The translations under genes were made by a program, and so were the position numbers. The notes below the pieces were generated by a model. That model saw only the letters and a program-made list of their open reading frames with translations. It did not search any database and was not told the origin of the DNA. 64,000 nucleotides of DNA from Sphaerochaeta pleomorpha str. Grapes (GTDB lineage Bacteria; Spirochaetota; Spirochaetia; Sphaerochaetales; Sphaerochaetaceae). The stretch covers positions 372,001 through 436,000 of the forward strand of contig NC_016633.1 in the NCBI RefSeq assembly GCF_000236685.1, read 5' to 3'. Shown one piece after another: positions 1-64,000 of the stretch. Positions within the stretch are counted from its first letter, which is position 1; each line of letters starts with the position of its first letter.

Positions 1-41
1 ATTGCGATACAGTAATTCCAATTGGACAGGAGGAAGTTTGC

Positions 42-1085
42 ATGCCTGAAAATCATATTGCAACGATTGGTAAATTTTCAGTGGGGAAGGGGAAACCGGT
101 GCTTGTACAGACTATGTACGACAGTCCCATTCCCCATTCTCCAAAAGAACAGGATGCCCTGTTAAGACGGCTTGGAACGCTCAATGCAATGGGTTGTGAT
201 ATTATTCGATTCTCCTACCCCAGTGACGATGACCACCAGGCTTTTTCCTTTCTCTGTAAGCATAGTCCGATGCCTGTCGTGGCAGATATTCATTTTGACT
301 ACAAGCTGGCTCTTGCAGCAATCGAATGCGGTTGCCAGAAAATCAGGATAAACCCGGGGAATATTGGATCTCGTTGGAAAGTCGATGAAGTCGTAAAAAG
401 CGCAAAAGACCATGGCATTGCCATCCGTATAGGCTTGAACAGCGGTTCCTTGCCAAAAGGTTCTGAACCGATGCATCTGTTGATGGTTCATTCAGCCTTG
501 GAATACTTAGCCTGGTTTGAACAGGCTGGCTTTACCAATTCGGTCGTGTCCCTGAAAGCCAGTGATGTAGAGACAACGTATCAGGCTAATCTGTTGTTTT
601 CTGAACAGAGTGGGTATCCTCTGCATCTTGGGGTAACCGAAGCAGGTTCGGTGGTCTCTTCAGTGACAAGGTCTACGTGGACTTTGGGACGCTTGCTAAA
701 CCAGGGAATCGGGAATACCATAAGAATCAGCATTACCGGTGACATTGAGACGGAAGTACAGGCCGGGGTTGAATTGCTGCGGACCCTAAATATGAGAACG
801 GGGGGAATCCGTATTGTCAGTTGCCCTCGGTGTGGAAGGCATAGTTTTGATTCACAGGGATTCCTTCAATCCGTAGAAAAAGACTTGCTTACCATTGATA
901 AGGATTTGACCGTAGCTATCATGGGCTGTCAGGTCAATGGCCCAGGTGAAGCAAGCCATGCCGATATTGCAATAACCGGAATTGGAAAAAGCGTCTTTCT
1001 CTATGAAAAAGGTGTCTTATCCAAAGAAGTGACTGTAGAAGGTGCAAAGCAAGCCCTATTGGAAGCCGTTTCGAATGCAAAATAA
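42..1085 (+). CDS. ispG: 4-hydroxy-3-methylbut-2-enyl diphosphate synthase (IspG/GcpE)
   Basis: Penultimate enzyme of the non-mevalonate (MEP) isoprenoid pathway: a cytosolic iron-sulfur enzyme reducing methylerythritol cyclodiphosphate to HMBPP. The 347-residue protein has the bacterial two-domain length: an N-terminal TIM barrel, then a C-terminal [4Fe-4S] domain with CPRC at residues 261-264 and the GCQVNGPGE block with the third cysteine near 296. An AGGAGG ribosome-binding site lies about 8 bases before the ATG. Its last codons overlap the start of uvrA by 11 bases, so the two are probably co-translated. Upstream sequence is outside the window, so the operon head is unknown. Confidence 0.97.
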   Translation: MPENHIATIGKFSVGKGKPVLVQTMYDSPIPHSPKEQDALLRRLGTLNAMGCDIIRFSYPSDDDHQAFSFLCKHSPMPVVADIHFDYKLALAAIECGCQKIRINPGNIGSRWKVDEVVKSAKDHGIAIRIGLNSGSLPKGSEPMHLLMVHSALEYLAWFEQAGFTNSVVSLKASDVETTYQANLLFSEQSGYPLHLGVTEAGSVVSSVTRSTWTLGRLLNQGIGNTIRISITGDIETEVQAGVELLRTLNMRTGGIRIVSCPRCGRHSFDSQGFLQSVEKDLLTIDKDLTVAIMGCQVNGPGEASHADIAITGIGKSVFLYEKGVLSKEVTVEGAKQALLEAVSNAK

Positions 1086-3909
1086 ACTCATAATCAAAGG
1101 TGCCCGCGAGCACAATCTGAAAAACATAGATATCGAACTGGAAAAGGATAAGCTCATAGTCATAACCGGATTGTCCGGAAGTGGCAAGAGCTCCCTCGCT
1201 TTCGACACGATTTTTGCCGAGGGGCAAAGAAGATATGTGGAAAGCCTGAGTGCCTATGCAAGGCAATTCCTTGACAGGATGGACAAACCTGATGTTGATT
1301 ACATGGAAGGTTTGAGCCCTGCCATTGCGATAGAACAGAAATCAACGCATAAAAACCCTCGTTCGACAATGGGTACCATTACCGAGATTTACGACTACTA
1401 CCGGTTGCTCTGGGCTAGGATTGGGATCCCCCATTGTCCCCATTGCGGGAGAGAAATCAGTGAGATGACCATAGACCAGATAATCGATGCTATTTTCAAG
1501 GCCAAGGAAGATAGCAAGATACTGGTAAGCGCCCCTGTTGCAATCGGTAAGAAAGGTGAGTTCAAAAAAGTATTTGAAGATGCTAAAACCTCTGGATTCC
1601 AAAGGGTCAAGGTCGACGGGAAAATGCTTGACCTCGAGGAGCCGATTCTATTGGACAAGCAACAGAAGCATTCCATCGACATAGTCGTCGACCGCTTGAT
1701 TCTCCGCCCCGATGTCCGGCAACGATTGGCTTCAAGCATTGAAACCTGTAATGAAATGACCAATGGCTTGGTGAAAATTACATTTATCGGTGATGATTCG
1801 AGCGAATTCGAGGAAATCTACAGTGAACGCAACAGCTGTTCACATTGCGGGATTACATTGCCGGAACTGGAACCCAGGCTGTTCAGTTTCAACAACCCTT
1901 TCGGAGCCTGTCCCGATTGCAATGGCTTGGGAGTCAAGACTGAGTTCGATCCCGACCTGATTATCCCAGATTATGGTAAAAGCTTCAACGAGGGTGCGAT
2001 CGCAACACAGAATCCAGAGGCAGAATGGTCAAAGGTCCAGTTTCTGGCATTGGCAAAACGGTACGGCTTTACGTTGGACACACCCTTCAACAAGTTGGAT
2101 GCAACGGTTATCAAAGCCATCCTCTATGGGACAAAGGAACGATTGCCCATGGAGTACAACAACGAGAAAAACCGTCAGCAATACAAAATTGAAAAACCCT
2201 ATCCGGGCATTATCCCTGACTTGCAACGTAGATATTACGAGACAAACAGCATGCAGATACGTATGTGGATGAACAATTTCCAGACATCCCATACCTGTGC
2301 TACCTGTAAAGGCGAACGTTTGAAAATCGAAGCCCTTGCAGTTACCGTCAATGGAATGAGTATCATGGACGCCACCAGGCTCTCGGTAAAGAAGTCCATT
2401 GAGTTCTTCCAGAGCATCGAACTGACAGAAAACCAGAAGATCATCACCATGCAGGTACTCAAGGAAATCCGTGCACGCCTGCAGTTCCTGTCCAATGTAG
2501 GGTTGAATTACCTTACCCTGGATAGAAGCAGTTCAACCTTGAGCGGGGGAGAAGCCCAACGTATCAGGCTGGCAACCCAGATAGGCTCTGCGTTAAGCGG
2601 TGTACTGTATGTTTTGGATGAACCCTCCATAGGGTTGCACCAACGCGACAACCAAAAATTGATCGATACCTTGAAAAACCTTCGAGACCTGGGAAATACC
2701 GTTCTGGTCGTTGAGCATGATGAGGCTACTATCAGGGAAGCAGACTATGTTGTCGACCTTGGTCCGGGAGCTGGTACCCAGGGAGGCTATATCATAGCCC
2801 AGGGGACTCCTGAGGAAATTGAAAAGAATCCTAGCAGCATTACAGGGCAGTTTTTGTCCAGAAAACTGACAATAGCGATTCCCAGGGAACGAAGGAAGGG
2901 CAACGGGAATTGTATCCGGATCGAGGGGGCTTGCAAAAACAACCTCAAGCATATCGATGTTGATATCCCACTCGGTAAAATGGTCGTGTTCACCGGGGTT
3001 TCGGGAAGTGGAAAAAGTTCCTTGCTCAATGAAGTACTTCTTCCGGCTGTGAAGCGGGAATTGAACAAGAAGGCACCTGATTTTGAAGGATATAGTTCGA
3101 TTAAGGGTGTTGAATTCATTGATAAGGTAATCAATATCGACCAAAGTGCGATTGGCCGGACACCAAGGAGCAATCCTGCAACCTATGTAGGGGTGTTCAC
3201 AGCCATACGTGACTTGTTCGCATCACTTCCTGAAAGCAAGGCCAGGGGATATAAAAGCGGGAGATTCTCTTTTAATGTAAGCGGAGGCCGTTGCGAAAAC
3301 TGCAAAGGTGACGGTACGCTGAAGATCGAAATGAACTTTCTTCCTGATGTCTATGTAACCTGTGATGTATGCCATGGCAAACGATTCAACCAGGAAACAC
3401 TGGCAGTCCGTTACAAAGGCAAGAATATTGCCGATGTTTTGAACATGACAATGTCTGAGGCTGCCGAATTCTTCAGTGCCATTCCTTCGATCAAACGAAA
3501 GCTTGATACATTGATATCTGTTGGACTTGATTACATCAAACTCGGTCAAAGCGCTTTGACCCTCAGCGGTGGTGAAGCCCAGCGAGTCAAACTCAGCCTG
3601 GAGCTCTCCAAATACGGAACCGGGAAAACCCTCTATGTATTGGATGAACCTACCACAGGCCTGCACTTTGCCGATGTCAAGAAATTGATGGAAGTCATCA
3701 ACCGCCTTGTAGACAGTGGCAATACTGTATTGCTTATAGAACACAACCTGGACGTCATAAAACAGGCAGATTACCTGATTGACCTAGGTCCAGAAGGTGG
3801 CGATGGCGGAGGAATGGTCGTCTCGACGGGTACTCCTGAGCAAGTTTCCCTATGCAAAGAGTCTTTCACGGGGTATTATCTTGCTCAGATGCTCCATGAA
3901 ACACAATAG
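1075..3909 (+). CDS. uvrA: Excinuclease ABC subunit A
   Basis: Damage-recognition ATPase of nucleotide excision repair. The 944-residue protein has the full UvrA layout: Walker A GLSGSGKSS near residue 33, a CxxC zinc module (CPHCG near 125), a second cysteine group (CSHCG, CPDCNGLG), the ABC signature LSGGEAQRIRLA near 495, a second Walker A GVSGSGKSS near 645, a C-terminal zinc finger (CENCKGDG ... CDVCHGKRF) and a second LSGGEAQRVKL. The ATG at 1075 inside the ispG tail is chosen because the protein then begins MQNKLIIKGAREHNLKN, as in the family; an in-frame start 33 bases upstream would add a non-conserved extension. The lptD gene overlaps its 3' end by 14 bases. Confidence 0.97.
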   Translation: MQNKLIIKGAREHNLKNIDIELEKDKLIVITGLSGSGKSSLAFDTIFAEGQRRYVESLSAYARQFLDRMDKPDVDYMEGLSPAIAIEQKSTHKNPRSTMGTITEIYDYYRLLWARIGIPHCPHCGREISEMTIDQIIDAIFKAKEDSKILVSAPVAIGKKGEFKKVFEDAKTSGFQRVKVDGKMLDLEEPILLDKQQKHSIDIVVDRLILRPDVRQRLASSIETCNEMTNGLVKITFIGDDSSEFEEIYSERNSCSHCGITLPELEPRLFSFNNPFGACPDCNGLGVKTEFDPDLIIPDYGKSFNEGAIATQNPEAEWSKVQFLALAKRYGFTLDTPFNKLDATVIKAILYGTKERLPMEYNNEKNRQQYKIEKPYPGIIPDLQRRYYETNSMQIRMWMNNFQTSHTCATCKGERLKIEALAVTVNGMSIMDATRLSVKKSIEFFQSIELTENQKIITMQVLKEIRARLQFLSNVGLNYLTLDRSSSTLSGGEAQRIRLATQIGSALSGVLYVLDEPSIGLHQRDNQKLIDTLKNLRDLGNTVLVVEHDEATIREADYVVDLGPGAGTQGGYIIAQGTPEEIEKNPSSITGQFLSRKLTIAIPRERRKGNGNCIRIEGACKNNLKHIDVDIPLGKMVVFTGVSGSGKSSLLNEVLLPAVKRELNKKAPDFEGYSSIKGVEFIDKVINIDQSAIGRTPRSNPATYVGVFTAIRDLFASLPESKARGYKSGRFSFNVSGGRCENCKGDGTLKIEMNFLPDVYVTCDVCHGKRFNQETLAVRYKGKNIADVLNMTMSEAAEFFSAIPSIKRKLDTLISVGLDYIKLGQSALTLSGGEAQRVKLSLELSKYGTGKTLYVLDEPTTGLHFADVKKLMEVINRLVDSGNTVLLIEHNLDVIKQADYLIDLGPEGGDGGGMVVSTGTPEQVSLCKESFTGYYLAQMLHETQ

Positions 3910-6900
3910 AGAAGAACTATACAGAAAAGTGTTTTTGCTTGCACTCCTTTTTATGGTGTGCAGCTTTTCTGTATTTGCTGATATTGCAACCGATACGCTT
4001 CTTATGTCACTTTCCATCTCTAGTGCAACGAAAGAAGAACTGGAGCAAATGGTTTCTATCAGGGATTTGCCCCTGGGAACTGAAGAAGAGATGCGCAAGT
4101 CACTGTATGCGCTGTATTCAATTGAGGAACTGCAACTCAAAGCCCCTGACCTAACAGACTCCCCCCAGGACTATAAACTGACGATAGTGCACGCAGATTC
4201 CGCTATCAACAAGGTGCAAGATGCCTCATTGGTTGTACTGGAAGGAAATGTAACGGTAGAGTTCTCCTTGGCCGACGAGGAAAAACCGAAAACACTGACT
4301 GCCAATAAGATGATTCTTGACCTTGCCAATACCCGTTTGAGTGCTTTTGGTTCAGTGAACTTTATCGACCCTTCCGATCAAAGTTCTGTCCAAGAAATGA
4401 CTGGGGACATCATTACCCTCAACTGGAGTACCCGCTGTTTAACAGTGAGCGGGGGTACTACCAAGACAGAACGGAAAAACAGCGAAGATAAAACCGTTTC
4501 ATTTTTTACCTCCGGTGAGCAGATTACCTATATGGGCTCCGACAACACCATTTTCTTTGATGAAGGTTTCATTACAACCAACAAGGAAAACGCTTATTCC
4601 TCAATCACCGCAAAAAGCCTTTCGTTGCTCAGTGGCGGCGATATTCTGGTAAACAATGCTTACCTTTCGATTGGCAGGGTTCCCGTCCTATGGGTTCCTG
4701 TTTTCTTTTTCCCTGGATCTACGATGGTTGGAAACCCTGCAATGGGATTTACCAGTGATCGGGGAATGTTTGTCAATACAACCTTTGAACTGTACGGTAC
4801 TTATCCAAACATCAAAGCCAATTCCCAAAGCAGCTTCTCCAGCCTGCTTGCCAAAGCCGATACGAATACAAAAACAAAAGAAGGGCCCTTGTATAGAGAT
4901 TTGGAAGAAAACGAAGCTTTAGGCGATCTGGAAACCTGGGCACAGGAAAGTGATTCCTATCTTGTTGTATTTGCTGACAGTTATGAATACAGCGGGGTTT
5001 CCCTTGGTTTTGAAACGAATAATACGTTCCTCCAGAAAAAAGCCTCGGTGGCATCGAATCTTTGCCTGGCACTACACCCTGATGGATATGAGACCCTTAT
5101 AAGCTATAGCGACTATCCTGTTTTGCGATACATTTCCGAGACTAAACTGCTTCTCGATACCTCTTGGGCTGATCTGAGCATTCTCATTCCCTTCTATTCG
5201 GATCCTAAAGCAAAACGAATCTATGCAAACAGGTTGACAAGTTTCTCGGTCGATTCACTGTTCGGAGCCAACCAGGAATTCCCCTCGGATTTTTCCAGTG
5301 ATATCAGTTCCTTTACCTGGATTGCCAAAGGGAGTTTCAAACTGCCTGTTGAAAATCTCTCGCCTTATGTTAAAAGCCTTGAAATCACGACCTTGAACGC
5401 CTCAATCAATTACTCCTGGCAAACGGTAGACGGTGAATATGGTTATTTCATAAATTCCGTTATGTTGCCCGAATTGAGTGCAAAGATGACTGGTACGCTT
5501 TTTTCCTTCTCCCGTCAGATTGAAACAAAAAAGAAGAAAACCACAGAAGCAGAGACTGTAACTACCTATGAACGCCAACTCAGTCTGGCAAATAAAAGGT
5601 TTTTTGACTCTGAAGCAAAATTTACCTTTGCAGCACCGGTAACCTTGGAAGATCCCTATAGAAAAGTTACTGTCGCTTCAACCTCTGAGACGAAAGAAAC
5701 GGATAATACACAATATATTTCATTGGGATATACAATTGATGAAAAGTACTACTATTCACTCGAAGCTACAGAAGGATATATTTCCGATTGGGAGAGTTCC
5801 AAGGAAATATATAACCTGACCAAAGGTGTCTTGAAACTCGATGCCCAGGCTCATCCTGATCTATTTTCCTTCACCCAGACTTTGACCCCACAGGTCACCA
5901 GCAAAGAGGACAGGACAAAAACAGAATACCTAACCGAAGGAATATATGTTTCTGCCTCAACGATTGCAAGCATACCGTTGCTCGGTCTTACCTACACACT
6001 CAGTGAGCGGCTGTATTCCTACTCAGCCTCCTATAGCGAAGGATTTGATGCAGTAACCAAAACATCCTCCTTTGACTTCACCAAAGACTATGTTACTACC
6101 CACCAACTAAAGTTTTCAAAGTCGTATGCTATTCGTTCCGGGACTTTCAGTCCTTCCGTGACTGCTACGCTGCCACCTCTTGATTCAATAGTGCTGCCTG
6201 CATTCAGCTACAAGACAGGCAATTGGTTATTCTTCGATTCCTTCAAATTCAAAGCAAACACCGCAGGAATACTCGAAGGGAACCTCATCACCTCCTCTGC
6301 TACCTTTACCTCCCCGGTATTCTCGTCCTCCCTTACAGGGACATATCAACTATCTGAATACGAAGATTCCAAATGGGAACCTTTCGATGCAACCGGAAAC
6401 GCAACGTTGAACCTTTTCAACAAGAAGGTCAGCCTGCAGGAAAAATTCAAGTTCGAGGCTGTATCGTCCTCGGGGGATGCAAATTATTTTTCAACGCTTT
6501 CCTCTACGTTGCAGGTACCCTCGATTACGACAACCTTGGATTTTACAGGTGTCTATGATGCACTGAAGCTCTCTACCTGGAATACGAAGGTGGTACTCAA
6601 TGACATTACATTTGCCTGGTGGAAAAATCGCATCCAATTGAAACTCGGGCTGGATACATCCCTTTCTGTTAATTTTCTGGATTACTATGCAACCACCTTC
6701 GGCATTACGGCCAAAGTCGGCTTTTCTATAGCAGAGTTTTTGGATTTCAAGTTCTCAGTGACCAGTTCCAATACAGGGTTCTATTCCTATTACGATGGTG
6801 ACTCGTTTTCGTTTGCCTCGATGTGGGAAGATTTAGCCAACTCCTTCGATTTCTTTGGTGATGGAAGGAATCAGACACAGTTCAATATGTCATCAGTTTC

Positions 6901-7096
6901 CGCTGAACTGACCCACTATATGGACGATTGGTCTTTGAATTGTAAATACAAGGGAAGTGTAGTATTATCTGATAATCAATACAGCTGGGTTCCAATTGTT
7001 TCGATATTCTTGCAATGGAAAACAATTCCTGAGCTGAAAGTAGATGAAAACTGGACGGAAACCTCTGGTATCTGGAGTTCCACCAGCGCAACATAG
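3896..7096 (+). CDS. lptD: LptD/OstA-like outer-membrane assembly protein
   Basis: A 1066-residue exported protein. Residues 1-28 form a signal peptide (charged start, hydrophobic LLALLFMVCSF, cleavage after FA). Residues about 90-240 look like an OstA/LptA-type beta-jellyroll (alternating strands with VLEGNVTVEF and LTANKMILDL). The remaining 700 residues are rich in aromatic and Ser/Thr beta strands typical of a large barrel, ending in strands such as FLQWKTIPEL. In treponemes the gene after uvrA is the LptD homologue, and this locus has the same order. The ATG at 3896 lies inside the uvrA end; the open frame extends upstream but would precede the signal peptide. Role in lipid or LPS-like export is inferred: Sphaerochaeta-type envelopes need not contain classical LPS. 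Confidence 0.85.
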   Translation: MKHNREELYRKVFLLALLFMVCSFSVFADIATDTLLMSLSISSATKEELEQMVSIRDLPLGTEEEMRKSLYALYSIEELQLKAPDLTDSPQDYKLTIVHADSAINKVQDASLVVLEGNVTVEFSLADEEKPKTLTANKMILDLANTRLSAFGSVNFIDPSDQSSVQEMTGDIITLNWSTRCLTVSGGTTKTERKNSEDKTVSFFTSGEQITYMGSDNTIFFDEGFITTNKENAYSSITAKSLSLLSGGDILVNNAYLSIGRVPVLWVPVFFFPGSTMVGNPAMGFTSDRGMFVNTTFELYGTYPNIKANSQSSFSSLLAKADTNTKTKEGPLYRDLEENEALGDLETWAQESDSYLVVFADSYEYSGVSLGFETNNTFLQKKASVASNLCLALHPDGYETLISYSDYPVLRYISETKLLLDTSWADLSILIPFYSDPKAKRIYANRLTSFSVDSLFGANQEFPSDFSSDISSFTWIAKGSFKLPVENLSPYVKSLEITTLNASINYSWQTVDGEYGYFINSVMLPELSAKMTGTLFSFSRQIETKKKKTTEAETVTTYERQLSLANKRFFDSEAKFTFAAPVTLEDPYRKVTVASTSETKETDNTQYISLGYTIDEKYYYSLEATEGYISDWESSKEIYNLTKGVLKLDAQAHPDLFSFTQTLTPQVTSKEDRTKTEYLTEGIYVSASTIASIPLLGLTYTLSERLYSYSASYSEGFDAVTKTSSFDFTKDYVTTHQLKFSKSYAIRSGTFSPSVTATLPPLDSIVLPAFSYKTGNWLFFDSFKFKANTAGILEGNLITSSATFTSPVFSSSLTGTYQLSEYEDSKWEPFDATGNATLNLFNKKVSLQEKFKFEAVSSSGDANYFSTLSSTLQVPSITTTLDFTGVYDALKLSTWNTKVVLNDITFAWWKNRIQLKLGLDTSLSVNFLDYYATTFGITAKVGFSIAEFLDFKFSVTSSNTGFYSYYDGDSFSFASMWEDLANSFDFFGDGRNQTQFNMSSVSAELTHYMDDWSLNCKYKGSVVLSDNQYSWVPIVSIFLQWKTIPELKVDENWTETSGIWSSTSAT

Positions 7097-7104
7097 GAAA
7101 CTAG

Positions 7105-8088
7105 ATGGATAGAAATATCGAGTTTGATAGCGAAGAACAAATGTGCAGGGTGTGCGGGATCAACGATCGAAATATACCATATATGGAGATGTTGTTAGGT
7201 TGTGATTTGTTTGTGAAAGGGATAAGTCTTTCATACACAGGTGATAATAACACCGTAGGCATTTTGTTTTCCTCCTTGCTAAACAGGCTCAAACAATTGG
7301 CAGACAAACAGATCCTGGTAAGTGAAGCTGAAATTTTCATGGAATTCCAAAGCTTGAAAAATACACCTTCGGCTTTTTCGGCAAGCCAAATAGTGGAACC
7401 GGAAGAAAAACCTTTCATCTATGTCCAGAATCGTTTTGCCTATCCAAAGGGACCAAGGCAGGAACAATATATCCGTGCAATGGAAAACAGCCAGATAGTC
7501 TTTGGTATAGGCCCTGCAGGTACGGGAAAGACATTTTTGGCCATTACGTATGCATTGAGTCTTCTCCTAAGTGGAAAAAGACAGAAACTCATCCTTACCA
7601 GGCCAATCGTTGAAGCGGGGGAGAATCTAGGGTTTTTACCGGGAGACCTTGCCCAAAAGATCAATCCTTACCTCAGACCGCTCTATGATGCAATGGAAAC
7701 CATGATAACGGCCTCAAATATACATCGTCTGGAAGAAAACGATAGCATTGAGATAGCTCCCTTGGCCTATATGCGGGGGCGGTCTTTGCAGAATGCAATT
7801 GTCATTTTAGACGAAGCACAGAATACCACTCGTGAACAGATGCAGATGTTTCTCACCAGACTTGGTGAAAATTGCTCTGCCATTATTACCGGTGATATAT
7901 CCCAGGTAGATTTACCTCGCAACAAAGACAGTGGACTGATCCATGCCATCAAATTACTCGAAGGCATAGAAGGGATCGAAATCGTTACGTTTGATTCCCG
8001 TGATGTAGTCAGGAGTAGGATAGTACAGAAAATCATTGATGCCTATGCATCGGAATCAGAGCGGGGAGCAAGGGGCAACGTGAGATGA
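7105..8088 (+). CDS. phoH: PhoH-family ATPase
   Basis: Cytosolic P-loop protein of the PhoH family (PhoH/YbeZ), 327 residues. The Walker A motif GPAGTGKTFLAI is near residue 136, followed by LTRPIVEAGENLGFLPGD and Walker B VILDEAQN near 233, with GDISQVDLP further on. The N-terminal 110 residues match the KH-like region seen in this family. AGGAAA precedes the ATG, eight bases after lptD stops. It sits immediately before pgpH, ybeY and a CBS protein, the common phoH-ybeY-ybeX neighbourhood linked to rRNA maturation and RNA turnover. It overlaps pgpH through ATGA. Confidence 0.95.
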   Translation: MDRNIEFDSEEQMCRVCGINDRNIPYMEMLLGCDLFVKGISLSYTGDNNTVGILFSSLLNRLKQLADKQILVSEAEIFMEFQSLKNTPSAFSASQIVEPEEKPFIYVQNRFAYPKGPRQEQYIRAMENSQIVFGIGPAGTGKTFLAITYALSLLLSGKRQKLILTRPIVEAGENLGFLPGDLAQKINPYLRPLYDAMETMITASNIHRLEENDSIEIAPLAYMRGRSLQNAIVILDEAQNTTREQMQMFLTRLGENCSAIITGDISQVDLPRNKDSGLIHAIKLLEGIEGIEIVTFDSRDVVRSRIVQKIIDAYASESERGARGNVR

Positions 8089-10223
8089 GTAAACGAATCC
8101 AGGGATCGTTAGGGATGCCAAAAACTCAGAAGAAAGGAAAAGCACTGCTGATTATCATGACTTTTTTGATAATGGCCAGTGCCATGGCGATTCCCATATT
8201 GCTTACCATAAACCCTTCGGGAACTACGCGCTCTTTTGCAATCAACTATAAAAGCGGGGAACTTGCAAACGAAGATGTCTTTGCAACCTCCTCGTTCCAG
8301 TACCTTGATGAGGAAAAAACAAAAGGGATGCGTGAGCAAGAGTATGCCAAAATCCTCCCTAATTTTTCCTTCTCATTGAAAGGGACAACGACTTCCATGG
8401 AAAGGGTAAGGAGCTTTAAGCAAGCATGGGAAAATCCGGAAACCGCAGTGACCGACCTGTCCTTGTTCTTTGCCGAAAACCGACTAACCGACCAAGCTAA
8501 TGTCCGTGGGCGGTTTTCTTCGCTTAGCCCTGATGTTCGGTCCCAGATGCTTGAGGCCCTTTCGGCAGCTATGGAGACAATCCTGCAGAAAGGATTGTTT
8601 TCCTCGGATTCCATAAACAGGCTGATAGACCAGGGTTATGGGTATTATACGATTATCAATACGATTTCCATGGCAAAGGCAGAAAAAGCAGACAAGATAC
8701 CGTTCCAGGAAGCTGTTACGAAGGAAAAAATCGAAGACGCCCTCCATTCCTGGGTTTCCCCCTATATCCAACTCTACCCTGGTTTTCAACCTGATTTGCT
8801 TTTCGATACCCTGAAATTACTTGCTGAAGTAAACGTCGTATATGATGAAGCAAGTACACTTTTGTTGCGCGAGGAAGCAGAGAAAAGGATTTCCCCTATC
8901 TATGTCAATGTCAAACGTGGACAGAAAATCGTAACGAAAGACACGGTAATCACAGAGGAACAACTGGACCTCCTCTCCAAGATGAACAATTCTTACTTAC
9001 AGTATACGTGGTTGGAAATCTTCGGGCGAAGTGTCTTTATTATATTGATAACCATTGGATCCCTCTATGTCTTCATCATGTTTTTGAAAAATGACAAACG
9101 GATATATCTTTATATCAATTTAATGCTTATTTCCGTATTTGTTACTGAAATAGTCTTGTACTTCCTTGCCAGATATATTGCCGACTCCTCGATAATGATG
9201 AGGGATTCCTATCTTCCTATACTCTTTGCCCCGGTGTTTGTCTCGCATATAACCAGTAAAAAGCGTTTGGGCATTATTACCGCTTTCCTGTTATCCTGTT
9301 ATGCAATGCTTTTGCCATTGAGTTCTTCCATGGCGTTCTTCTTTGGAATGACGACAGCAGGAAGCTGTCTGTATTGTTTCAGGTTCTCAGGCAAACGTCT
9401 CGATGATATCTTCAATTGGTTCTATGCTTGCATATCCAGTTGTTTCCTTGCATTATGTCTGACATTGCTATCAGGGTTTACCTTTGCAGGGGTTTTGCCC
9501 TACCTTGGTGGTCTCATTGTAAACATTACCCTGTCCATCGTCCTTGTTGATGTATTAGTGCCACTTTGCGAGCGTCTGTTCAATATCCCAACTGCCTACA
9601 GGCTCAGTGAATTGGCCTTTGCTGACAGTCCGGTTCTCGATCGGCTGGGAGCTTTGGCCCAAGGGACATATAATCACAGCAGATATGTTTCCGAGCTTGC
9701 CTATAATGCGGCAAAGGCCATTGGTGCCGATGCAATGCTTGCCAGGGTAGGGGGAATGTATCATGACATCGGGAAGGCAGATCATCCTGAATATTTTGTT
9801 GAAAACCAAGGACAGGAAAACAAGCATGACGAGATCAAGCCAAGCTTATCGGTTGCCATTATAAAGAGCCATGTCAAGCTGGGAATTGAAAAAGGAAGGG
9901 ATGCAGGCCTGCCCCAGGAAGTCTTGGATATTATTGCACAGCACCATGGGGACGATGTTATCAGTTATTTCTACAACGAGGCAAAAGAAGAGGCTGCAAA
10001 AACCGGAAGGGAAGTAAAGCAGGAGGATTATTCGTATAATGGAGATCCCCCGACTTCCCCTGAGGCTGCAATCGTCATGCTGTCTGACTGTGTCGAGGCT
10101 GCAAGCAGGACATTGAAGAAACCGAACCCTTCCAAAATACGAAAAATTGATCCATTCGGTTATCATGGGGAAAATCGAGAGAAACCAGCTTGGGCAATCA
10201 AGGCTTTCGCTCACCGATCTTGA
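8085..10223 (+). CDS. pgpH: 7TM-HD family c-di-AMP phosphodiesterase-like protein, apparently frameshifted near its C terminus
   Basis: Membrane phosphodiesterase of the PgpH/YqfF type. Visible parts: an N-terminal membrane anchor (about 22-45), an extracytoplasmic helical region (about 60-300), a bundle of seven membrane helices (about 305-480) and a cytosolic HD domain with HSRYV, YHDIGK and QHHGDD. Known family members hydrolyse c-di-AMP. The frame as read ends in a non-family tail (DPFGYHGENREKP...). A +1 shift at the A-run 10142-10146 continues the normal family ending (LIHSVIMGKIERNQL, then RLSLTDLDVV and DHHRIEYP) to 10353, which leaves the usual short gap before ybeY. This may be a sequence error, a real mutation or slippage. 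The start overlaps phoH by ATGA. Confidence 0.88.
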   Translation: MSKRIQGSLGMPKTQKKGKALLIIMTFLIMASAMAIPILLTINPSGTTRSFAINYKSGELANEDVFATSSFQYLDEEKTKGMREQEYAKILPNFSFSLKGTTTSMERVRSFKQAWENPETAVTDLSLFFAENRLTDQANVRGRFSSLSPDVRSQMLEALSAAMETILQKGLFSSDSINRLIDQGYGYYTIINTISMAKAEKADKIPFQEAVTKEKIEDALHSWVSPYIQLYPGFQPDLLFDTLKLLAEVNVVYDEASTLLLREEAEKRISPIYVNVKRGQKIVTKDTVITEEQLDLLSKMNNSYLQYTWLEIFGRSVFIILITIGSLYVFIMFLKNDKRIYLYINLMLISVFVTEIVLYFLARYIADSSIMMRDSYLPILFAPVFVSHITSKKRLGIITAFLLSCYAMLLPLSSSMAFFFGMTTAGSCLYCFRFSGKRLDDIFNWFYACISSCFLALCLTLLSGFTFAGVLPYLGGLIVNITLSIVLVDVLVPLCERLFNIPTAYRLSELAFADSPVLDRLGALAQGTYNHSRYVSELAYNAAKAIGADAMLARVGGMYHDIGKADHPEYFVENQGQENKHDEIKPSLSVAIIKSHVKLGIEKGRDAGLPQEVLDIIAQHHGDDVISYFYNEAKEEAAKTGREVKQEDYSYNGDPPTSPEAAIVMLSDCVEAASRTLKKPNPSKIRKIDPFGYHGENREKPAWAIKAFAHRS

Positions 10224-10353
10224 TGTTGTAGGAAATTCCTTTCTCCAGACTTTGATAGGACGTGACCACCACAGAATCGAGTATCCTGACGAACAAAGCC
10301 AGGAGGAAGCGGCACAGGCTGCTGCCTTAAAAAACAATAAACCACAACCATAA
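10142..10353 (+). pseudogene. Out-of-frame C-terminal segment of pgpH
   Basis: Read one base forward of the main pgpH frame, this stretch encodes about 68 residues matching the C-terminal end expected of 7TM-HD proteins, including SLTDLDVVGNSFLQ and GRDHHRIEYPDEQ, and stops at 10353. It has no ribosome-binding site of its own; the first in-frame initiator would be a TTG at 10147. Removing one A from the five-A run 10142-10146 would fuse it in frame to the upstream HD domain, giving one protein of about 755 residues ending 14 bases before ybeY. Confidence 0.75.
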
Positions 10354-10367
10354 GATAGGAGTGATTA

Positions 10368-10868
10368 ATGAAAGAATCCATAATTGATATTTCATATGAA
10401 AACGAACAATTCAGGGAAATTGCACCTGAAGAATTAGTTCTTACCCGTTTGCATGCCATCCTTGAAGAACTTGGACAAGAAGGGTGTGAATTCTCTGTTA
10501 CCTTTGCAACTGATGCATCTATCCAGGAACTTAACAAAACATACAGGGGAAAAGATGAACCAACCGATATACTCTCCTTTGTCCAGATGGATTCACCTGA
10601 TGATTTCGATTGGCCTGATTTCGAAATGGATGAGGAGGAGGAGGGCGAAGACATGAATACCGTTCTTGGAGACATGGTTATTTCGCTGGATACCTTGCAA
10701 AGAAACGCACAATCCTTTACTGTTTCACCAGATGAGGAATTGTTCAGGCTTTTGATTCATGGAATTCTTCATCTCCTTGGGGGAGACCATAAGACCAATG
10801 ATGAGAGCGAACCTATGCTAAAAGAGCAGGAAGAACTTTTATCTCGACTTGGGGGTAAGAAACTTTGA
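10368..10868 (+). CDS. ybeY: Endoribonuclease YbeY (rRNA maturation factor)
   Basis: Zinc-dependent single-strand endoribonuclease used in 16S rRNA 3' maturation and ribosome quality control. The protein has 166 residues; the hallmark HGILHLLGGDH metal site (H-x3-H-x5-H) lies near residue 127, preceded by TDILSF and LGDMVIS. A slightly long acidic insertion (DEEEEGED) sits before that strand. GGAG lies before the ATG. The final TGA overlaps the TTG start of the following CBS-domain gene, and it belongs to the phoH-pgpH-ybeY-CBS operon. Confidence 0.95.
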   Translation: MKESIIDISYENEQFREIAPEELVLTRLHAILEELGQEGCEFSVTFATDASIQELNKTYRGKDEPTDILSFVQMDSPDDFDWPDFEMDEEEEGEDMNTVLGDMVISLDTLQRNAQSFTVSPDEELFRLLIHGILHLLGGDHKTNDESEPMLKEQEELLSRLGGKKL

Positions 10869-11629
10869 GTTTTCCATGGAAAGGTCTGTTCGGAAAAAAA
10901 CAGTCCGACCTAGCTTCTCAGGAGCAGGTTGAGATTGAAGAACGTCAGACCATGATCGAAGGAATACAGGAACTGAAGGATAAAACGGTCAGGGAGATTA
11001 TGGTTCCCCGAATCGATGTCCAGTTCATTCCTTCGGATATAACCCTTACCGAACTATATACGATTATCCAGAGTCAGGGGTATTCAAGATATCCTGTCTA
11101 TGACCAGACGATAGACAACATAGTCGGGGTACTATACGCTAAAGATATCCTTCGCCATGATATTGAAAAAGATTTCGATGCAAAGGAACTGATGCGGAAA
11201 CCCTATTTTATTCCCGAAAGCAAGCATCTTGATGATTTGCTCAGGGAATTTAAGATGCGCAAGGTACATATTGCCATTGCAATTGATGAATACGGTGGAG
11301 TAAGCGGTATTGTCTGCATGGAGGATATACTCGAGGTTATTGTCGGGGAAATCCAAGATGAATTCGACGAGGATGAGACCGAGGAAATCTGCAAGATTGA
11401 AACAGGGACCTATATTGTTGAGGCAAGGACCCCAATTGAACTGATCAATGAAGCAGTCGGGCTGCATCTTGCCGATGAAGATTTCGAGACCATAGGCGGC
11501 TATGTTTTCGAACTGTTTGGCAGGATCCCGCTTGAAGGTGAATCGGTAGAGGATTCACAGGCTATTTTCACCGTGGAAGATATTGAGGGGCACAAAATCA
11601 ACCGATTGAAATTGGTTGTCAAAACGTAA
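10865..11629 (+). CDS. CBS-domain protein of the hemolysin C/CorC (YbeX) family
   Basis: A 254-residue cytosolic protein: an N-terminal segment EIMVPRIDVQFI leading into two CBS domains (about 40-160, with YSRYPVYDQTIDNIVGVLYAKD and GGVSGIVCMEDILE), then a CorC/HlyC C-terminal domain (about 170-254, with TIGGYVFELFGRIPLEGE). The family is linked to magnesium/cobalt efflux or, for YbeX, to ribosome maturation; its place right after ybeY favours the YbeX role. The start is a TTG within the TTGA overlap with ybeY. No membrane segments are seen, unlike the longer CNNM/TlyC forms. Confidence 0.92.
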   Translation: MSFPWKGLFGKKQSDLASQEQVEIEERQTMIEGIQELKDKTVREIMVPRIDVQFIPSDITLTELYTIIQSQGYSRYPVYDQTIDNIVGVLYAKDILRHDIEKDFDAKELMRKPYFIPESKHLDDLLREFKMRKVHIAIAIDEYGGVSGIVCMEDILEVIVGEIQDEFDEDETEEICKIETGTYIVEARTPIELINEAVGLHLADEDFETIGGYVFELFGRIPLEGESVEDSQAIFTVEDIEGHKINRLKLVVKT

Positions 11630-11641
11630 GATATATACGTT
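11623..11641 (+). promoter_or_regulatory. Small inverted repeat touching the gap promoter
   Basis: AACGTA, seven bases, TACGTT: a perfect 6-bp inverted repeat whose right arm ends in the first two bases of the proposed -35 box of gap. It could be an operator, or simply chance in AT-rich DNA. Confidence 0.25.
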
Positions 11642-11669
11642 GACCCTTTACGAAGGAAAACAGTATATT
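11640..11669 (+). promoter_or_regulatory. Probable vegetative promoter of gap
   Basis: TTGACC (11640-11645), an 18-base spacer and TATATT (11664-11669) form a good sigma-70-type promoter about 41 bases before the gap start codon. A clear SD (GGAGG, 11696-11700) follows. Confidence 0.65.
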
Positions 11670-11710
11670 ATTATCGATACACATAAAGAATTCTCGGAGG
11701 AAAACAAACA

Positions 11711-12715
11711 ATGAAAATTGCAATTAATGGTTTTGGAAGAATTGGACGCAACGTATTCAAGGTTGCTTTTGAAGACAAGAATATTGAGATTGTTGGTATT
11801 AATGACCTTACCAGTCCCAAGACTCTGGCTCATCTTTTAAAATACGACTCAACCTACGGCGTATACGGCAAAAGCGTAGAGGCTACAGAGACCGGCATCG
11901 TCGTTGACGGAAAGTCCATTCCCGTATTTGCAGTACGCACTCCTTCCGAACTTCCCTGGGGAGAACTCGGTGTTGACGTAGTGATCGAATCCACTGGTGT
12001 TTTCTCAAGCGCAGAAGGCCCAAGAGGTGGATACAAGGATCACATCAAGGCTGGTGCCAAGAAAGTCATCCTCACCGTTCCTGCCAAGGACAAAATTGAC
12101 CAGACCATCGTCTGTGGCGTCAATGACGACCAGATCGATCCTAATGCAGTTGCTTTCTCCAATGCTTCCTGCACCACAAACTGCTTGGCTCCTTTGGCCA
12201 AGGTTTTGAATGATGCTTTCGGTATCGAACGCGGTTTGATGACCACCGTTCATGCCTACACCAATGACCAGGTTATGCTCGATCAGCCCCACAGTGACCT
12301 GAGACGTGCTCGTGCCGGTGCTGTTTCAATCATTCCTACCACCACTGGTGCTGCACGTGCCGTTGCTGAGGTTATCCCTGAATTGAAGGGCAAACTCAAT
12401 GGTATGGCAATGCGTGTTCCTTCCCCTGCCGGTTCAATCGTTGACCTTGTCGTTATGCTCAAGAACGATGCTACCGTTGAAGAAGTAAACGCAGCAGTCA
12501 AGAAAGCAAGCGAAGGCCCCATGGGCTACGTACTTGAGTACACTGCAGATCCTATTGTTTCCCACGACGTCGTAGGCAACAACCACTCTTCAATTTTCGA
12601 TTCACAGTTGACCATGAAAATGGGCGAGAAAATGTTCAAGGTTTTGAGCTGGTATGATAATGAGATGGGCTATTCCACCCGTGTTGTCGACCTTGCCAAA
12701 AAGTTGATCAAATAA
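11711..12715 (+). CDS. gap: Glyceraldehyde-3-phosphate dehydrogenase, type I
   Basis: Glycolytic NAD-dependent dehydrogenase converting glyceraldehyde-3-phosphate to 1,3-bisphosphoglycerate. The 334 residues have the standard length, with NAD-binding INGFGRIGRNVFK at the N terminus, the catalytic Cys in SNASCTTNCLAP near residue 152, HAYTNDQ and the C-terminal SWYDNEMGYSTR. It is preceded by its own promoter and followed by a hairpin before pgk. It heads a gap-pgk-tpiA-secG cluster, so payoff-phase glycolysis is expressed from one locus. Confidence 0.98.
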   Translation: MKIAINGFGRIGRNVFKVAFEDKNIEIVGINDLTSPKTLAHLLKYDSTYGVYGKSVEATETGIVVDGKSIPVFAVRTPSELPWGELGVDVVIESTGVFSSAEGPRGGYKDHIKAGAKKVILTVPAKDKIDQTIVCGVNDDQIDPNAVAFSNASCTTNCLAPLAKVLNDAFGIERGLMTTVHAYTNDQVMLDQPHSDLRRARAGAVSIIPTTTGAARAVAEVIPELKGKLNGMAMRVPSPAGSIVDLVVMLKNDATVEEVNAAVKKASEGPMGYVLEYTADPIVSHDVVGNNHSSIFDSQLTMKMGEKMFKVLSWYDNEMGYSTRVVDLAKKLIK

Positions 12716-12735
12716 GTTTTACTACTTTTACCTGT

Positions 12736-12759
12736 CAGGCCTGCATAATAGCAGGCCTG
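12736..12759 (+). terminator. Hairpin between gap and pgk
   Basis: CAGGCCTGC, a 6-base loop and GCAGGCCTG form a perfect 9-bp stem. The following bases (TGTTCCTTTA) make only a weak T-run, so this is more likely a leaky terminator or an mRNA-stabilising or processing hairpin that sets a high gap to pgk ratio. A second, imperfect hairpin (TGCAAGGGG/CTCCCTGCA) lies at about 12783-12807. Confidence 0.6.
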
Positions 12760-12829
12760 ATGTTCCTTTACAGGAATATGAATGCAAGGGGATATTCACT
12801 CCCTGCATTGCGAAAAAAAGAGGAAAACA

Positions 12830-14008
12830 ATGATTTTAAATACTATTAGAGAATGTGATTGTGCCGGCAAGAAAGTTCTTGTCCGTGTTGACTTCAATGT
12901 GCCTTTGAAAGATGGCGTCGTTACCGACGATACCAGGATCAAGGCAGCTCTCCCTACCGTGAAGTATTTGCTTGACAAGGGAGCTACCCTTATTGTCATG
13001 AGCCATTTCGGCCGTCCAAAAGGGCAGAAGAATCCTGAATTCTCCATGGCTCCCATTGCTAAGAAATTTAGTGAAGAACTCGGAAAACCCGTTATCCTGG
13101 CTTCCGATGTTATCGGTGATGAGGTCGGTGCACAGGTGAAGGCTCTCAAAGCTGGAGAAGTTCTGCTTCTTGAGAATGTACGCTTCTATGCCGGTGAAGA
13201 AAAGAATGACCCTGATTTTGCAAAGGCTTTGGCTTCTTTTGGTGATATATATGTAAATGATGCATTCGGTACAGCACACCGTGCCCATGCTTCAACGGAA
13301 GGTGTTTCACATTACCTTCCTTCCTATGCCGGTTTCCTTATCGAGAAGGAAGTCAAGTTCATGGGACCTTTGCTTGAGAACCCAGAGAAACCGTTTGTTG
13401 CCATTATTGGCGGATCCAAAGTATCGAGCAAAATCAGCGTATTGGAAAGCTTGGTCAAGACTTGTGACACCATCGTCATTGGCGGTGGAATGGCCTATAC
13501 CTTCTTGGAAGTCCAAGGGCATAAGATTGGCAAGAGCCTTGTTGAAGAAGAGTATAAAGACACCGCGCGTTCTTTCCTTGCAAAGGCAAAAGAGAAGGGT
13601 GTCTCTGTTATTCTTCCTGTCGACCATCTTTGTGGTGCTGAGTTCAGTGACACAACCCCTGCTGTCACCATCGATAGCGTTGAGATTCCAGACGGAATGA
13701 TTGGTATGGACATTGGCCCCAAGACTGTTGCTTTGGTCTGTGCCGCTGTCGAGAAAGCCAAGAGTGTCGTATGGAACGGCCCAATGGGTGTTTTTGAGTT
13801 TGATAATTTCGCGAACGGAACCTTGACCGTTGCCAAAGCCCTTGCAGCATGCTCGGGAACTACGGTAGTCGGTGGTGGAGACTCTGTCGCCGCAATCAAC
13901 AAATTCGACCTTGCAGACAAAATCAGTCATGTCAGTACCGGCGGTGGAGCTTCCCTTGAGTTCCTCGAAGGTAAAGTGCTTCCCGGAATCAAGGCATTGG
14001 AGAAATAA
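12830..14008 (+). CDS. pgk: Phosphoglycerate kinase
   Basis: Transfers phosphate from 1,3-bisphosphoglycerate to ADP in glycolysis. The 392-residue protein begins [21 protein letters not shown] near residue 17, [29 protein letters not shown] and the C-terminal GGGDSVAAI and [13 protein letters not shown] are all present. The ATG at 12830 has AGAGGA before it; the longer frame from 12782 would read through a non-conserved leader that contains a hairpin. tpiA starts four bases after the stop. Confidence 0.98.
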
Positions 14009-14012
14009 ACAG

Positions 14013-14765
14013 ATGAGAAAACCCTATATCGCAGGAAACTGGAAAATGAACATGACCCCTTCAGCTGGTGCTGCTTTTGCAAAAGAGCTTGCCAAAGCAC
14101 TTGAAGGTGTAGATACCAAAGTAATGATTGCACCACCTTTCGTTACCATCCCTGCTGTCCTCGAGGCAGTAAAGGGCAGTAATATCATTGTTGCTGCTCA
14201 GAACATGAACGATCATCTCAGTGGTGCCTACACTGGTGAGGTAAGTCCTGCTATGCTCAAAGACCTCGGGGTAACCAATGTCATTCTCGGACATAGCGAG
14301 AGAAGGGCAATTTATGGCGAAACCGATGAATTCATCAACAAAAAAGTGTTACTTGCCCTGAGTGAATCCATGGACATTGATCTTTGCGTCGGAGAGACCC
14401 TCGAGGAACGCGAGGCTGGTAAACTTGAAGAAGTTCTTACCCGCCAGGTGTCTGTCGGGCTTTCTGGTGTCAGCGCTGAACAAATGAGCCACATCACCAT
14501 TGCCTATGAGCCTGTATGGGCAATTGGGACTGGAAAGACCGCAACTCCAGAGGATGCGGATGATGCTCATGCCTTTATTCGCTCTCTTGTAGAAAAACTC
14601 TATACCAAGGGTGTTGCAGAAGAGCTAATAATACAGTATGGTGGTTCAGTGAAGGCTTCCAATGTGAAGTCTTTGATGTCCAAGAAACATATCGATGGAG
14701 CTCTTGTTGGTGGTGCTTCTCTCTCTGTAGAGCAGTTTCTCCCGATTGTTACCTTTGATAAGTGA
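14013..14765 (+). CDS. tpiA: Triosephosphate isomerase
   Basis: Interconverts dihydroxyacetone phosphate and glyceraldehyde-3-phosphate. 250 residues, starting MRKPYIAGNWKMN with the substrate lysine in NWKMN, the catalytic histidine in ILGHSERR, the catalytic glutamate in IAYEPVWAIGTG and the phosphate loop in YGGSVKASN. The ATG four bases after pgk is chosen over the long upstream open frame, which merely overlaps pgk out of frame. It is part of the gap-pgk-tpiA-secG cluster. Confidence 0.98.
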   Translation: MRKPYIAGNWKMNMTPSAGAAFAKELAKALEGVDTKVMIAPPFVTIPAVLEAVKGSNIIVAAQNMNDHLSGAYTGEVSPAMLKDLGVTNVILGHSERRAIYGETDEFINKKVLLALSESMDIDLCVGETLEEREAGKLEEVLTRQVSVGLSGVSAEQMSHITIAYEPVWAIGTGKTATPEDADDAHAFIRSLVEKLYTKGVAEELIIQYGGSVKASNVKSLMSKKHIDGALVGGASLSVEQFLPIVTFDK

Positions 14766-14781
14766 TTAGTGGAGTAGAGAA

Positions 14782-15147
14782 ATGAGTGTTTTGAGCGTGA
14801 TTTTGTTGGTATTATTTGTGATTGTCAGCCTCCTTATGATTTTCCTCGTAGCAATACAGGACGAACAGAGTGAAGGACTCGGTGGCATTTTCGGTGGCGG
14901 TAGCAATACTGCTTTCGGATCGCATGCTAGCAGCGTTGTAACGAAGGCAACGGCCGGCTTGGCTGTGACGTTCATGGTACTTGCTTTGTTTGTAGCTTTT
15001 GTTAACAAGACTCCGTCTCAAGACAAATTGCTCAACTCTGTAACCACCGAACAAGTACAGCAGACAACTGACTGGTGGAAGCAGACCGAAACTACGGCAC
15101 CTGCTGCTACAACAACCACTACGGATGCACCTACTGTAACTATCTAG
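14782..15147 (+). CDS. secG: Preprotein translocase subunit SecG
   Basis: Small integral membrane subunit of the SecYEG channel. Of 121 residues, about 3-24 and 52-74 form the two membrane helices, with the conserved loop QDEQSEGLGGIFGGG between them. After the second helix comes an unusual tail of about 45 residues rich in Thr, Ala and Gln (TTEQVQQTTDWW, then an A/T-rich run), absent from short SecG proteins. The tpiA-secG neighbourhood is common in bacteria. A hairpin terminator follows. Confidence 0.93.
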   Translation: MSVLSVILLVLFVIVSLLMIFLVAIQDEQSEGLGGIFGGGSNTAFGSHASSVVTKATAGLAVTFMVLALFVAFVNKTPSQDKLLNSVTTEQVQQTTDWWKQTETTAPAATTTTTDAPTVTI

Positions 15148-15176
15148 GACGGTAGCCTGTTTCTATTGATTGACTG

Positions 15177-15199
15177 CCGGCCGCATTTTGTGCGGTCGG
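15177..15199 (+). terminator. Terminator after secG
   Basis: CCGGCCGCA and TGCGGTCGG form a 9-bp stem (one G-U pair) around a 5-base loop, followed by TATCTGTTTC. This probably ends the gap-pgk-tpiA-secG transcript. Confidence 0.65.
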
Positions 15200-15221
15200 T
15201 ATCTGTTTCAAGGGAAAAACC

Positions 15222-15641
15222 ATGAAAGTTTGTGTTTTATATGCTCCAGCTACGAAGGAAAATGGGAAAATCAAAGAGATTGCTAATTCTTTGAGTGAAG
15301 GTATTGCAAGCCAGGGGCATCAAGTCGATGTTTTTGACATGTCACTCGAAAACGGTAAAATCGTTTCCTATTACGATTACCTTGTTGTTGGAACAGAGAC
15401 CAACACCTTCTTTGGAGGTAAAATCCCTCCAGTAGTAGCTTCTTTTCTAAAAAGTGCCGGTTCGATTTCTGGAAAACGTTGTCTTGCCTTTGTTACAAAG
15501 GGTGGTGTAAGATCGATGAAAACACTCCAGGCATTGATGAAGACCATGGAAAGTGAAGGTATGTATTTGAAAAAGAGCGAACTTATCACGAAAAGCGATT
15601 ATGCAAAAGCCGTCGGAAAACATTTAAAAGTTTCGATTTGA
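15222..15641 (+). CDS. Flavodoxin-like protein
   Basis: A 139-residue cytosolic protein with a flavodoxin-like alpha/beta pattern: KVCVLYAPATKENGKIKEIA (first strand and loop), VDVFDM, YDYLVVGTET with TFFGGKIPP, and RCLAFVTKGG. The phosphate loop is not the canonical T-x-TGNT form, so FMN binding is plausible but not shown; an electron carrier or flavin reductase role is inferred. AGGGAAAAACC precedes the ATG. It stands alone between the secG terminator and the isomerase gene. Confidence 0.75.
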   Translation: MKVCVLYAPATKENGKIKEIANSLSEGIASQGHQVDVFDMSLENGKIVSYYDYLVVGTETNTFFGGKIPPVVASFLKSAGSISGKRCLAFVTKGGVRSMKTLQALMKTMESEGMYLKKSELITKSDYAKAVGKHLKVSI

Positions 15642-15691
15642 CGAATAGGCAGTTTTGTTTTACGTTTTACTGAGTATCCCTAGGAGAAACC

Positions 15692-16741
15692 ATGAAAAGA
15701 TTTTTTGTATTGACAACCGCTATTGTCTTGCTTGCTTGCCCTATGCTTTTTTCTGCAGCCATCAATGCTCCCGCTGCAATGGTAAAGCTTACGAAGAACA
15801 CGCCTATTACGACGGCCGAACTTGATGCAGAAGTTGCGAAATATCAACAATCTGCCTCCCAGAATGGTCAAGACCCCACAACGATTGATCCTTTGCAGGT
15901 ACTCAATCTCTTGATTAACAATGAACTATTTCGCCAGGGTGCAGCCCGTGATGGTGTCAAAATTACCGATGCCATGATTGACCAGGCTTATGCCAGTCAG
16001 AAAGCGAACGTCGAGAAAAGTTATTCCCAGACGTTAACCGATGACCAGTTTGCGCAGCTCATTGCCAATAATTTTGGTAGCGTAGAAGCCTACAAGAAAA
16101 TGATCTCAGAGCAATTGATGGTTGATGCGTATGTTCGTATGAAAAAAAGTGCCGAACTCAGCAAACCCCTCACAATTACCGATGCTGAGATTCAGACTTT
16201 CTACAGAAAAAACAAAACCCAGTTTGTCAGTCCAGAGACAGTAAAACTTAGTCACATTTTCATACCGCTTACCGGTGTCAGCGAAACCGATGCAAAAAAT
16301 AAAGCTTTACTTGAAGATGTTGCCAAAAAAATTAAGAACGGATCTCTCTCCTTTGAAAAAGCAGTTGTCGACTATTCACAGGACCTGCAGAGCAAAAACA
16401 AGGCAGGTGATATCGGTTGGTTGACGATGGATAACAAAGAAGCCCTCACAGGGCTCGGCCAGAACTTCTTTGATATTGCCTTCGCTACCGAAGTGGGAAC
16501 AACCAGTGACTTGGTTTCTTCCAATACTGGTTACCACATTATCAAGATTTTGGCATATAACGATTCCAAAATCCTTGGTTTGGACGATGTAATCAATCCG
16601 AACACAACCAGTACGATTTCTGATTATATTAAAGCTCAGCTCTCTAATTCCAAGCAGCAGGAAGTGTATTATGCTGCAATAAATTCCTTGGTATCTGACT
16701 TGCGGAAGAGTGCTACCGTAACGATACTGTATAAGAAGTAA
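15692..16741 (+). CDS. Exported SurA-like peptidyl-prolyl isomerase (parvulin type)
   Basis: A 349-residue envelope chaperone. The N terminus is an export signal (KRFFVLTTAIVLLACPMLFSAA); LLAC at 13-16 could be a lipobox, but the hydrophobic run continues, so signal-peptidase I cleavage near FSAA is also possible. A SurA-N-like helical region (about 45-165) with VLNLLINNELFRQGA is followed by one rotamase domain (about 180-290) with VKLSHIFIPL, AGDIGWLT and GYHIIKI. It probably helps outer-membrane proteins such as LptD fold. AGGAGA precedes the ATG and nusB starts one base after its stop. Confidence 0.88.
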   Translation: MKRFFVLTTAIVLLACPMLFSAAINAPAAMVKLTKNTPITTAELDAEVAKYQQSASQNGQDPTTIDPLQVLNLLINNELFRQGAARDGVKITDAMIDQAYASQKANVEKSYSQTLTDDQFAQLIANNFGSVEAYKKMISEQLMVDAYVRMKKSAELSKPLTITDAEIQTFYRKNKTQFVSPETVKLSHIFIPLTGVSETDAKNKALLEDVAKKIKNGSLSFEKAVVDYSQDLQSKNKAGDIGWLTMDNKEALTGLGQNFFDIAFATEVGTTSDLVSSNTGYHIIKILAYNDSKILGLDDVINPNTTSTISDYIKAQLSNSKQQEVYYAAINSLVSDLRKSATVTILYKK

Positions 16742-16742
16742 T

Positions 16743-17213
16743 ATGAAGACAAGACACAAAGCGCGTGAGCTTGCGTTGCAAACTCTTTACGCAATGGATT
16801 TCAACAAAGAATTGGATAAAGACCACATACCTGAGGGCTTTAGCGGAATGACTGAAAGCGAGTACGCTGAGCTTGAAGACGAAGTGAAGATATTCGGTCG
16901 TTACCTGATAAACGGAACTATTGAAAATTTGGAGCAGATAGATGCTCTTATTACGAGTTTTTCCCTGAATCGTCCGCTTGAACGAATTGATGCAGTTGAC
17001 AGGAATGTCCTTAGAATGAGCGTTTTCAGTTTCTTATATGGGGATATCCATCCCCATATCATAATTGATGAAGCCGTAAAACTATCGCAGGATTTTTCAA
17101 CTGAGGTGAATTACAAGTTTATCAATGGAATTCTCGATACGATGCAAAAGAAACTATTTCCGATTGGAGGGAAGACTAACCATGATTCAATTGAAGACTC
17201 CCCAGCAAATTGA
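16743..17213 (+). CDS. nusB: Transcription antitermination factor NusB
   Basis: RNA-binding factor of the rRNA antitermination complex. The all-helical 156-residue protein starts MKTRHKARELALQTLYAMDF, the family signature, and contains RNVLRMSVFSFLYGD and the closing VNYKFINGILD. It follows the SurA-like gene by one base and overlaps map by 32 bases, so the set is surely one transcript. The last 15 residues are not conserved. Confidence 0.96.
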   Translation: MKTRHKARELALQTLYAMDFNKELDKDHIPEGFSGMTESEYAELEDEVKIFGRYLINGTIENLEQIDALITSFSLNRPLERIDAVDRNVLRMSVFSFLYGDIHPHIIIDEAVKLSQDFSTEVNYKFINGILDTMQKKLFPIGGKTNHDSIEDSPAN

Positions 17214-17943
17214 TGGTATCAGAGAGGCATGTCATCTGACAGCCCGCCTGATGAATTCCCTCTCGTCTTATCTTGAACCAGGAATGTCTACGCATGATAT
17301 CGACCAGCATTGCTATGATTTCATTATACATCACAAGGGGAAACCGGCTTTCTTGAACTACGAAGGATTTCCGGCCACAGCTTGTATTTCCATAAATGAA
17401 GAAGTAATCCATGGAATTCCTTCCCGGTCCAGGAAAATTGCCCTTGGGGATCTGGTAGATATCGACCTGGGAATAAACATGAACGGGTATTTTTCCGATA
17501 TGGCCCGTACCTTCATTGTCGGGGGAGTGACCAAACCTGAATGGGACAAGCTGTGTAAGGTCACAGAGAAGTGTTTGGTAGTCGGGATTGAGGCTGCAGG
17601 CAAACGCAATGCGCGTATCCAGGATATCGGGGATGCTGTTTTCAAGCTTGCCAATTCCCATGGATATGGGGTTGTCCGTGACTATTGCGGTCATGGTGTA
17701 GGGCTTGCAGTACATGAGGAACCTGAGGTTCCCAATTATACGAGTTCCTATATGCCGAATCCCAGGATTCGTGAAGGCATGGTTCTCGCTATCGAACCAA
17801 TGATTAACCTGGGGACCAAGAATATCCGGGAATCAGAAAATGGATGGACTGTGCTTACTGCTGATGGAAAACCTTCCGTGCACTTTGAAGATACGGTTGC
17901 AATTACAAAAAATGGTCTTGAAATTCTGACCGTTGAAGATTAA
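17182..17943 (+). CDS. map: Methionine aminopeptidase type I
   Basis: Removes the initiator methionine from nascent proteins. 253 residues; metal ligands are visible in DLVDIDLGINMNGYFSDMARTF, GHGVGLAVHEEPEV, the Glu in MVLAIEPM and the final HFEDTVAIT. No N-terminal zinc extension is present, so this is the short bacterial form. The ATG at 17182 follows GGAGGG (17166-17171) inside nusB, giving a 32-base overlap; the longer in-frame extension is not family-like. Confidence 0.96.
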   Translation: MIQLKTPQQIDGIREACHLTARLMNSLSSYLEPGMSTHDIDQHCYDFIIHHKGKPAFLNYEGFPATACISINEEVIHGIPSRSRKIALGDLVDIDLGINMNGYFSDMARTFIVGGVTKPEWDKLCKVTEKCLVVGIEAAGKRNARIQDIGDAVFKLANSHGYGVVRDYCGHGVGLAVHEEPEVPNYTSSYMPNPRIREGMVLAIEPMINLGTKNIRESENGWTVLTADGKPSVHFEDTVAITKNGLEILTVED

Positions 17944-17955
17944 CAAGGAAGATTT

Positions 17956-18576
17956 ATGATGGAAAAGGAATTTATTTCAGGTGATACGATTCGTGACAGT
18001 GCCCTCAAACTCGTGCATAAGATGTACTCTGAGGATCATTTCGTACCCGATATCATCTATGCTTCCCTGCGTGGCGGTGCATATATGGCAAATGTGTTCA
18101 GCGAATATTACAAAATGGTTCGTATCCGTGAACATGGCCGACCAGTATTCTACGCTGCAGTGGTAGCACGTTCCTACGGGTATCTCCGTAGCCAGTCAAA
18201 CGTAATGGTAGATGGTTGGACCTATTCTCCTGAACATCTTCGAACCGGTGATAAAATCCTCATCGTTGATGATATCTTTGACACTGGAAAGACGGTAAAT
18301 GCACTGGCTGATGTAATCATGAAGAAAGGCATCCCCCGTGAAGACTTGAAAATTGCCGTCTATGACTACAAGGTGCCTCTCTACAAGGAGGAAGCCCCTC
18401 TACCCATACAACCTGACTACTATTGCCGCAAGCACGTTCTCAAGACTGCTGACGATGAACGCTGGATCCATTACAACTGCCATGAGTTCCTTGGACTTAC
18501 CGCAGATGAAATTGACAGCCAGTACCAGGACAGTGAGGTACGGGACATCCTGCATTATGTCAGGGGTGACAAGTAG
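17956..18576 (+). CDS. Phosphoribosyltransferase-domain protein (HPRT-like)
   Basis: A 206-residue type-I phosphoribosyltransferase fold with the PRPP-binding signature ILIVDDIFDTGKTVNAL near residue 97 and an N-terminal LRGGAYMA loop. It resembles hypoxanthine/xanthine-guanine phosphoribosyltransferases of purine salvage, but substrate cannot be fixed from sequence. Two adjacent ATGs (17956 and 17959) follow AAGGAAG; either may be used. It is the last gene of the nusB-map run and is followed by a clear terminator. Confidence 0.85.
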   Translation: MMEKEFISGDTIRDSALKLVHKMYSEDHFVPDIIYASLRGGAYMANVFSEYYKMVRIREHGRPVFYAAVVARSYGYLRSQSNVMVDGWTYSPEHLRTGDKILIVDDIFDTGKTVNALADVIMKKGIPREDLKIAVYDYKVPLYKEEAPLPIQPDYYCRKHVLKTADDERWIHYNCHEFLGLTADEIDSQYQDSEVRDILHYVRGDK

Positions 18577-18604
18577 AAATCAAAAGCATCGCAAATACCT
18601 ACAG

Positions 18605-18622
18605 AACGGCCGAAAGGCCGTT
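18605..18622 (+). terminator. Intrinsic terminator after the phosphoribosyltransferase gene
   Basis: AACGGCC, a GAAA tetraloop and GGCCGTT followed by TTGT. A compact GNRA-capped hairpin that ends the plus-strand run that began with the SurA-like gene. Confidence 0.8.
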
Positions 18623-18697
18623 TTGTGCTTATAAGGTCCATTGATAGAAATTTTGCCTTATACCCTCTGGGCATCCGAAGGCATAGTACGGGAGATC

Positions 18698-19876
18698 TCA
18701 GTGAGATTCCCTTGCTACAGTGGCTTTTGTTGTCCCAAGGCAATCAAGATAGATTGCTTCAACATCTGAACCAAACCGCGCAAAAGAATATCGCTTGGCT
18801 TGCAACGTTGCACTCTCTCCCATGTCCTTGAGCATCTGGTCGTTTCCCAGGATCTCCTGTACGCTCCTGACGTATTCTTCGTCAGTCGTATAGGTGAAAC
18901 CGTTTTTACCGGCAATGACTACATCTTCGATACAATCATCATAACGACAGACGACGGGAAGACCGCTGGCTAACGCCTCGATGTAGGTCAAGCCCTGGGT
19001 TTCGCTTTGCGATGCAGCTACGAATATGGTTCCCAACTGGTAATACAAAGCAATATCGGAGGGCGCAATCATCCCGGTGAAAATGACATTGTCAGAAATG
19101 GACAAAGAATGGCTGAGATGTTCGAGTTTCTCACGGTAGGGACCATCACCGACAAAGAGCATGATACTGTTTTTATTCCACTTCAGGATTTCCACAAAGT
19201 TTTTAAGCAATTCCTCTGATTTCTTTTCCTGGGCAAGTCTTCCTATTGAGATCAAGACAGGGGAATTCAGAGAGATCCCTATTTTTTGTTTCAAAGCCAT
19301 GATTGTTTCCTGGGTTTCCTTTTTCTCGAATTTTACCAGGTCAATTCCTGTTGGTACTATGTGTAGCGTTGAGGTTATACCATAGTCTCTCAAAGAATCG
19401 GCAACTTTTTTTGTAGGTGCAATGATATGCTTCACTTTCCCCAATCTTGTTTGCACAAAGCAACTCACTGCCTTTTCCCCTATACGCTCATTCAATTTGA
19501 TATACCGTGCATAGTTTTCATACATCGTATGATAGGTATGGACCAAAGGTGCTTTTGATTTCTTTGCAATTACCTTTGCAAAGGTAAAGGTAAAGAATTC
19601 ACATTGAGAGTGGACAATCTCTGGGGACCACGCAAGGATATCTTTCATGATATCGGGTGGAATACGAACGGCTGCGCGTATATCCTGATATACAGGTATT
19701 TTCATAGAGCCGATGAAATACACATCATTATAGAAATAGGATAGTTCAATCGGTGATAACGTCAAAATACGAACATCATGCCCCTTTTCTGTGAGGACTT
19801 CACAAAGATTGAGGACCGAAGTCACAACGCCATTTACCGAGGGCGTAAAAAGATCTGTAGTCAATAGAATTCTCAT
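18698..19876 (-). CDS. Family 4 glycosyltransferase
   Basis: A 392-residue GT4 (GT-B fold) enzyme. The acceptor half has MRILLTTDLFTPSVNGVVTSVLNL and HTYHTMYENYARYI; the donor half has ISIGRLAQEK, FVGDGPYR, and the E-x7-E motif ETQGLTYIE followed by ALASGLPVV. The closest functional relatives by eye are diacylglycerol or phosphatidylinositol glucosyl/mannosyl transferases that make glycolipids, consistent with a spirochaete envelope, but the acceptor is inferred. The start is the ATG at 19876; an in-frame extension upstream is not conserved. It is monocistronic on the minus strand behind the preceding lipoprotein terminator. Confidence 0.88.
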   Translation of the reverse strand: MRILLTTDLFTPSVNGVVTSVLNLCEVLTEKGHDVRILTLSPIELSYFYNDVYFIGSMKIPVYQDIRAAVRIPPDIMKDILAWSPEIVHSQCEFFTFTFAKVIAKKSKAPLVHTYHTMYENYARYIKLNERIGEKAVSCFVQTRLGKVKHIIAPTKKVADSLRDYGITSTLHIVPTGIDLVKFEKKETQETIMALKQKIGISLNSPVLISIGRLAQEKKSEELLKNFVEILKWNKNSIMLFVGDGPYREKLEHLSHSLSISDNVIFTGMIAPSDIALYYQLGTIFVAASQSETQGLTYIEALASGLPVVCRYDDCIEDVVIAGKNGFTYTTDEEYVRSVQEILGNDQMLKDMGESATLQAKRYSFARFGSDVEAIYLDCLGTTKATVARESH

Positions 19877-19961
19877 AGAGCGTTTGGTTTCCTTTCCAGT
19901 ACTATAGATGGCAGAAAGGGTATGGTTACAACCCTGATACGTGAATGCAGTCCCCATTAAA

Positions 19962-19998
19962 AACCAAGGCAGGGATCATACCAGTCCCTGCCTTGGTT
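19962..19998 (-). terminator. Strong terminator after the lipoprotein gene
   Basis: A perfect 14-bp inverted repeat (AACCAAGGCAGGGA / TCCCTGCCTTGGTT) around a 9-base loop, followed on the minus strand by TTTAAT. It lies 17 bases after the stop of the lipoprotein gene. Confidence 0.9.
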
Positions 19999-20014
19999 GT
20001 CTGCCATAATGAAA

Positions 20015-21232
20015 CTAGAATGTATAATCCTCGGAAACTGAAGAAGTCCCATTCAAGGAAGTGTTGAGATTTGCCGAATCAATATCGATGGTAATTTCAA
20101 ACATTCCGTTCTTGCGGGTAGCCACGATGAGGTTAGGAACCGAAGTGGTACTAGTTGTAGTCTCCAAGGCACTTACGATATTGGAAGCATCAAGGTATTC
20201 GGCATACCCTTTGCTGATCGAAGCAGTTCCTGACAAGGTATTTGTGCCGGTATCGACAGAAAACACATACAGCGAGCTTGCCTTGGTCGAATACTTTGAA
20301 ACCAGATTCAATGCTGTCCCGGCAGTATTCGGTACAGGGTAGAAGAAAGCATTTGCATTGTAATCCTGCGAGGAATCTTTGAGCAGGATTTTTCCTGTAA
20401 TGTCAGTTTCTGAAGTACTGTCTACAGTATTGTAGAAATACAATTTCCCTTCATAGGTCAAGATGTAGAGATTGGAACCATCATAATAGAAATTAGCCAG
20501 CCGTACATCGTTGATATCGGAAATCAAATTCTTTTTACCGGAAGGATCGACAAGGTAATGCAGATAGGCAGGAGTATCAGAATCTGAACTATCGGCAAAA
20601 GAGATGATTATAGGTGCAGTAGCATCGTCTTGCCGGGTAGTCTGCATAAGGAAGTTGTCGAGGCCATAGCCTGAGATATCTATTGATGAAAAACCAACAA
20701 TCTCGGTAACAGTTGCCCCGTCGTAGGCAGCAATATCATAACCTGCATTACTGCTTCCATCCTGTCCTTCAAGAACCAGCATGGAATTCGAATACAGGTT
20801 ATTGATTGTATAGGTTGAGAGATTGGTAGAAGTATATGTATCACTGACAATAATCTTTGCTCTATTGGTCCCATCCGAATCATATCGATAGAAAGAATCA
20901 GTAAAGTTTTTTAAAACATAGAGTTTGTCATTGCTTGCAGCATAGGCAACACCCTTAATTAATCCAGAACCTTCCTCTAAAGGATCATATTTTTCACTTG
21001 CAACCAATTGTGTTGAAGCATTTGTGGAGCTGCTTGCGATTCTGTAGACACCTTCATTGGTCTGGAAATACAGATAGGGAGAATCTATTCCAAGCAACCT
21101 GGTATATACGATACCAGAAGGGGTGGTTGTCTGGCTTATCTGGCGGAATATACCCTCAGAGGCATCGCTGTTGCAGGAAACCAGAAGGGCCAGGAATACG
21201 AGGAAACCGAAAATCGGTGTTAGCTTTTTCAT
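20015..21232 (-). CDS. Predicted surface or periplasmic lipoprotein, function unknown
   Basis: A 405-residue protein with a textbook lipoprotein signal: MKKLTPIFGFLVFLALLVSC, lipobox LVSC with cysteine 20. The mature part consists of repeated beta-strand pairs (for example YLYFQTNEGVYRIA, DKLYVLKNF, SNLYILTYEGKLYFYN), suggesting a beta-propeller of readout type, rich in Ser, Thr, Asp and Tyr. I recognise no catalytic motif. It lies ten bases downstream of the outer-membrane barrel gene on the same strand, so the two are likely co-transcribed and may act together at the outer membrane. Confidence 0.8.
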   Translation of the reverse strand: MKKLTPIFGFLVFLALLVSCNSDASEGIFRQISQTTTPSGIVYTRLLGIDSPYLYFQTNEGVYRIASSSTNASTQLVASEKYDPLEEGSGLIKGVAYAASNDKLYVLKNFTDSFYRYDSDGTNRAKIIVSDTYTSTNLSTYTINNLYSNSMLVLEGQDGSSNAGYDIAAYDGATVTEIVGFSSIDISGYGLDNFLMQTTRQDDATAPIIISFADSSDSDTPAYLHYLVDPSGKKNLISDINDVRLANFYYDGSNLYILTYEGKLYFYNTVDSTSETDITGKILLKDSSQDYNANAFFYPVPNTAGTALNLVSKYSTKASSLYVFSVDTGTNTLSGTASISKGYAEYLDASNIVSALETTTSTTSVPNLIVATRKNGMFEITIDIDSANLNTSLNGTSSVSEDYTF

Positions 21233-21242
21233 GGGAATTCTC

Positions 21243-21833
21243 CTATTGACGATAGGTCACAGAAAGGGTGACCGGGATTAAACCGAATATTGCATTGTCG
21301 CTTTGGATCTCCTCAGTATAATTGAGCTCAGGAATAATCCATAAGCCAGTGTTGATACCGAAGCCCCAGTTTGTAGAAGGGTACCAGGTAAGCCCAATTT
21401 CAATATTGGCATAGAGCGTCATCAAAGAACCATCACCATATTTAATGTAGGCACCGCCAAGTCCAACGGAAATGGGAAGATCGAGTACTCCCTGTACAGG
21501 GAAATAGGTTGCCTTTGCAAAGAACGGAACGGCAGTAAACAATTCCTCTTCTGCGCTATAGTTGAAATCGTATCCGATTTCTCCTCCGATCGCCGTAGTT
21601 GGTGATGAAAAAACCTGGTAACTTATCGATCCATAGCCACCTACAGACAAACCGGTATTCCCTTCACCCAAGCCACTGACAAAATCTTGGTCAGATATAA
21701 AATAGGTAAAAGCAGGAATTGTAGTACCGACTTTAAAAGAGAACATCTGATTACCCGCATCATAATAGGTAGCAGAGAAAGCGGCCAAGGGCATCAACAC
21801 TGCTATGGAACATAGCATTAAAAACTTTTTCAT
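21243..21833 (-). CDS. Small outer-membrane beta-barrel protein
   Basis: A 196-residue exported protein: signal peptide MKKFLMLCSIAVLMPLAAFS with cleavage before ATYYD, then about eight amphipathic strands (GGYGSISYQVF, IGGEIGYDFNY, SVGLGGAYIKY, ANIEIGLTWYP, GFGINTGLWII) and a C-terminal strand LIPVTLSVTYRQ. The size fits an 8-stranded OmpW/OmpA-like barrel; similar small barrels occur in treponemes. The ATG at 21833 is chosen because GAGGTG precedes it and it opens the signal peptide. It is co-transcribed with the downstream lipoprotein gene. Confidence 0.8.
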   Translation of the reverse strand: MKKFLMLCSIAVLMPLAAFSATYYDAGNQMFSFKVGTTIPAFTYFISDQDFVSGLGEGNTGLSVGGYGSISYQVFSSPTTAIGGEIGYDFNYSAEEELFTAVPFFAKATYFPVQGVLDLPISVGLGGAYIKYGDGSLMTLYANIEIGLTWYPSTNWGFGINTGLWIIPELNYTEEIQSDNAIFGLIPVTLSVTYRQ

Positions 21834-21987
21834 AGTCACCTCATGTAATATGCTTTGATAACAAAACCAAATATTATTTGTTACAAACCACTCTATAGCT
21901 ATCATAGCCAAAAGCAAGGCATATGAGAACCATGTGGCAAGTATATCGTGAGCAAGGTCAAATTGGCAAATCATTAAAGCCCATTTG

Positions 21988-22017
21988 TTGCCTCAAACCC
22001 CTGTTTTACGATACTGT
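21988..22017 (+). promoter_or_regulatory. Probable promoter of folD-miaB
   Basis: TTGCCT (21988-21993), an 18-base spacer and TACTGT (22012-22017), about 24 bases before the folD GTG. AAGGAAGG between them serves as SD. Confidence 0.5.
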
Positions 22018-22040
22018 AGTGAAAAGTAAGGAAGGTCAAC

Positions 22041-22925
22041 GTGCAATTATTGACAGGAAAAGAAGTATCAGATGCAGTATTTGAAGATTTGGAGAAGCAA
22101 ACCTCTCAATTTATTGCAAAACATGGCTTTGCCCCTACATTGGCAGTCATCCTTGTTGGAAACGACCCTGCAAGCCAGAGTTATGTGAAAAGCAAGAAGA
22201 AAGCTTGTATTTCACTTGGTTTCGGTCATAGGGATTATGAACTAGCTGAGGACACTACCCAAGAAGTACTTCTGGACTTAGTCAAGGAACTCAATGCCGA
22301 TGCTACTGTCCATGGAATCCTTGTCCAGCTACCGCTTCCCAAAGGGCTGGACGAAAACCTTATCATTGAATCTATAGACAGTAAAAAAGACGTGGACGGC
22401 TTCCACCCGATCAATGTAGGGAAACTGCTTATTGGGCTTCCCTGTTTTGTGAGCTGTACTCCCAAGGGAGTCCTTGAAATGCTCGATTTCTACCACATTG
22501 AGACAAAAGGAAAACATGCAGTCATCATCGGAAGAAGCAATATCGTCGGTAAACCTATGGCAGCCCTGTTGATCCAGAAGGGACGGGATGCCACGGTAAC
22601 CATTTGTCATTCAAAAACCGAAAACCTAAAAGAAATTGTAAATACTGCTGATATCATCATCGCAGCAATGGGAAAACCCTTGTTTATTACCCCTGATATG
22701 GTCAAAAAGGGAGCAATAATAATTGACGTAGGGATAAACCGTGTAGAAGATCCCACACGTAAGCGAGGATATCGCCTTGTGGGTGACGTAGACTTTGAGC
22801 AGGTAAAGGATATCTGTTCGGCAATCACGCCTGTTCCCGGTGGAGTAGGGGTTATGACCATTGCCATGCTTATGAAAAATACATTGCAAGCTGCAATACA
22901 GCTTGCTCACGAGGATACTAAATGA
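22041..22925 (+). CDS. folD: Methylenetetrahydrofolate dehydrogenase/cyclohydrolase
   Basis: Bifunctional one-carbon enzyme interconverting 5,10-methylene-, methenyl- and 10-formyl-tetrahydrofolate. 294 residues, with YVKSKKKACISLG (catalytic Lys), HGILVQLPLPKGL, the Rossmann signature GRSNIVGKPMAALL and the closing PVPGGVGVMTIAML. The start is a GTG at 22041 preceded by AAGGAAGG. It shares an ATGA junction with miaB, so the two are translationally coupled. Confidence 0.97.
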   Translation: MQLLTGKEVSDAVFEDLEKQTSQFIAKHGFAPTLAVILVGNDPASQSYVKSKKKACISLGFGHRDYELAEDTTQEVLLDLVKELNADATVHGILVQLPLPKGLDENLIIESIDSKKDVDGFHPINVGKLLIGLPCFVSCTPKGVLEMLDFYHIETKGKHAVIIGRSNIVGKPMAALLIQKGRDATVTICHSKTENLKEIVNTADIIIAAMGKPLFITPDMVKKGAIIIDVGINRVEDPTRKRGYRLVGDVDFEQVKDICSAITPVPGGVGVMTIAMLMKNTLQAAIQLAHEDTK

Positions 22926-24220
22926 TTCAATCTTACTGGCTCGAAACCTACGGCTGCCAAATGAATGTAGCCGAAAGCAATGCTTTGGAACTCCAGCTTA
23001 GAGGCGCCGGGCTTGTTCCCTCCGATACCGCTGAAAATGCCGATTGTGCCATTCTCAATACCTGTTCAGTCAGAAAAAGTGCTGAAAACAGAATCTGGGG
23101 GCGTCTGGGCTTCTTTTCCCATGTAAAAACACTCCATCCTTTGACATTGATCGTGACAGGGTGTATGGCAGAACGCCTTCTAGAGGATATGAAGAAAGAA
23201 GCTCCCCAGGTCGATTATGTTATAGGCAACAACGACAAACAGAAAATAGTAGAGGTTTTGACTTCAGCTGAAGGCAAGTTGTCTGAACACCTCGACTCCT
23301 ATGGCTTTGGTTCGACCTATTACAAAACCGGTGACTATACCTCGTATATCCCAATTATGAATGGATGTAACAATTTTTGCTCCTACTGCATCGTCCCCTA
23401 TGTACGTGGCCGGGAAATCTCCCGACCTATTGCAGATATTTTGGAAGAAGTAGCTTTTCTTTCCTCCAAAGGGGTTAAGGAAGTAACCTTGCTCGGGCAA
23501 AATGTGAACAGCTACCGTTACAATGAAAACGGGACTATTGTCACCTTTCCCGACTTACTCAAACGGATTTGTGCCGTCGCTGGTGATATTTCCTGGATTA
23601 GGTTTGAAAGCCCCCATCCTAAAGATTTCTCAGACTCGTTGATCAAGGTCATCAAAGAAGAAACCAAAGTAGCAAAGCACCTGCATATTCCTATGCAAAG
23701 TGGAAATACCAGGATTCTTACCCTCATGAACAGACGTTATAGCAGAGAATCCTTTCAGGATCTTATCAGAAAAATTCGTAGCGAGATACCACAGGTTACC
23801 TTTGCTACCGATGTAATGGTAGGCTTCCCTTCTGAAACAGATAAAGAATATGAAGAAACCCTCTCCCTGTTGGATGAGATGGGTTGCATTGAAGCATTTA
23901 TGTATTATTGGAATCCGAGGGAGGGCACGAAAGCCGTGGACATGGAAGGCCAACTCGAGGAAACAGTGAAAGGGAAACGTCTTGAGCAATTGATTGCCTT
24001 GCAACATGAGATCTTTGCACGGGAAAAAACAAAAAGAACCCATGGCGTGGTATCCGTTTTGGTCAACCAAGTTTCGCGAAATGACAAAACCCAGATGCTA
24101 GGCAGAACAGAGCATAACGAGATGGTAGTCTTTACCGGAAATTCTAAGATTGGCAGTCTGGTTTCAGTAGAACTGGACGGAATGAACGGAAACACCTACG
24201 TAGGAAAGCTCGTTGAATAA
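22922..24220 (+). CDS. miaB: tRNA-2-methylthio-N6-dimethylallyladenosine synthase MiaB
   Basis: Radical-SAM methylthiotransferase adding ms2 to i6A37 in tRNA. The 432-residue protein has the UPF0004 domain (ETYGCQMNVAESN, NTCSVRKSAENR, VTGCMAER: three cluster cysteines), the radical-SAM CxxxCxxC in GCNNFCSYCIVPYVRG near residue 146 and a C-terminal TRAM domain ending NGNTYVGKL. It starts by ATGA overlap with folD. Its last 25 bases overlap the convergent TPR gene. Confidence 0.97.
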   Translation: MIQSYWLETYGCQMNVAESNALELQLRGAGLVPSDTAENADCAILNTCSVRKSAENRIWGRLGFFSHVKTLHPLTLIVTGCMAERLLEDMKKEAPQVDYVIGNNDKQKIVEVLTSAEGKLSEHLDSYGFGSTYYKTGDYTSYIPIMNGCNNFCSYCIVPYVRGREISRPIADILEEVAFLSSKGVKEVTLLGQNVNSYRYNENGTIVTFPDLLKRICAVAGDISWIRFESPHPKDFSDSLIKVIKEETKVAKHLHIPMQSGNTRILTLMNRRYSRESFQDLIRKIRSEIPQVTFATDVMVGFPSETDKEYEETLSLLDEMGCIEAFMYYWNPREGTKAVDMEGQLEETVKGKRLEQLIALQHEIFAREKTKRTHGVVSVLVNQVSRNDKTQMLGRTEHNEMVVFTGNSKIGSLVSVELDGMNGNTYVGKLVE

Positions 24221-24990
24221 TTTATAGAAATTATTTCAAGTATTTCCAGCACCTCTTTGGAAGCTGTCCATGCTTGGTTCGCAAGCAGGCAATAAGCGGC
24301 AGCTTCTTCTTGGCTTCCCCTTTGCACAGGCTCTTGTACTTGCTCAGGGAGTCTTGTTTTCCCAAGCAGATACGGAACCACGAAAGGGTTGCTCTCTACA
24401 GCTTGTTTATATTCTTTCTCAAGGTGGCGAACTCTCTCAGGATCCTCCAGAATTGAATAGAGAAGGGTACTGAAAAGCATGAATACCGTTTCTTCCGGGT
24501 ATTTCTTGAGAATTATTGCCGCAGATTCAGTATCCCTGAGACTAAGCAACCAATTTAGCAAACGGTACCGAACATCAAGATTGTCGTTTGGGTTAAGTTC
24601 AAGGATCTTTTTATACAGTTCGATGGCCTCATTCTTTTTGCCAATATCCCAGCAAACCAACCCGTAGGCATGCAAGGCCCGAATGTAGGGTCTTGTTTCC
24701 CTATTGAACCAAAAAACCCCGGTGTTCTTTTTAATATAGTCTTGCCCATAGCGTTGCTCGAACGATGAAAGGGCTTTCTCATAATACTCAATTTTACTTT
24801 CTGTCAGCTCAGAAAGATCACCCAATAGGGTATAGGCATCACAGCACAAAGGGTCGATATTCAAGGCTTTCCTTGCAGAGCGTAATTTTTTCATAGGATC
24901 TTCATATTCCCAGGCAGCATCTAAAATCTCTTCGGCAAGCAACTGATTAGGAGATTTTTCAAAAGTAGGAATAGTAAAATACGTTTCCAT
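24196..24990 (-). CDS. Tetratricopeptide/ST7-like protein
   Basis: A 264-residue soluble helical protein with TPR-like helices: DPMKKLRSARKALNIDPLCCDAYTLLGD, YYEKALSSFEQRYG, IRALHAYGLVCWDIGKKNEAIELYKKILELNPND and VRYRLLNWLL. The FWFNRETRPYIRAL segment is typical of a bacterial family related to ST7. It is likely a protein-interaction module; no enzyme signature. The ATG at 24990 is preferred because AGGAG sits before it and within the extra six-codon upstream start. It is probably co-transcribed with the cupin gene 39 bases upstream. Confidence 0.75.
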   Translation of the reverse strand: METYFTIPTFEKSPNQLLAEEILDAAWEYEDPMKKLRSARKALNIDPLCCDAYTLLGDLSELTESKIEYYEKALSSFEQRYGQDYIKKNTGVFWFNRETRPYIRALHAYGLVCWDIGKKNEAIELYKKILELNPNDNLDVRYRLLNWLLSLRDTESAAIILKKYPEETVFMLFSTLLYSILEDPERVRHLEKEYKQAVESNPFVVPYLLGKTRLPEQVQEPVQRGSQEEAAAYCLLANQAWTASKEVLEILEIISINYSTSFPT

Positions 24991-25029
24991 CGTTGACTCC
25001 TTTTTCATACATGCAATAAGAAACCTCTG

Positions 25030-25518
25030 TCATTCAACGGTTTTCCATATCTTCTCAATATGTTCTTCACCGTCAAAATATCCTGTTGTTTTTCCTTTAA
25101 GAAACAATTCTTTACCCACCAGATTAACTTTTCCGGTATCTGGATATTCACACACGTCAAAACCATGCAAGGTTTTCAAATCAAGATAAACCAGGTCTTC
25201 CTCGCTCTCATTTTTTAACTGGTGAGCACCTTCCATTCCTGTTTCAAAGAAAATCGTATCGCCTTTGCAAACATCACGGATACCTTCTTTGGTTCGCAGT
25301 TTTCCCTTCCCGCCTAAAATTACGAACAGCTCCTCGGCATTATGGTGAAAATGATACGGGCAGGAAAATTGGCCTTGTTTAAGAATTCGGAAATTGCAGG
25401 CAATATCATGCAGTCCTGATAGCTTTGCAATATCTGCACTGCTATACCCAATATATTCCTTGAGAGGAGAATCCTCAAAACAAATCATTTCCTGTTGAAC
25501 GTTACAAAGAGTAGGCAC
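25030..25518 (-). CDS. Cupin-domain protein
   Basis: A 162-residue protein with a single cupin barrel: HFHHNAEELFVILGGKGKLRTKEG holds the conserved His/Glu metal ligands, followed by VCKGDTIFFETGMEGAHQLKN. Such proteins are metal-dependent small-molecule enzymes or sugar-binding regulators; the substrate is not evident. The start is taken as GTG at 25518 because a perfect AGGAGG (25527-25532) lies eight bases upstream; the longer open frame upstream encodes a Cys- and Tyr-rich, unlikely leader. It is probably in operon with the TPR gene. Confidence 0.8.
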   Translation of the reverse strand: MPTLCNVQQEMICFEDSPLKEYIGYSSADIAKLSGLHDIACNFRILKQGQFSCPYHFHHNAEELFVILGGKGKLRTKEGIRDVCKGDTIFFETGMEGAHQLKNESEEDLVYLDLKTLHGFDVCEYPDTGKVNLVGKELFLKGKTTGYFDGEEHIEKIWKTVE

Positions 25519-25610
25519 AGCAAAAACCTCCTGATCACATACATAGTATACTAGCATCCAACAACAGATAACATAATCAGATAGGGTAAAATTCTGCGAT
25601 TTTTTCATTC

Positions 25611-25639
25611 TTGTGGGATGGTCTTAATCATAGTATGAT
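25611..25639 (+). promoter_or_regulatory. Probable promoter of the GH16-like gene
   Basis: TTGTGG (25611-25616), a 17-base spacer and TATGAT (25634-25639), 24 bases before the start codon, with AAGGAG as SD in between. The opposite strand of this gap serves the cupin gene. Confidence 0.55.
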
Positions 25640-25663
25640 TCACCACACAAGGAGTGCATACCC

Positions 25664-26395
25664 ATGAGAATCAAAGGCCAGGCCTTTGTGCTTTTATTTT
25701 CGCTGGCATTTCCCCTCTTACTTGGCGCTGCCCCACGTGAAATTACGTTCAAAGGAGAAATCTGGCAAGTGAAATCCTCTGACTCCAAGATAGCCCCGGG
25801 ACCAAACTATTGGTCAGATGCTGATGACCAGGTATGGGTAGACACCGAGGGCATGCACCTTACCATCAAGCGGAAATATGGCCGTTGGCAATGTAGCGAA
25901 GTAAACACTAAGGGCATAACAGGATATGGGACCTATACCTTTGTCGTCGATAGTTCCTTTGCCACCTATGACCCAAACGTAGTTGCAGGATTCTTTACCT
26001 GGGATTCGCAAAAGGAAGAGGCAAACAGAGAGATAGATATCGAATTTGCCGCATGGGGACAGAGCACCGGTACCCGAGGGCAATTTGTAGTACAGCCATA
26101 CACAACCGATGACAGGATAGTAACTTTCGATCCACAGATGCAGGGAACCTATTCCACCCATAGGATTGTGTGGACTCCTGATACAATCATCTTTAGCAGC
26201 TATCATGGCGAGGTAAACCCTGACGAACAGGCTTCCAAATTGAACCTTATGCAGCAATGGCAGTTTACAGGGAAACCCCCATCAAGTGGGAATGCCCATT
26301 TCAGGATCAATCTCTGGCTGTTCCAAGGGAAAAAACCTCTTGCTCCGGCAAGCCTTACGATCAAATCGTTTTCTTTTCAGCAATGGGAAGGGTAG
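25664..26395 (+). CDS. Secreted GH16-like glycoside hydrolase
   Basis: A 243-residue exported protein. Residues 1-22 are a signal peptide (FVLLFSLAFPLLLGAA). The mature part is one concanavalin-like jellyroll; the GH16 catalytic E-x-D-x-E is seen at residues 123-127 (REIDIEF), with GTYTFVVDSSF before it and THRIVWTPDTIIFSSY after, as in endo-beta-glucanases and related enzymes. It probably cuts a beta-linked polysaccharide in periplasm or medium. Its 3' end overlaps the convergent GT2 synthase gene by 35 bases; the opposite pairing of a hydrolase and a synthase suggests they act on the same polymer. Substrate is inferred only. Confidence 0.8.
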   Translation: MRIKGQAFVLLFSLAFPLLLGAAPREITFKGEIWQVKSSDSKIAPGPNYWSDADDQVWVDTEGMHLTIKRKYGRWQCSEVNTKGITGYGTYTFVVDSSFATYDPNVVAGFFTWDSQKEEANREIDIEFAAWGQSTGTRGQFVVQPYTTDDRIVTFDPQMQGTYSTHRIVWTPDTIIFSSYHGEVNPDEQASKLNLMQQWQFTGKPPSSGNAHFRINLWLFQGKKPLAPASLTIKSFSFQQWEG

Positions 26396-29213
26396 CCCCA
26401 AACCCTTTCCTCTCTTGCTTTCCCCAACCTTTCGATTTCTTCATTGCACTGAAATAACCACCTACCCTCCAGAGACTGACCAACTGGCGAACCCCAAAGT
26501 TCTCGACAACGGCCATCCATAACAAACGCAAGGTATCGTGTACCGAATAAATCTGCCGGTCGAAACTCGAGATGAGCACCGATGATACCGACACAAGAAT
26601 CCCCAAAAGAATTGTCGTAGTAAACAAGAGAAGCCCTATCGAAGGATTGAGGATTCCGGCAAAGAAGGAAAGGATGACTATCAGCAAACCCTGGGCTTCC
26701 ACAAAGGGTCCAAGCAGTTCAAATAAGAAAAAATAACTCATGCCTACCATTCCCATCCTCCCATATTTCGGATTTCCGATAATAGTTTTATGAAAAAGCA
26801 GGATATCGATTAAACCGCGATGCCATCTGTCACGTTGCCGATGCAATTGTCTCCACTTCTCAGGGACTTCGGTCCAGCAATTGGCATTGAATGCATAATC
26901 CACAGTATAAGGAATTTTCAATTCCCTCATGCTGCGTGACAGCCGAACAACCAACTCCATATCTTCACCTACCGTATCCTTTTTGTATCTGCCACTCTTG
27001 GTCAGATACCCACCGGTTTTTATGGTTCTTTCTCTATTGAAGACTCCAAAGGCCCCAGATATGATCAACAGGCAATGTATATGGGCCCAGCCAACCCTTC
27101 CGGCCATAAAGGATCTGATATATTCCAAGGACTGCAAGCGGGCGAGAAAATTTCTGGGTAGGGAAACAGAATCCAACTCACCCAATTCGACTGAACAACC
27201 ATTGACCGGGCAGATATTTCCACCGGAGGCAATACTCTCGACGGGGGAGTCAAGCATTACGGAAACAGCGCGCATCAAAGCCTCGCTTTCCAAGAGGGAA
27301 TCTGCATCAATACCACAGAAATACTCCTTGTGCGCGATGTTCAGGCCAATATTGAGAGAATCGGCTTTGCCTCCATTCACTTTATCTACGACAATAAGGT
27401 TTGGAATGGATTTGTTCGTATAGATCCCCCTTACTTTTCTGGTAGGTATCCTCTTTTGGTAAGCCCCATCGCTTTTTTTCAGTTCAAACTGGTCAATCAA
27501 AGTCTGAAGGGTAGAGTCCTTTGACCCATCGTTGACAACAATTAATTCAAAATCAGGATAGCGCTGGTTTAACAGCGAATTCACGCTCTCAATGATCCCC
27601 GCTTCTTCATTATATGCAGGGGCAATAATGGAAACAGAAGGAAGCAGATCCTTGGTAAAAAGAAAACGATAGTCTTTAACCTCCCAGAGCCTTGCCTGTT
27701 TCCTTGCACCGAAGAAAGAAACAGCAAGAATAACCAGGTAAATCAGGTTTACCGTTACCGAATAATATACAAACAGGTAATTGAAACGTGAAATATACAG
27801 TTTCCAGATATCATTCCAACCCAATTGGATTATGGTTGGGAACTCAGAAAAGAAAATTATGAAAGGGAAGAGCATGGCAACAAAGACAAGCAACAAGATA
27901 AGTGTCATTCTCTGTGGTGGTTCTGTATGGGGGGTAATAGTTTTTTTCTGTTTCTTCAAAGGTTTTATACGCAGTTTTCTCAGAATCCGTGCGTCAAGAT
28001 ACAGACGCAACTCATCTCGCATCCATGCATTCTTTGGTAAAACTTCCTTTATAATGCCAAGCAGTGCATCTTCAACCTCAATATCTTTGTTCTGGTTGAG
28101 AAAAAACACTATTGAACTGGCTTGTTTTGCTTGTACCAATTCCCTGACAAGGGTTTTTATTCTTTCAGATTCCTGGTTTTTAATCTTTGGGAGAAAATAT
28201 TCCACACGATTTGCAAGGACTTTTGCCATTATTGCCCGTTTGTGTGAAGAATGGGTACTTTCAAACCTATCCAACAGCTTTTGCATCACAAGCGGACTTT
28301 GTTCCCCCATCCGCGTAAGGCTTTCTACGATTTTCTGTTGCATCGAAGCATAACGGCTGTAGTCAAGGATAGCGTCGATATTCTCGGGTGCCATGTCTTT
28401 GGCATAGGCTTGAATCACAAATTCAATGGTATGTTTTTGGTTACTTGATAAAAAAGGATCTTTCAATAATTCTTCATGGAAGTGTTTCAGAATTGCCGAG
28501 AGCGCAAGCTTACGGAGAGAGCCATTTTTCGACTGTGCCTGGAGTATGACAAACCCACGCAATTCCTCAGCAGGATACTGTAAGGCAAAACCACAGATAA
28601 GTTTCTGCATATAGACCCTGTTGATTGTTTGCTTTTGTATGGCAAATCTGAGAAAATCTTTGTTATACGTATAGAGTACAGCATGGACACGTTTTGCGAA
28701 CCAGGGATTCATCCCTGGCAGTTTTCTCACTACCAAGGGAATGGCTTTTCTTACTTTCTGGATGGCTAGTGCATGGGCAAAAAACAAGACAACAAGTGGG
28801 CGGCGTTCTTTTTCCAAAGCTTTGAGCAATGCAAGCTGTACGTTTTTGCCCTGCAGATATTTCAAATGGTAAGACGCTTCAATACGGGTAACTGCAAAAG
28901 GGGAGGAGAGTTTTCGAAGGTATTTCTTGCAGGGCGCAGAACCCAGCAGTTTTTCCATCAGTATTTTCCTACGGTTTGCCGGTAACTCTATTTTATCCAT
29001 GATACGTTCATATATGGGGAAAAGTTCCTCTGCACGCAACGAATCCAGGTCGAACGCTTCATCGTAGGCAATTCTTGTAAGCAATTCTTCGTTGGTCTTT
29101 CGTCGCTCCCCTGTATGTTTTTCATGTATCCGAACGAAAAATGCAAAAATTAACAGAAGGCAATCGAGGATGAGAACCGAAAGCGTGATATAAAGGGAAA
29201 GCTGGAATGACAT
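26361..29213 (-). CDS. Membrane GT2 polysaccharide synthase fused to a HEAT-like N-terminal half
   Basis: A 950-residue protein. Residues about 5-27 form a membrane helix; 40-400 are a helical HEAT/ARM-like repeat region (repeats such as TRIEASYHLKYL, RKLALSAILKHF); helices near 425-447 and 470-495 lead into a GT2 catalytic domain with VVNDGSKDST, the DxD in GIDADSLLE, GEDMELVVRL and the processive Q-x-x-RW motif in RQRDRWHRG; three or more helices close the protein. This resembles PgaC/IcaA or hyaluronan-type synthases making a beta-linked polymer. The ATG at 29213 has AGGAGG nine bases upstream, inside the end of the sensor gene. It is the last gene of a three-gene operon. Confidence 0.85.
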   Translation of the reverse strand: MSFQLSLYITLSVLILDCLLLIFAFFVRIHEKHTGERRKTNEELLTRIAYDEAFDLDSLRAEELFPIYERIMDKIELPANRRKILMEKLLGSAPCKKYLRKLSSPFAVTRIEASYHLKYLQGKNVQLALLKALEKERRPLVVLFFAHALAIQKVRKAIPLVVRKLPGMNPWFAKRVHAVLYTYNKDFLRFAIQKQTINRVYMQKLICGFALQYPAEELRGFVILQAQSKNGSLRKLALSAILKHFHEELLKDPFLSSNQKHTIEFVIQAYAKDMAPENIDAILDYSRYASMQQKIVESLTRMGEQSPLVMQKLLDRFESTHSSHKRAIMAKVLANRVEYFLPKIKNQESERIKTLVRELVQAKQASSIVFFLNQNKDIEVEDALLGIIKEVLPKNAWMRDELRLYLDARILRKLRIKPLKKQKKTITPHTEPPQRMTLILLLVFVAMLFPFIIFFSEFPTIIQLGWNDIWKLYISRFNYLFVYYSVTVNLIYLVILAVSFFGARKQARLWEVKDYRFLFTKDLLPSVSIIAPAYNEEAGIIESVNSLLNQRYPDFELIVVNDGSKDSTLQTLIDQFELKKSDGAYQKRIPTRKVRGIYTNKSIPNLIVVDKVNGGKADSLNIGLNIAHKEYFCGIDADSLLESEALMRAVSVMLDSPVESIASGGNICPVNGCSVELGELDSVSLPRNFLARLQSLEYIRSFMAGRVGWAHIHCLLIISGAFGVFNRERTIKTGGYLTKSGRYKKDTVGEDMELVVRLSRSMRELKIPYTVDYAFNANCWTEVPEKWRQLHRQRDRWHRGLIDILLFHKTIIGNPKYGRMGMVGMSYFFLFELLGPFVEAQGLLIVILSFFAGILNPSIGLLLFTTTILLGILVSVSSVLISSFDRQIYSVHDTLRLLWMAVVENFGVRQLVSLWRVGGYFSAMKKSKGWGKQERKGFGATLPIAEKKTI

Positions 29214-29217
29214 AGGT

Positions 29218-31242
29218 TCAGGCCTCCTGCTGCAAGAGAGACGATGCATATAGTCCAACTACACCAATCAATTCAATAAGCATTACAGGGCATGCAAAGA
29301 AGTGGGAGATCCCAAGCCCGATTGAGCGACTCACCGTATTTTCGTTCTTATTGGACGAAAACAAGATAAAGGGTATATCGGAGTAAGCGGATTTCTTCAT
29401 GAGCTCCTTGCGCAACGTAAAGGCACTCAGCTTGCTTGTCATCAATTCACTGATAATGATATCAGGATTCTCTTTCTCTATAAGGGTTCTTGCCTCCAAG
29501 CCGTTGGAAGCAAGAAAAAGGATATAGCCCTCACGCTTGAGTGCTTCTTCTATCAGCTTTTTCTCGATCCCGGGATTTGCAGCGAGGACAATGCGGATAC
29601 TGCTGTTTGCATTCCAGACCTTTGAGGAGTCTGCAACAACTTTGTTCCCTCCCTGTCTCTTGGCAAGCTTCAGCCTATAAAGCGCTGTCTGCAAAGCCAC
29701 CTCTTCCAGTTCCTCATTGCTAAATCTTTTCGTATTTTCAATTCTGTCAGTATGGAAAAGTCCTATCGATATGGTTGAGGGAACAATGAAAGCTTCCGAA
29801 TCAGAGACAGTAGCACAGAGCCTGTCGGTCCTTTCGAGAATCTCCTTTCGCTTCGTACCCGGTAGATAGAGGGCAAACACCCCGCCCTGCAATTTGAAAT
29901 GATATTCGTCTTTTCCAGGAAATGCTTCTTTTAGGTAATACGTTAGGGTTTTAAGGGCATCATCCCCTTCAATCCTCCCAAAATCGAGATTGATATTGGA
30001 TAAATTGTCAATGCTGAGCAAAACCAAACCAAACGTTGTTTCCTCATAGTTGAACTTTTTCATTTCAGATGAGAAAAACCTATTGAAAAACATCTGGTTA
30101 TGTAAACCGGTAATCGGACAGCGGTTTTGCGCATCCTGCAGGGAATCCTGCAATGCCAGCCGCTTTTTTTCCAACTCTTGGTTTTTCTCGGTCATCAGGT
30201 CAACATTCTGCTGGAATGTGAACATAAGCGACTTAAATGGTTTGGGTAGAGGTATGCTGTATTCTTTGGTCATTTTCTCGACTAGGGGAAAGATTATGGT
30301 AATCCAAGGCATACCCTTCTTCGAGAAAACTAGGTCGAAAAACTCTTCCCAGATGCTGTTGTCTGAAAATGGGGAACTTTCAATGGTCTTTTTCTGGTAA
30401 TCAAGGACAAACCCGGATCCTTCGAAGGTTTCCCTGACTTTTTTTACCCCATAGATCGAGAAATATCGTTTGATTACCTGATTGCAGAGTTGTGGGTATC
30501 CTCCTGCCTCCATGAGATTCTTTCTCAGGGGTTTCAAGAAAAACCCGCACTCCAGATTTTTCAATATCTCAATATATTTTTTACAGTCATTGACAATAAT
30601 AGAACCATGCTGGGGACAAATAAGATGGATATCCAGCTTTAACAGCTGGTTCATCACAGGTTCCAGGATTTCATGGGAAGGCATATAGATTTCATGAAAG
30701 GTTTTCATCGATTCATGGTAATCCTCACTCGCATACAAATACCAGTTATTCGCGATTGCCCCAAACAAATCCCCTGTGATTACAGCTTTCTGTCTCTGCA
30801 AATAGGTCATTATTGCAGCTGGAAAATGAAGATATGGCGCATAGAGAAACCTAAGGTCATTCCCGTTTTTCATTTGGTAACGGAAATTATTCTGGTCTAC
30901 ATAGTAAAAAGGAGATTTCACCCCATAGAACTGAATGATGGTGGCGGCCCGTTCATGGCAGCAAATACAACCTGAAAACCCATTCTGTTCTAGCATAGGG
31001 ATTGCCGAACAGAGATCAGGATCCTGGTGGCTGACTACGATAGCCTCCAGCTTCTCCAACGGGATCAGCATCTTGACCTTGGCCATCACTATCTCAACAT
31101 CCAAGACAGACCCAGGGTCAAACAAAACTGCCGACCCCTTGTCCAAAAGGAGGTAGGGATTGCAATGCAACTCTGCAGAACACAGGTCATCTCCTACCCA
31201 CCAAAGTCCCTCAGCTATCGAAACCGGTCCTGATATGTCCAT
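29218..31242 (-). CDS. ODP-type metallo-beta-lactamase-fold sensor with degenerate GGDEF and receiver domains
   Basis: A 674-residue cytosolic protein with three domains. Residues 1-240: a metallo-beta-lactamase fold of the oxygen-binding di-iron (ODP) type, with HQDPD at 72-76, APYLHFP (His139), TGDLFG (Asp158) and PQHGS (His212). Residues about 365-540: a GGDEF domain beginning CPITGLHNQMFFNRFF but with the active-site loop read as QGGVF, so cyclase activity is unlikely. Residues about 550-670: a receiver-like domain (IRIVLAANPG, NPDIIISELMTSKLSAF, ILFSSNKNE). AAGGAG precedes the ATG, ten bases after the glycosidase-like gene. Its position before the GT2 synthase suggests redox/oxygen control of polysaccharide output. 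Confidence 0.82.
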   Translation of the reverse strand: MDISGPVSIAEGLWWVGDDLCSAELHCNPYLLLDKGSAVLFDPGSVLDVEIVMAKVKMLIPLEKLEAIVVSHQDPDLCSAIPMLEQNGFSGCICCHERAATIIQFYGVKSPFYYVDQNNFRYQMKNGNDLRFLYAPYLHFPAAIMTYLQRQKAVITGDLFGAIANNWYLYASEDYHESMKTFHEIYMPSHEILEPVMNQLLKLDIHLICPQHGSIIVNDCKKYIEILKNLECGFFLKPLRKNLMEAGGYPQLCNQVIKRYFSIYGVKKVRETFEGSGFVLDYQKKTIESSPFSDNSIWEEFFDLVFSKKGMPWITIIFPLVEKMTKEYSIPLPKPFKSLMFTFQQNVDLMTEKNQELEKKRLALQDSLQDAQNRCPITGLHNQMFFNRFFSSEMKKFNYEETTFGLVLLSIDNLSNINLDFGRIEGDDALKTLTYYLKEAFPGKDEYHFKLQGGVFALYLPGTKRKEILERTDRLCATVSDSEAFIVPSTISIGLFHTDRIENTKRFSNEELEEVALQTALYRLKLAKRQGGNKVVADSSKVWNANSSIRIVLAANPGIEKKLIEEALKREGYILFLASNGLEARTLIEKENPDIIISELMTSKLSAFTLRKELMKKSAYSDIPFILFSSNKNENTVSRSIGLGISHFFACPVMLIELIGVVGLYASSLLQQEA

Positions 31243-31251
31243 AACAACTCC

Positions 31252-34200
31252 TTATTTTGCTGAGAAACGTTCAAAATACTTCTGTATGATCGGATAACTG
31301 TCTTTCAACCTTTGTTTGAACTCAGGTTCATCCCAGTTTTTCCACGGGAATACTATCTCAGTCGGGGAATCTTGCTCAGGAAAACTGGCTAGCAGGACAC
31401 CGGAAGAGGCATCCACCAAGACAAAAGAAATGCCAATTCCTTCTGAAAGGGTAGTTGCAAGCTGGTCTTTCAGAGGGTCGGTATTGTATTTTCCAGTATC
31501 GTCCAGAACCCGTCCCCTCGAAGGATCAGAGACATTGATCCGTGTCCAGGGTATACGCACAGAAAGAACATTCCCCTCCATATTCCAAAGATTGTTCGAC
31601 TTTTCCAGGCTGCCATACCCAAGGGCACTGGTATCCTCATAGACTGAAGCGATCGGAGTGCCGACTTCCTGCGCCCGTTCTTTGTTGATGAGCTTTTGCA
31701 TAGGTTCAAAGATTCCGCTATCAACAACCCCTTCGTAAGAGGCATAGCGATAGGAAGCATAGTTGTAGGGAGGTATGACTAAAAGACGGGAGGTATCCTT
31801 ACCGGTGAGGGAAACCAGATATTCCATGCCAGAGGGGGCATGGAACATCAGTGCCTTGCCATACCTTGTCTCGCCTCTCGCCCTGCCATAGGTATCGAGC
31901 CCTAGATAGAGGTGTTCCTTGTTCAAATCGACAGGTTTGGAGAACGTAAGGTCCAGATAGAGGTAGGAGACATCCATCGACACTTCCATTTGCTCAATTT
32001 CGCCCCCGGTTTTCACTATAAGGTCAGGTACCTTGGGTTTGACCGATTCCATGGCCAGGATCCCATAGTTCTGCTCAGGGTCCACCGCATTATGCCAAAG
32101 GATTTTCCTGTCATAGGGAATCATATACGGTTCGGTAACCCAGGTCTTTTTGGCCCACTCATCCATCCATTCGAATATCACCCCGCCAGCGTACCCCTCA
32201 TGTTCGATCGCCTCGAACATCCGAACAATTCCTTCCCCCTGTTCCTGCTCGGTCATACCCCCATGGTTATAGCCATCGGGGCTCATATGGGCATTGCCCA
32301 TTCCCGTGGCCAGCCCGAATTCGGCAACCAAAGCAGGATACTTCGTATGGATGGCCATGAATTCTTGCAGATACCCGCCATAGCGAAACCTTCCGAGTTC
32401 ATCAGAATATAAGGAATATTGTGGGTCATTGTTCATGAAGTCAGGATAATTGGGATATATATGATAGGCTCCGAATAAGCCGCCTTTCATCTTTTTCCCG
32501 AGCTCAATATGGTTTATATCGACAGTAGTACGGTCATTGTATTCGTTTTTCTTTACCCCATTGGCCTCCCGCTCACTCGGATGGTCCAGAGCATCGAGGG
32601 TGGGCCAGTTTACGATTGCAACCGGATTCTGCCAGCCATAGGTCTGTTCCTGGTAGCTAAGGGCATAGTCTGCACTCTCTGCCAGCCAGGCTTCTGTCGG
32701 GGTTCCCAGTTCATTGGTAAAAAGGTAATCCCCATGGAAAGAATGTCCCTTGTTAAGCAAATCGGTCGCTTCGACCTCCTGTGGCTCCAATTCCCTGCCG
32801 ACAAGCAACCCAAGGACATAGGGTGACACATCAACTCTATACTCACCGAAGGCCCTGCCTCTGCGCTCTGCAATGGAAGCCTTCCCATGGATTGCATCGA
32901 CTACGTATCGAATTTCCTGCTGGTAGGAGATTCGGTATTCCTCACTGAGGTAATCGTTTCCCGCAGGTTCTTCTTCCGGCCAGATTTCCTGCAGCAGGTA
33001 GAGCATTTGTTCAGGATGGAGACGGTTGTATACGTCCAGAGCCTGGTAGAACTGGGGGTCAAGGAGCGTGTAGATTCGAATTGTATTCGCTTTCATAGCC
33101 CCTATCTGCTCAAGGAACCGGTAATACACTGCTTTATCAGCAGGGAATTCCGTATACCATCGGCCTGGCAATGCGATGCCAATATTGACCCCTCGGATAA
33201 AAAAGTCTTTCCAGCCCTCCGTAGAATACACTTGGAGCAGCTTGCCTTTGGTACGGGAAACCAAAGACACCCCGTCCTGCTGGTAAATCTCGACCTTTGG
33301 ATTAGGGAGGGTCACCTGTTTTCTTTGTTCAGCCTCTTTGTAGATGCCATTGAGCAAGGGAATATAGGTTTTCCAGTAGAAAGAATCGGAGCTGTCTAAT
33401 TTGGTGTCGGGAACCTTTTGCATGCGTGCAAGGACACCCTCCCAAAAGTAGAAACGCGGCTTATAGTTCAATGCCGCATAATTGCCACCAAGATAGTAGG
33501 TCGTATGAAAGGCTGTCTCATTGCGTATTATTGCGGGGAAAACAGGGGCCAGGCCTTTGGCTTTCAATTTTGCAAGGCCATTATCGGTTACATCAAGCGA
33601 ATAATAGGCAAGGGTTTCAGCATCTGACAGGGTAGAGACAACATCGAACAGACCTTGGTAGGGCCCCGTAACCGAAATACCGGTAAGCTCTGTCCCCTTG
33701 GCGGTAAAGGTCAATTCGTTCCCTTTCTTGCCGACATCATTTTCATCCAGGATAAGGATGTCGGACTCTTCGTTGACCAAAACATATCCATTCCCCGTAA
33801 AGTCCCATGTCCTGCCTGTGGTTTTTTCATACCGGTTTCGTTCCCACTCTACAGTGACGCCTTCCTCTGCCAGGTCCTTGACATAATGACCTACCCAGCC
33901 AGACCATTTTGTCTGCAAAAGGCTTTCCATCTGTGCCCTGACTGAAGGATGGGTAGGAGTTCCAAAGGTATTGTATTCGGCAACAACGGTATTTGCCCTG
34001 TCTGTGTTCAAAAAATCGCGAATGGAGTGTACGTCAGTCTGGGTCAATCCCCCATAGATCAGGTTGGAAACCGCTACATCGGGGACAATTCCTACCTGTT
34101 CTTTGCGGTATATCCCATAGGTATCGGCAATATAGAGCAAATCGGCCTTTTCAGACAGAAAAGGCAGAGGTTTCTCATAATATTTGCCGTTGCTGTCCCA

Positions 34201-34473
34201 ATGCAAACCATAATACGAATCGGAATAGGCAAAGGTTTTCCCCTCTACCGGTATAACTTTTTTCTGCTTGAGAAACCAGAAAAGGCCTGTATGTTCCCGT
34301 ACCTTTCCATTGGGAACGGTTTTGTCATAGACTGCGGTAACAACCGGCAGATTAGGCTTCAAAACAAAGCGAATCATTGGTAGACAGACAAGTATCAATG
34401 CTACAAAGAGTATACAAAAGAAGACAATGACTTTCTTTTTTCGTTTGACAGGTGGTTTTTTTGGTTTTCCCAT
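31252..34473 (-). CDS. Membrane-anchored TIM-barrel glycosidase-like protein
   Basis: A 1073-residue protein with a basic start (GKPKKPPVKRKKK) and one membrane helix (about 16-38), the rest being outside the cytoplasm. The central region (about 430-840) reads as a (beta/alpha)8 barrel of GH2/GH5 kind: FFIRGVNIGIALPG, NTIRIYTLLDP, YVLGLLVGRELEP (possible acid/base Glu), YPALVAEFGLATG (possible nucleophile Glu) and GGVIFEWMDEWAKKTW. A beta-rich C-terminal region follows. It could trim, transfer or export the polymer made by the GT2 synthase two genes down. The ATG at 34473 has no SD; a TTG at 34491 is possible. Confidence 0.72.
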   Translation of the reverse strand: MGKPKKPPVKRKKKVIVFFCILFVALILVCLPMIRFVLKPNLPVVTAVYDKTVPNGKVREHTGLFWFLKQKKVIPVEGKTFAYSDSYYGLHWDSNGKYYEKPLPFLSEKADLLYIADTYGIYRKEQVGIVPDVAVSNLIYGGLTQTDVHSIRDFLNTDRANTVVAEYNTFGTPTHPSVRAQMESLLQTKWSGWVGHYVKDLAEEGVTVEWERNRYEKTTGRTWDFTGNGYVLVNEESDILILDENDVGKKGNELTFTAKGTELTGISVTGPYQGLFDVVSTLSDAETLAYYSLDVTDNGLAKLKAKGLAPVFPAIIRNETAFHTTYYLGGNYAALNYKPRFYFWEGVLARMQKVPDTKLDSSDSFYWKTYIPLLNGIYKEAEQRKQVTLPNPKVEIYQQDGVSLVSRTKGKLLQVYSTEGWKDFFIRGVNIGIALPGRWYTEFPADKAVYYRFLEQIGAMKANTIRIYTLLDPQFYQALDVYNRLHPEQMLYLLQEIWPEEEPAGNDYLSEEYRISYQQEIRYVVDAIHGKASIAERRGRAFGEYRVDVSPYVLGLLVGRELEPQEVEATDLLNKGHSFHGDYLFTNELGTPTEAWLAESADYALSYQEQTYGWQNPVAIVNWPTLDALDHPSEREANGVKKNEYNDRTTVDINHIELGKKMKGGLFGAYHIYPNYPDFMNNDPQYSLYSDELGRFRYGGYLQEFMAIHTKYPALVAEFGLATGMGNAHMSPDGYNHGGMTEQEQGEGIVRMFEAIEHEGYAGGVIFEWMDEWAKKTWVTEPYMIPYDRKILWHNAVDPEQNYGILAMESVKPKVPDLIVKTGGEIEQMEVSMDVSYLYLDLTFSKPVDLNKEHLYLGLDTYGRARGETRYGKALMFHAPSGMEYLVSLTGKDTSRLLVIPPYNYASYRYASYEGVVDSGIFEPMQKLINKERAQEVGTPIASVYEDTSALGYGSLEKSNNLWNMEGNVLSVRIPWTRINVSDPSRGRVLDDTGKYNTDPLKDQLATTLSEGIGISFVLVDASSGVLLASFPEQDSPTEIVFPWKNWDEPEFKQRLKDSYPIIQKYFERFSAK

Positions 34474-34617
34474 AGGGCAAGTATACGGCAAGTGCTACTG
34501 AATGAGTACTGAAAAACAACTCAAAACATTTAATAAATACCGTACCAAAAGAATGCAAAACAGTATTTTCCTATAGATTACGTGGTATAGTTTTCAGTTG
34601 GAAGGAGAAACAATCCA

Positions 34618-35421
34618 ATGCCAGGAAAAGTGGAAAAGGATAACGCATTCAACAAAAAAATGGTAATTCTGGAATCACTGATTCTCAATGCAAAGAAAAT
34701 GACCGTATTTACCGGGGCAGGGGTTTCAACACTGTCGGGAATACCTGATTTTCGCGGTAAAAACGGGTTGTATTCCGGCCTCTGGCATGATTTGCCAGTG
34801 GAACAGATTCTCAATATCTCGTTCTTCGAGAAGCATCCTGAGATTTTTTACGAATGGGCCAGGGAATTCTGGTACCATCTCGAAGACTACAAGCCGAATG
34901 TCGTACATACCACGTTGGCCAAGATGGAACAAAAGGGATTGGTTGCCGGGCTCTACACCCAAAACATCGACATGCTTCACAAGAAGGCAGGAAGCAAAAA
35001 AGTATATGAAGTCCACGGGAGTGCCGAACATCATCATTGCCATACCTGCAACAAGTACTACTGCTATGGGGAAATAGCTGCACAGGTGCAGGCAGGAAAG
35101 GTTCCCTTTTGCTCCCAATGCGGTGGGATTGTCAAACCGGATATTGTCTTTTACGGGGAAAACCTCGATTCTTTGATCCTAGCCAGGGCGTATGAACAGT
35201 TCAGCCACAGTGACCTCTGCCTGGTCCTCGGCTCATCCTTGACCGTGCAACCGGCAGCATCTTTTCCGTATTATGCTACAAGCAACGGTTGTCCCCTGGT
35301 CATAGTGAATGCCCAGAAAACCTCCCAGGACGGAGGTGCCAGCCTACGGTTTGAAGACTTAAAGCAGACCTTTCTGGCATTGGACTCCTGGCTTGATACC
35401 CTGGGATCAAGAAATACGTAG
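34618..35421 (+). CDS. NAD-dependent protein deacylase, Sir2 family
   Basis: A 267-residue sirtuin. NAD-binding FTGAGVSTLSGIPDFRG near residue 36, TQNIDMLHKKAGS, the catalytic His in YEVHGS, zinc cysteines in CHTCNKYYC and PFCSQCGG, and GSSLTVQPAASFPYYA are all present. It removes acetyl or other acyl groups from lysines, for example in metabolic enzymes. GGAG lies before the ATG at 34618. It is divergent from the polysaccharide operon and just upstream of the two-component genes; whether it is linked to either is unclear. Confidence 0.93.
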   Translation: MPGKVEKDNAFNKKMVILESLILNAKKMTVFTGAGVSTLSGIPDFRGKNGLYSGLWHDLPVEQILNISFFEKHPEIFYEWAREFWYHLEDYKPNVVHTTLAKMEQKGLVAGLYTQNIDMLHKKAGSKKVYEVHGSAEHHHCHTCNKYYCYGEIAAQVQAGKVPFCSQCGGIVKPDIVFYGENLDSLILARAYEQFSHSDLCLVLGSSLTVQPAASFPYYATSNGCPLVIVNAQKTSQDGGASLRFEDLKQTFLALDSWLDTLGSRNT

Positions 35422-35463
35422 TTTTGCTTTTTTTCCGGTGCTTTTTGCCTTACAATGGCTAGC

Positions 35464-37032
35464 ATGAAAGTGATGGTCTGTGACGATGAAGAAAAAGTCT
35501 GCAATTTGATCTGTGCCCTGATTGACTGGGATAGGCTAGGCCTTATTCTCTGTGGGACAGCCTTTGATGGCCTCAGCGCCCTCTCCTTGATTGCGGAACA
35601 GAAGCCTGATTTGGTAATCACTGATATCAGGATGCCTGGCCTTGATGGACTGCAACTCATCAGACAAGCGAAGGAACTGCGGGAAAACCTCGAATTCATT
35701 ATAATTAGCGGCCATAGGCAGTTTGACTATGCCCAGACGGCCATAAAATATGGCGTTGCCGATTACCTGCTTAAGCCTATCAAAAAACAAGATTTGGAAC
35801 AGACGCTGGAAAAAATGATTGCACGTCACCAGCTTGAGGAAAACCAACAGAAAGTCTCAAGCCTCCTTTTGCAGGAAGTTGAGCAAGGCAAAGAACAGAA
35901 AAGGCAGCAGGCCATGCATGAGCTGCTACAGAAAAATGATCCGTTCCCCTTGTCAGCCTGTTTTACTTTTTCCCAGCAGAATAGGGTCTTCGCCATCAAG
36001 ATCGATTACTCGCTGTCCCAGGATGCAGGCCCCATCCTCCGAGACAAGGTAGAAGAGTTTGCCTGCCGCGAGGGCCTCTCCATTTTCACCGATATGCTTG
36101 TCACGCTATTGGACAATACTATCTATCTTCTGATTTCCTACCCAAAGGCAATTGAAGATTCGGTTATGAACAAGACAACCTATCTCCTCTCTTTTTTGAA
36201 AACACAGGCTGAGATATTCCAAGGGATTGCCTTCACCATCGGAGTAGGGCTTGCATTCCCTTTCTACAAGGAAGTACCTCTTTCTCTCCTTTCTGCAAAA
36301 CAGGCTCTCAGTAGGAGATTGCAAGAAGGTACCATGGACCGATATGTGGCCACCATGGTTGAACCGGTGATTGAAATGGTAGAGACCGAACCGTTTTTCT
36401 CTTCCATCGAGATAGCCTATGCCCAAGGCTCCCTTGAGAAACTGCAGGATAGTTGCACCGCTTTGCTCGTAGGTCTCAGCCAAGGCAATCTTTCCCCCTA
36501 TGCCTATGAGCAAACCTTACTAGCATGCTATGAGCGCCAGTGCCTTTTCATCAGGCAACAGAAAAACCTTGAAGTTACTGCACAAAACGAGATTGAAAAG
36601 GGGTTCTTCCTTTTGAAGAATGCACGGAGTATGCAGGCACTGGACAAGGCTTTTTGTATTTCTACTGAGAACCTCTTCACCTTTTTTGAGGAACAGAACC
36701 AGGCAACCATTGCGAAACCCATACGCCTGGCCCAACAAATAATTGCAAGGGAATTCGCAAATGAAATGCTCTCCCTTGAGTCAATAAGCGACCAGGTCAA
36801 TCTCAACAGCTCCTATTTCAGTGCCCTTTTCAAGAAAAACTGCTCCATCGGGTTTGCTGAATATCTTCAGGATATCAGAATAAAGAATGCAAAGAAGCTA
36901 TTGGCCGAAAGCAACCTTACCATAGCGGAAATAGCACAAAAAGTAGGGTACCGTGACCCGAAGCATTTTGCGAAAGTATTCAAGAAGGCCTGTAAGATAA
37001 AACCGATTGAATTCAGGAAACTCTATGGCTAG
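35464..37032 (+). CDS. YesN-type response regulator with AraC DNA-binding domain
   Basis: A 522-residue regulator. An N-terminal receiver has the acidic pair DD at 7-8, phospho-acceptor D54 in ITDIRMPGLDG and the switch lysine in LLKPIK; a long middle region (about 130-410) has no recognised domain; the C terminus is an AraC/XylS double helix-turn-helix (LNSSYFSALFKKN, AEIAQKVGYRDPKHFAKVFKK). It probably activates the adjacent sugar ABC importer. The ATG at 35464 lies seven bases after a TACAAT box, with no SD; a second in-frame ATG is at 35455. It overlaps the kinase gene by eight bases. Confidence 0.92.
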   Translation: MKVMVCDDEEKVCNLICALIDWDRLGLILCGTAFDGLSALSLIAEQKPDLVITDIRMPGLDGLQLIRQAKELRENLEFIIISGHRQFDYAQTAIKYGVADYLLKPIKKQDLEQTLEKMIARHQLEENQQKVSSLLLQEVEQGKEQKRQQAMHELLQKNDPFPLSACFTFSQQNRVFAIKIDYSLSQDAGPILRDKVEEFACREGLSIFTDMLVTLLDNTIYLLISYPKAIEDSVMNKTTYLLSFLKTQAEIFQGIAFTIGVGLAFPFYKEVPLSLLSAKQALSRRLQEGTMDRYVATMVEPVIEMVETEPFFSSIEIAYAQGSLEKLQDSCTALLVGLSQGNLSPYAYEQTLLACYERQCLFIRQQKNLEVTAQNEIEKGFFLLKNARSMQALDKAFCISTENLFTFFEEQNQATIAKPIRLAQQIIAREFANEMLSLESISDQVNLNSSYFSALFKKNCSIGFAEYLQDIRIKNAKKLLAESNLTIAEIAQKVGYRDPKHFAKVFKKACKIKPIEFRKLYG

Positions 37033-38047
37033 ACGAAAAACCTATCTGGTGACCAGACTTTTTTTTGTAGGCATGCTGTTCTTCTTCGATTCATTGGGAT
37101 TGTTCATTTTGGCCTTCGGCTACAGAAGTGGTCGTTTCAGCAGCCTGTCATGGCTTGGAATACCGGTCATTCTGTTTTTCCTCAGCCTGCTAACCCTGTA
37201 TTATTGGGTCTATTTGCCCTATAAAACCACGAAGCATATTCTTTTGCTGTTTTCAACAGGGTATACTTTTGAAAGCATCATCGACAAACGGTGCCCGATA
37301 AACAAGGAAATGGAAGAAGTCGATGCCAAGCTCCATTCCCTGTTGAATACCGATCAGTTGATGAATGCCAGCAAGCGGCAGGCACAGTTTCTGGCTCTTC
37401 AGAACCAGATAAACCCACACTTCTTATACAACACCTTGGAGGGTATTCGCTCTGAGGCTCTCTTTGCAGGATTGACTTCGGTAGCCTCCATGACGGAAGC
37501 CCTTTCCACCTTCTTCAGGTATACTATCAGCAATGTCGAGAATCTCGTAACCTTGGAACAGGAACTGGAAAATACGGAAAACTATTTTTTCATCCAGCAA
37601 TTCAGGTTCGGTAACCGTCTGAAACTCTCTGTCACCATGGCTGAGGAAGACAAGAAAGAGGTCATGCAATATAGAATTCCGAAACTCACCCTCCAACCGA
37701 TTGTCGAGAATTGCATCATCCACGGACTCGAATGCAAAGTCGGGGAAGGTGTTTTGAGGATCCATATCGAGACAACCCAATCAAGATTGCTTGTCACGGT
37801 AAGCGATGACGGGGTAGGCATGGGGCAACAGGTGCTACAGGCCATGAACCATAATTTGTCTGTGCGCAGCCTTGATTACGTGAAACACGATGAGTTGCAC
37901 GGGGGCATTGCGCTGGTGAATGTAAACAACCGGATAAAATTGTTGTTTGGGGAACAATACGGACTCACGGTCACCAGCCAGGTGGGGGTCGGAACCGATG
38001 TCCTGATCGTATTGCCACGTAGTATCCAGGAAGGCGAAACCACATGA
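37025..38047 (+). CDS. YesM/LytS-type sensor histidine kinase with minimal sensor region
   Basis: A 340-residue kinase. Two membrane helices (about 11-33 and 44-64) are separated by only about ten residues, so there is no periplasmic sensor domain. The cytosolic part has the HisKA-type box of this family, QINPHFLYNTLEGI near residue 128, then the ATPase N-box VENCIIHG and G-box SDDGVGMG. Canonical YesM kinases carry a large extracytoplasmic domain, so the signal here must come from within the membrane or a partner. It overlaps the regulator upstream by eight bases and the pseudo-ABC protein downstream by ATGA. Confidence 0.9.
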   Translation: MARRKTYLVTRLFFVGMLFFFDSLGLFILAFGYRSGRFSSLSWLGIPVILFFLSLLTLYYWVYLPYKTTKHILLLFSTGYTFESIIDKRCPINKEMEEVDAKLHSLLNTDQLMNASKRQAQFLALQNQINPHFLYNTLEGIRSEALFAGLTSVASMTEALSTFFRYTISNVENLVTLEQELENTENYFFIQQFRFGNRLKLSVTMAEEDKKEVMQYRIPKLTLQPIVENCIIHGLECKVGEGVLRIHIETTQSRLLVTVSDDGVGMGQQVLQAMNHNLSVRSLDYVKHDELHGGIALVNVNNRIKLLFGEQYGLTVTSQVGVGTDVLIVLPRSIQEGETT

Positions 38048-39516
38048 AAGAGGAGATTCTCAGACTCGAACAGGTTTCTTTGCCACCGTATCTCTTTGAT
38101 ATCAACCTGCATCTCAACAAAGGGGAAATCGTTGCCTTGATAGGGATAAATGCCCTTGGTATCGAACAGCTGCTGACCATCATGTGCCAAAATATCCCGA
38201 TCCATTACGGCCATGTCTATTGCCAGGACAAGTTGGTCAACGATTACCTGTCCAGCAGCAAAAAGAAGAACAGGGTTGTCGTAATACAGAAGGAGTCGAT
38301 GCTCATCGATTCAATGACTGTAGAGGAGAATCTGTTTGTCGTCAGGAATAATTTCCAAAAACATCTGGTCAATTACCGGGTTCTCTACGGACAACTGCAA
38401 ATCCTTCTCAGGCCCTTTGGCATTGAACTTGCACAAAAAACCCTTGCAAAGGACCTCAGTTCCTATGAACGGTTGGTCGTACAATTCGTAAAGGCGAGCA
38501 TATGCAAGGCAAACCTAATCATTCTCAAGGATATTACCAACTTTGTCAGCGAGGTAGACCTCAACAGGCTCTATGGGGTGCTCCAGTTTTTCAAAGACCA
38601 AGGGATGACCTTTCTCTATGTCTGCAACCACCACCAGGAAGCATTCCGGTTCTGTTCAAGGTGCTATCTCATGCAGGAAGGTCGTATTGTCAAACACTTG
38701 TTTCCCTACCAGATGAACGATGAAGTGATTTCCCATTACAGCAATGTCTTTGAGGAACGGGTAGAAAGTGAACAGAGACAAAAACAATATGACTCCTCAA
38801 GATTGACCGATTCTTCCGCACTCGTCTGCAAAAACCTTGTATATGGCAACATTGCAGGACTGGAACTAACCATCCACCAAGGGGAGACGGTGGTATTGCT
38901 GGATAATGAGAACCTTATCATAGATGATTTGTTTACGCTTCTCAAAGGTATGGATGTCAGCAAGAACGGGGTTCTCCTGGTTAATGGCCATCTTCCGGCT
39001 AAAAACGACCGTGAAGTTGCCCTCATTGACGTAAAACCTGACAAAACCCTCCTTTTTCCCCAGTTATCGGTTTTGGATAATATCTGTTTCACTGCCGACC
39101 ACAAGATAAAGCATCTCTGGCTTGACCATGTCAAAAAGAAGTCTATCGCAAAGGAACTGTACCCTGTCTTGGGCAAATCAATATACAAACCTTCCCTGTA
39201 CGGCCTTGAAAGGGATGCCCTGTACAGAATTGTGTACCAGCGGATAATTTTACAGAAACCTTCCTTTGTATGCGTGGTTCAGCCATTTGCCTCGGTTGAT
39301 ATGTACCAGAGAATCCAACTGATTTCCTATTTCGACATGTTCCGCCAAAAAGGGATTGCCGTATTGGTCTTGGCTGTTTCGCTTTCCGATACGCTGCAGA
39401 TAGCCGACCGGCTCATTGTTGTCAAAGGGGGTAGGGCAGAAAGTCAGTCACTTCGACGTGAGTTCTCCCAATACATTGGCATTGCGGGTTCAGTTCCTGC
39501 AAAACCCAAAGAATGA
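38044..39516 (+). CDS. Tandem ABC-ATPase-like protein lacking catalytic motifs
   Basis: A 490-residue cytosolic protein with the length and two-lobe layout of RbsA/MglA sugar-importer ATPases, but the nucleotide motifs are gone. In lobe 1 the Walker A region reads LIGINALGIEQLL with no GKS/T; the signature region is LSSYERLVV and Walker B ends ILKDITN. In lobe 2 the Walker A region reads LLDNENLIIDD. Sequence such as LRLEQVSLPPYLFDINLHLNKGEIVALIG still follows the fold. It sits between a kinase without sensor domain and a functional sugar ABC ATPase, so a regulatory, transporter-sensing role is likely. ATGA overlap with the kinase. Confidence 0.85.
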   Translation: MKEEILRLEQVSLPPYLFDINLHLNKGEIVALIGINALGIEQLLTIMCQNIPIHYGHVYCQDKLVNDYLSSSKKKNRVVVIQKESMLIDSMTVEENLFVVRNNFQKHLVNYRVLYGQLQILLRPFGIELAQKTLAKDLSSYERLVVQFVKASICKANLIILKDITNFVSEVDLNRLYGVLQFFKDQGMTFLYVCNHHQEAFRFCSRCYLMQEGRIVKHLFPYQMNDEVISHYSNVFEERVESEQRQKQYDSSRLTDSSALVCKNLVYGNIAGLELTIHQGETVVLLDNENLIIDDLFTLLKGMDVSKNGVLLVNGHLPAKNDREVALIDVKPDKTLLFPQLSVLDNICFTADHKIKHLWLDHVKKKSIAKELYPVLGKSIYKPSLYGLERDALYRIVYQRIILQKPSFVCVVQPFASVDMYQRIQLISYFDMFRQKGIAVLVLAVSLSDTLQIADRLIVVKGGRAESQSLRREFSQYIGIAGSVPAKPKE

Positions 39517-39592
39517 ACAACCTTTTCCAAACTTTTTTACCCTAGCGCCCCTATCCATTCAATGTGACACTTGTTGCAGGGGGAGGAAAGGC

Positions 39593-41116
39593 ATGGAAGA
39601 CCAGAACAACATCGTAACGATGGAACATATCACAAAGACATTTCCTGGCGTAAAAGCCCTTGATGATGTTTCTTTCCATCTCTCTTGCGGGGAAGTAATG
39701 GCTCTGTTGGGAGAGAATGGAGCGGGAAAATCTACACTCATGAAAATACTCAGTGGTGTATATACCCGCGATAGCGGATCGATCAAATTATTTGGAACCG
39801 AAGTTGAAGGTGACCTGACTCCCAAAAAAGCCCAGAAGCTCGGGGTGGCAATCATTCACCAGGAATTGAATATGTGTGCCCATCTCACAGTTGCAGAGAA
39901 TATTTTCCTCGGGAAGGAAATTGTCAAAGGAAGAATACTGAGCAACCAAGAGATGAACAGGCAAGCCAAGGAAGTTCTCGATTCATTGAGAATCGACATT
40001 GACCCCCAGACCATCGTCGGCACCTTGGCAGTGTCGAAACAGCAGATGGTCGAGATAGCGAAGGCCCTGCAGGCAGAGGCAAAGGTCCTGATCATGGACG
40101 AACCAACCAGCGCCCTTACCAGCAAGGAAATCAACCAGTTGTTTTCCCTGATCAGGGAATTGAAGGCTAAAGGCTGTGCTATCGTTTACATCAGTCACCG
40201 GCTTGAAGAATTGCAGCACATCGTTGACCGGGTAACCATCATGCGTGACGGCAAGTTCATTATTGAAAATGATTTCCATTCTATGTCCATGGATAAAATC
40301 ATTTCCTATATGGTTGGTCGCGAGATTAAAGAAAAATTTCCAAGGGTCACAACCGAGAAGAAAGAAAAAATTTTGTCTATCAAGAACCTGAATGCCGGAA
40401 AAATGGTACGCAATGTATCCTTGGATGTCTATAAGGGGGAGATTCTCGGGATTGCGGGCCTCATGGGAGCAGGAAGGACTGAGACCACAAGAGCTATCTT
40501 TGGCGTAGACAAGAAGGAAAGTGGGGAAATTGAACTGGAAGGGAAACAAGTTTCCATCTCCTGTCCTGACGATGCAATCAAAGAAGGAATCGTCTTGGTC
40601 CCCGAAGACAGGAAGCGTGACGGCCTGTGTACCAAACTTTCGGTACGCGAAAACGTAGCCCTTCCCAACCTCGATGTCATTTGCAATAAATTGGGAGTTA
40701 TCAACCGAAAAAGAGAAAGGGAAATTGCCGATAAGGCAATTTCAGATTTGCATATAAAACTCCCTACCAGGGAGGTAAATGCATCCTCGCTCTCGGGGGG
40801 AAACCAACAGAAAGTAGTCGTAGGGAAATGGCTTGCCAGAGACAGCAAAGTAGTTATGTTTGATGAACCGACCCGTGGCATCGATGTTGCTGCAAAGGTA
40901 GAGATCTATCATTTGATGAACCAACTCAAGCAACAAGGGATCGGCGTATTGTTTGTTTCCAGTGAGATGCCTGAGATTATGGGTGTATCGGACCGGATTA
41001 TCGTTATGTGTGATGGTAGGGTAACTGGTGAACTGATGCGTTCTGAGGCTACCCAGGAAAAAATCCTTGCGTATGCGACCAAATTCGAAAACAAATTCGA
41101 AAATGAAAACTTATAG
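39593..41116 (+). CDS. Sugar ABC importer ATP-binding protein (RbsA/MglA family)
   Basis: A 507-residue duplicated ATPase energising a ribose/galactose-type importer. Lobe 1 has Walker A LLGENGAGKSTLMKIL, LAVSKQQMVEIAKAL and Walker B VLIMDEPTSAL; lobe 2 has the usual relaxed Walker A GLMGAGRTE, LSGGNQQKVVVGKWL and VVMFDEPTRGID. The ATG at 39593 follows GGAGG; the open frame continues upstream only over the end of the preceding gene. A 12-base tandem repeat encodes KFENKFEN at the C terminus. The permease gene follows after ten bases. Confidence 0.95.
   Translation: MEDQNNIVTMEHITKTFPGVKALDDVSFHLSCGEVMALLGENGAGKSTLMKILSGVYTRDSGSIKLFGTEVEGDLTPKKAQKLGVAIIHQELNMCAHLTVAENIFLGKEIVKGRILSNQEMNRQAKEVLDSLRIDIDPQTIVGTLAVSKQQMVEIAKALQAEAKVLIMDEPTSALTSKEINQLFSLIRELKAKGCAIVYISHRLEELQHIVDRVTIMRDGKFIIENDFHSMSMDKIISYMVGREIKEKFPRVTTEKKEKILSIKNLNAGKMVRNVSLDVYKGEILGIAGLMGAGRTETTRAIFGVDKKESGEIELEGKQVSISCPDDAIKEGIVLVPEDRKRDGLCTKLSVRENVALPNLDVICNKLGVINRKREREIADKAISDLHIKLPTREVNASSLSGGNQQKVVVGKWLARDSKVVMFDEPTRGIDVAAKVEIYHLMNQLKQQGIGVLFVSSEMPEIMGVSDRIIVMCDGRVTGELMRSEATQEKILAYATKFENKFENENL
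41081..41104 (+). repeat. 12-bp tandem duplication at the end of the ATPase gene
   Basis: AAATTCGAAAAC followed directly by AAATTCGAAAAT, encoding KFENKFEN in the dispensable C-terminal tail. Probably a local slippage duplication. Confidence 0.7.
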
Positions 41117-41126
41117 GGTAGTATAA

Positions 41127-42140
41127 ATGGAAAGGGAAAGAAGGAATCCGGTTAAAAAAGTATTGGCTATTCGGGGAATTGGACAGGTCCTCACGGTTAC
41201 CGTAGGGTTGATTGTCCTGTATGTTGTATTCGGAATAATGAATCCGGTGTTTTTCTCATCCAGGAACATCGCAAACCTGCTTAGGCAGATTGCCCCTATA
41301 CTTCTTATAGGTATAGGCCAGTCTTATGTCCTGATTACCGGAAATATCGACCTGTCAATCGGCTCTGTCGTCGGTATGAGTTGTATGATCAGCGCGACAA
41401 TGATGACAAAAGGTGCAAACCCGATTGTTGCAGTCATCATTACCATGATCTGCTGCCTGGCCATTGGCCTTGCAAACGGATTGTTGGTCTCCTTTGCCAA
41501 ATTGCCACCATTCATTGCAACTCTCGGTACCATGACCATTGCAAGGGGAATAGCCCAGATTGCAAACAACAATTACAACACAGACAGCATCGGGGAAGCA
41601 GCCCAGGGGTTCAGGGATTTCTTCTACTACGGCAAAACCATGGGATTGTACAATACTATCTGGATAGCAGCGGTGCTTTGGATCATCTTTAATTTCATTT
41701 TGAATAGGACAAAAAGCGGCCGTCATATCTATGCAATCGGTTCCAATCTGGAAGCGGCAAGGCTGAGTGGTGTCAATGTCATCTCGGCAACGAATAAAGC
41801 ATATCTGGTTTCAGCATTTGTCTCCTGTGTCGTTGGTCTCATTACCAGTGCAACCTCTGGAATGGGTACCATGGATGCCGGTAACAGTTACGAGCTGTAT
41901 GCAGTCGCAGCCTCAGTAATCGGTGGTGTGTCTACTTTGGGTGGGCAGGGGCTTTTGTTCGGTACCGTTATCGGTGCTTCCATCTGGGGGGTATTGCAAA
42001 ATGGTTTGCAGTTTGCCGGGGCTCCGGTTGCAATCAGGAATATCGTTATCGGAATCATCGTTGTAGTCTCTGTGCTCCTTGACGTGATCGTGCGGTCGGG
42101 AAAGGGAACCAGAAAGAAAAAAGCTACAGCCAGTATGTAA
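41127..42140 (+). CDS. Sugar ABC importer permease (RbsC family)
   Basis: A 337-residue membrane protein with eight to ten hydrophobic helices. Family markers are NIANLLRQIAPILLIGIGQSYVLITGNIDLSIGS, PPFIATLGTMTIARGIA, GSNLEAARLSGVNV and VIGGVSTLGGQG. It forms the channel for a monosaccharide of the ribose/galactose/xylose class together with the ATPase upstream and binding protein downstream. Start at the ATG 41127, ten bases after the ATPase gene, with a weak AGGGTAG SD. Confidence 0.95.
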   Translation: MERERRNPVKKVLAIRGIGQVLTVTVGLIVLYVVFGIMNPVFFSSRNIANLLRQIAPILLIGIGQSYVLITGNIDLSIGSVVGMSCMISATMMTKGANPIVAVIITMICCLAIGLANGLLVSFAKLPPFIATLGTMTIARGIAQIANNNYNTDSIGEAAQGFRDFFYYGKTMGLYNTIWIAAVLWIIFNFILNRTKSGRHIYAIGSNLEAARLSGVNVISATNKAYLVSAFVSCVVGLITSATSGMGTMDAGNSYELYAVAASVIGGVSTLGGQGLLFGTVIGASIWGVLQNGLQFAGAPVAIRNIVIGIIVVVSVLLDVIVRSGKGTRKKKATASM

Positions 42141-42188
42141 TTTCTTTCACAATAGTGAATTGAAAAGTATAGAAAAGGAGAGAATTCT

Positions 42189-43106
42189 ATGAAAAAAAGT
42201 GTAGCGATCGTTTTGTGTGCTTTATTGATGGTAACATCCCTGTTCGCCCAGGGCGCAAAGGAACAGGCTAGCGGTGGATACAAGGTGTATCTCATTACCA
42301 TGGACCAGATGGACCAGCATTGGGTAAACGTTGACAAGGGTGCTCAGAAGGCAGCTTCCGAACTCGGAGGAATTGATTACAAGTGGCTTGCCCCGGACAT
42401 TAAAGACGATGCAAAGCAGATTGAATGTATCAACAATGCCGTAGCCGGCGGTGCTGATGCCATAATGCTTGCCGCGAATGGCCCGACTGCTGTCACTGCT
42501 GCCTTGAAAGAAGCAGAAGGTGCCGGAGTAAAGATCATTTATGTTGACTCTGCAGCAAATTACCCAGCTGTACAGACCCTCGCAACCGATAATACGGCAG
42601 CCGGGGCTACTGCAGGCAAAGAGCTGATCAAGGCTTTGAATGCAAAAGGTGTAACTTCTGGAAAGATTGGCATTATTTCTGTAAACAGTGCCACCGCTTC
42701 AACCGTTGCCCGTGAAAATGGCTTCCGCAAAGCTTTTGACGGCTTGCAGTTCACCTTGCTCGAAACCCAGTATTGTGATGGCGATGCTGCCCGTTCCAAG
42801 GATATGAGTGCAAACTTCATAACCCAGGGTGTTGTTGGGCTCTTTGGTGCCAATGAAGGTTCTACTGTAGGGGTAGGCAATGCAATCGCAGAAGCTGGCA
42901 AGAGTGTTATCGGTGTTGGTTTCGACAAGTCCGATATGATTCTCAGCTTGATCAAGAGTGGTAATCTGCTTTGCACTATGGCACAGAATCCTGATGTGAT
43001 GGGATACGAGGGAATGAAGACCACCGTAAAGGCATTGAAAGGCGAATCCGTTGGGGCTTCCTACTTTGATACCGGTGTTTCTGTTCTCACCAAAAACAAC
43101 CTGTAA
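42189..43106 (+). CDS. Periplasmic sugar-binding protein (RbsB family)
   Basis: A 305-residue exported binding protein. Signal peptide MKKSVAIVLCALLMVTSLFA, then a type-1 periplasmic-binding fold: YKVYLITMDQMDQHWVNVDKGAQKAA, GGADAIMLAANGPTAV, TLATDNTAAGATAG and VGVGFDKSDMILSLIKSG. These match ribose-type sugar binders; the exact sugar is not readable. AAGGAG precedes the ATG. It is the last gene of the importer operon, followed by a hairpin terminator. It also probably shapes the signal sensed by the kinase and pseudo-ABC pair. Confidence 0.93.
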   Translation: MKKSVAIVLCALLMVTSLFAQGAKEQASGGYKVYLITMDQMDQHWVNVDKGAQKAASELGGIDYKWLAPDIKDDAKQIECINNAVAGGADAIMLAANGPTAVTAALKEAEGAGVKIIYVDSAANYPAVQTLATDNTAAGATAGKELIKALNAKGVTSGKIGIISVNSATASTVARENGFRKAFDGLQFTLLETQYCDGDAARSKDMSANFITQGVVGLFGANEGSTVGVGNAIAEAGKSVIGVGFDKSDMILSLIKSGNLLCTMAQNPDVMGYEGMKTTVKALKGESVGASYFDTGVSVLTKNNL

Positions 43107-43142
43107 TCATAATCATTGGCAACCTGAGTTGCCTACTGTACA

Positions 43143-43178
43143 AAAAGTGATCGTTTTGCTTGCAAGACGGTCACTTTT
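43143..43178 (+). terminator. Terminator after the sugar importer operon
   Basis: AAAAGTGATCGTTTT pairs with AAGACGGTCACTTTT (15 pairs including G-U) around a short loop, followed by CTTTGCTTT. Confidence 0.8.
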
Positions 43179-43200
43179 CTTTGCTTTACCAGGCATTTCT

Positions 43201-43457
43201 TTGTAAAAATACTTTTTTACAATAGAATATTTATGCTTTTATTTTACATATATTACTAAATTATCCCCATTTTTTTGCATATAAATGTAATTTGTCAAAT
43301 TATTTATGAATACGTAAATGTATTTTGCTAAATATTTACATATCTTGGATTGTTTTACAACAAATACTAAACAATTTGCATAATTTGATTTACAAATGAC
43401 TACATTTTTTCCAAAACCAAGTGTAGAATTCCCCATAAATTGAGCTTGGAGGCTTAT
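43201..43457 (+). promoter_or_regulatory. AT-rich leader of cstA with repeated TTTACA boxes and palindromes
   Basis: No gene in this gap. TTTACA occurs on the plus strand at 43216, 43243, 43335, 43354 and 43389, and in reverse (TGTAAA) at 43202. Palindromes include TTGTAAAA/TTTTACAA (43201-43208, 43215-43222), TAATTTG-T-CAAATTA (about 43288-43302) and ATTTG/CAAAT around the last box. This looks like a multi-site operator or promoter zone for cstA. GGAGG before the ATG at 43458 is the SD. Confidence 0.5.
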
Positions 43458-44906
43458 ATGGTTTCATTTTTTTTGAGTCTAGCCGTGCTTATTCTCGGCT
43501 ATTTTTTCTATGGGACACTTGTAGAACGACTGTTTGGACCGGATGATCGTCAAACCCCTGCAAACGTAAAGAATGACGGTGTTGATTTCGTACCAATGAA
43601 AACCTGGAAAGTATTTTTGATACAGCTTTTGAACATTGCTGGTCTTGGACCGATTTTCGGTGCTATCAGCGGTGCCCTCTGGGGACCTCAGGTTTTTCTG
43701 TGGATCTGTCTTGGCTCAGTCTTCGCCGGTGGCGTACATGACTATATGTCCGGTATGCTCAGCGAACGCCACAATGGTGCCTCCATCAGCGAAATCACCG
43801 GTCGTTACCTTGGAAAGGGAATGCTCCAGGTCATGCGTGTTTTCTCTGTTGTCCTTCTTGTCTTCGTCGGTGTAGCCTTTTTGGTCGGGCCTGCCCAGCT
43901 CCTTGCCCGGTTGACTCCCGATAGCCTCACTATCAAAGTGTGGGTCTTGATTATCCTTGCCTATTACTTTTTGGCCACAATGTTCCCAATCGACAAGATC
44001 ATTGGAAAGCTTTACCCGATATTCGGTGGTGTTCTTATTTTCATGGCTTTGGGGATTATCATTGGTTTGTTTGCAAAAGGATACAAAATCCCTGAGATCG
44101 CTTTTACCAACCAGCATCCCAGCGGAACAGCAATTTTCCCCTTCATGTTCATCACGGTAGCCTGCGGGGCAATCAGCGGTTTCCATTCTACCCAGAGCCC
44201 CATGATGGCCCGTTGTATTACCAATGAAAGAGACGGCAAAAAGATTTTCTACGGCGCTATGATCAGTGAGGGTATCATTGCCCTTATCTGGGCAGCAGCA
44301 GGTTGTGCTTTCTATGAAGGCGGAACAACCGTAGGCCTTGCCAATGCTTTGAAAGCATTCGGTGGAGCACCAGCCAACATTGTCTATGATGTATCTTTTG
44401 GCCTTCTCGGAAAGTTCGGTGGATTCCTTGCTGTCATCGGTGTAATAGCCTGTCCGATCACCAGCGGTGACACTGCCTTCAGAAGTGCCCGCCTCACAAT
44501 CGCCGACTGGGCCCATATCGACCAGAGCAAGACGAGTAAACGTCTTGCCCTCTCTTTGCCCCTGTTGCTGGTAGGTTTCTTGATCTCCAAATTGAACTAT
44601 AGCATTATCTGGAGATACTTCTCCTGGTCCAACCAGACTTTGGCAATGATTGTTCTCTGGGCTGCTTCGGTATATATGTACCGCTTCGTCAAGAACAAAT
44701 ATGCATTCCTCATGACCCTTATCCCGGCAATTTTCATGGCAGCGGTTACCGTAACCTACATCTGTCTTGCAAAAGAAGGGTTCAGGTTGCCTCCTACGGT
44801 AAGTTATCCGATCGGTATGGTCTTTGCAGTTGGCTGTCTGGCCATTTTCTACATCACCACTATCCGCCATCCGGAAAAGCGCGCACAGCAGGAATTGGCT
44901 GCCTAG
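43458..44906 (+). CDS. cstA: CstA-family carbon starvation/peptide transporter
   Basis: A 482-residue integral membrane protein with about 13 hydrophobic helices. Family marks: LNIAGLGPIFGAISGALWGP, GVHDYMSGMLSERHNGASISEITG, CGAISGFHSTQSPMMARCITNE, ITSGDTAFRSARLTIAD and IIWRYFSWSNQTLA. Known members import peptides or pyruvate on nutrient limitation; this short form lacks the long extra C-terminal region of E. coli CstA. The ATG at 43458 has GGAGG six bases upstream; the TTG at 43440 would place that SD inside the gene. It is monocistronic, between a complex leader and a terminator. Confidence 0.92.
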   Translation: MVSFFLSLAVLILGYFFYGTLVERLFGPDDRQTPANVKNDGVDFVPMKTWKVFLIQLLNIAGLGPIFGAISGALWGPQVFLWICLGSVFAGGVHDYMSGMLSERHNGASISEITGRYLGKGMLQVMRVFSVVLLVFVGVAFLVGPAQLLARLTPDSLTIKVWVLIILAYYFLATMFPIDKIIGKLYPIFGGVLIFMALGIIIGLFAKGYKIPEIAFTNQHPSGTAIFPFMFITVACGAISGFHSTQSPMMARCITNERDGKKIFYGAMISEGIIALIWAAAGCAFYEGGTTVGLANALKAFGGAPANIVYDVSFGLLGKFGGFLAVIGVIACPITSGDTAFRSARLTIADWAHIDQSKTSKRLALSLPLLLVGFLISKLNYSIIWRYFSWSNQTLAMIVLWAASVYMYRFVKNKYAFLMTLIPAIFMAAVTVTYICLAKEGFRLPPTVSYPIGMVFAVGCLAIFYITTIRHPEKRAQQELAA

Positions 44907-44924
44907 TCCAGTATATTTCCATCG

Positions 44925-44960
44925 AAAGAGGGCAGGATGTTCATACATCTTGCCTTCTTT
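44925..44960 (+). terminator. Terminator after cstA
   Basis: AAAGAGGGCAGGATG pairs with CATCTTGCCTTCTTT (15 pairs, two G-U) around a 6-base loop, followed by TATATTTTTT. Its right arm contains the -35 box of ssrA. Confidence 0.8.
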
Positions 44961-44978
44961 TATATTTTTTCGTATACT
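44950..44978 (+). promoter_or_regulatory. Promoter of ssrA
   Basis: TTGCCT (44950-44955), exactly 17 bases, TATACT (44973-44978). Transcription would start near 44985, about 20 bases before the mature tmRNA 5' end, as expected for RNase P processing. Confidence 0.7.
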
Positions 44979-45005
44979 ATGGATACTCCAAGGGAGAAAT
45001 CCTAA

Positions 45006-45378
45006 GGGGGTGTTTCGGTTTCGACTGGCGGTAGATCAGGCCAGAGGCTGCAAGCGGAGCGCCAACTCCTAAAACTAGCAAAACATTTAACTGCCAAAAA
45101 AGAAGACGAAGTCTCCTTCAATGCAGAATACGCCCTCGCTGCCTAATAGCGCGATGACGTACAGGCCCAGTTGCTGCCGCTCTTAAGCACCGGTCACCTG
45201 TAAAAACAAGGGCTTACCTGGTTGAGTGCCTACGGCTTTCAGGGAAAATTTAGCAGGCTACGATGGAAGGACGTTTTGCAGATGAACCAGCCTACCATTG
45301 GAAATTTGATCATCAGCTAAGCTTGTAGACGTCTTTGGGTGGCCCGTTAGGACGGGGGTTCGAATCCCCCCACCTCCA
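45006..45378 (+). ncRNA. ssrA: Transfer-messenger RNA (tmRNA)
   Basis: Rescues stalled ribosomes with SmpB. The 5' acceptor strand GGGGGTG (45006-45012) pairs with CACCTCC (45371-45377), with discriminator A at 45378; the TTCGGTTTCGAC element follows the 5' strand and the T-arm GGGGGTTCGAATCCCCC precedes the 3' strand. The tag frame starts at GCC 45093 and reads AKKEDEVSFNAEYALAA, stopping at TAA 45144-45146; the ALAA end is a protease signal. CCA is not encoded: the next bases are AAA. smpB lies about 9 kb away at 54.5 kb. Confidence 0.97.
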
Positions 45379-45385
45379 AAACACC

Positions 45386-45418
45386 AAGGCCGGGAACCAT
45401 TTGTAGGTTCCTGGCCTT
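45386..45418 (+). terminator. Terminator after ssrA
   Basis: AAGGCCGGGAACC and GGTTCCTGGCCTT form a 13-bp stem (one G-U) around a 7-base loop, followed by TTTT. It probably also helps end the convergent oxidoreductase gene. Confidence 0.9.
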
Positions 45419-45445
45419 TTTTATGTCCCATTCTTTGCTACCCAA

Positions 45446-47029
45446 TCAGAGGACAAGCGTTGCAATCAGGACTACCAGTGTGGGAAGAATTACCCGGAAA
45501 AATACTTTCTTTGCTTGAAACAGCATTTTATGCTCCAGGTAATCTACCCTGAAGGCAGCATATTTGCCAGTAATACAAGAGCCGGGAATTCCACCAGGAG
45601 GGGACAACCACTGTCCTGCAAGAACTACATTACGAAGATTCTTTATATAAGCGGAAGGATAGGGAATCTTTGCACTTTTTTTTGTGATGACACACGCTTG
45701 GTTATATCCCCTATAGGCATTGCAATAGCGTCGATAGGTGCACGGAGTCCAGCTATCGAGCAATGAGAGTTTTTCTTTGTACCCTGGCCACAGTTCTTCG
45801 ATTCTTTGTTCGATACTGCAGGATAATTCCTGTTTCTTAGCCTGGTAGGCAGTTTTGTCGTTTTCCAGTTCCTTCCAGTAATCCCAGGCAGTGCCATCCA
45901 TTCCCCAGAGCGCCTGGATAATCTGTTTTCCCTTGGGAGCAAAAGAAGGTTCATAAAAATAGGTTTTGAAAGTAATCCTTTCCGATTGCCAACTATGGGT
46001 TTTTATCTGGGAAGCACTGGCCATGACTTCGCAGGGTAAAAGATTCTCTTCGCAATCCACTGCCCAGGCTGCCTGGAACATCCCGTAAACAGGATATGAT
46101 TCGGGTTTGGAAAAATAATCATGGAACATACTGTTCATATAGGAGGGGTCGAGCAGGGTAGAAAAGGTGTGTGCAGCATCACAGGCAGGGATAATATAAT
46201 CTGCGGCAAAGAACTGGCCATCCTCAGTCGTTATTCCCGTTGCATTCTGTCCATCTACTTCAATTTTAACGACTGGGCAATTTCCCTTGAATACGCCGCC
46301 AAGGCTCTCAAACCGCGAAAGCATCCTTAAAGCCATTGCACGGGAACCTCCCTCGGGGATACCCCCGTCACCACTTGCAAAATTACCATAGCACATGGGA
46401 AAGGAGTACCCCATCGATTCTGGCGTACAGAAATCGGAAATGCAGGCCTTGATCAAGGGATGATGGAACCTGTCTATCAAATCCTGCGTACTTATTCCCT
46501 TATAGCGATGAAACAATTTGAATGTCATAAGTGATTTTATAAGTAGGGAAATTCCCGAAATGGCACCTAGCTGTTCCGGTGGCACACCCGCGGGGATGAC
46601 TGTCCGCTTTCCCAGCTCACAATCAGAAAAAAGAAGGTTTATCTGTTCTTCATCCACCGGGGAAAGGGCTATCCATTCTTTCCTGGTTTTTTCCAGGTCT
46701 TCATACAGGGTCAAAAATTCGCCATTGAGTGTAGACTTATACATAATCTCTTGACGATGCAAGCCTATGCCATGGTCCGGGTCGAGTGCCCTGGTCTCAA
46801 GGTACATGGCATTAAGGTCTGTTCCGGCTTTGCTTCCGATCATCCAATGGATGCAATTGTCTATATGGTATCCTTTTCGGTCCCAGCCGGTACATTCTCC
46901 ACCTGCAATAGGGTTCTTTTCATATAATTCAACAAGATACCCTTTTTTCAAAGCATAGATTCCAGCAGTAAGGCCTGCTACTCCGGCACCGATAATGATT
47001 ACTTTCTTTTTATTGGCATTAGTTCTCAT
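45446..47029 (-). CDS. FAD-dependent oxidoreductase of the CrtI/phytoene desaturase type
   Basis: A 527-residue flavoprotein. The N-terminal Rossmann motif VIIIGAGVAGLTAGIYALKKGYLVELYEKN is followed by GGECTGWDRKGYHID, and the C-terminal FAD motif reads NVVLAGQWLSPPGGIPGSCITGKYAA. The last 20 residues (FFRVILPTLVVLIATLVL) form a membrane tail anchor. Relatives include carotenoid desaturases and retinol-saturase-like amine/lipid oxidoreductases; no other carotenoid genes are near, so the substrate is unknown. Its ATG overlaps the end of the AbrB-like gene by 11 bases, so both are translated from one message under the regulator's promoter. Confidence 0.83.
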   Translation of the reverse strand: MRTNANKKKVIIIGAGVAGLTAGIYALKKGYLVELYEKNPIAGGECTGWDRKGYHIDNCIHWMIGSKAGTDLNAMYLETRALDPDHGIGLHRQEIMYKSTLNGEFLTLYEDLEKTRKEWIALSPVDEEQINLLFSDCELGKRTVIPAGVPPEQLGAISGISLLIKSLMTFKLFHRYKGISTQDLIDRFHHPLIKACISDFCTPESMGYSFPMCYGNFASGDGGIPEGGSRAMALRMLSRFESLGGVFKGNCPVVKIEVDGQNATGITTEDGQFFAADYIIPACDAAHTFSTLLDPSYMNSMFHDYFSKPESYPVYGMFQAAWAVDCEENLLPCEVMASASQIKTHSWQSERITFKTYFYEPSFAPKGKQIIQALWGMDGTAWDYWKELENDKTAYQAKKQELSCSIEQRIEELWPGYKEKLSLLDSWTPCTYRRYCNAYRGYNQACVITKKSAKIPYPSAYIKNLRNVVLAGQWLSPPGGIPGSCITGKYAAFRVDYLEHKMLFQAKKVFFRVILPTLVVLIATLVL

Positions 47030-47216
47030 GGTCCAAGATATCCTTTGCTATTTTTTCCATATCTGCTTTCTTTGGAATGGCGATACCCCTATCCTTGTCA
47101 GCGAGAATAAGCAAGGAATCACCCGTTTTAATACCCATAAGATCACGCATTTCCTTTGGAATGACTATCTGTCCTTTTTCACCAACCTTGACTGTGTTCA
47201 TGAGCCTATCGTTCAT
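47019..47216 (-). CDS. AbrB/SpoVT-family transcriptional regulator
   Basis: A 65-residue DNA-binding protein with the swapped-hairpin AbrB fold: VKVGEKGQIVIPKEMRDLMGIKTGDSLLILADKDRGIAI. The start at 47216 (MNDRLMNTVKV) has AAGAAGG before it; the ATG five codons on is also possible. No toxin gene is adjacent, and the gene overlaps the oxidoreductase start by 11 bases, so it is likely an autoregulator of that gene pair rather than an antitoxin. A 13-bp inverted repeat brackets its -10 box. Confidence 0.85.
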   Translation of the reverse strand: MNDRLMNTVKVGEKGQIVIPKEMRDLMGIKTGDSLLILADKDRGIAIPKKADMEKIAKDILDHEN

Positions 47217-47231
47217 ACGTACCTTCTTATC

Positions 47232-47267
47232 AGTATAACTAGTATTAGTTGTATTACTAGTTATACT
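47232..47267 (-). promoter_or_regulatory. Palindromic operator of the AbrB-oxidoreductase operon
   Basis: AGTATAACTAGTA (47232-47244) and TACTAGTTATACT (47255-47267) form a perfect 13-bp inverted repeat with a 10-base spacer. On the minus strand one arm lies between the -35 and -10 boxes and the other just downstream of the -10, an arrangement suited to repression by the AbrB-like product. Confidence 0.6.
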
Positions 47268-47276
47268 ACAAGTCAA
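47248..47276 (-). promoter_or_regulatory. Promoter of the AbrB-oxidoreductase operon
   Basis: On the minus strand TTGACT (47276-47271), 17 bases, TACAAC (47253-47248), about 30 bases before the ATG at 47216. Confidence 0.55.
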
Positions 47277-47304
47277 GCATTTCTTTCAGCTTTGATGCAA
47301 ATCA

Positions 47305-47337
47305 AAAGCCAGGTACCTATATGCGGCTCCTGGCTTT
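47305..47337 (-). terminator. Terminator after the SDR gene
   Basis: AAAGCCAGG and CCTGGCTTT form a 9-bp stem with further pairing inside the 15-base loop; on the minus strand it is followed by TGATTT. It separates the SDR gene from the AbrB promoter. Confidence 0.65.
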
Positions 47338-47378
47338 CTGTTGATAGTGGATAAATGGGAAAAGGGGATAGTCCAGCC

Positions 47379-48170
47379 TTAAAAAATTTCCTGCATCTTT
47401 CTTATGCTCTTGACGATAGCTTTCTTCTGGATACTCGGGATAGTCGAATACATTGCCTTTTGGGCAAAAGTAACGCCACAAAGAACATTCAGCTTACCTT
47501 GCAACATTGCTTTATATCCGGTTTTTGCCACTTTGTGGGAATTCATTCTTCGTATGAACAAAGGCACCTTTACCGAACCAAAAACCGTTTCATACCGGGA
47601 ATTCTTTTTGAGCGGCATCAAATTGGTGATGGTTACATTCGTATCGGAAAGTTCAGAAGAAAAGGCAGTACCGAAATTTGAAAAAAAAGTTTTGCTTGCC
47701 AAATACATTGCTTCCATAGAACAGGGCACAAACATATTCGCCGAGGAGATATTAAGAATTCTTCCTTCATTTTTTTTGGTGAATTCCGGCAAGAAAAGCC
47801 TGGTCAAGGAAGCAAGGGAAACCATAACGAGATCAAGCATAGCAAGGAAGTGCTTTTCCTCATGACCATATGATTTGCAGAGCTCACCGAAACCTGCATC
47901 ATTGATAATATAGTCAATTGTCAGTCCTGATTTTTTGACTTCTTCAAAAATTTCCTTTGGGGCTGAAGCATCACAGAGATCTTTTGCAATGACATATATA
48001 GGGATGTCATATTTTTCTTTCAATTCTTCCTTTAACTGGTCCAAAGCTGTTTTGTTCTTGGAAACCAGTACCAACCCACCACCATGTTCGGCATGAATGC
48101 AAGCAACCTCTCTACCTATGCCAGAAGTAGCACTAGTAATGAGAGCTGTTTTCCCTTTCCCTGAAGTCAT
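47379..48170 (-). CDS. Short-chain dehydrogenase/reductase with altered cofactor motif
   Basis: A 263-residue SDR. The fold is clear: ALITSATSGIGREVA, DYIINDAGFGEL, RILNISSANMF (catalytic Ser) and MYLASKTFFSNFG (Tyr-x3-Lys). However, the usual TGxxxGIG reads TSATSGIG, NNAG reads NDAG and the PG after the catalytic helix is replaced (LMPLKKNSRY), so cofactor binding may be weakened. The start at 48170 follows AAGGAGAG; the longer frame is not conserved. It is monocistronic on the minus strand, with the palindrome ATTTGC-CTAT-GCAAAT about 20 bases upstream of the start. Confidence 0.8.
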   Translation of the reverse strand: MTSGKGKTALITSATSGIGREVACIHAEHGGGLVLVSKNKTALDQLKEELKEKYDIPIYVIAKDLCDASAPKEIFEEVKKSGLTIDYIINDAGFGELCKSYGHEEKHFLAMLDLVMVSLASLTRLFLPEFTKKNEGRILNISSANMFVPCSMEAMYLASKTFFSNFGTAFSSELSDTNVTITNLMPLKKNSRYETVFGSVKVPLFIRRMNSHKVAKTGYKAMLQGKLNVLCGVTFAQKAMYSTIPSIQKKAIVKSIRKMQEIF

Positions 48171-48655
48171 TTTTCTCTCCTTTTGATCATATTTGCCTAT
48201 GCAAATTATCCACCAAATATTCCAGGAAAACTCCACACCTTTTTCAAAAATCCCTGAAAAGCCCTATGTCCCAAACTCCTATTTTTGTATCTTATTATAA
48301 TATATAACAATATATACTTTCTTCGCACTAATTCCACTCTACCAGAGACAGGATACTATCCTAATATAAAAGTCCACGTCCTGAATGTAACCTTTTCAAA
48401 ACTGACATTTTTTATTTACTCTTAATTTATATACTACACCCACAGTGCCACTTTTCAACCCCAACTTATGTCATTTCTTTAATTTTTTTTATTTTTCTTT
48501 GTGATTGCCGAGTTTCCTTAAAACACTTTCTGTAAAAAGAATACATTTCCAAAAGAATAGAAAATTCTTTTCCGAAAGAAATATATTGTATCAGGAGATT
48601 TCCAAACTAACCATTTCGCAGTAACCTTGAAGCAAACAGGGCTGGAGGAACGATT
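48171..48655. other. Divergent intergenic region, AT-rich, no gene seen
   Basis: 485 bases between the SDR gene (minus) and the DUF1848 gene (plus). It holds ATTTGC-CTAT-GCAAAT (48191-48206), which overlaps a TATGAT box serving the SDR gene, a stretch of TATA-like sequence around 48290-48320 and a weak hairpin AAAAGAAT/ATTCTTTT (48551-48571). No coding frame with start and SD is convincing, and no RNA gene is recognised. Confidence 0.5.
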
Positions 48656-49582
48656 TTGATCATCAGCGCAAGCAGAAGAACCGACATTCCCTCTTGCTAT
48701 GCAGACTGGTTTTTCAACCGTGTACAAGAAGGGTTCGTCTACACAAGAAACCCAAAAAATTACCACCAGGTCAGTAGGATTTCCTTGGAAATCGACAAGG
48801 TGGACGGGATTGTGTTCTGGACAAAAAACCCCCTGCCCATGCTGCCCAGGCTCCAGGAATTATCCAGTTTTCCTTATTACTTCCAGTATACCCTTACCCC
48901 CTATGGAAGGGATATCGAACCTTCAGTGCCTCCTAAGATTGAAGTAGGGATTCCCAGTTTTTGCAGACTCTCCGATACCATTGGCCCCGATCGTGTCATC
49001 TGGCGATATGACCCGATATTGGTTACTACATTTTACAGCATTGATTATCATCTCAGGTACTTTACAAAGATGGCTGGGTTGCTAAAGGGATATACAAACC
49101 GGTGCACTATCAGTTTTCTCGATTTGTATTCCAATATGCGCAAGAATACAGACAAACTTGGTCTTATCATGATATCCGAAAAGGAACAGCATTACCTGTG
49201 TGAGAATTTTTCCTCAATTGCCCATGCAAACGGAATGGAGATCGATACTTGTTCAGAATCGATCGACACGAGTAGGTACGGCATGGGCCATGCCCGTTGT
49301 ATAGACGACAGGCTCTTGGAAAAAATCGGGGGAAAGCCACTAACACTTAGCAAGGACAAAAACCAACGACTGGAATGCGGTTGTGTAACAAGCAAGGATA
49401 TCGGTATGTATGACACCTGCTGCAACGGGTGCCTGTATTGCTATGCGACCAGGAATACAGGGCAGGGACGTAGGAATAATGCGCTGCACGACCCCCATTC
49501 GCCACTACTCATCGGAACGTTATCGGATGGGGACGAGCTTGCTGAACTTACGCATGGCGCTACGCAACTTACGTTATTCTAG
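48656..49582 (+). CDS. DUF1848-family protein with C-terminal CxxxCxxC motif
   Basis: A 308-residue cytosolic protein of the DUF1848 family: start IISASRRTDIPSCYADWF, then YTRNPKNYHQVSRISL, DGIVFWTKNPLPML, RVIWRYDPILVT and a C-terminal cysteine cluster CGCVTSKDIGMYDTCCNGCLYCYA. The CCNGCLYC part reads CxxxCxxC with an aromatic before the last Cys, like a radical-SAM cluster site, but at the C terminus instead of the N terminus. Function is not established. The start is a TTG at 48656 with TGGAGG eight bases before it. No partner gene is obvious. Confidence 0.85.
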   Translation: MIISASRRTDIPSCYADWFFNRVQEGFVYTRNPKNYHQVSRISLEIDKVDGIVFWTKNPLPMLPRLQELSSFPYYFQYTLTPYGRDIEPSVPPKIEVGIPSFCRLSDTIGPDRVIWRYDPILVTTFYSIDYHLRYFTKMAGLLKGYTNRCTISFLDLYSNMRKNTDKLGLIMISEKEQHYLCENFSSIAHANGMEIDTCSESIDTSRYGMGHARCIDDRLLEKIGGKPLTLSKDKNQRLECGCVTSKDIGMYDTCCNGCLYCYATRNTGQGRRNNALHDPHSPLLIGTLSDGDELAELTHGATQLTLF

Positions 49583-49785
49583 AATGGATTGGTATTCCGC
49601 TTCATTCTTCTTCTTTCATTTTTCTTCTTTTTATCTTTTATCTTTTTTGGAGATGATGCGTTTTTTACAAAGCAATGGAACCTATTGGAAACTGCGTGTT
49701 TTTGGTTTGGAAACAGCTTCTACAAAAGAGAGAAAATCTATAAAGTTTCCCTCATAAGGACGCTGCTTCCTGCAACGCAAGAAAA

Positions 49786-50895
49786 ATGATGAAATCACTG
49801 GAAATCATGTTGAAGAGAGAACCGGTATTGATGGTATCCTCCTTTTTAGCCCTCATTTCAATGGTTCTGGTTCCTCCATCCCTTTCCTATATCCATTATA
49901 TAGATTTCAAAGTATTGGGTTGTCTTTTCTGCCTGATGCTTGTAGTCTCGGGGTTCCAGAAGATCTTCCTGTTCAACCATATTGCCTCGTTTCTTTTGAC
50001 CTTTGCCCACAATCCGCGGCAGGTTTCGCAAGTGTTGATTGTCCTTACTTTTTTTTCATCTATGGCAATAACAAATGATGTTGCCCTCATTACCTTCGTC
50101 CCGCTTACGATTGTTGTCTTTTCCCTATGCAGAAAAACGGAACCGATTCTACCAACCATAATTTTGCAGACGGTCGGTGCGAATGTTGGCAGTTCGCTTA
50201 CCCCGGTAGGGAATCCGCAGAATCTCTACCTGTTTTCCTACTATTCCATTCCAGCAAAAACTTTTTTCTTTACCATGCTTCCACTGGTATTCGCCGGGGC
50301 GATGCTTTTATTGCTGTTATCGTTGTCAATCCCACGTACAAGCAAAGGGTTTACCGTTGAAATAGAAAAACCTGCAAAAATGGATGTACGGCAAACCATT
50401 CGCTATGCATTGCTCTTCCTTTTGTCCCTCGGGGCCGTTTTCAACGTGCTAAGCTGGTATTCTGCAGTAATAATCGTCGTACTGTTTTCTGAGAAAATAC
50501 TATTGAAAAAGGTAGATTATTCCCTTTTGTTGACATTCGTCGCACTTTTTATTTTCGTAGGCAACCTAGGGTCCCTTCGCTATGTACAGGATTTCTTCAG
50601 GAATCTGCTTGAAGGAAGGGTGTTTGCCACATCCCTAATAGCCAGCCAATTGATTAGCAATGTACCGGCAACCTTTTTATTGTCTCCCTTTACTGGCAAC
50701 AGCAGGCAACTGTTGCTGGGAGTCAATGCAGGTGGCTGTGGTACCTTGATAGCTTCCATGGCCTCAGTCATATCTTTCAAATATTTTATTAATTTTGCAC
50801 CCAATGAAACCAAACGGTATTTCTATACTTTTACTGGGGTCAACTTGCTTTTTGTTTTGCTTTTTACTGTAATCTGGATACTATTCCTACAATGA
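49786..50895 (+). CDS. Anion permease of the ArsB/CitMHS-like superfamily
   Basis: A 369-residue membrane protein with about ten helices. Typical marks are FFSSMAITNDVALITFVPL and the re-entrant-loop sequences GANVGSSLTPVGNPQNLYLF and LISNVPATFLLSPF with NAGGCGTLIASMASVIS. It is shorter than many ArsB/DASS carriers (about 420 residues). The ion or carboxylate carried cannot be read from sequence. SD is weak (AAGAAA). It overlaps the DMT gene by ATGA, forming a two-transporter operon. Confidence 0.85.
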   Translation: MMKSLEIMLKREPVLMVSSFLALISMVLVPPSLSYIHYIDFKVLGCLFCLMLVVSGFQKIFLFNHIASFLLTFAHNPRQVSQVLIVLTFFSSMAITNDVALITFVPLTIVVFSLCRKTEPILPTIILQTVGANVGSSLTPVGNPQNLYLFSYYSIPAKTFFFTMLPLVFAGAMLLLLLSLSIPRTSKGFTVEIEKPAKMDVRQTIRYALLFLLSLGAVFNVLSWYSAVIIVVLFSEKILLKKVDYSLLLTFVALFIFVGNLGSLRYVQDFFRNLLEGRVFATSLIASQLISNVPATFLLSPFTGNSRQLLLGVNAGGCGTLIASMASVISFKYFINFAPNETKRYFYTFTGVNLLFVLLFTVIWILFLQ

Positions 50896-51785
50896 ACCAT
50901 ACAATGAATAAATCAATACTCTACGCGGTTGGTGCTGCAAGCCTCTATGCATTGCATGCACCCTTCTCTAAGTATTTGCTTAACACCGTACCACCAACTA
51001 TGTTGGCAGCATTGCTTTATCTCGGCGCAGGAATGGGAGTAGGGCTTCTTATCCTCTACCAACTGGCAGGAAATATAAAGACAAAAGCCAAAGATTTTGA
51101 AAAGAGAGACGTACCCTATGTCGTTCTGATGGTCCTATTGGATATCGCAGCACCAATATGCCTGATGGCCGGTCTTTCACGTTCGCTCCCCTCTACCGTT
51201 TCGCTTTTAAACAATTTCGAAATCATAGCGACAGTCCTGATTGCTTCGTTGGCCTTCAAGGAAGTCATTTCTCCCAGACTCTGGGTATCAATACTTCTGA
51301 TATGCATAGCGAGTATATTGCTTTCAGTAGAAGATTTCTCTTCTATCCATCTGACAAGAGGATCTCTCTTTGTGATTGCTGCCTGCACATTCTGGGGTCT
51401 GGAAAACAACTGCACGAGGCAACTTTCAGCGAAAAACCCGTTGCAGCTAGTCTTTATTAAAGGAATTTGCTCAGGGCTGGGAACCTTTGTCATCGCACGT
51501 TCAATTGGGCAAGCTCTTCCCCCTTTGCCTTTTTTGCTTGCATCACTTACGTTGGGATTCATTACTTTCGGGTTAAGCATTTCGCTTTATATTTTGGCAC
51601 AGAGGAATCTAGGTGCGGCGAAAACGAGCGCCTTCTATGCACTCGCTCCCTTTATCGGAGCCACTCTCTCACTACTTTTCTATTGGGAAAAACCGACTCC
51701 CTCTTTTCTACTGGCATTTGCCTTGATGGGAGCCGGTACTATCTTTTCCATGCTTGATCAGAAAGAACAAACAATAAAAGGCTGA
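50892..51785 (+). CDS. EamA/DMT-superfamily transporter
   Basis: A 297-residue membrane protein with ten helices arranged as two EamA repeats: the first begins SILYAVGAASLYALHAPFSKYLL and the second SLFVIAACTFWGLENNCTRQLS. Members export or import metabolites such as amino acids, purines or sugars. Start by ATGA overlap with the permease; a second in-frame ATG lies 12 bases on. It ends only seven bases before the convergent recombinase gene, with no terminator between. Confidence 0.88.
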   Translation: MNHTMNKSILYAVGAASLYALHAPFSKYLLNTVPPTMLAALLYLGAGMGVGLLILYQLAGNIKTKAKDFEKRDVPYVVLMVLLDIAAPICLMAGLSRSLPSTVSLLNNFEIIATVLIASLAFKEVISPRLWVSILLICIASILLSVEDFSSIHLTRGSLFVIAACTFWGLENNCTRQLSAKNPLQLVFIKGICSGLGTFVIARSIGQALPPLPFLLASLTLGFITFGLSISLYILAQRNLGAAKTSAFYALAPFIGATLSLLFYWEKPTPSFLLAFALMGAGTIFSMLDQKEQTIKG

Positions 51786-51792
51786 GTGTTTC

Positions 51793-53007
51793 CTATTCCC
51801 TGTTTTCCCCGAGTAAGGGCAGAATATTGTTCTGTTGTGCCAACTCAACGCTTTTCAGGCCCCTTTGGCTAAGGTGGGTGTACAAATCAGAGAGCTGCTC
51901 GCTGCTATGACCTATGGTCATGCGCAATACATGTTCATCCACAGAGCCCCTAAGCAGTGTATTGGCCATATGCCGTAAAGAATGAAATGTAATATTCCGA
52001 TCAAGTATCTCCTGTTTTTCCAGAACTTTTGAACGAACCAATGCACCTTGCAGCTTTTCGCTGAAATAGTGACTGGAAACATAGGAACCGGTACGTCTGC
52101 TCCAGAAAACCAGGTCATTGCCATTACCGAAAGGATTGGAACGACCTAAAAGAAGAAGTTCTTCGCAGAGGAAAGCAGGGCAGGGGACAAGCCTTGTCTT
52201 TTTCCCTTTCGGTTCTTTCAGTCCAGCCTTATTTGCATAGGCAAATTCTACGGTGATCAAGCCTGAAGAAATTGAAGAAGCATGCAGGCCTCTCAGTTCA
52301 CCGCTACGCATACCTGTAAGCAGAGAGAGCAAACAGGCTAGATACATACGTTTTTCTCCTGATGTTTTTAGATATTGCATGAAATTCGACAATTCATCCT
52401 CACTGAGGATCCCTCGCATCCTGTGGGTACATTTCAAAGGACGTAAAGCGATCGACACTGATGCATCAATCAGCCCAGCCCGTTGGGCCTCACGTACAGC
52501 CATCGTAACTGCCTGCATGCAGATATTAACCGTTGCATGGGAGAGTTTCCCTTTTTTGACAAGGGAAAGCTGCAATTGCTCCATATATCTTGTTGTTACT
52601 ACAGACAGTAACAGATTATGATGGATCAAAGGCAATACATGGTTGGAAACCAAGTTTTGCCTGGTACTTATATAGTCTTGCGAAAGGCTGCCAGGATCGA
52701 GCAAATTCCTCTTCTCTACATAAGGGCTTTTCTCCCAGTCAAAGAACAGAGAAAGGTAGTCGAATAGGGTGGTAGGGGTCTTTTTACCGAATAGCAAACC
52801 TGCATCCAATGCCTGCTTGCATATAAGGATAGCTTCATCACGCCGCTTAATTGGCTGGGTACTCTGGATACCCAGCTCTTTGCGTAATTTCTCTACGCTT
52901 TTTTTGTTGGTCCTCTTTCCTGTCTGGGGGTCCCTGAAGAGTGCATACCAGTAAATCCTATCGTTTTTTGAGAGCTTACAGAGTGTAAAGGGTGCACTTG
53001 CTATCAA
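51793..53007 (-). CDS. Tyrosine recombinase/phage-type integrase
   Basis: A 404-residue site-specific recombinase. An N-terminal DNA-binding region (YWYALFRDPQTGKRTNKKS), a SAM-like core-binding domain (about 120-210) and a C-terminal catalytic domain with Arg in LTGMRSGELRGL, HSLRH, GHSS and the nucleophile Tyr in LYTHLS are all present, so it looks intact. The start is a TTG at 53007 with AGGAGG six bases upstream. No phage or conjugation genes adjoin it: it is a lone integrase bordering about 1 kb of AT-rich DNA, suggesting a decayed or minimal mobile island between ssrA and smpB. Confidence 0.92.
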   Translation of the reverse strand: MIASAPFTLCKLSKNDRIYWYALFRDPQTGKRTNKKSVEKLRKELGIQSTQPIKRRDEAILICKQALDAGLLFGKKTPTTLFDYLSLFFDWEKSPYVEKRNLLDPGSLSQDYISTRQNLVSNHVLPLIHHNLLLSVVTTRYMEQLQLSLVKKGKLSHATVNICMQAVTMAVREAQRAGLIDASVSIALRPLKCTHRMRGILSEDELSNFMQYLKTSGEKRMYLACLLSLLTGMRSGELRGLHASSISSGLITVEFAYANKAGLKEPKGKKTRLVPCPAFLCEELLLLGRSNPFGNGNDLVFWSRRTGSYVSSHYFSEKLQGALVRSKVLEKQEILDRNITFHSLRHMANTLLRGSVDEHVLRMTIGHSSEQLSDLYTHLSQRGLKSVELAQQNNILPLLGENRE

Positions 53008-53153
53008 TTTCTGCCTCCTGGCATTTTTCCATTTTGTTCAACTATTTGTTCAATTTCTAGTAACTGTGTATTTTTAAAATACACATAAAATCTTTTTTAT
53101 TTCTTTACATATATTGCTTTATTTTATATTTTTTGTCAATTCTAATTTCTTAT

Positions 53154-53178
53154 CTACTTACTTGTTAAAAGTAAGTAG
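53154..53178. repeat. 8-bp inverted repeat upstream of the integrase
   Basis: CTACTTAC (53154-53161), a 9-base spacer and GTAAGTAG (53171-53178). It could be an integrase arm site or a weak hairpin. Confidence 0.45.
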
Positions 53179-53220
53179 GAAACCTTTGTGTCAACTTTTT
53201 TGTGGTGCATTTTTTTTACA

Positions 53221-53255
53221 TATCCAATGTATATACATACTATATACATTGGATA
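53221..53255. repeat. Perfect 15-bp inverted repeat with 5-bp spacer
   Basis: TATCCAATGTATATA (53221-53235), CATAC, TATATACATTGGATA (53241-53255). It lies 214 bases upstream of the integrase start. The layout resembles a tyrosine-recombinase core site (two inverted arms around a short crossover), though the spacer is slightly shorter than the usual 6-8 bases. Confidence 0.7.
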
Positions 53256-54010
53256 CTATTTTATTATAATTTATTTTATTTCTTTTTTTTGCTATATTTT
53301 TTATATTATTACATTTTTTTCTATTTTTATTCCTTTTTTTTTGCCTTCATGGAATTTTAATATCTGTTATTTTTATTATTTCAATTCATTTAGCATTTTA
53401 CTATATTCTTTTTTATATACATTATTTTGTCTATACTATTTTTTTTGTATATTCTTATACAACATTTTTGCTTTTTTACATATTCTTGGTACGTTCTACT
53501 GACATGTTTCTTTACAGAGCACTAATTGTTTCTTTTATTTATACTTTTTCTTTTCTTATTGTTTATATTTTTATTCTTATAGAAATGTTTTTCTTTCATT
53601 TTTGTTACTTTTTAAGGTTTTTCCCTGTATTTTTTGATTTGCGATTGTCACAAAAACAGGCAAAAAACGAATGTAGCAATATACTGCGGTCTTTTCAGGA
53701 AATTTGTCCTTCCAATATGTGCTCTTGGGGAAATTGCAGCCGATGAAATCCATACAGGCTGAAAACAAGCTATGTCAGATTGCTAGACTATATTTGTAGT
53801 TTGCATGCCCAGCAAAAGAATGTGAGCAACCTGAATTGTTTATAGGTATAGAGCTCTTCACTTGAAGACTGGGGGAGAAGTCATAGGGTAAGTTTTGAAC
53901 AAAACATTCCTATGGCGTCATATTTTATTGGGAAAGAAACATAATCAACCAACAGAAAGACCACGACTTGCCAACATGACAAACAACGTCTTAGTTTCTG
54001 CAATTAAAAA

Positions 54011-54035
54011 CCAGACCCTGAATATTTGGATCTGG
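54011..54035 (-). terminator. Terminator after smpB
   Basis: On the minus strand CCAGATCC, a 9-base loop and GGGTCTGG (one T-G pair), followed by TTTTTAA. It lies 41 bases past the smpB stop and marks the edge of the conserved smpB block. Confidence 0.75.
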
Positions 54036-54075
54036 CTTTCTATGATTTGTTTTCGTGAGAGAGAAGGGGAGGCAA

Positions 54076-54546
54076 TCAATATTGCATTTGTTTCAGTTCC
54101 CTTCTGGTATCCCTGTTCAAATCACGTTCCTTGATTACATTCCTCTTGTCATGCATCTGCTTGCCCCTACACAGAGAGACCTGGACCTTTACCAGGTTGC
54201 CCCTTAGGTAAATCGAGGTAGGGATAAGGGTAAAGCCTTTCTCGTCCACCTTGCGCTTGAGTCGCTTGATCTCGTCCTTGTGGGCGAGGAGCCTCCGGTT
54301 CCTGGCAGGGTCGTGGTTATTGATACTACCATGCGTGTAAGGCTGGATGGTCAATCCTACCAAAGTCAGGGAATGTCCCGATACCGTGACATAACTGTCG
54401 GTAAAGCTGAACTTGCCTTCCCTGATAGACTTGACCTCGGTCCCGACCAGGGCAATGCCACATTCGAGATCCTCAAGGACTTCATAGTTGAAATATGCCT
54501 TTTTATTTTTCTGTAAAGGCTTGAACGTATTCTTATCTTGCTTCAT
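54076..54546 (-). CDS. smpB: SsrA-binding protein SmpB
   Basis: Partner of tmRNA in trans-translation. 156 residues: KKAYFNYEVLEDLECGIALVGTEVKSIREGK, the OB-fold NHDPARNRRLLAHKDEI and the basic tail YLRGNLVKVQVSLCRGKQMHDKR with DRDTRRE-like ending (LNRDTRRELK). The ATG at 54546 lies one base after the stop of the PEGA-SUMF1 gene, so the two are co-translated; a start six codons earlier is possible. Its RNA partner ssrA is in the same window at 45.0 kb. Confidence 0.96.
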   Translation of the reverse strand: MKQDKNTFKPLQKNKKAYFNYEVLEDLECGIALVGTEVKSIREGKFSFTDSYVTVSGHSLTLVGLTIQPYTHGSINNHDPARNRRLLAHKDEIKRLKRKVDEKGFTLIPTSIYLRGNLVKVQVSLCRGKQMHDKRNVIKERDLNRDTRRELKQMQY

Positions 54547-54547
54547 G

Positions 54548-56014
54548 TTACTTTTCCCATGCAATGCGGAAACCTATCTGATCCCCGCAGGCGACAGTGC
54601 TTACAGCACCGACAGTATGCTCTGTTATTGTAGATGGATTGTTGAGATAACTTCCACCCTTTACAATCATATCAGTCTTCAAATCAAATGTTTTCTGTAA
54701 AGAAGAAACCGAACGGTAATCGGTAAGCCTGGACAGAGGGATATACGAACTGTCAGTAAACTCCCAGACCCCTCCGAGCATTGCCGAGGCACTGCTGTGG
54801 TCAGCATCGGTTATCGTCAACGATTTTTCATACGGCTTGGCAACAGCGGCCTTGCAGGCTAGGGTCCATTGCTCCTGATTCGGGATGAAAACTTTTTTTC
54901 CAGTCTTTTCGGTCAACCAGGAACAGAATGCCTGGGCAGCCTTGAAACTAATATTATGTATGGGTTTGCCGGTTGCGAACACCACAGAGGGGAGGATCCC
55001 ACTCAGATAATATTCATCCACCAGCCCCTTTTTTTGCAATGCATCCTTATTCGACACATCCCACTGAGGATTTTCTTCAATGAACAGTGCCCATTGGTAC
55101 TCACTTACCGGGGTAGTTGCAATACTAAAGCGTTCGGTCTGCACCTCTATTCCAGCTTCATTGGTATCGGGAAAGATTGCAAGGGCAGTATCACCCATTA
55201 CAAAGGTAGTTGCTTCATAGGTAAGCCCATTTTGCACAAATTCCCCGGTCCTGAGGGAATCGGGCGTTGCTGTCGGTAGTAGTTGAACCGAAGCAAGGCC
55301 AAGTGCTTCCTTGCTGTCAGAGTCAAAAAGCTTAGCGGCAAAGAGAAGGGCAGAAGCGGAAAGGGCAGAGGAGAAAGATGAATTTGCAGCTGAGAGCATT
55401 TCTTTTGCTTTCAAGGCGTCTTGCAGCATAGGCTTCGAAGAAATGAACTGGGAAGCAAGCGCAAAACTGCTTTCTACCATTTTGGAATCCAACTTCATCG
55501 CAATCGCATCATTGGCCCATTTTTCAAAGACCGGAGAATACCTGGTCACCTCGTCAAAGGAGGTAATTGCGCTTTCGCTTACGATTTCGTTAAGGTTGAA
55601 TTTGTTTATGGCATGCAGCTCAGACAGACTCAAGTCTTTCAAAGCCGGCTCATATTGCATTTTCCGATGGAAAATATAGGTAAGGAACACTGGATGGTCA
55701 ACCTGCAGCTCGGTGGTAGCGATTTTCACGCCCCCCTTCTCATAGACCACCTGGTGGCTTCCGCTTGACAGAAAATATTGGTAAGGAGTCCCACCAAGAT
55801 ATACATCGTCCACATACAGCCCAGTCTCGGCCAAAGGACTTGAAAAAGAAACGTATCGTCCACCTTTAAGAATCCCTGGAAGAAAACAAACTACAAAAAC
55901 GACAAGCAGGGTACCGATTGCCAATAGGGTAAAGATATATATTCCGGGCCTGATTCCCAAAAAACGAGGGAGTTTCACTTCTTCCACCTGGGGTAGTTCA
56001 ATATGCTTTTTCAT
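54548..56014 (-). CDS. Membrane protein with PEGA and SUMF1/FGE-like domains
   Basis: A 488-residue protein with a short cytosolic start, one membrane helix (about 26-48), a PEGA domain (about 58-110: GLYVDDVYLGGTPYQYFLSSGSHQVV), a helical linker, and a C-terminal formylglycine-generating-enzyme-like domain (about 270-488: FVMGDTALAIFP, RFSIATTPVSEYQWALF, NISFKAAQAFCSWLTEKTGKKVFIPNQEQW, IVKGGSYLNNP, IGFRIAWE). PEGA modules bind surface polymers; SUMF1-like domains often act as binding rather than enzyme domains, which is likely here. The ATG at 56014 is chosen over a TTG three codons upstream. It is divergent from lepB. Confidence 0.85.
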   Translation of the reverse strand: MKKHIELPQVEEVKLPRFLGIRPGIYIFTLLAIGTLLVVFVVCFLPGILKGGRYVSFSSPLAETGLYVDDVYLGGTPYQYFLSSGSHQVVYEKGGVKIATTELQVDHPVFLTYIFHRKMQYEPALKDLSLSELHAINKFNLNEIVSESAITSFDEVTRYSPVFEKWANDAIAMKLDSKMVESSFALASQFISSKPMLQDALKAKEMLSAANSSFSSALSASALLFAAKLFDSDSKEALGLASVQLLPTATPDSLRTGEFVQNGLTYEATTFVMGDTALAIFPDTNEAGIEVQTERFSIATTPVSEYQWALFIEENPQWDVSNKDALQKKGLVDEYYLSGILPSVVFATGKPIHNISFKAAQAFCSWLTEKTGKKVFIPNQEQWTLACKAAVAKPYEKSLTITDADHSSASAMLGGVWEFTDSSYIPLSRLTDYRSVSSLQKTFDLKTDMIVKGGSYLNNPSTITEHTVGAVSTVACGDQIGFRIAWEK

Positions 56015-56044
56015 AGTTACCAAAGGTATCTTTCCCGCCTGTGC

Positions 56045-56073
56045 TTGTCAACTCGCACCTATTGTGCTACTTT
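56045..56073 (+). promoter_or_regulatory. Promoter of lepB, placed for a leaderless transcript
   Basis: TTGTCA (56045-56050), exactly 17 bases, TACTTT (56068-56073). Only seven bases separate the -10 box from the lepB ATG at 56081, and no SD is present, so transcription should begin at or next to the start codon. Confidence 0.6.
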
Positions 56074-56080
56074 GCTAAAT

Positions 56081-57088
56081 ATGGATAAAATTTGGACTTT
56101 TCTTGAGAAAAAGACAGTCAGTATCCTTACCCGCCGAAAGGCTGAGAAAGCGTACGAACTTGCCAACAAGAAACCACGTACCGTCGTGGGAGAGATCAAA
56201 GGCTGGGCAGACGCCCTTGTCTTTGCCGTGGTTGCGGTTTTTTTGATCAACCAATACTTGTTTCAGTTATTTCTTATCCCTACACCCTCGATGGTAAATA
56301 CACTGCTTGTCAGAGACCGGGTATTTGTAAGCAAGACCAGCTACGGTATTGAAATCTACCCCAGCGGACCAAAGATTGCCCAGGCAAACCGGATGGTGCA
56401 CCGGGACAATATCATTACGTTCTATAATCCGGAATATATCTCAAAGGGTCCTTTTTTTGACATCCTCTCCCAGATTCTCTACATGAGCACCTTTTCCCTG
56501 GTAAATATCGACAGGAATGAAGACGGCTCGATTGCCGAGCGCCTATATGTCAAACGAGCGATCGGATTTCCCGGTGATGTAATCCGTTTCCAGGAAGGCA
56601 ACGTCTACATCCGCCCCTCTGGAAGTGATTCCTTCATTGACGAAAACACATTCCGGGCGGAAAACAATCTGGTCGACGGCCCACACCGCAGCGTGGATGC
56701 CTCTACCTATGATGGTATCAAAGCATGGGGGTCCTTGTTCGGGTACAAGGAACTTGGCATACAGGCAAATAGTGCGCCGACCTACCTTTCCTCTGCCTAC
56801 CTTTCGGTCAAGAACGATAACTACCCGGATGACATGTACCAGTTCGAGACTTCCAAAATGAGGACAAAGGCATTATTCGACCCGAGCGATTTCAACTCCA
56901 GAAGCGATAGCCATAAGTACAGCCAAGGGATCTACGTACCCCAAGGTTCCATTCTTCCTTTAGGTGATAACCGCGACGATTCCCGCGACGGTCGTTATTT
57001 CGGGCCTATTTCCCAGAAAAAAATCAACGGAAGGGTTCTTTTTCGCTTTTTCCCGTTCAATCGTATCGGATATCTGGGTAATAAATAG
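56081..57088 (+). CDS. lepB: Signal peptidase I
   Basis: Membrane serine protease that removes export signal peptides. 335 residues: a membrane helix at about 50-70, the catalytic Ser in IPTPSMVNTLL, the catalytic Lys in ERLYVKRAIGFPGD and the box GDNRDDSRDGRYFGPI. A longer than usual insertion (about 190-290, between the Lys box and GDNRDDS) contains family-atypical sequence. The ATG at 56081 has no SD and sits seven bases after a -10 box. The hemW GTG overlaps its stop by one base. Confidence 0.94.
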   Translation: MDKIWTFLEKKTVSILTRRKAEKAYELANKKPRTVVGEIKGWADALVFAVVAVFLINQYLFQLFLIPTPSMVNTLLVRDRVFVSKTSYGIEIYPSGPKIAQANRMVHRDNIITFYNPEYISKGPFFDILSQILYMSTFSLVNIDRNEDGSIAERLYVKRAIGFPGDVIRFQEGNVYIRPSGSDSFIDENTFRAENNLVDGPHRSVDASTYDGIKAWGSLFGYKELGIQANSAPTYLSSAYLSVKNDNYPDDMYQFETSKMRTKALFDPSDFNSRSDSHKYSQGIYVPQGSILPLGDNRDDSRDGRYFGPISQKKINGRVLFRFFPFNRIGYLGNK

Positions 57089-58257
57089 TGAGTGAACTCC
57101 TATTGGTTGACAATCTTTCGCTATACGTACATATCCCTTTTTGCAACAGTTGTTGTTCCTACTGTGCTTTCTACTCGGAGCCAAGAGGGGCCTGGCAACA
57201 GTACAAAGAAGCCTATGTCGACCGTCTGGAACGGGAAATTCTATTCTATGCAGACAAATTGCACAAACCCTTCGAGACCATTTTCTTCGGGGGAGGCAAC
57301 CCTGGGTGCCTTTCCTTCGAACAGCTCGAAAGGTTGCTGAAAGCAAGCCAACTCTTCGGGAAAAGCAAAGAATGTACCATTGAGATGAACCCTGAGAGTT
57401 TTTCGCCTGCCTTTTTCCCGCTTTTTGCACAGAAGCTTGTTTCCCGCCTGAGCATGGGTATCCAGAGCATGGACGACACGTCCTTGAAAAACCTGGGCAG
57501 GAATGCCTCGCGTTCAGATAATTTACAGGGAATTGCCTACGCAAAACAGGTGCATGCTCTCTACGGCACAGACCTTTCGTTCGACCTTATGACCTGCATC
57601 CCGGGACAGACTGTCGAACAGGCCCTTGCAGATATCGATGACTTGGTCTTTCTTGCAGACCCTACGCATATCAGCCTCTACTGCCTCACGATTGAGGAAG
57701 GGACAGAGCTTGCACGGAAAGTGGATTCGAATATGGTTTCGCTTCTTACCGAAGACAACCAGGAAAAAATGCTCTCTGCCTGCTATCTTCATCTTAAGAA
57801 ACTCGGGTATCGGCACTATGAGATTTCGAACTTCGCAAAGCAGGGCAAACGCTGCCTGCATAATCTCAGATATTGGAATCTATCCAGTTATCTGGGGCTT
57901 GGAAGCAGCGCAGCCTCTACCTTGGTGGAAGAAGACCAGGTAAAATCCCTTACCCAGGAGCAGGACCTTGCAACCTTTTCTTCAGGAGAAATCTTCAGCG
58001 GATATGCTGTAGAAATCCTGACAAAGGTCGAATATCTGGAAGAATACCTTCTCATGGCACTGCGTACCGACGAAGGTATCGACAAAGTGCAATTCTCTGC
58101 AAGGTTTGGATATGACTTTGACAAGCTCTTTGGGAAAACCGTTAAAACCTTCGAGCCTTTTTGGTATTTCGACTCCCCTCAGTCTTTCTTTCTGAGCGAG
58201 CAGGGAATGATGTTCCTTGACGATATTGTGCTAAGGCTCGCCATGGCGGTTTTTTAA
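57088..58257 (+). CDS. hemW: HemW-like radical SAM protein (HemN family)
   Basis: A 389-residue radical-SAM protein: [18 protein letters not shown] carries the CxxxCxxC cluster motif, followed by [42 protein letters not shown] and [20 protein letters not shown]. These are HemW marks (a haem chaperone); true oxygen-independent coproporphyrinogen oxidase has an additional N-terminal region and cysteine that are missing here. GTG start at 57088, overlapping the lepB stop (TAGTG). Confidence 0.9.
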
Positions 58258-58342
58258 CCCCTTGACCGGTCCCTCCTGTTGTGATAGCGTAAGTGGGTTC
58301 ATTTTTTATATAACGCATACTAAAATTTTAAGAGGTTCAATT

Positions 58343-59092
58343 ATGTCCGGCCATAGCAAATGGGCTACAATCAAACACAAAAAAGGTATCGCCGATGCAA
58401 AGCGCGGCCAGAAATTCACAAAACTGATCAAAGAAATTTCAGTTGCCGCAAAGATGGGTGGGTCAGACCCAGACACGAATGCCCGGCTTCGCACTGCTGT
58501 CCTTAAGGCAAGGGCTGAGAATATGCCCAAAGACAATATTGACAGGGCAATCAAGAAAGGTGCCGGAGAACTCGGTACTTCCGTATATTATGAACTTACC
58601 TATGAAGGTTACGCCCCTGGTGGTGTAGCAATCATTATTGATACGCTTACCGACAACAAGAACAGAACGGCAAGTGATGTCCGTTCCACATTGACAAAAT
58701 CAGGCGGTACCCTCGGTGCTACCGGTTGTGTCTCGTATATGTTCCAGACGAAAGGTATCATCATTTTTGATGCATCAAAGTACACTGAGGAACAGATTTT
58801 TGAGGTCGCCCTTGAAAACGGAGCCGATGATGTCACGACGAACGAAGATTCAATCGAAGTAACGACTTCACCGGCAGACTTTGCCAATGTTCTCGAAGCG
58901 CTGCAGGCAGCCGGTTTTGAGCAGGAAAGTGCTGAAATCGAGAAGATTGCAGACCAGATGGTTACCCTTGAGACAGAAAGGGCCCGTAAAGTCCTGAAGA
59001 TTGTCGACCGACTCGAAGAACTCGACGATGTCCAGGAAGTTTTTACCAACCTTGATCTCCCCGATGATTTCGAGGAAGGTGACGAAGCGTAA
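58343..59092 (+). CDS. yebC: YebC/PmpR-family protein
   Basis: A 249-residue cytosolic protein: [32 protein letters not shown] at the start, [43 protein letters not shown] and a C-terminal acidic end. Family members act as transcription regulators or as factors easing translation of proline runs. The ATG at 58343 follows AGAGG and matches the family start; the longer frame to 58262 is a spurious leader. It heads the ruv operon (yebC-ruvC-ruvA-ruvB), a widespread order. Confidence 0.95.
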
Positions 59093-59095
59093 CGC

Positions 59096-59590
59096 ATGCG
59101 AATCCTCGGTATTGATCCAGGATATGCACAGACAGGCTGGGGCGTTGTCGATTCAAACGGGCAACGTAACCGGCCTGTTTCTTTTGGAATAATCAAAACA
59201 TCCCCAACGATGCCTGACATTGAACGGATTCATTTCATTGCTGCATCGATTGGTAAGATTGCGGAAGAGCAGCAGGTTGAAATCTGCGGAATGGAAGATA
59301 TATTCTTTACCAAGAATGTCAGTTCGGCTATACCGGTTGCAAAAGTCATAGGGGCCGCGGTGCACCAGCTTTCCATCCAGAATATCGAGGTCAGGCTCTT
59401 CAGCCCGCCAACTATCAAGATTGCGGTAACGGGGTATGGAGGCGCGGATAAAAAGCAAATCCAGGAGATGGTCAGGATTTTGCTGGGATTTGAGAAAATC
59501 CCCAAACCTGACCATGCAGCTGACGCTTTGGCTGTTGCCATCTGTCTTTCAGTCTTTGACGCTACACAGAAAAGGATACAGGGAAAATGA
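59096..59590 (+). CDS. ruvC: Holliday junction resolvase RuvC
   Basis: Endonuclease cutting Holliday junctions. 164 residues with catalytic acids in ILGIDPGYAQTGWGVV (Asp7), the Glu of CGMEDIFF and the paired Asp of PDHAADALAVAI. It starts three bases after yebC and joins ruvA by an ATGA overlap, so stoichiometric expression with RuvAB is likely. Confidence 0.96.
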   Translation: MRILGIDPGYAQTGWGVVDSNGQRNRPVSFGIIKTSPTMPDIERIHFIAASIGKIAEEQQVEICGMEDIFFTKNVSSAIPVAKVIGAAVHQLSIQNIEVRLFSPPTIKIAVTGYGGADKKQIQEMVRILLGFEKIPKPDHAADALAVAICLSVFDATQKRIQGK

Positions 59591-60219
59591 TTAATGCAAT
59601 CATCGGAGACATTGTCACCATCAGTGAAGGGGAAGTCATACTGCGTGCGGGTTATGTTGAATACCGCCTCCTCATTACTGGCCAGACATCCAGCAGGCTC
59701 AGCCAGTTGCAGGTAGAAGACCGCCAGAAAGTTCGGTTGCTGTCTGTATTGCATCACCGTGAAGACAGCATGACACTCTTTGGTTTCTTCGACGAACAGG
59801 AACGGGATGCATTCACTCAGTTGCAAAGTGTTTCCGGGATCGGCTCAAAACAAGCCCTGAAAATACTTTCCGGTATCAGCGTGAAGCAATTGGCCCTTGC
59901 CCTTGACAGTGGAAATGTAAAACTGCTTTCCTCGATTCCGGGTATCGGCCCAAAGACAGGCCAGAAAATGATTCTCGCACTCAGGAATATGCTGGTGCTT
60001 GACGATGAAAAAACCATTTCCCCGTCATCCTCCAAAAACGGAAAGCTCAAGAAATGGACAGATATTCTCGATGCCCTGTTTGATATGGGCTATGACCGCA
60101 AACGCAGCGAGGAAGTCTTGGATACGCTGCTTATCCAGTTAGGACCACAGCTTGAGTCCCTGGGTAGGCACGAAGCGGAGGAGTTACTCTTCCGCAATGC
60201 AATAGTTGCATTGGGGTAG
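59587..60219 (+). CDS. ruvA: Holliday junction DNA helicase subunit RuvA
   Basis: Four-way-junction binding protein, 210 residues. Domain I starts MINAIIGDIVTISEGEVILRAGYVEY; the helix-hairpin-helix pair is FTQLQSVSGIGSKQALKILSG and LSSIPGIGPKTGQKMILAL; a short linker leads to the RuvB-binding domain III (DILDALFDMGYDRKRSEEVL). ATGA overlap with ruvC; ruvB begins three bases after the stop. Confidence 0.96.
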   Translation: MINAIIGDIVTISEGEVILRAGYVEYRLLITGQTSSRLSQLQVEDRQKVRLLSVLHHREDSMTLFGFFDEQERDAFTQLQSVSGIGSKQALKILSGISVKQLALALDSGNVKLLSSIPGIGPKTGQKMILALRNMLVLDDEKTISPSSSKNGKLKKWTDILDALFDMGYDRKRSEEVLDTLLIQLGPQLESLGRHEAEELLFRNAIVALG

Positions 60220-60222
60220 TGC

Positions 60223-61293
60223 ATGGAAGATTTTGAAACGGACCTGAAAGACCTTGACGAACTGCAGAGCAGCTCTGTCGTCTCTACTTCCTTCCAGCAG
60301 GAAGCCGATGTCCAGGAAAATATTCTCAGACCGAAAATGCTTTGCGATTTCCAAGGCCAGCAACAGTTGAAAGACAACCTCTCCATCTTTATCAGGGCAG
60401 CTCGTGAACGAGAGGAACCGCTTGACCATACATTTCTCATCGGTCCTCCCGGATTGGGGAAGACGACCCTTGCCTCGATCATTGCCAACGAAATGGGTTC
60501 GGAAATCCGTATGACCAGTGCCCCGGCTTTAGACAAACCCAAAGATCTTGCAGGCATCTTGACCAATGTCACCGAGGGCTCTGTTTTCTTTATTGACGAA
60601 ATCCATCGTCTCAAGCCTGCCCTGGAAGAGATGCTCTATATTGCCATGGAGGATTTTGAAATCGACTGGGTCATCGGACAGGGACCTGCAGCAAGGACGA
60701 TGAGAATCCCTCTCCCCAAATTCACCCTTGTCGGGGCCACTACCAAAGCCGGTTCTGTTTCCAGCCCGCTTTCCTCACGCTTTGGCATAACCTGCCATAT
60801 TGAATTCTACAATGAAAAGGAACTGGCTCAGATTATTGCAAGGTCAGCTACGATCATGGATATTTCCATTTCAAAGGATGCAATCGATCTGTTGGCAAAA
60901 TGTAGCAGGGGAACCCCCAGGATTGCGAACAGGCTTCTCAAACGCCTCCGCGATTTTGCAACAGTCCTTGGTGACGGGATTATTACCACCGAGATAGTCC
61001 ATCATGGAATGGGCCGTCTGGGCATCGACCTCAATGGCCTGGAAAAACAAGACAGGAATATTTTAAGGACTATCATCGAATTTTACGATGGCGGCCCTGT
61101 CGGAGCAGAGACCTTAAGCATTTCGGTGGGAGAAGCCATTGAATCGCTTGAGGATTTCTATGAACCGTACCTTATCCAGAAAGGATACCTTAAAAGAACC
61201 CCGCGCGGACGAATGACAACAAAGAAAGCCTATGACTTGCTCGGGCTTTCCAGCATAAGGAACAGTAATGAAGATCAAGGAATTCTCTTTTGA
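60223..61293 (+). CDS. ruvB: Holliday junction branch-migration ATPase RuvB
   Basis: Hexameric AAA+ motor, 356 residues. [19 protein letters not shown], Walker [14 protein letters not shown] near residue 77, Walker [11 protein letters not shown], sensor [18 protein letters not shown] and a winged-helix C terminus ([20 protein letters not shown]). The first 25 residues are a variable acidic leader. Its 3' end overlaps the queA start by 26 bases. Confidence 0.97.
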
Positions 61294-62308
61294 CTTACCG
61301 CCTGAACTCATTGCCCAGACTCCTGCAGAGAGAAGGGGCAATGACAGGCTTTTGGTTTTGGATAGAAAAAACGGGACCTACACCGATGCAATGATGCAGG
61401 ATTTTGTGGACTACCTCGAAGAGGGTAGTGTCATCGTGATCAATAATAGCAAAGTAAGAAAAGCACGCGTTTTCGGAATGAGTGAAACAGGCGGTAGGGT
61501 AGAATTCCTGTTCCTCGAGGAAAACCTCGACCATAGTTGGCAGGTTATGGTCACGAAACTAAAGAAGCAACGCGTGGGGAAACGATATCATTTTGCAAAT
61601 GAAGAAGGTTCCCTTTCCTATAACGCCGAGATTATCAGCGAAAATGAGGATGGGACCCGTACCATTGCTTTTGCACAACCGCTTGACGAATCTTTCTTCC
61701 AGGAACTGGGACACGTCCCTTTGCCACCCTATATAAAACGGGAAGACGATTTCAAAGACGAGACACGCTATCAGACTGTATTTGCCAAGACGGAGGGTTC
61801 TGTAGCCGCCCCGACAGCAGGCTTGCATTTCACCCAGGAAATCATTGACAGGATATTACAAAAAGGGTGTACCTTTGCACCGATAACATTGCATGTTGGT
61901 CCGGGCACCTTCCTTCCAGTCAGGACGGAAGACCTCGAAGACCATCATATGCATTACGAGCGGTTTGAAGTCAGTGAAGAAACGGCAAGGATCGTAACTG
62001 AGGCAAAGAAGGCTGGCAAAAAAATTGTCGCCACTGGGACGACAAGCGTAAGGACTCTGGAAAGTGCCTTCAATGTAGAACAACAGCTGCTCGCCCCCGG
62101 CTTAAACAGGACAAACCTATTTATCATGCCCGGTTACCAGTGGAAGGTTGTCGACCAACTTCTCACCAATTTCCATACCCCGGAATCTACCTTGCTGGTG
62201 CTAGTATCAACCTTCGCCGGCAGAGACCATATCATGGGGGCCTATGCCCATGCCGTAGAAGAGAGATATCGCTTCTATAGCTATGGGGATGCAATGTTCA
62301 TACGCTAG
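61268..62308 (+). CDS. queA: S-adenosylmethionine:tRNA ribosyltransferase-isomerase
   Basis: Makes epoxyqueuosine in tRNA from preQ1 by transfer of the ribosyl part of SAM. 346 residues: [70 protein letters not shown] and the closing YSYGDAMFI are all family marks. The start lies inside ruvB with AAGGA before it. It overlaps the convergent tmk gene by four bases. The ruvB-queA order is common. Confidence 0.96.
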
Positions 62309-62910
62309 AACAGAACTTTTTGGATCTGTCGGGCAATTTCCTCCTTGGGAAGGAGCCCGTCGATCCTGACAAGGATGACCTCCTTGGAAAGGGTAGAGAA
62401 GATTCTCTCATAGTTATGCTTTACCTTTTCCAAGAAATCCTTCTTTTCGAACAGTTCCTCGGTGAGTCCCCGACCGGTTATTCTTCTCAGGCACTCTTCG
62501 ACCGGTGTATCGATGTAAAATATATATTGAGGAGCCGGGAAATCATTTATACTGGCAATTTTATCGTAGTCGCATTCAACCCCCTGATAGGCAAGCGAAG
62601 AATAGAAATATCTGTCACAGATGACCATTTTTCCACTTTCCAGGTCATTGACAATCCCATTGATTGGATTATACAGGTGATCCTCCCTGTCTGCGGCATA
62701 CAGCATGGCCAGGGCAAGCGGGGTAGTCACTATCTGTTTTTGCAATACGGATCTTACCAGGCGACCTATCGGTTTGTCGGTAGGCTCAAAAGTTGCCCTG
62801 CAGGATATGTCCGACCGATCACAGGCCTCTGCAAGTAATTTCATCTGGGTTGTGGTCCCCGCTCCGTCCAATCCTTCGAAAACAACGAAATTATGTAAAA
62901 CTGAAGGCAT
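62305..62910 (-). CDS. tmk: Thymidylate kinase with altered P-loop
   Basis: Phosphorylates dTMP to dTDP. 201 residues: VVFEGLDGAGTTTQMKLL at the N terminus, FEPTDKPIGRLVR, the DR-x-Y segment VICDRYFYSSLAYQG and YIDTPVEECLRRI. In the P-loop the usual GKT/GKS is GTT: Lys is replaced by Thr. I recall similar Thr variants among spirochaete thymidylate kinases but cannot verify it here. AAGGAG precedes the ATG. It is convergent with queA, overlapping by four bases with no terminator visible. Confidence 0.93.
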   Translation of the reverse strand: MPSVLHNFVVFEGLDGAGTTTQMKLLAEACDRSDISCRATFEPTDKPIGRLVRSVLQKQIVTTPLALAMLYAADREDHLYNPINGIVNDLESGKMVICDRYFYSSLAYQGVECDYDKIASINDFPAPQYIFYIDTPVEECLRRITGRGLTEELFEKKDFLEKVKHNYERIFSTLSKEVILVRIDGLLPKEEIARQIQKVLF

Positions 62911-63075
62911 AGTAATTCTCCTTGGTTCTAATATGGTATCGTAAACAATACAGGCAGTAAATCTGTTTCTCTCGCAAAAACACCTACAGTTTACCTTTCA
63001 TCTTCACCTTAGGCTCACCAAAAGTGATGCCAAACCAAAAACAATAAGATATACTGTTGCAAAGGTGCGCTAATT

Positions 63076-64000
63076 TTGAGATACCATACAACCGCCAAAG
63101 ACATAGCAGTTTCCATTCTCGTCGTACTTTCCTGTATGGCGATTTGTCTGTATGGTATTCTTTCTTTCCAAATGGGTAATCCCGCACAACCCTTGGCCGA
63201 TTTTATCCTTGGCCGATTTGACCGGGGAGGAAACCTCTCCATAACAGCTGAAACCCTTGACCGTGGTTTTTTCAAGAAAATCGAGCTGAACAAAATCAGC
63301 GTTACCGATTCCGGGACTACACCCTTTACAGCGGAGAGCCTTTTGGTCCAAGAACCGCTGCAAACCGTTTTGCTTTCGTTTTTCCAGGGAAACAGGACTT
63401 TTTCTTTGGAAGCCCAGAATCCTGTGCTCGATATGACAGTATCGAATTTGTCTTTCAACTCCCAGGGTTCTTCGCTTCCGAATCGATTCCTCAATTCCTG
63501 GTTGAACAGAAATTCTTTGTCGTTCACTGCAAATTCCCTTTCTGCGAACCTTTCACTGCCTCAGTTGGCAACCAGCATCGAGGATGCCGATGTTTCTTTG
63601 AAACTGGGAAAAAATCTATCATTTGTGTCACTCACAGCAGCCATCGGTGAAGGAAATCTTACCTATGGGAACGATTCGTTCCATGCAAAAACCATTACAC
63701 TCTCCTTTAATAAGCAATTGCAGCTGCAATTGCTTGCCCAATCGGCAATCTCTCATTTTGCAGACTCTGACATTTCCTTCTCGAAGCTAGTTATCCAATC
63801 CCAGTTTCCTTCTTTCAACCTATCCGAAGGCGTAACGGTATTTGATGTTTCGCTCGGAGCATTGACATTGGCAAGGAGTGAAGGAATATTCACTATTCCG
63901 AATCTCTCCGGAAAGCTAACGCTCGAGAAAGCTAAGCCTTCGCTTGCCGAGGCTTCCTTCGATTCTTTGCGCTTTGAAAGCAACGATTACCTGGTAACGA
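63076..64000 (+). CDS. TamB/AsmA-like envelope protein, N-terminal part (runs off the window)
   Basis: 308 codons are visible without a stop. A TTG at 63076 with AAAGGTG about eight bases upstream opens RYHTTAKDIAVS, one membrane helix (about 10-32: ILVVLSCMAICLYGILSF) and then a periplasmic region of repeated beta-strand units (LSITAETLDRGFFKKIELNKISV, LSFVSLTAAIGEGNLTYGNDS, FDVSLGALTLARSEGIFTI). This is the start of a TamB-like bridge protein thought to carry lipids or assist outer-membrane assembly between the two membranes; an Omp85/TamA gene might follow beyond the window. It is divergent from tmk across 165 bases. Confidence 0.75.
   Translation, partial: MRYHTTAKDIAVSILVVLSCMAICLYGILSFQMGNPAQPLADFILGRFDRGGNLSITAETLDRGFFKKIELNKISVTDSGTTPFTAESLLVQEPLQTVLLSFFQGNRTFSLEAQNPVLDMTVSNLSFNSQGSSLPNRFLNSWLNRNSLSFTANSLSANLSLPQLATSIEDADVSLKLGKNLSFVSLTAAIGEGNLTYGNDSFHAKTITLSFNKQLQLQLLAQSAISHFADSDISFSKLVIQSQFPSFNLSEGVTVFDVSLGALTLARSEGIFTIPNLSGKLTLEKAKPSLAEASFDSLRFESNDYLVT

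Follow-up and report, generated by a model that had tools for sequence, protein, structure and literature searches.

A conserved gene cluster for a HEAT-GT2 synthase, a glycosidase-like protein and an ODP-pseudoGGDEF-pseudoreceiver regulator in Sphaerochaeta pleomorpha

The allosteric control of exopolysaccharide (EPS) synthases is usually framed around c-di-GMP. For the ydaJKLMN operon of B. subtilis and the pssA-E operon of Listeria, two reports describe a degenerate GGDEF protein that retains its I-site, binds c-di-GMP and is needed for EPS (PMC7064775, PMC4125290). The mixed-linkage glucan synthase RiGT2 of Romboutsia carries a C-terminal PilZ domain, as in BcsA (PMC10374906). Oxygen or redox state is sensed by VcBhr-DGC, AxPDEA1 and DgcO through heme or hemerythrin sensors, and these enzymes alter c-di-GMP levels catalytically; flavodiiron or lactamase-fold sensors are not mentioned in the review of c-di-GMP network sensors (PMC8846402). 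The T. denticola ODP is an oxygen sensor, which is a stand-alone protein and acts on chemotaxis (PMC7666581).

Here we analyzed a stretch of 64,000 nucleotides (the window) from Sphaerochaeta pleomorpha str. Grapes, which is part of a single-contig 3.59-Mb genome. A preliminary description had proposed that three tightly spaced minus-strand genes and a converging GH16-like gene form a candidate new polysaccharide system, in which a possible oxygen/redox sensor takes the genetic position of c-di-GMP control. All four genes were found at the proposed positions (Table 1), and the original observation of the cluster was confirmed. The interpretation as a whole was partly supported. In the literature searched, whose coverage leaves most subscription papers outside, we found no description of the three-gene system, of ODP-GGDEF fusions or ODP-GGDEF-receiver proteins, of HEAT-repeat polysaccharide synthases or of YaiO/HEAT/GT2 operons.

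Table 1. Genes of the cluster, in window positions
Gene product	Position	Strand	Features
Glycosidase-like protein (GHL)	31252..34473	-	Membrane-anchored GH157/GH72-like clan GH-A TIM-barrel protein (predicted); ATG at 34473
ODP(di-iron)-pseudoGGDEF-pseudoreceiver regulator	29218..31242	-	Pfam ODP, GGDEF and receiver matches
HEAT-GT2 synthase	26361..29213	-	GT2 domain match and HEAT solenoid
GH16-like hydrolase, secreted	25664..26395	+	Convergent; catalytic motif E123-I-D-I-E127

Gene layout and the encoded proteins

The minus-strand genes are arranged head to tail in the order GHL, regulator and synthase, with a gap of 9 bp between the first two. The longest ORF of the synthase gene is 26361-29258(-), with a TTG start at 29258. 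The ATG at 29213 is likelier as the start, to judge from the GGAGG that precedes it and the stop codon of the regulator gene 4 bp before it. Residue numbers are counted from the TTG ORFs (29258 for the synthase and 34491 for GHL). At their 3′ ends, the GH16-like and synthase genes share 35 bp (26361-26395). In all 19 loci for which both genes were available, their 3′ ends overlap, and in 14 the overlap likewise measures exactly 35 bp. In the promoter and terminator scan, the counts did not exceed those of shuffled sequence.

The synthase is composed of an N-terminal TM segment, a cytosolic HEAT solenoid, a processive GT2 core and a TM bundle. The GT2 domain was matched by Pfam (E 2.7e-19), and the processive unit corresponds to residues ~535-955. 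Among 29 members, D577, D651/D653, G764-E-D766 and Q808..R811-W812 are invariant. Thus, the D, DxD (651-653), (T/G)ED (GED, 764-766) and Q(Q/R)xRW (QxxRW, 808-812) motifs of processive GT2 polysaccharide synthases are all present together with the flanking TM helices. The HEAT match is weak in the single window sequence (E 0.07); the family profile matches alphaRep/HEAT structures down to 1.1e-29, and the AlphaFold model (pLDDT 85) possesses an all-helical solenoid at residues ~76-430. In split homologues, HEAT is a separately annotated gene directly before a shorter GT2 gene. These results bear out the earlier assignment as a processive HEAT-fused GT2 synthase.

The best fold matches of the synthase were hyaluronan synthase (Z 26), cellulose synthase BcsA (Z ~22-24) and chitin synthase (Z 22). 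The best NCBIfam model was PgaC/IcaA (TIGR03937) at 115.8 bits, far under its cut-off of 422 bits. No PilZ domain was detected in the synthase, whereas the c-di-GMP-gated BcsA type has one at its C-terminus. Maximum-likelihood analysis united the HEAT-fused synthases in one group (100/99) within a wider HEAT-GT2 family and placed PgaC, NodC, BcsA and YaiP outside it, though on long branches. Membership of the BcsA or PgaC family was rejected on these grounds. E. coli YaiP was rejected as a close relative, since it aligns over only ~120 residues (28% identity, E 4e-6) and groups with PgaC on very long branches. The Romboutsia-type synthase was set apart by its description, because RiGT2 has a PilZ domain and the window synthase does not.

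The model of GHL comprises an N-terminal TM helix (residues ~17-44), an N-domain, a TIM barrel (~400-800) and a C-terminal beta domain. No Pfam family was assigned to GHL, except GH72 in one of the 26 members, and a sequence-profile search against the PDB gave no match at E <= 1. The fold search placed the barrel closest to the GH157 endo-beta-1,3-glucanase (Z 33.3, rmsd 2.3, 315 residues, 18% identity), clearly ahead of GH2 proteins (Z 27-28); the matched GH157 structure contains laminari-oligosaccharides, and GH72 Gel4 was also matched. The putative catalytic residues Glu567 and Glu724 are invariant in the 26 members. With the modelled TIM barrel and two predicted catalytic Glu residues, GHL has the features of clan GH-A, and its earlier description as a membrane-anchored, glycosidase-like TIM-barrel protein agrees with the model. 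Since the N-terminus before the TM helix is basic (GKPKKPPVKRKKK), the sequence suggests that the barrel is located outside the cytosol.

In the GH16-like protein, the ExDxE motif is intact. It aligns weakly with 1,3-1,4-beta-glucanase and ExoK, and its match to the ExoK model (1.5e-5) is far under the cut-off. Of 16 members, 4 had a Pfam GH16 match, the best at 2.4e-4, and the profile gave no match at E <= 0.1 in the PDB. In five loci outside the Sphaerochaeta-like group (L125, L126, L129, L130, and L131), a GH16-like gene also lies next to the synthase gene or in its vicinity. In 15 Sphaerochaeta-type loci (L077-L088, L045, L048, and L056), a CE4 polysaccharide deacetylase gene directly adjoins the GH16 gene. 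This is not the case in the window, and a homologue is encoded elsewhere in the same genome (C1:2540905-2541708).

The regulator was matched by the Pfam models for ODP (3.9e-53), GGDEF (4.1e-16) and receiver (1.8e-8). For ODP (PF19583), the score was 180.7 bits against a cut-off of 27.2. The di-iron ligand set is present (H72, D74, D76, H139, D158, and H212), and it aligns with that of two solved ODPs, 6qrq and 6qnm, which we take to be those of T. maritima and T. denticola. Since the ligands match those of solved ODPs, an oxygen/redox input to the regulator is plausible. Among 40 near-full-length regulators, H72, D/E74, D76, H139, D158 and H212 are kept in 34, and all six were lost together in the other six, which belong to one spirochaete clade. 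In these (L057, L058, L067, L069, L073, and L076), the ODP domain is retained and the iron ligands are replaced, and thus they offer a natural iron-less control.

The output domains have lost the residues for catalysis and phosphorylation. The window regulator possesses GGVFA in place of GG(D/E)EF, and the GG(D/E)EF expected of a diguanylate cyclase was found in none of the 40 regulators. The canonical RxxD I-site is also absent from all 40; the single RxxD, in L074, is off position. At the phosphoacceptor position of the receiver, Asp is replaced by Glu599 in the window and by Glu in 38 of the 40; the two Fusibacter regulators have Asp. Accordingly, the earlier view of an ODP-type protein joined to a dead-looking GGDEF domain and a receiver was correct as to the parts, and that the receiver is degenerate as well had been missed. 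In other relatives, ODP is missing or barely recognizable, and the pseudo-GGDEF and receiver domains are still there. Because four relatives of this type (L125, L128, L129, and L132) have Asp at the phospho-site in the profile alignment, the Asp-to-Glu change is typical for the ODP-bearing branch and not universal.

Conservation of the cluster and the wider HEAT-GT2 class

Among 32 relatives in GTDB genomes (Spirochaetota, Clostridia, and Chloroflexota), the regulator gene adjoins the synthase gene in 28, and 25 have GHL too. In three of the four relatives without an adjacent regulator, the locus is cut by the contig end. Sphaerochaeta and its near relatives have the order GHL-regulator-synthase; most of the remaining relatives have regulator-synthase-GHL. 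Thus, the triad is shared by many anaerobic bacteria, is conserved in two gene orders and moves as a unit.

Within the genus, the synthase was found in 14 of 26 genomes, and in 10 of the 13 good ones. Among 393 genomes of the phylum, the synthase was detected in 27, near-full-length regulators in 13 and GHL in 10. Every genome with GHL also has the synthase. The same holds for 12 of the 13 regulator genomes; in the 13th (G162), the gene next to the regulator is truncated by a contig end within its HEAT-coding part. The hypergeometric p for co-occurrence of regulator and synthase is ~3e-17 (13/13) or 9e-15 (12/13), values that are only indicative because the genomes are not independent. Distance matrices of the three proteins from 33 loci were closely correlated (Mantel r 0.977, 0.923, and 0.910). 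The proposal that the association is conserved across genomes therefore survived its co-occurrence test, and the genes are co-inherited.

In one Clostridia contig (L071), both forms occur: a single string (6951-15125) comprises an intact REC-GGDEF gene and the genes for the ODP regulator, the fused HEAT-GT2 synthase and GHL, and nearby, on the other strand, is a split GT2, HEAT and GHL set (18424-22922).

The window synthase also fits the definition of a wider class, in which this GT2 subfamily has a HEAT solenoid either in the same protein or encoded next to it. HEAT-GT2 pairs were obtained from plasmid searches in Mesorhizobium, Erythrobacter, Salinirubellus (an archaeon), Deinococcus, Legionella, Bacteroides and Planococcus. 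The class extends over Pseudomonadota, Bacteroidota, Deinococcota and haloarchaea, and a stand-alone receiver often occupies the position of the regulator. Such receivers lie upstream of HEAT-GT2 in Mesorhizobium, Erythrobacter, Salinirubellus, Emticicia and spirochaetes (L094-L096), and their Asp is intact in nearly all, Emticicia being an exception. Since the receiver-like end of the regulator occupies the receiver position of the wider class, we propose that this end may face the synthase. Relatives of GHL were found in Deinococcus, Planococcus and Paenibacillus. Near the HEAT-GT2 genes of L090, L091, L095 and L096, a ~450-aa protein without a Pfam match is encoded beside a ~610-aa protein with a deacetylase-like domain.

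Of the claim of a new polysaccharide system, the conserved cluster stands; the window synthase is not a new kind on its own, since it belongs to a fused, regulator-rich branch of the wider class. We name the HEAT-GT2 synthases as a class that spans bacteria and haloarchaea.

Proposed mechanism and alternatives

The following account of the polymer, of the docking, of how control runs and of the signal is our inference from these observations. The cluster may encode a membrane EPS synthase of beta-glucan type with a pseudoenzyme regulatory subunit that acts by protein contact, a reading to which we give an even chance. The sugar polymerized by the GT2 subunit would most probably be glucose, giving a glucan with beta-1,3 bonds, possibly of mixed linkage, and the chain would be threaded through the TM channel of the same subunit. 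On the outer side of the inner membrane, the anchored GH157-like protein would take the nascent chain and cut, transglycosylate or branch it, and the secreted GH16-like enzyme would trim or recycle the polymer. The ODP-pseudoGGDEF-pseudoreceiver protein would serve in the cytosol as a regulatory subunit dedicated to the synthase. By docking on the HEAT solenoid, its receiver-like end would gate the synthase through contact, with neither phosphotransfer nor c-di-GMP synthesis involved, and its N-terminal ODP domain would give an Fe/O2-redox input in most lineages.

Several observations count against this reading. The iron-less clade keeps the operon, some relatives lack ODP, and intact GGDEF and HD-GYP genes adjoin the operon in some loci. 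As for the beta-glucan, an amino-sugar polymer fits too, since CE4 deacetylase genes lie beside GH16 and PgaC/IcaA is the nearest family model of the GT2.

One alternative places c-di-GMP (or GTP) as the main signal. The degenerate GGDEF domain would be a nucleotide receptor like YdaK or PssE, and ODP would merely modulate it. GGDEF proteins were detected in all 26 genus genomes (6-36 per genome), and PilZ in none of the 26, although positive controls were detected; c-di-GMP is thus probably made in the genus and must act via other receptors. Intact GGDEF or HD-GYP genes share a gene string with the operon in L045, L046, L061 and L071. Specifically, the REC-GGDEF gene of L071 precedes the regulator gene by 22 bp, and a REC-HD-GYP gene of L045 precedes GHL by ~24 bp. 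The operons with YdaK and PssE are analogous, their degenerate GGDEF proteins binding c-di-GMP, and Asp412 on a beta-strand of the regulator is invariant. However, the I-site is gone from every regulator, and c-di-GMP binding by YdaK requires the I-site Arg. We regard c-di-GMP as a possible but somewhat unlikely main signal. The earlier claim of an oxygen/redox sensor in the place of c-di-GMP stands in part: an ODP domain with its ligands is there and PilZ is not, but replacement of c-di-GMP is made doubtful by the intact c-di-GMP enzymes nearby in several relatives and the number of GGDEF proteins per genome.

With respect to the product, a partly deacetylated polymer of amino sugars, similar to PNAG or chitosan, could be made instead of a beta-glucan. 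The rank of PgaC/IcaA among the family models, the hyaluronan and chitin synthases among the structural neighbours, and the CE4 deacetylases of the 15 loci and of the window's genome are consistent with this. Nevertheless, the PgaC/IcaA score is far from its cut-off, PgaC, NodC and BcsA branch outside the HEAT-GT2 group, and GHL is similar to beta-1,3-glucan enzymes. We consider an amino-sugar polymer unlikely; the resemblances of GHL and the GH16-like protein suggest a beta-glucan.

It is also doubtful, in our estimate, that the ODP domain is a peroxide/O2/NO-handling enzyme or a metal-free scaffold that mainly holds the regulator together. Such a role would suit a di-iron fold common to flavodiiron reductases, the joint loss of the ligands in a clade that keeps the operon, and the versions with only GGDEF and receiver domains. 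However, the regulator gene is without a flavodoxin domain or an electron donor, all six ligands persist in most members, and the T. denticola ODP is an oxygen sensor (PMC7666581). Oxygen sensing by the regulator is plausible. Since the iron-less clade keeps the operon and ODP-less relatives exist, it cannot be what the regulator mainly does in every lineage.

A chance or one-off neighbourhood is ruled out by the conservation of the set across several phyla in two gene orders, and an active cyclase or a phosphorylated receiver by the residues at the active and acceptor sites.

GGDEF proteins are numerous in this genus and PilZ is undetectable, and the gene in the synthase-regulator position encodes a protein without cyclase and phosphoacceptor residues, whose di-iron ligands are mostly kept. 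The switching of polymer synthesis without PilZ becomes directly testable. If the oxygen link is true, strict anaerobes would tie oxygen exposure directly to a protective matrix. More generally, and only tentatively, the wider class might be a widespread kind of polysaccharide synthase run by direct contact between a receiver or receiver-like domain and a HEAT platform; in anaerobes, a pseudoenzyme might report Fe/O2 status to it without phosphorylation or c-di-GMP.

Comparison with known systems

The closest operons, ydaJKLMN and pssA-E, likewise combine a GT2-type synthase, a glycosidase gene and a degenerate GGDEF protein (PMC7064775, PMC4125290). The accessible portions of these reports mention no ODP, receiver or HEAT components, whereas the GGDEF domain encoded in the window has lost the I-site and lies between a di-iron domain and a pseudo-receiver. 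By analogy, the cluster may work like the yda and pss operons, but it lacks their defining I-site.

The ODPs of T. denticola and T. maritima (6qnm and 6qrq) share the fold and the metal-ligand residues with the regulator. They are stand-alone proteins, whereas the window ODP is fused to a pseudo-GGDEF and a pseudo-receiver domain, with a synthase gene adjacent. VcBhr-DGC, AxPDEA1 and DgcO resemble the regulator in that an oxygen/redox sensor domain is tied to c-di-GMP domains, linking O2 to EPS or biofilm. However, these enzymes are catalytic, while both output domains of the window regulator appear catalytically dead from their residues, and the sensor fold is another one.

RiGT2 and BcsA are, like the window synthase, processive membrane GT2 proteins with D, D, D and QxxRW and a possible beta-glucan product; they carry a C-terminal PilZ domain, and the window synthase an N-terminal HEAT solenoid instead. 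The REC - YaiO/TPR - HEAT - GT2 strings of Mesorhizobium, Erythrobacter, Salinirubellus and L095/L096 share the GT2 family (~37-43% identity), a HEAT partner and an adjacent receiver with the cluster. In these strings, HEAT and the receiver are separate genes with the phospho-Asp intact, and an outer-membrane YaiO/TPR protein is often encoded at the position of GHL, whereas in the window HEAT and the receiver-like domain are parts of fusion proteins and the acceptor is Glu.
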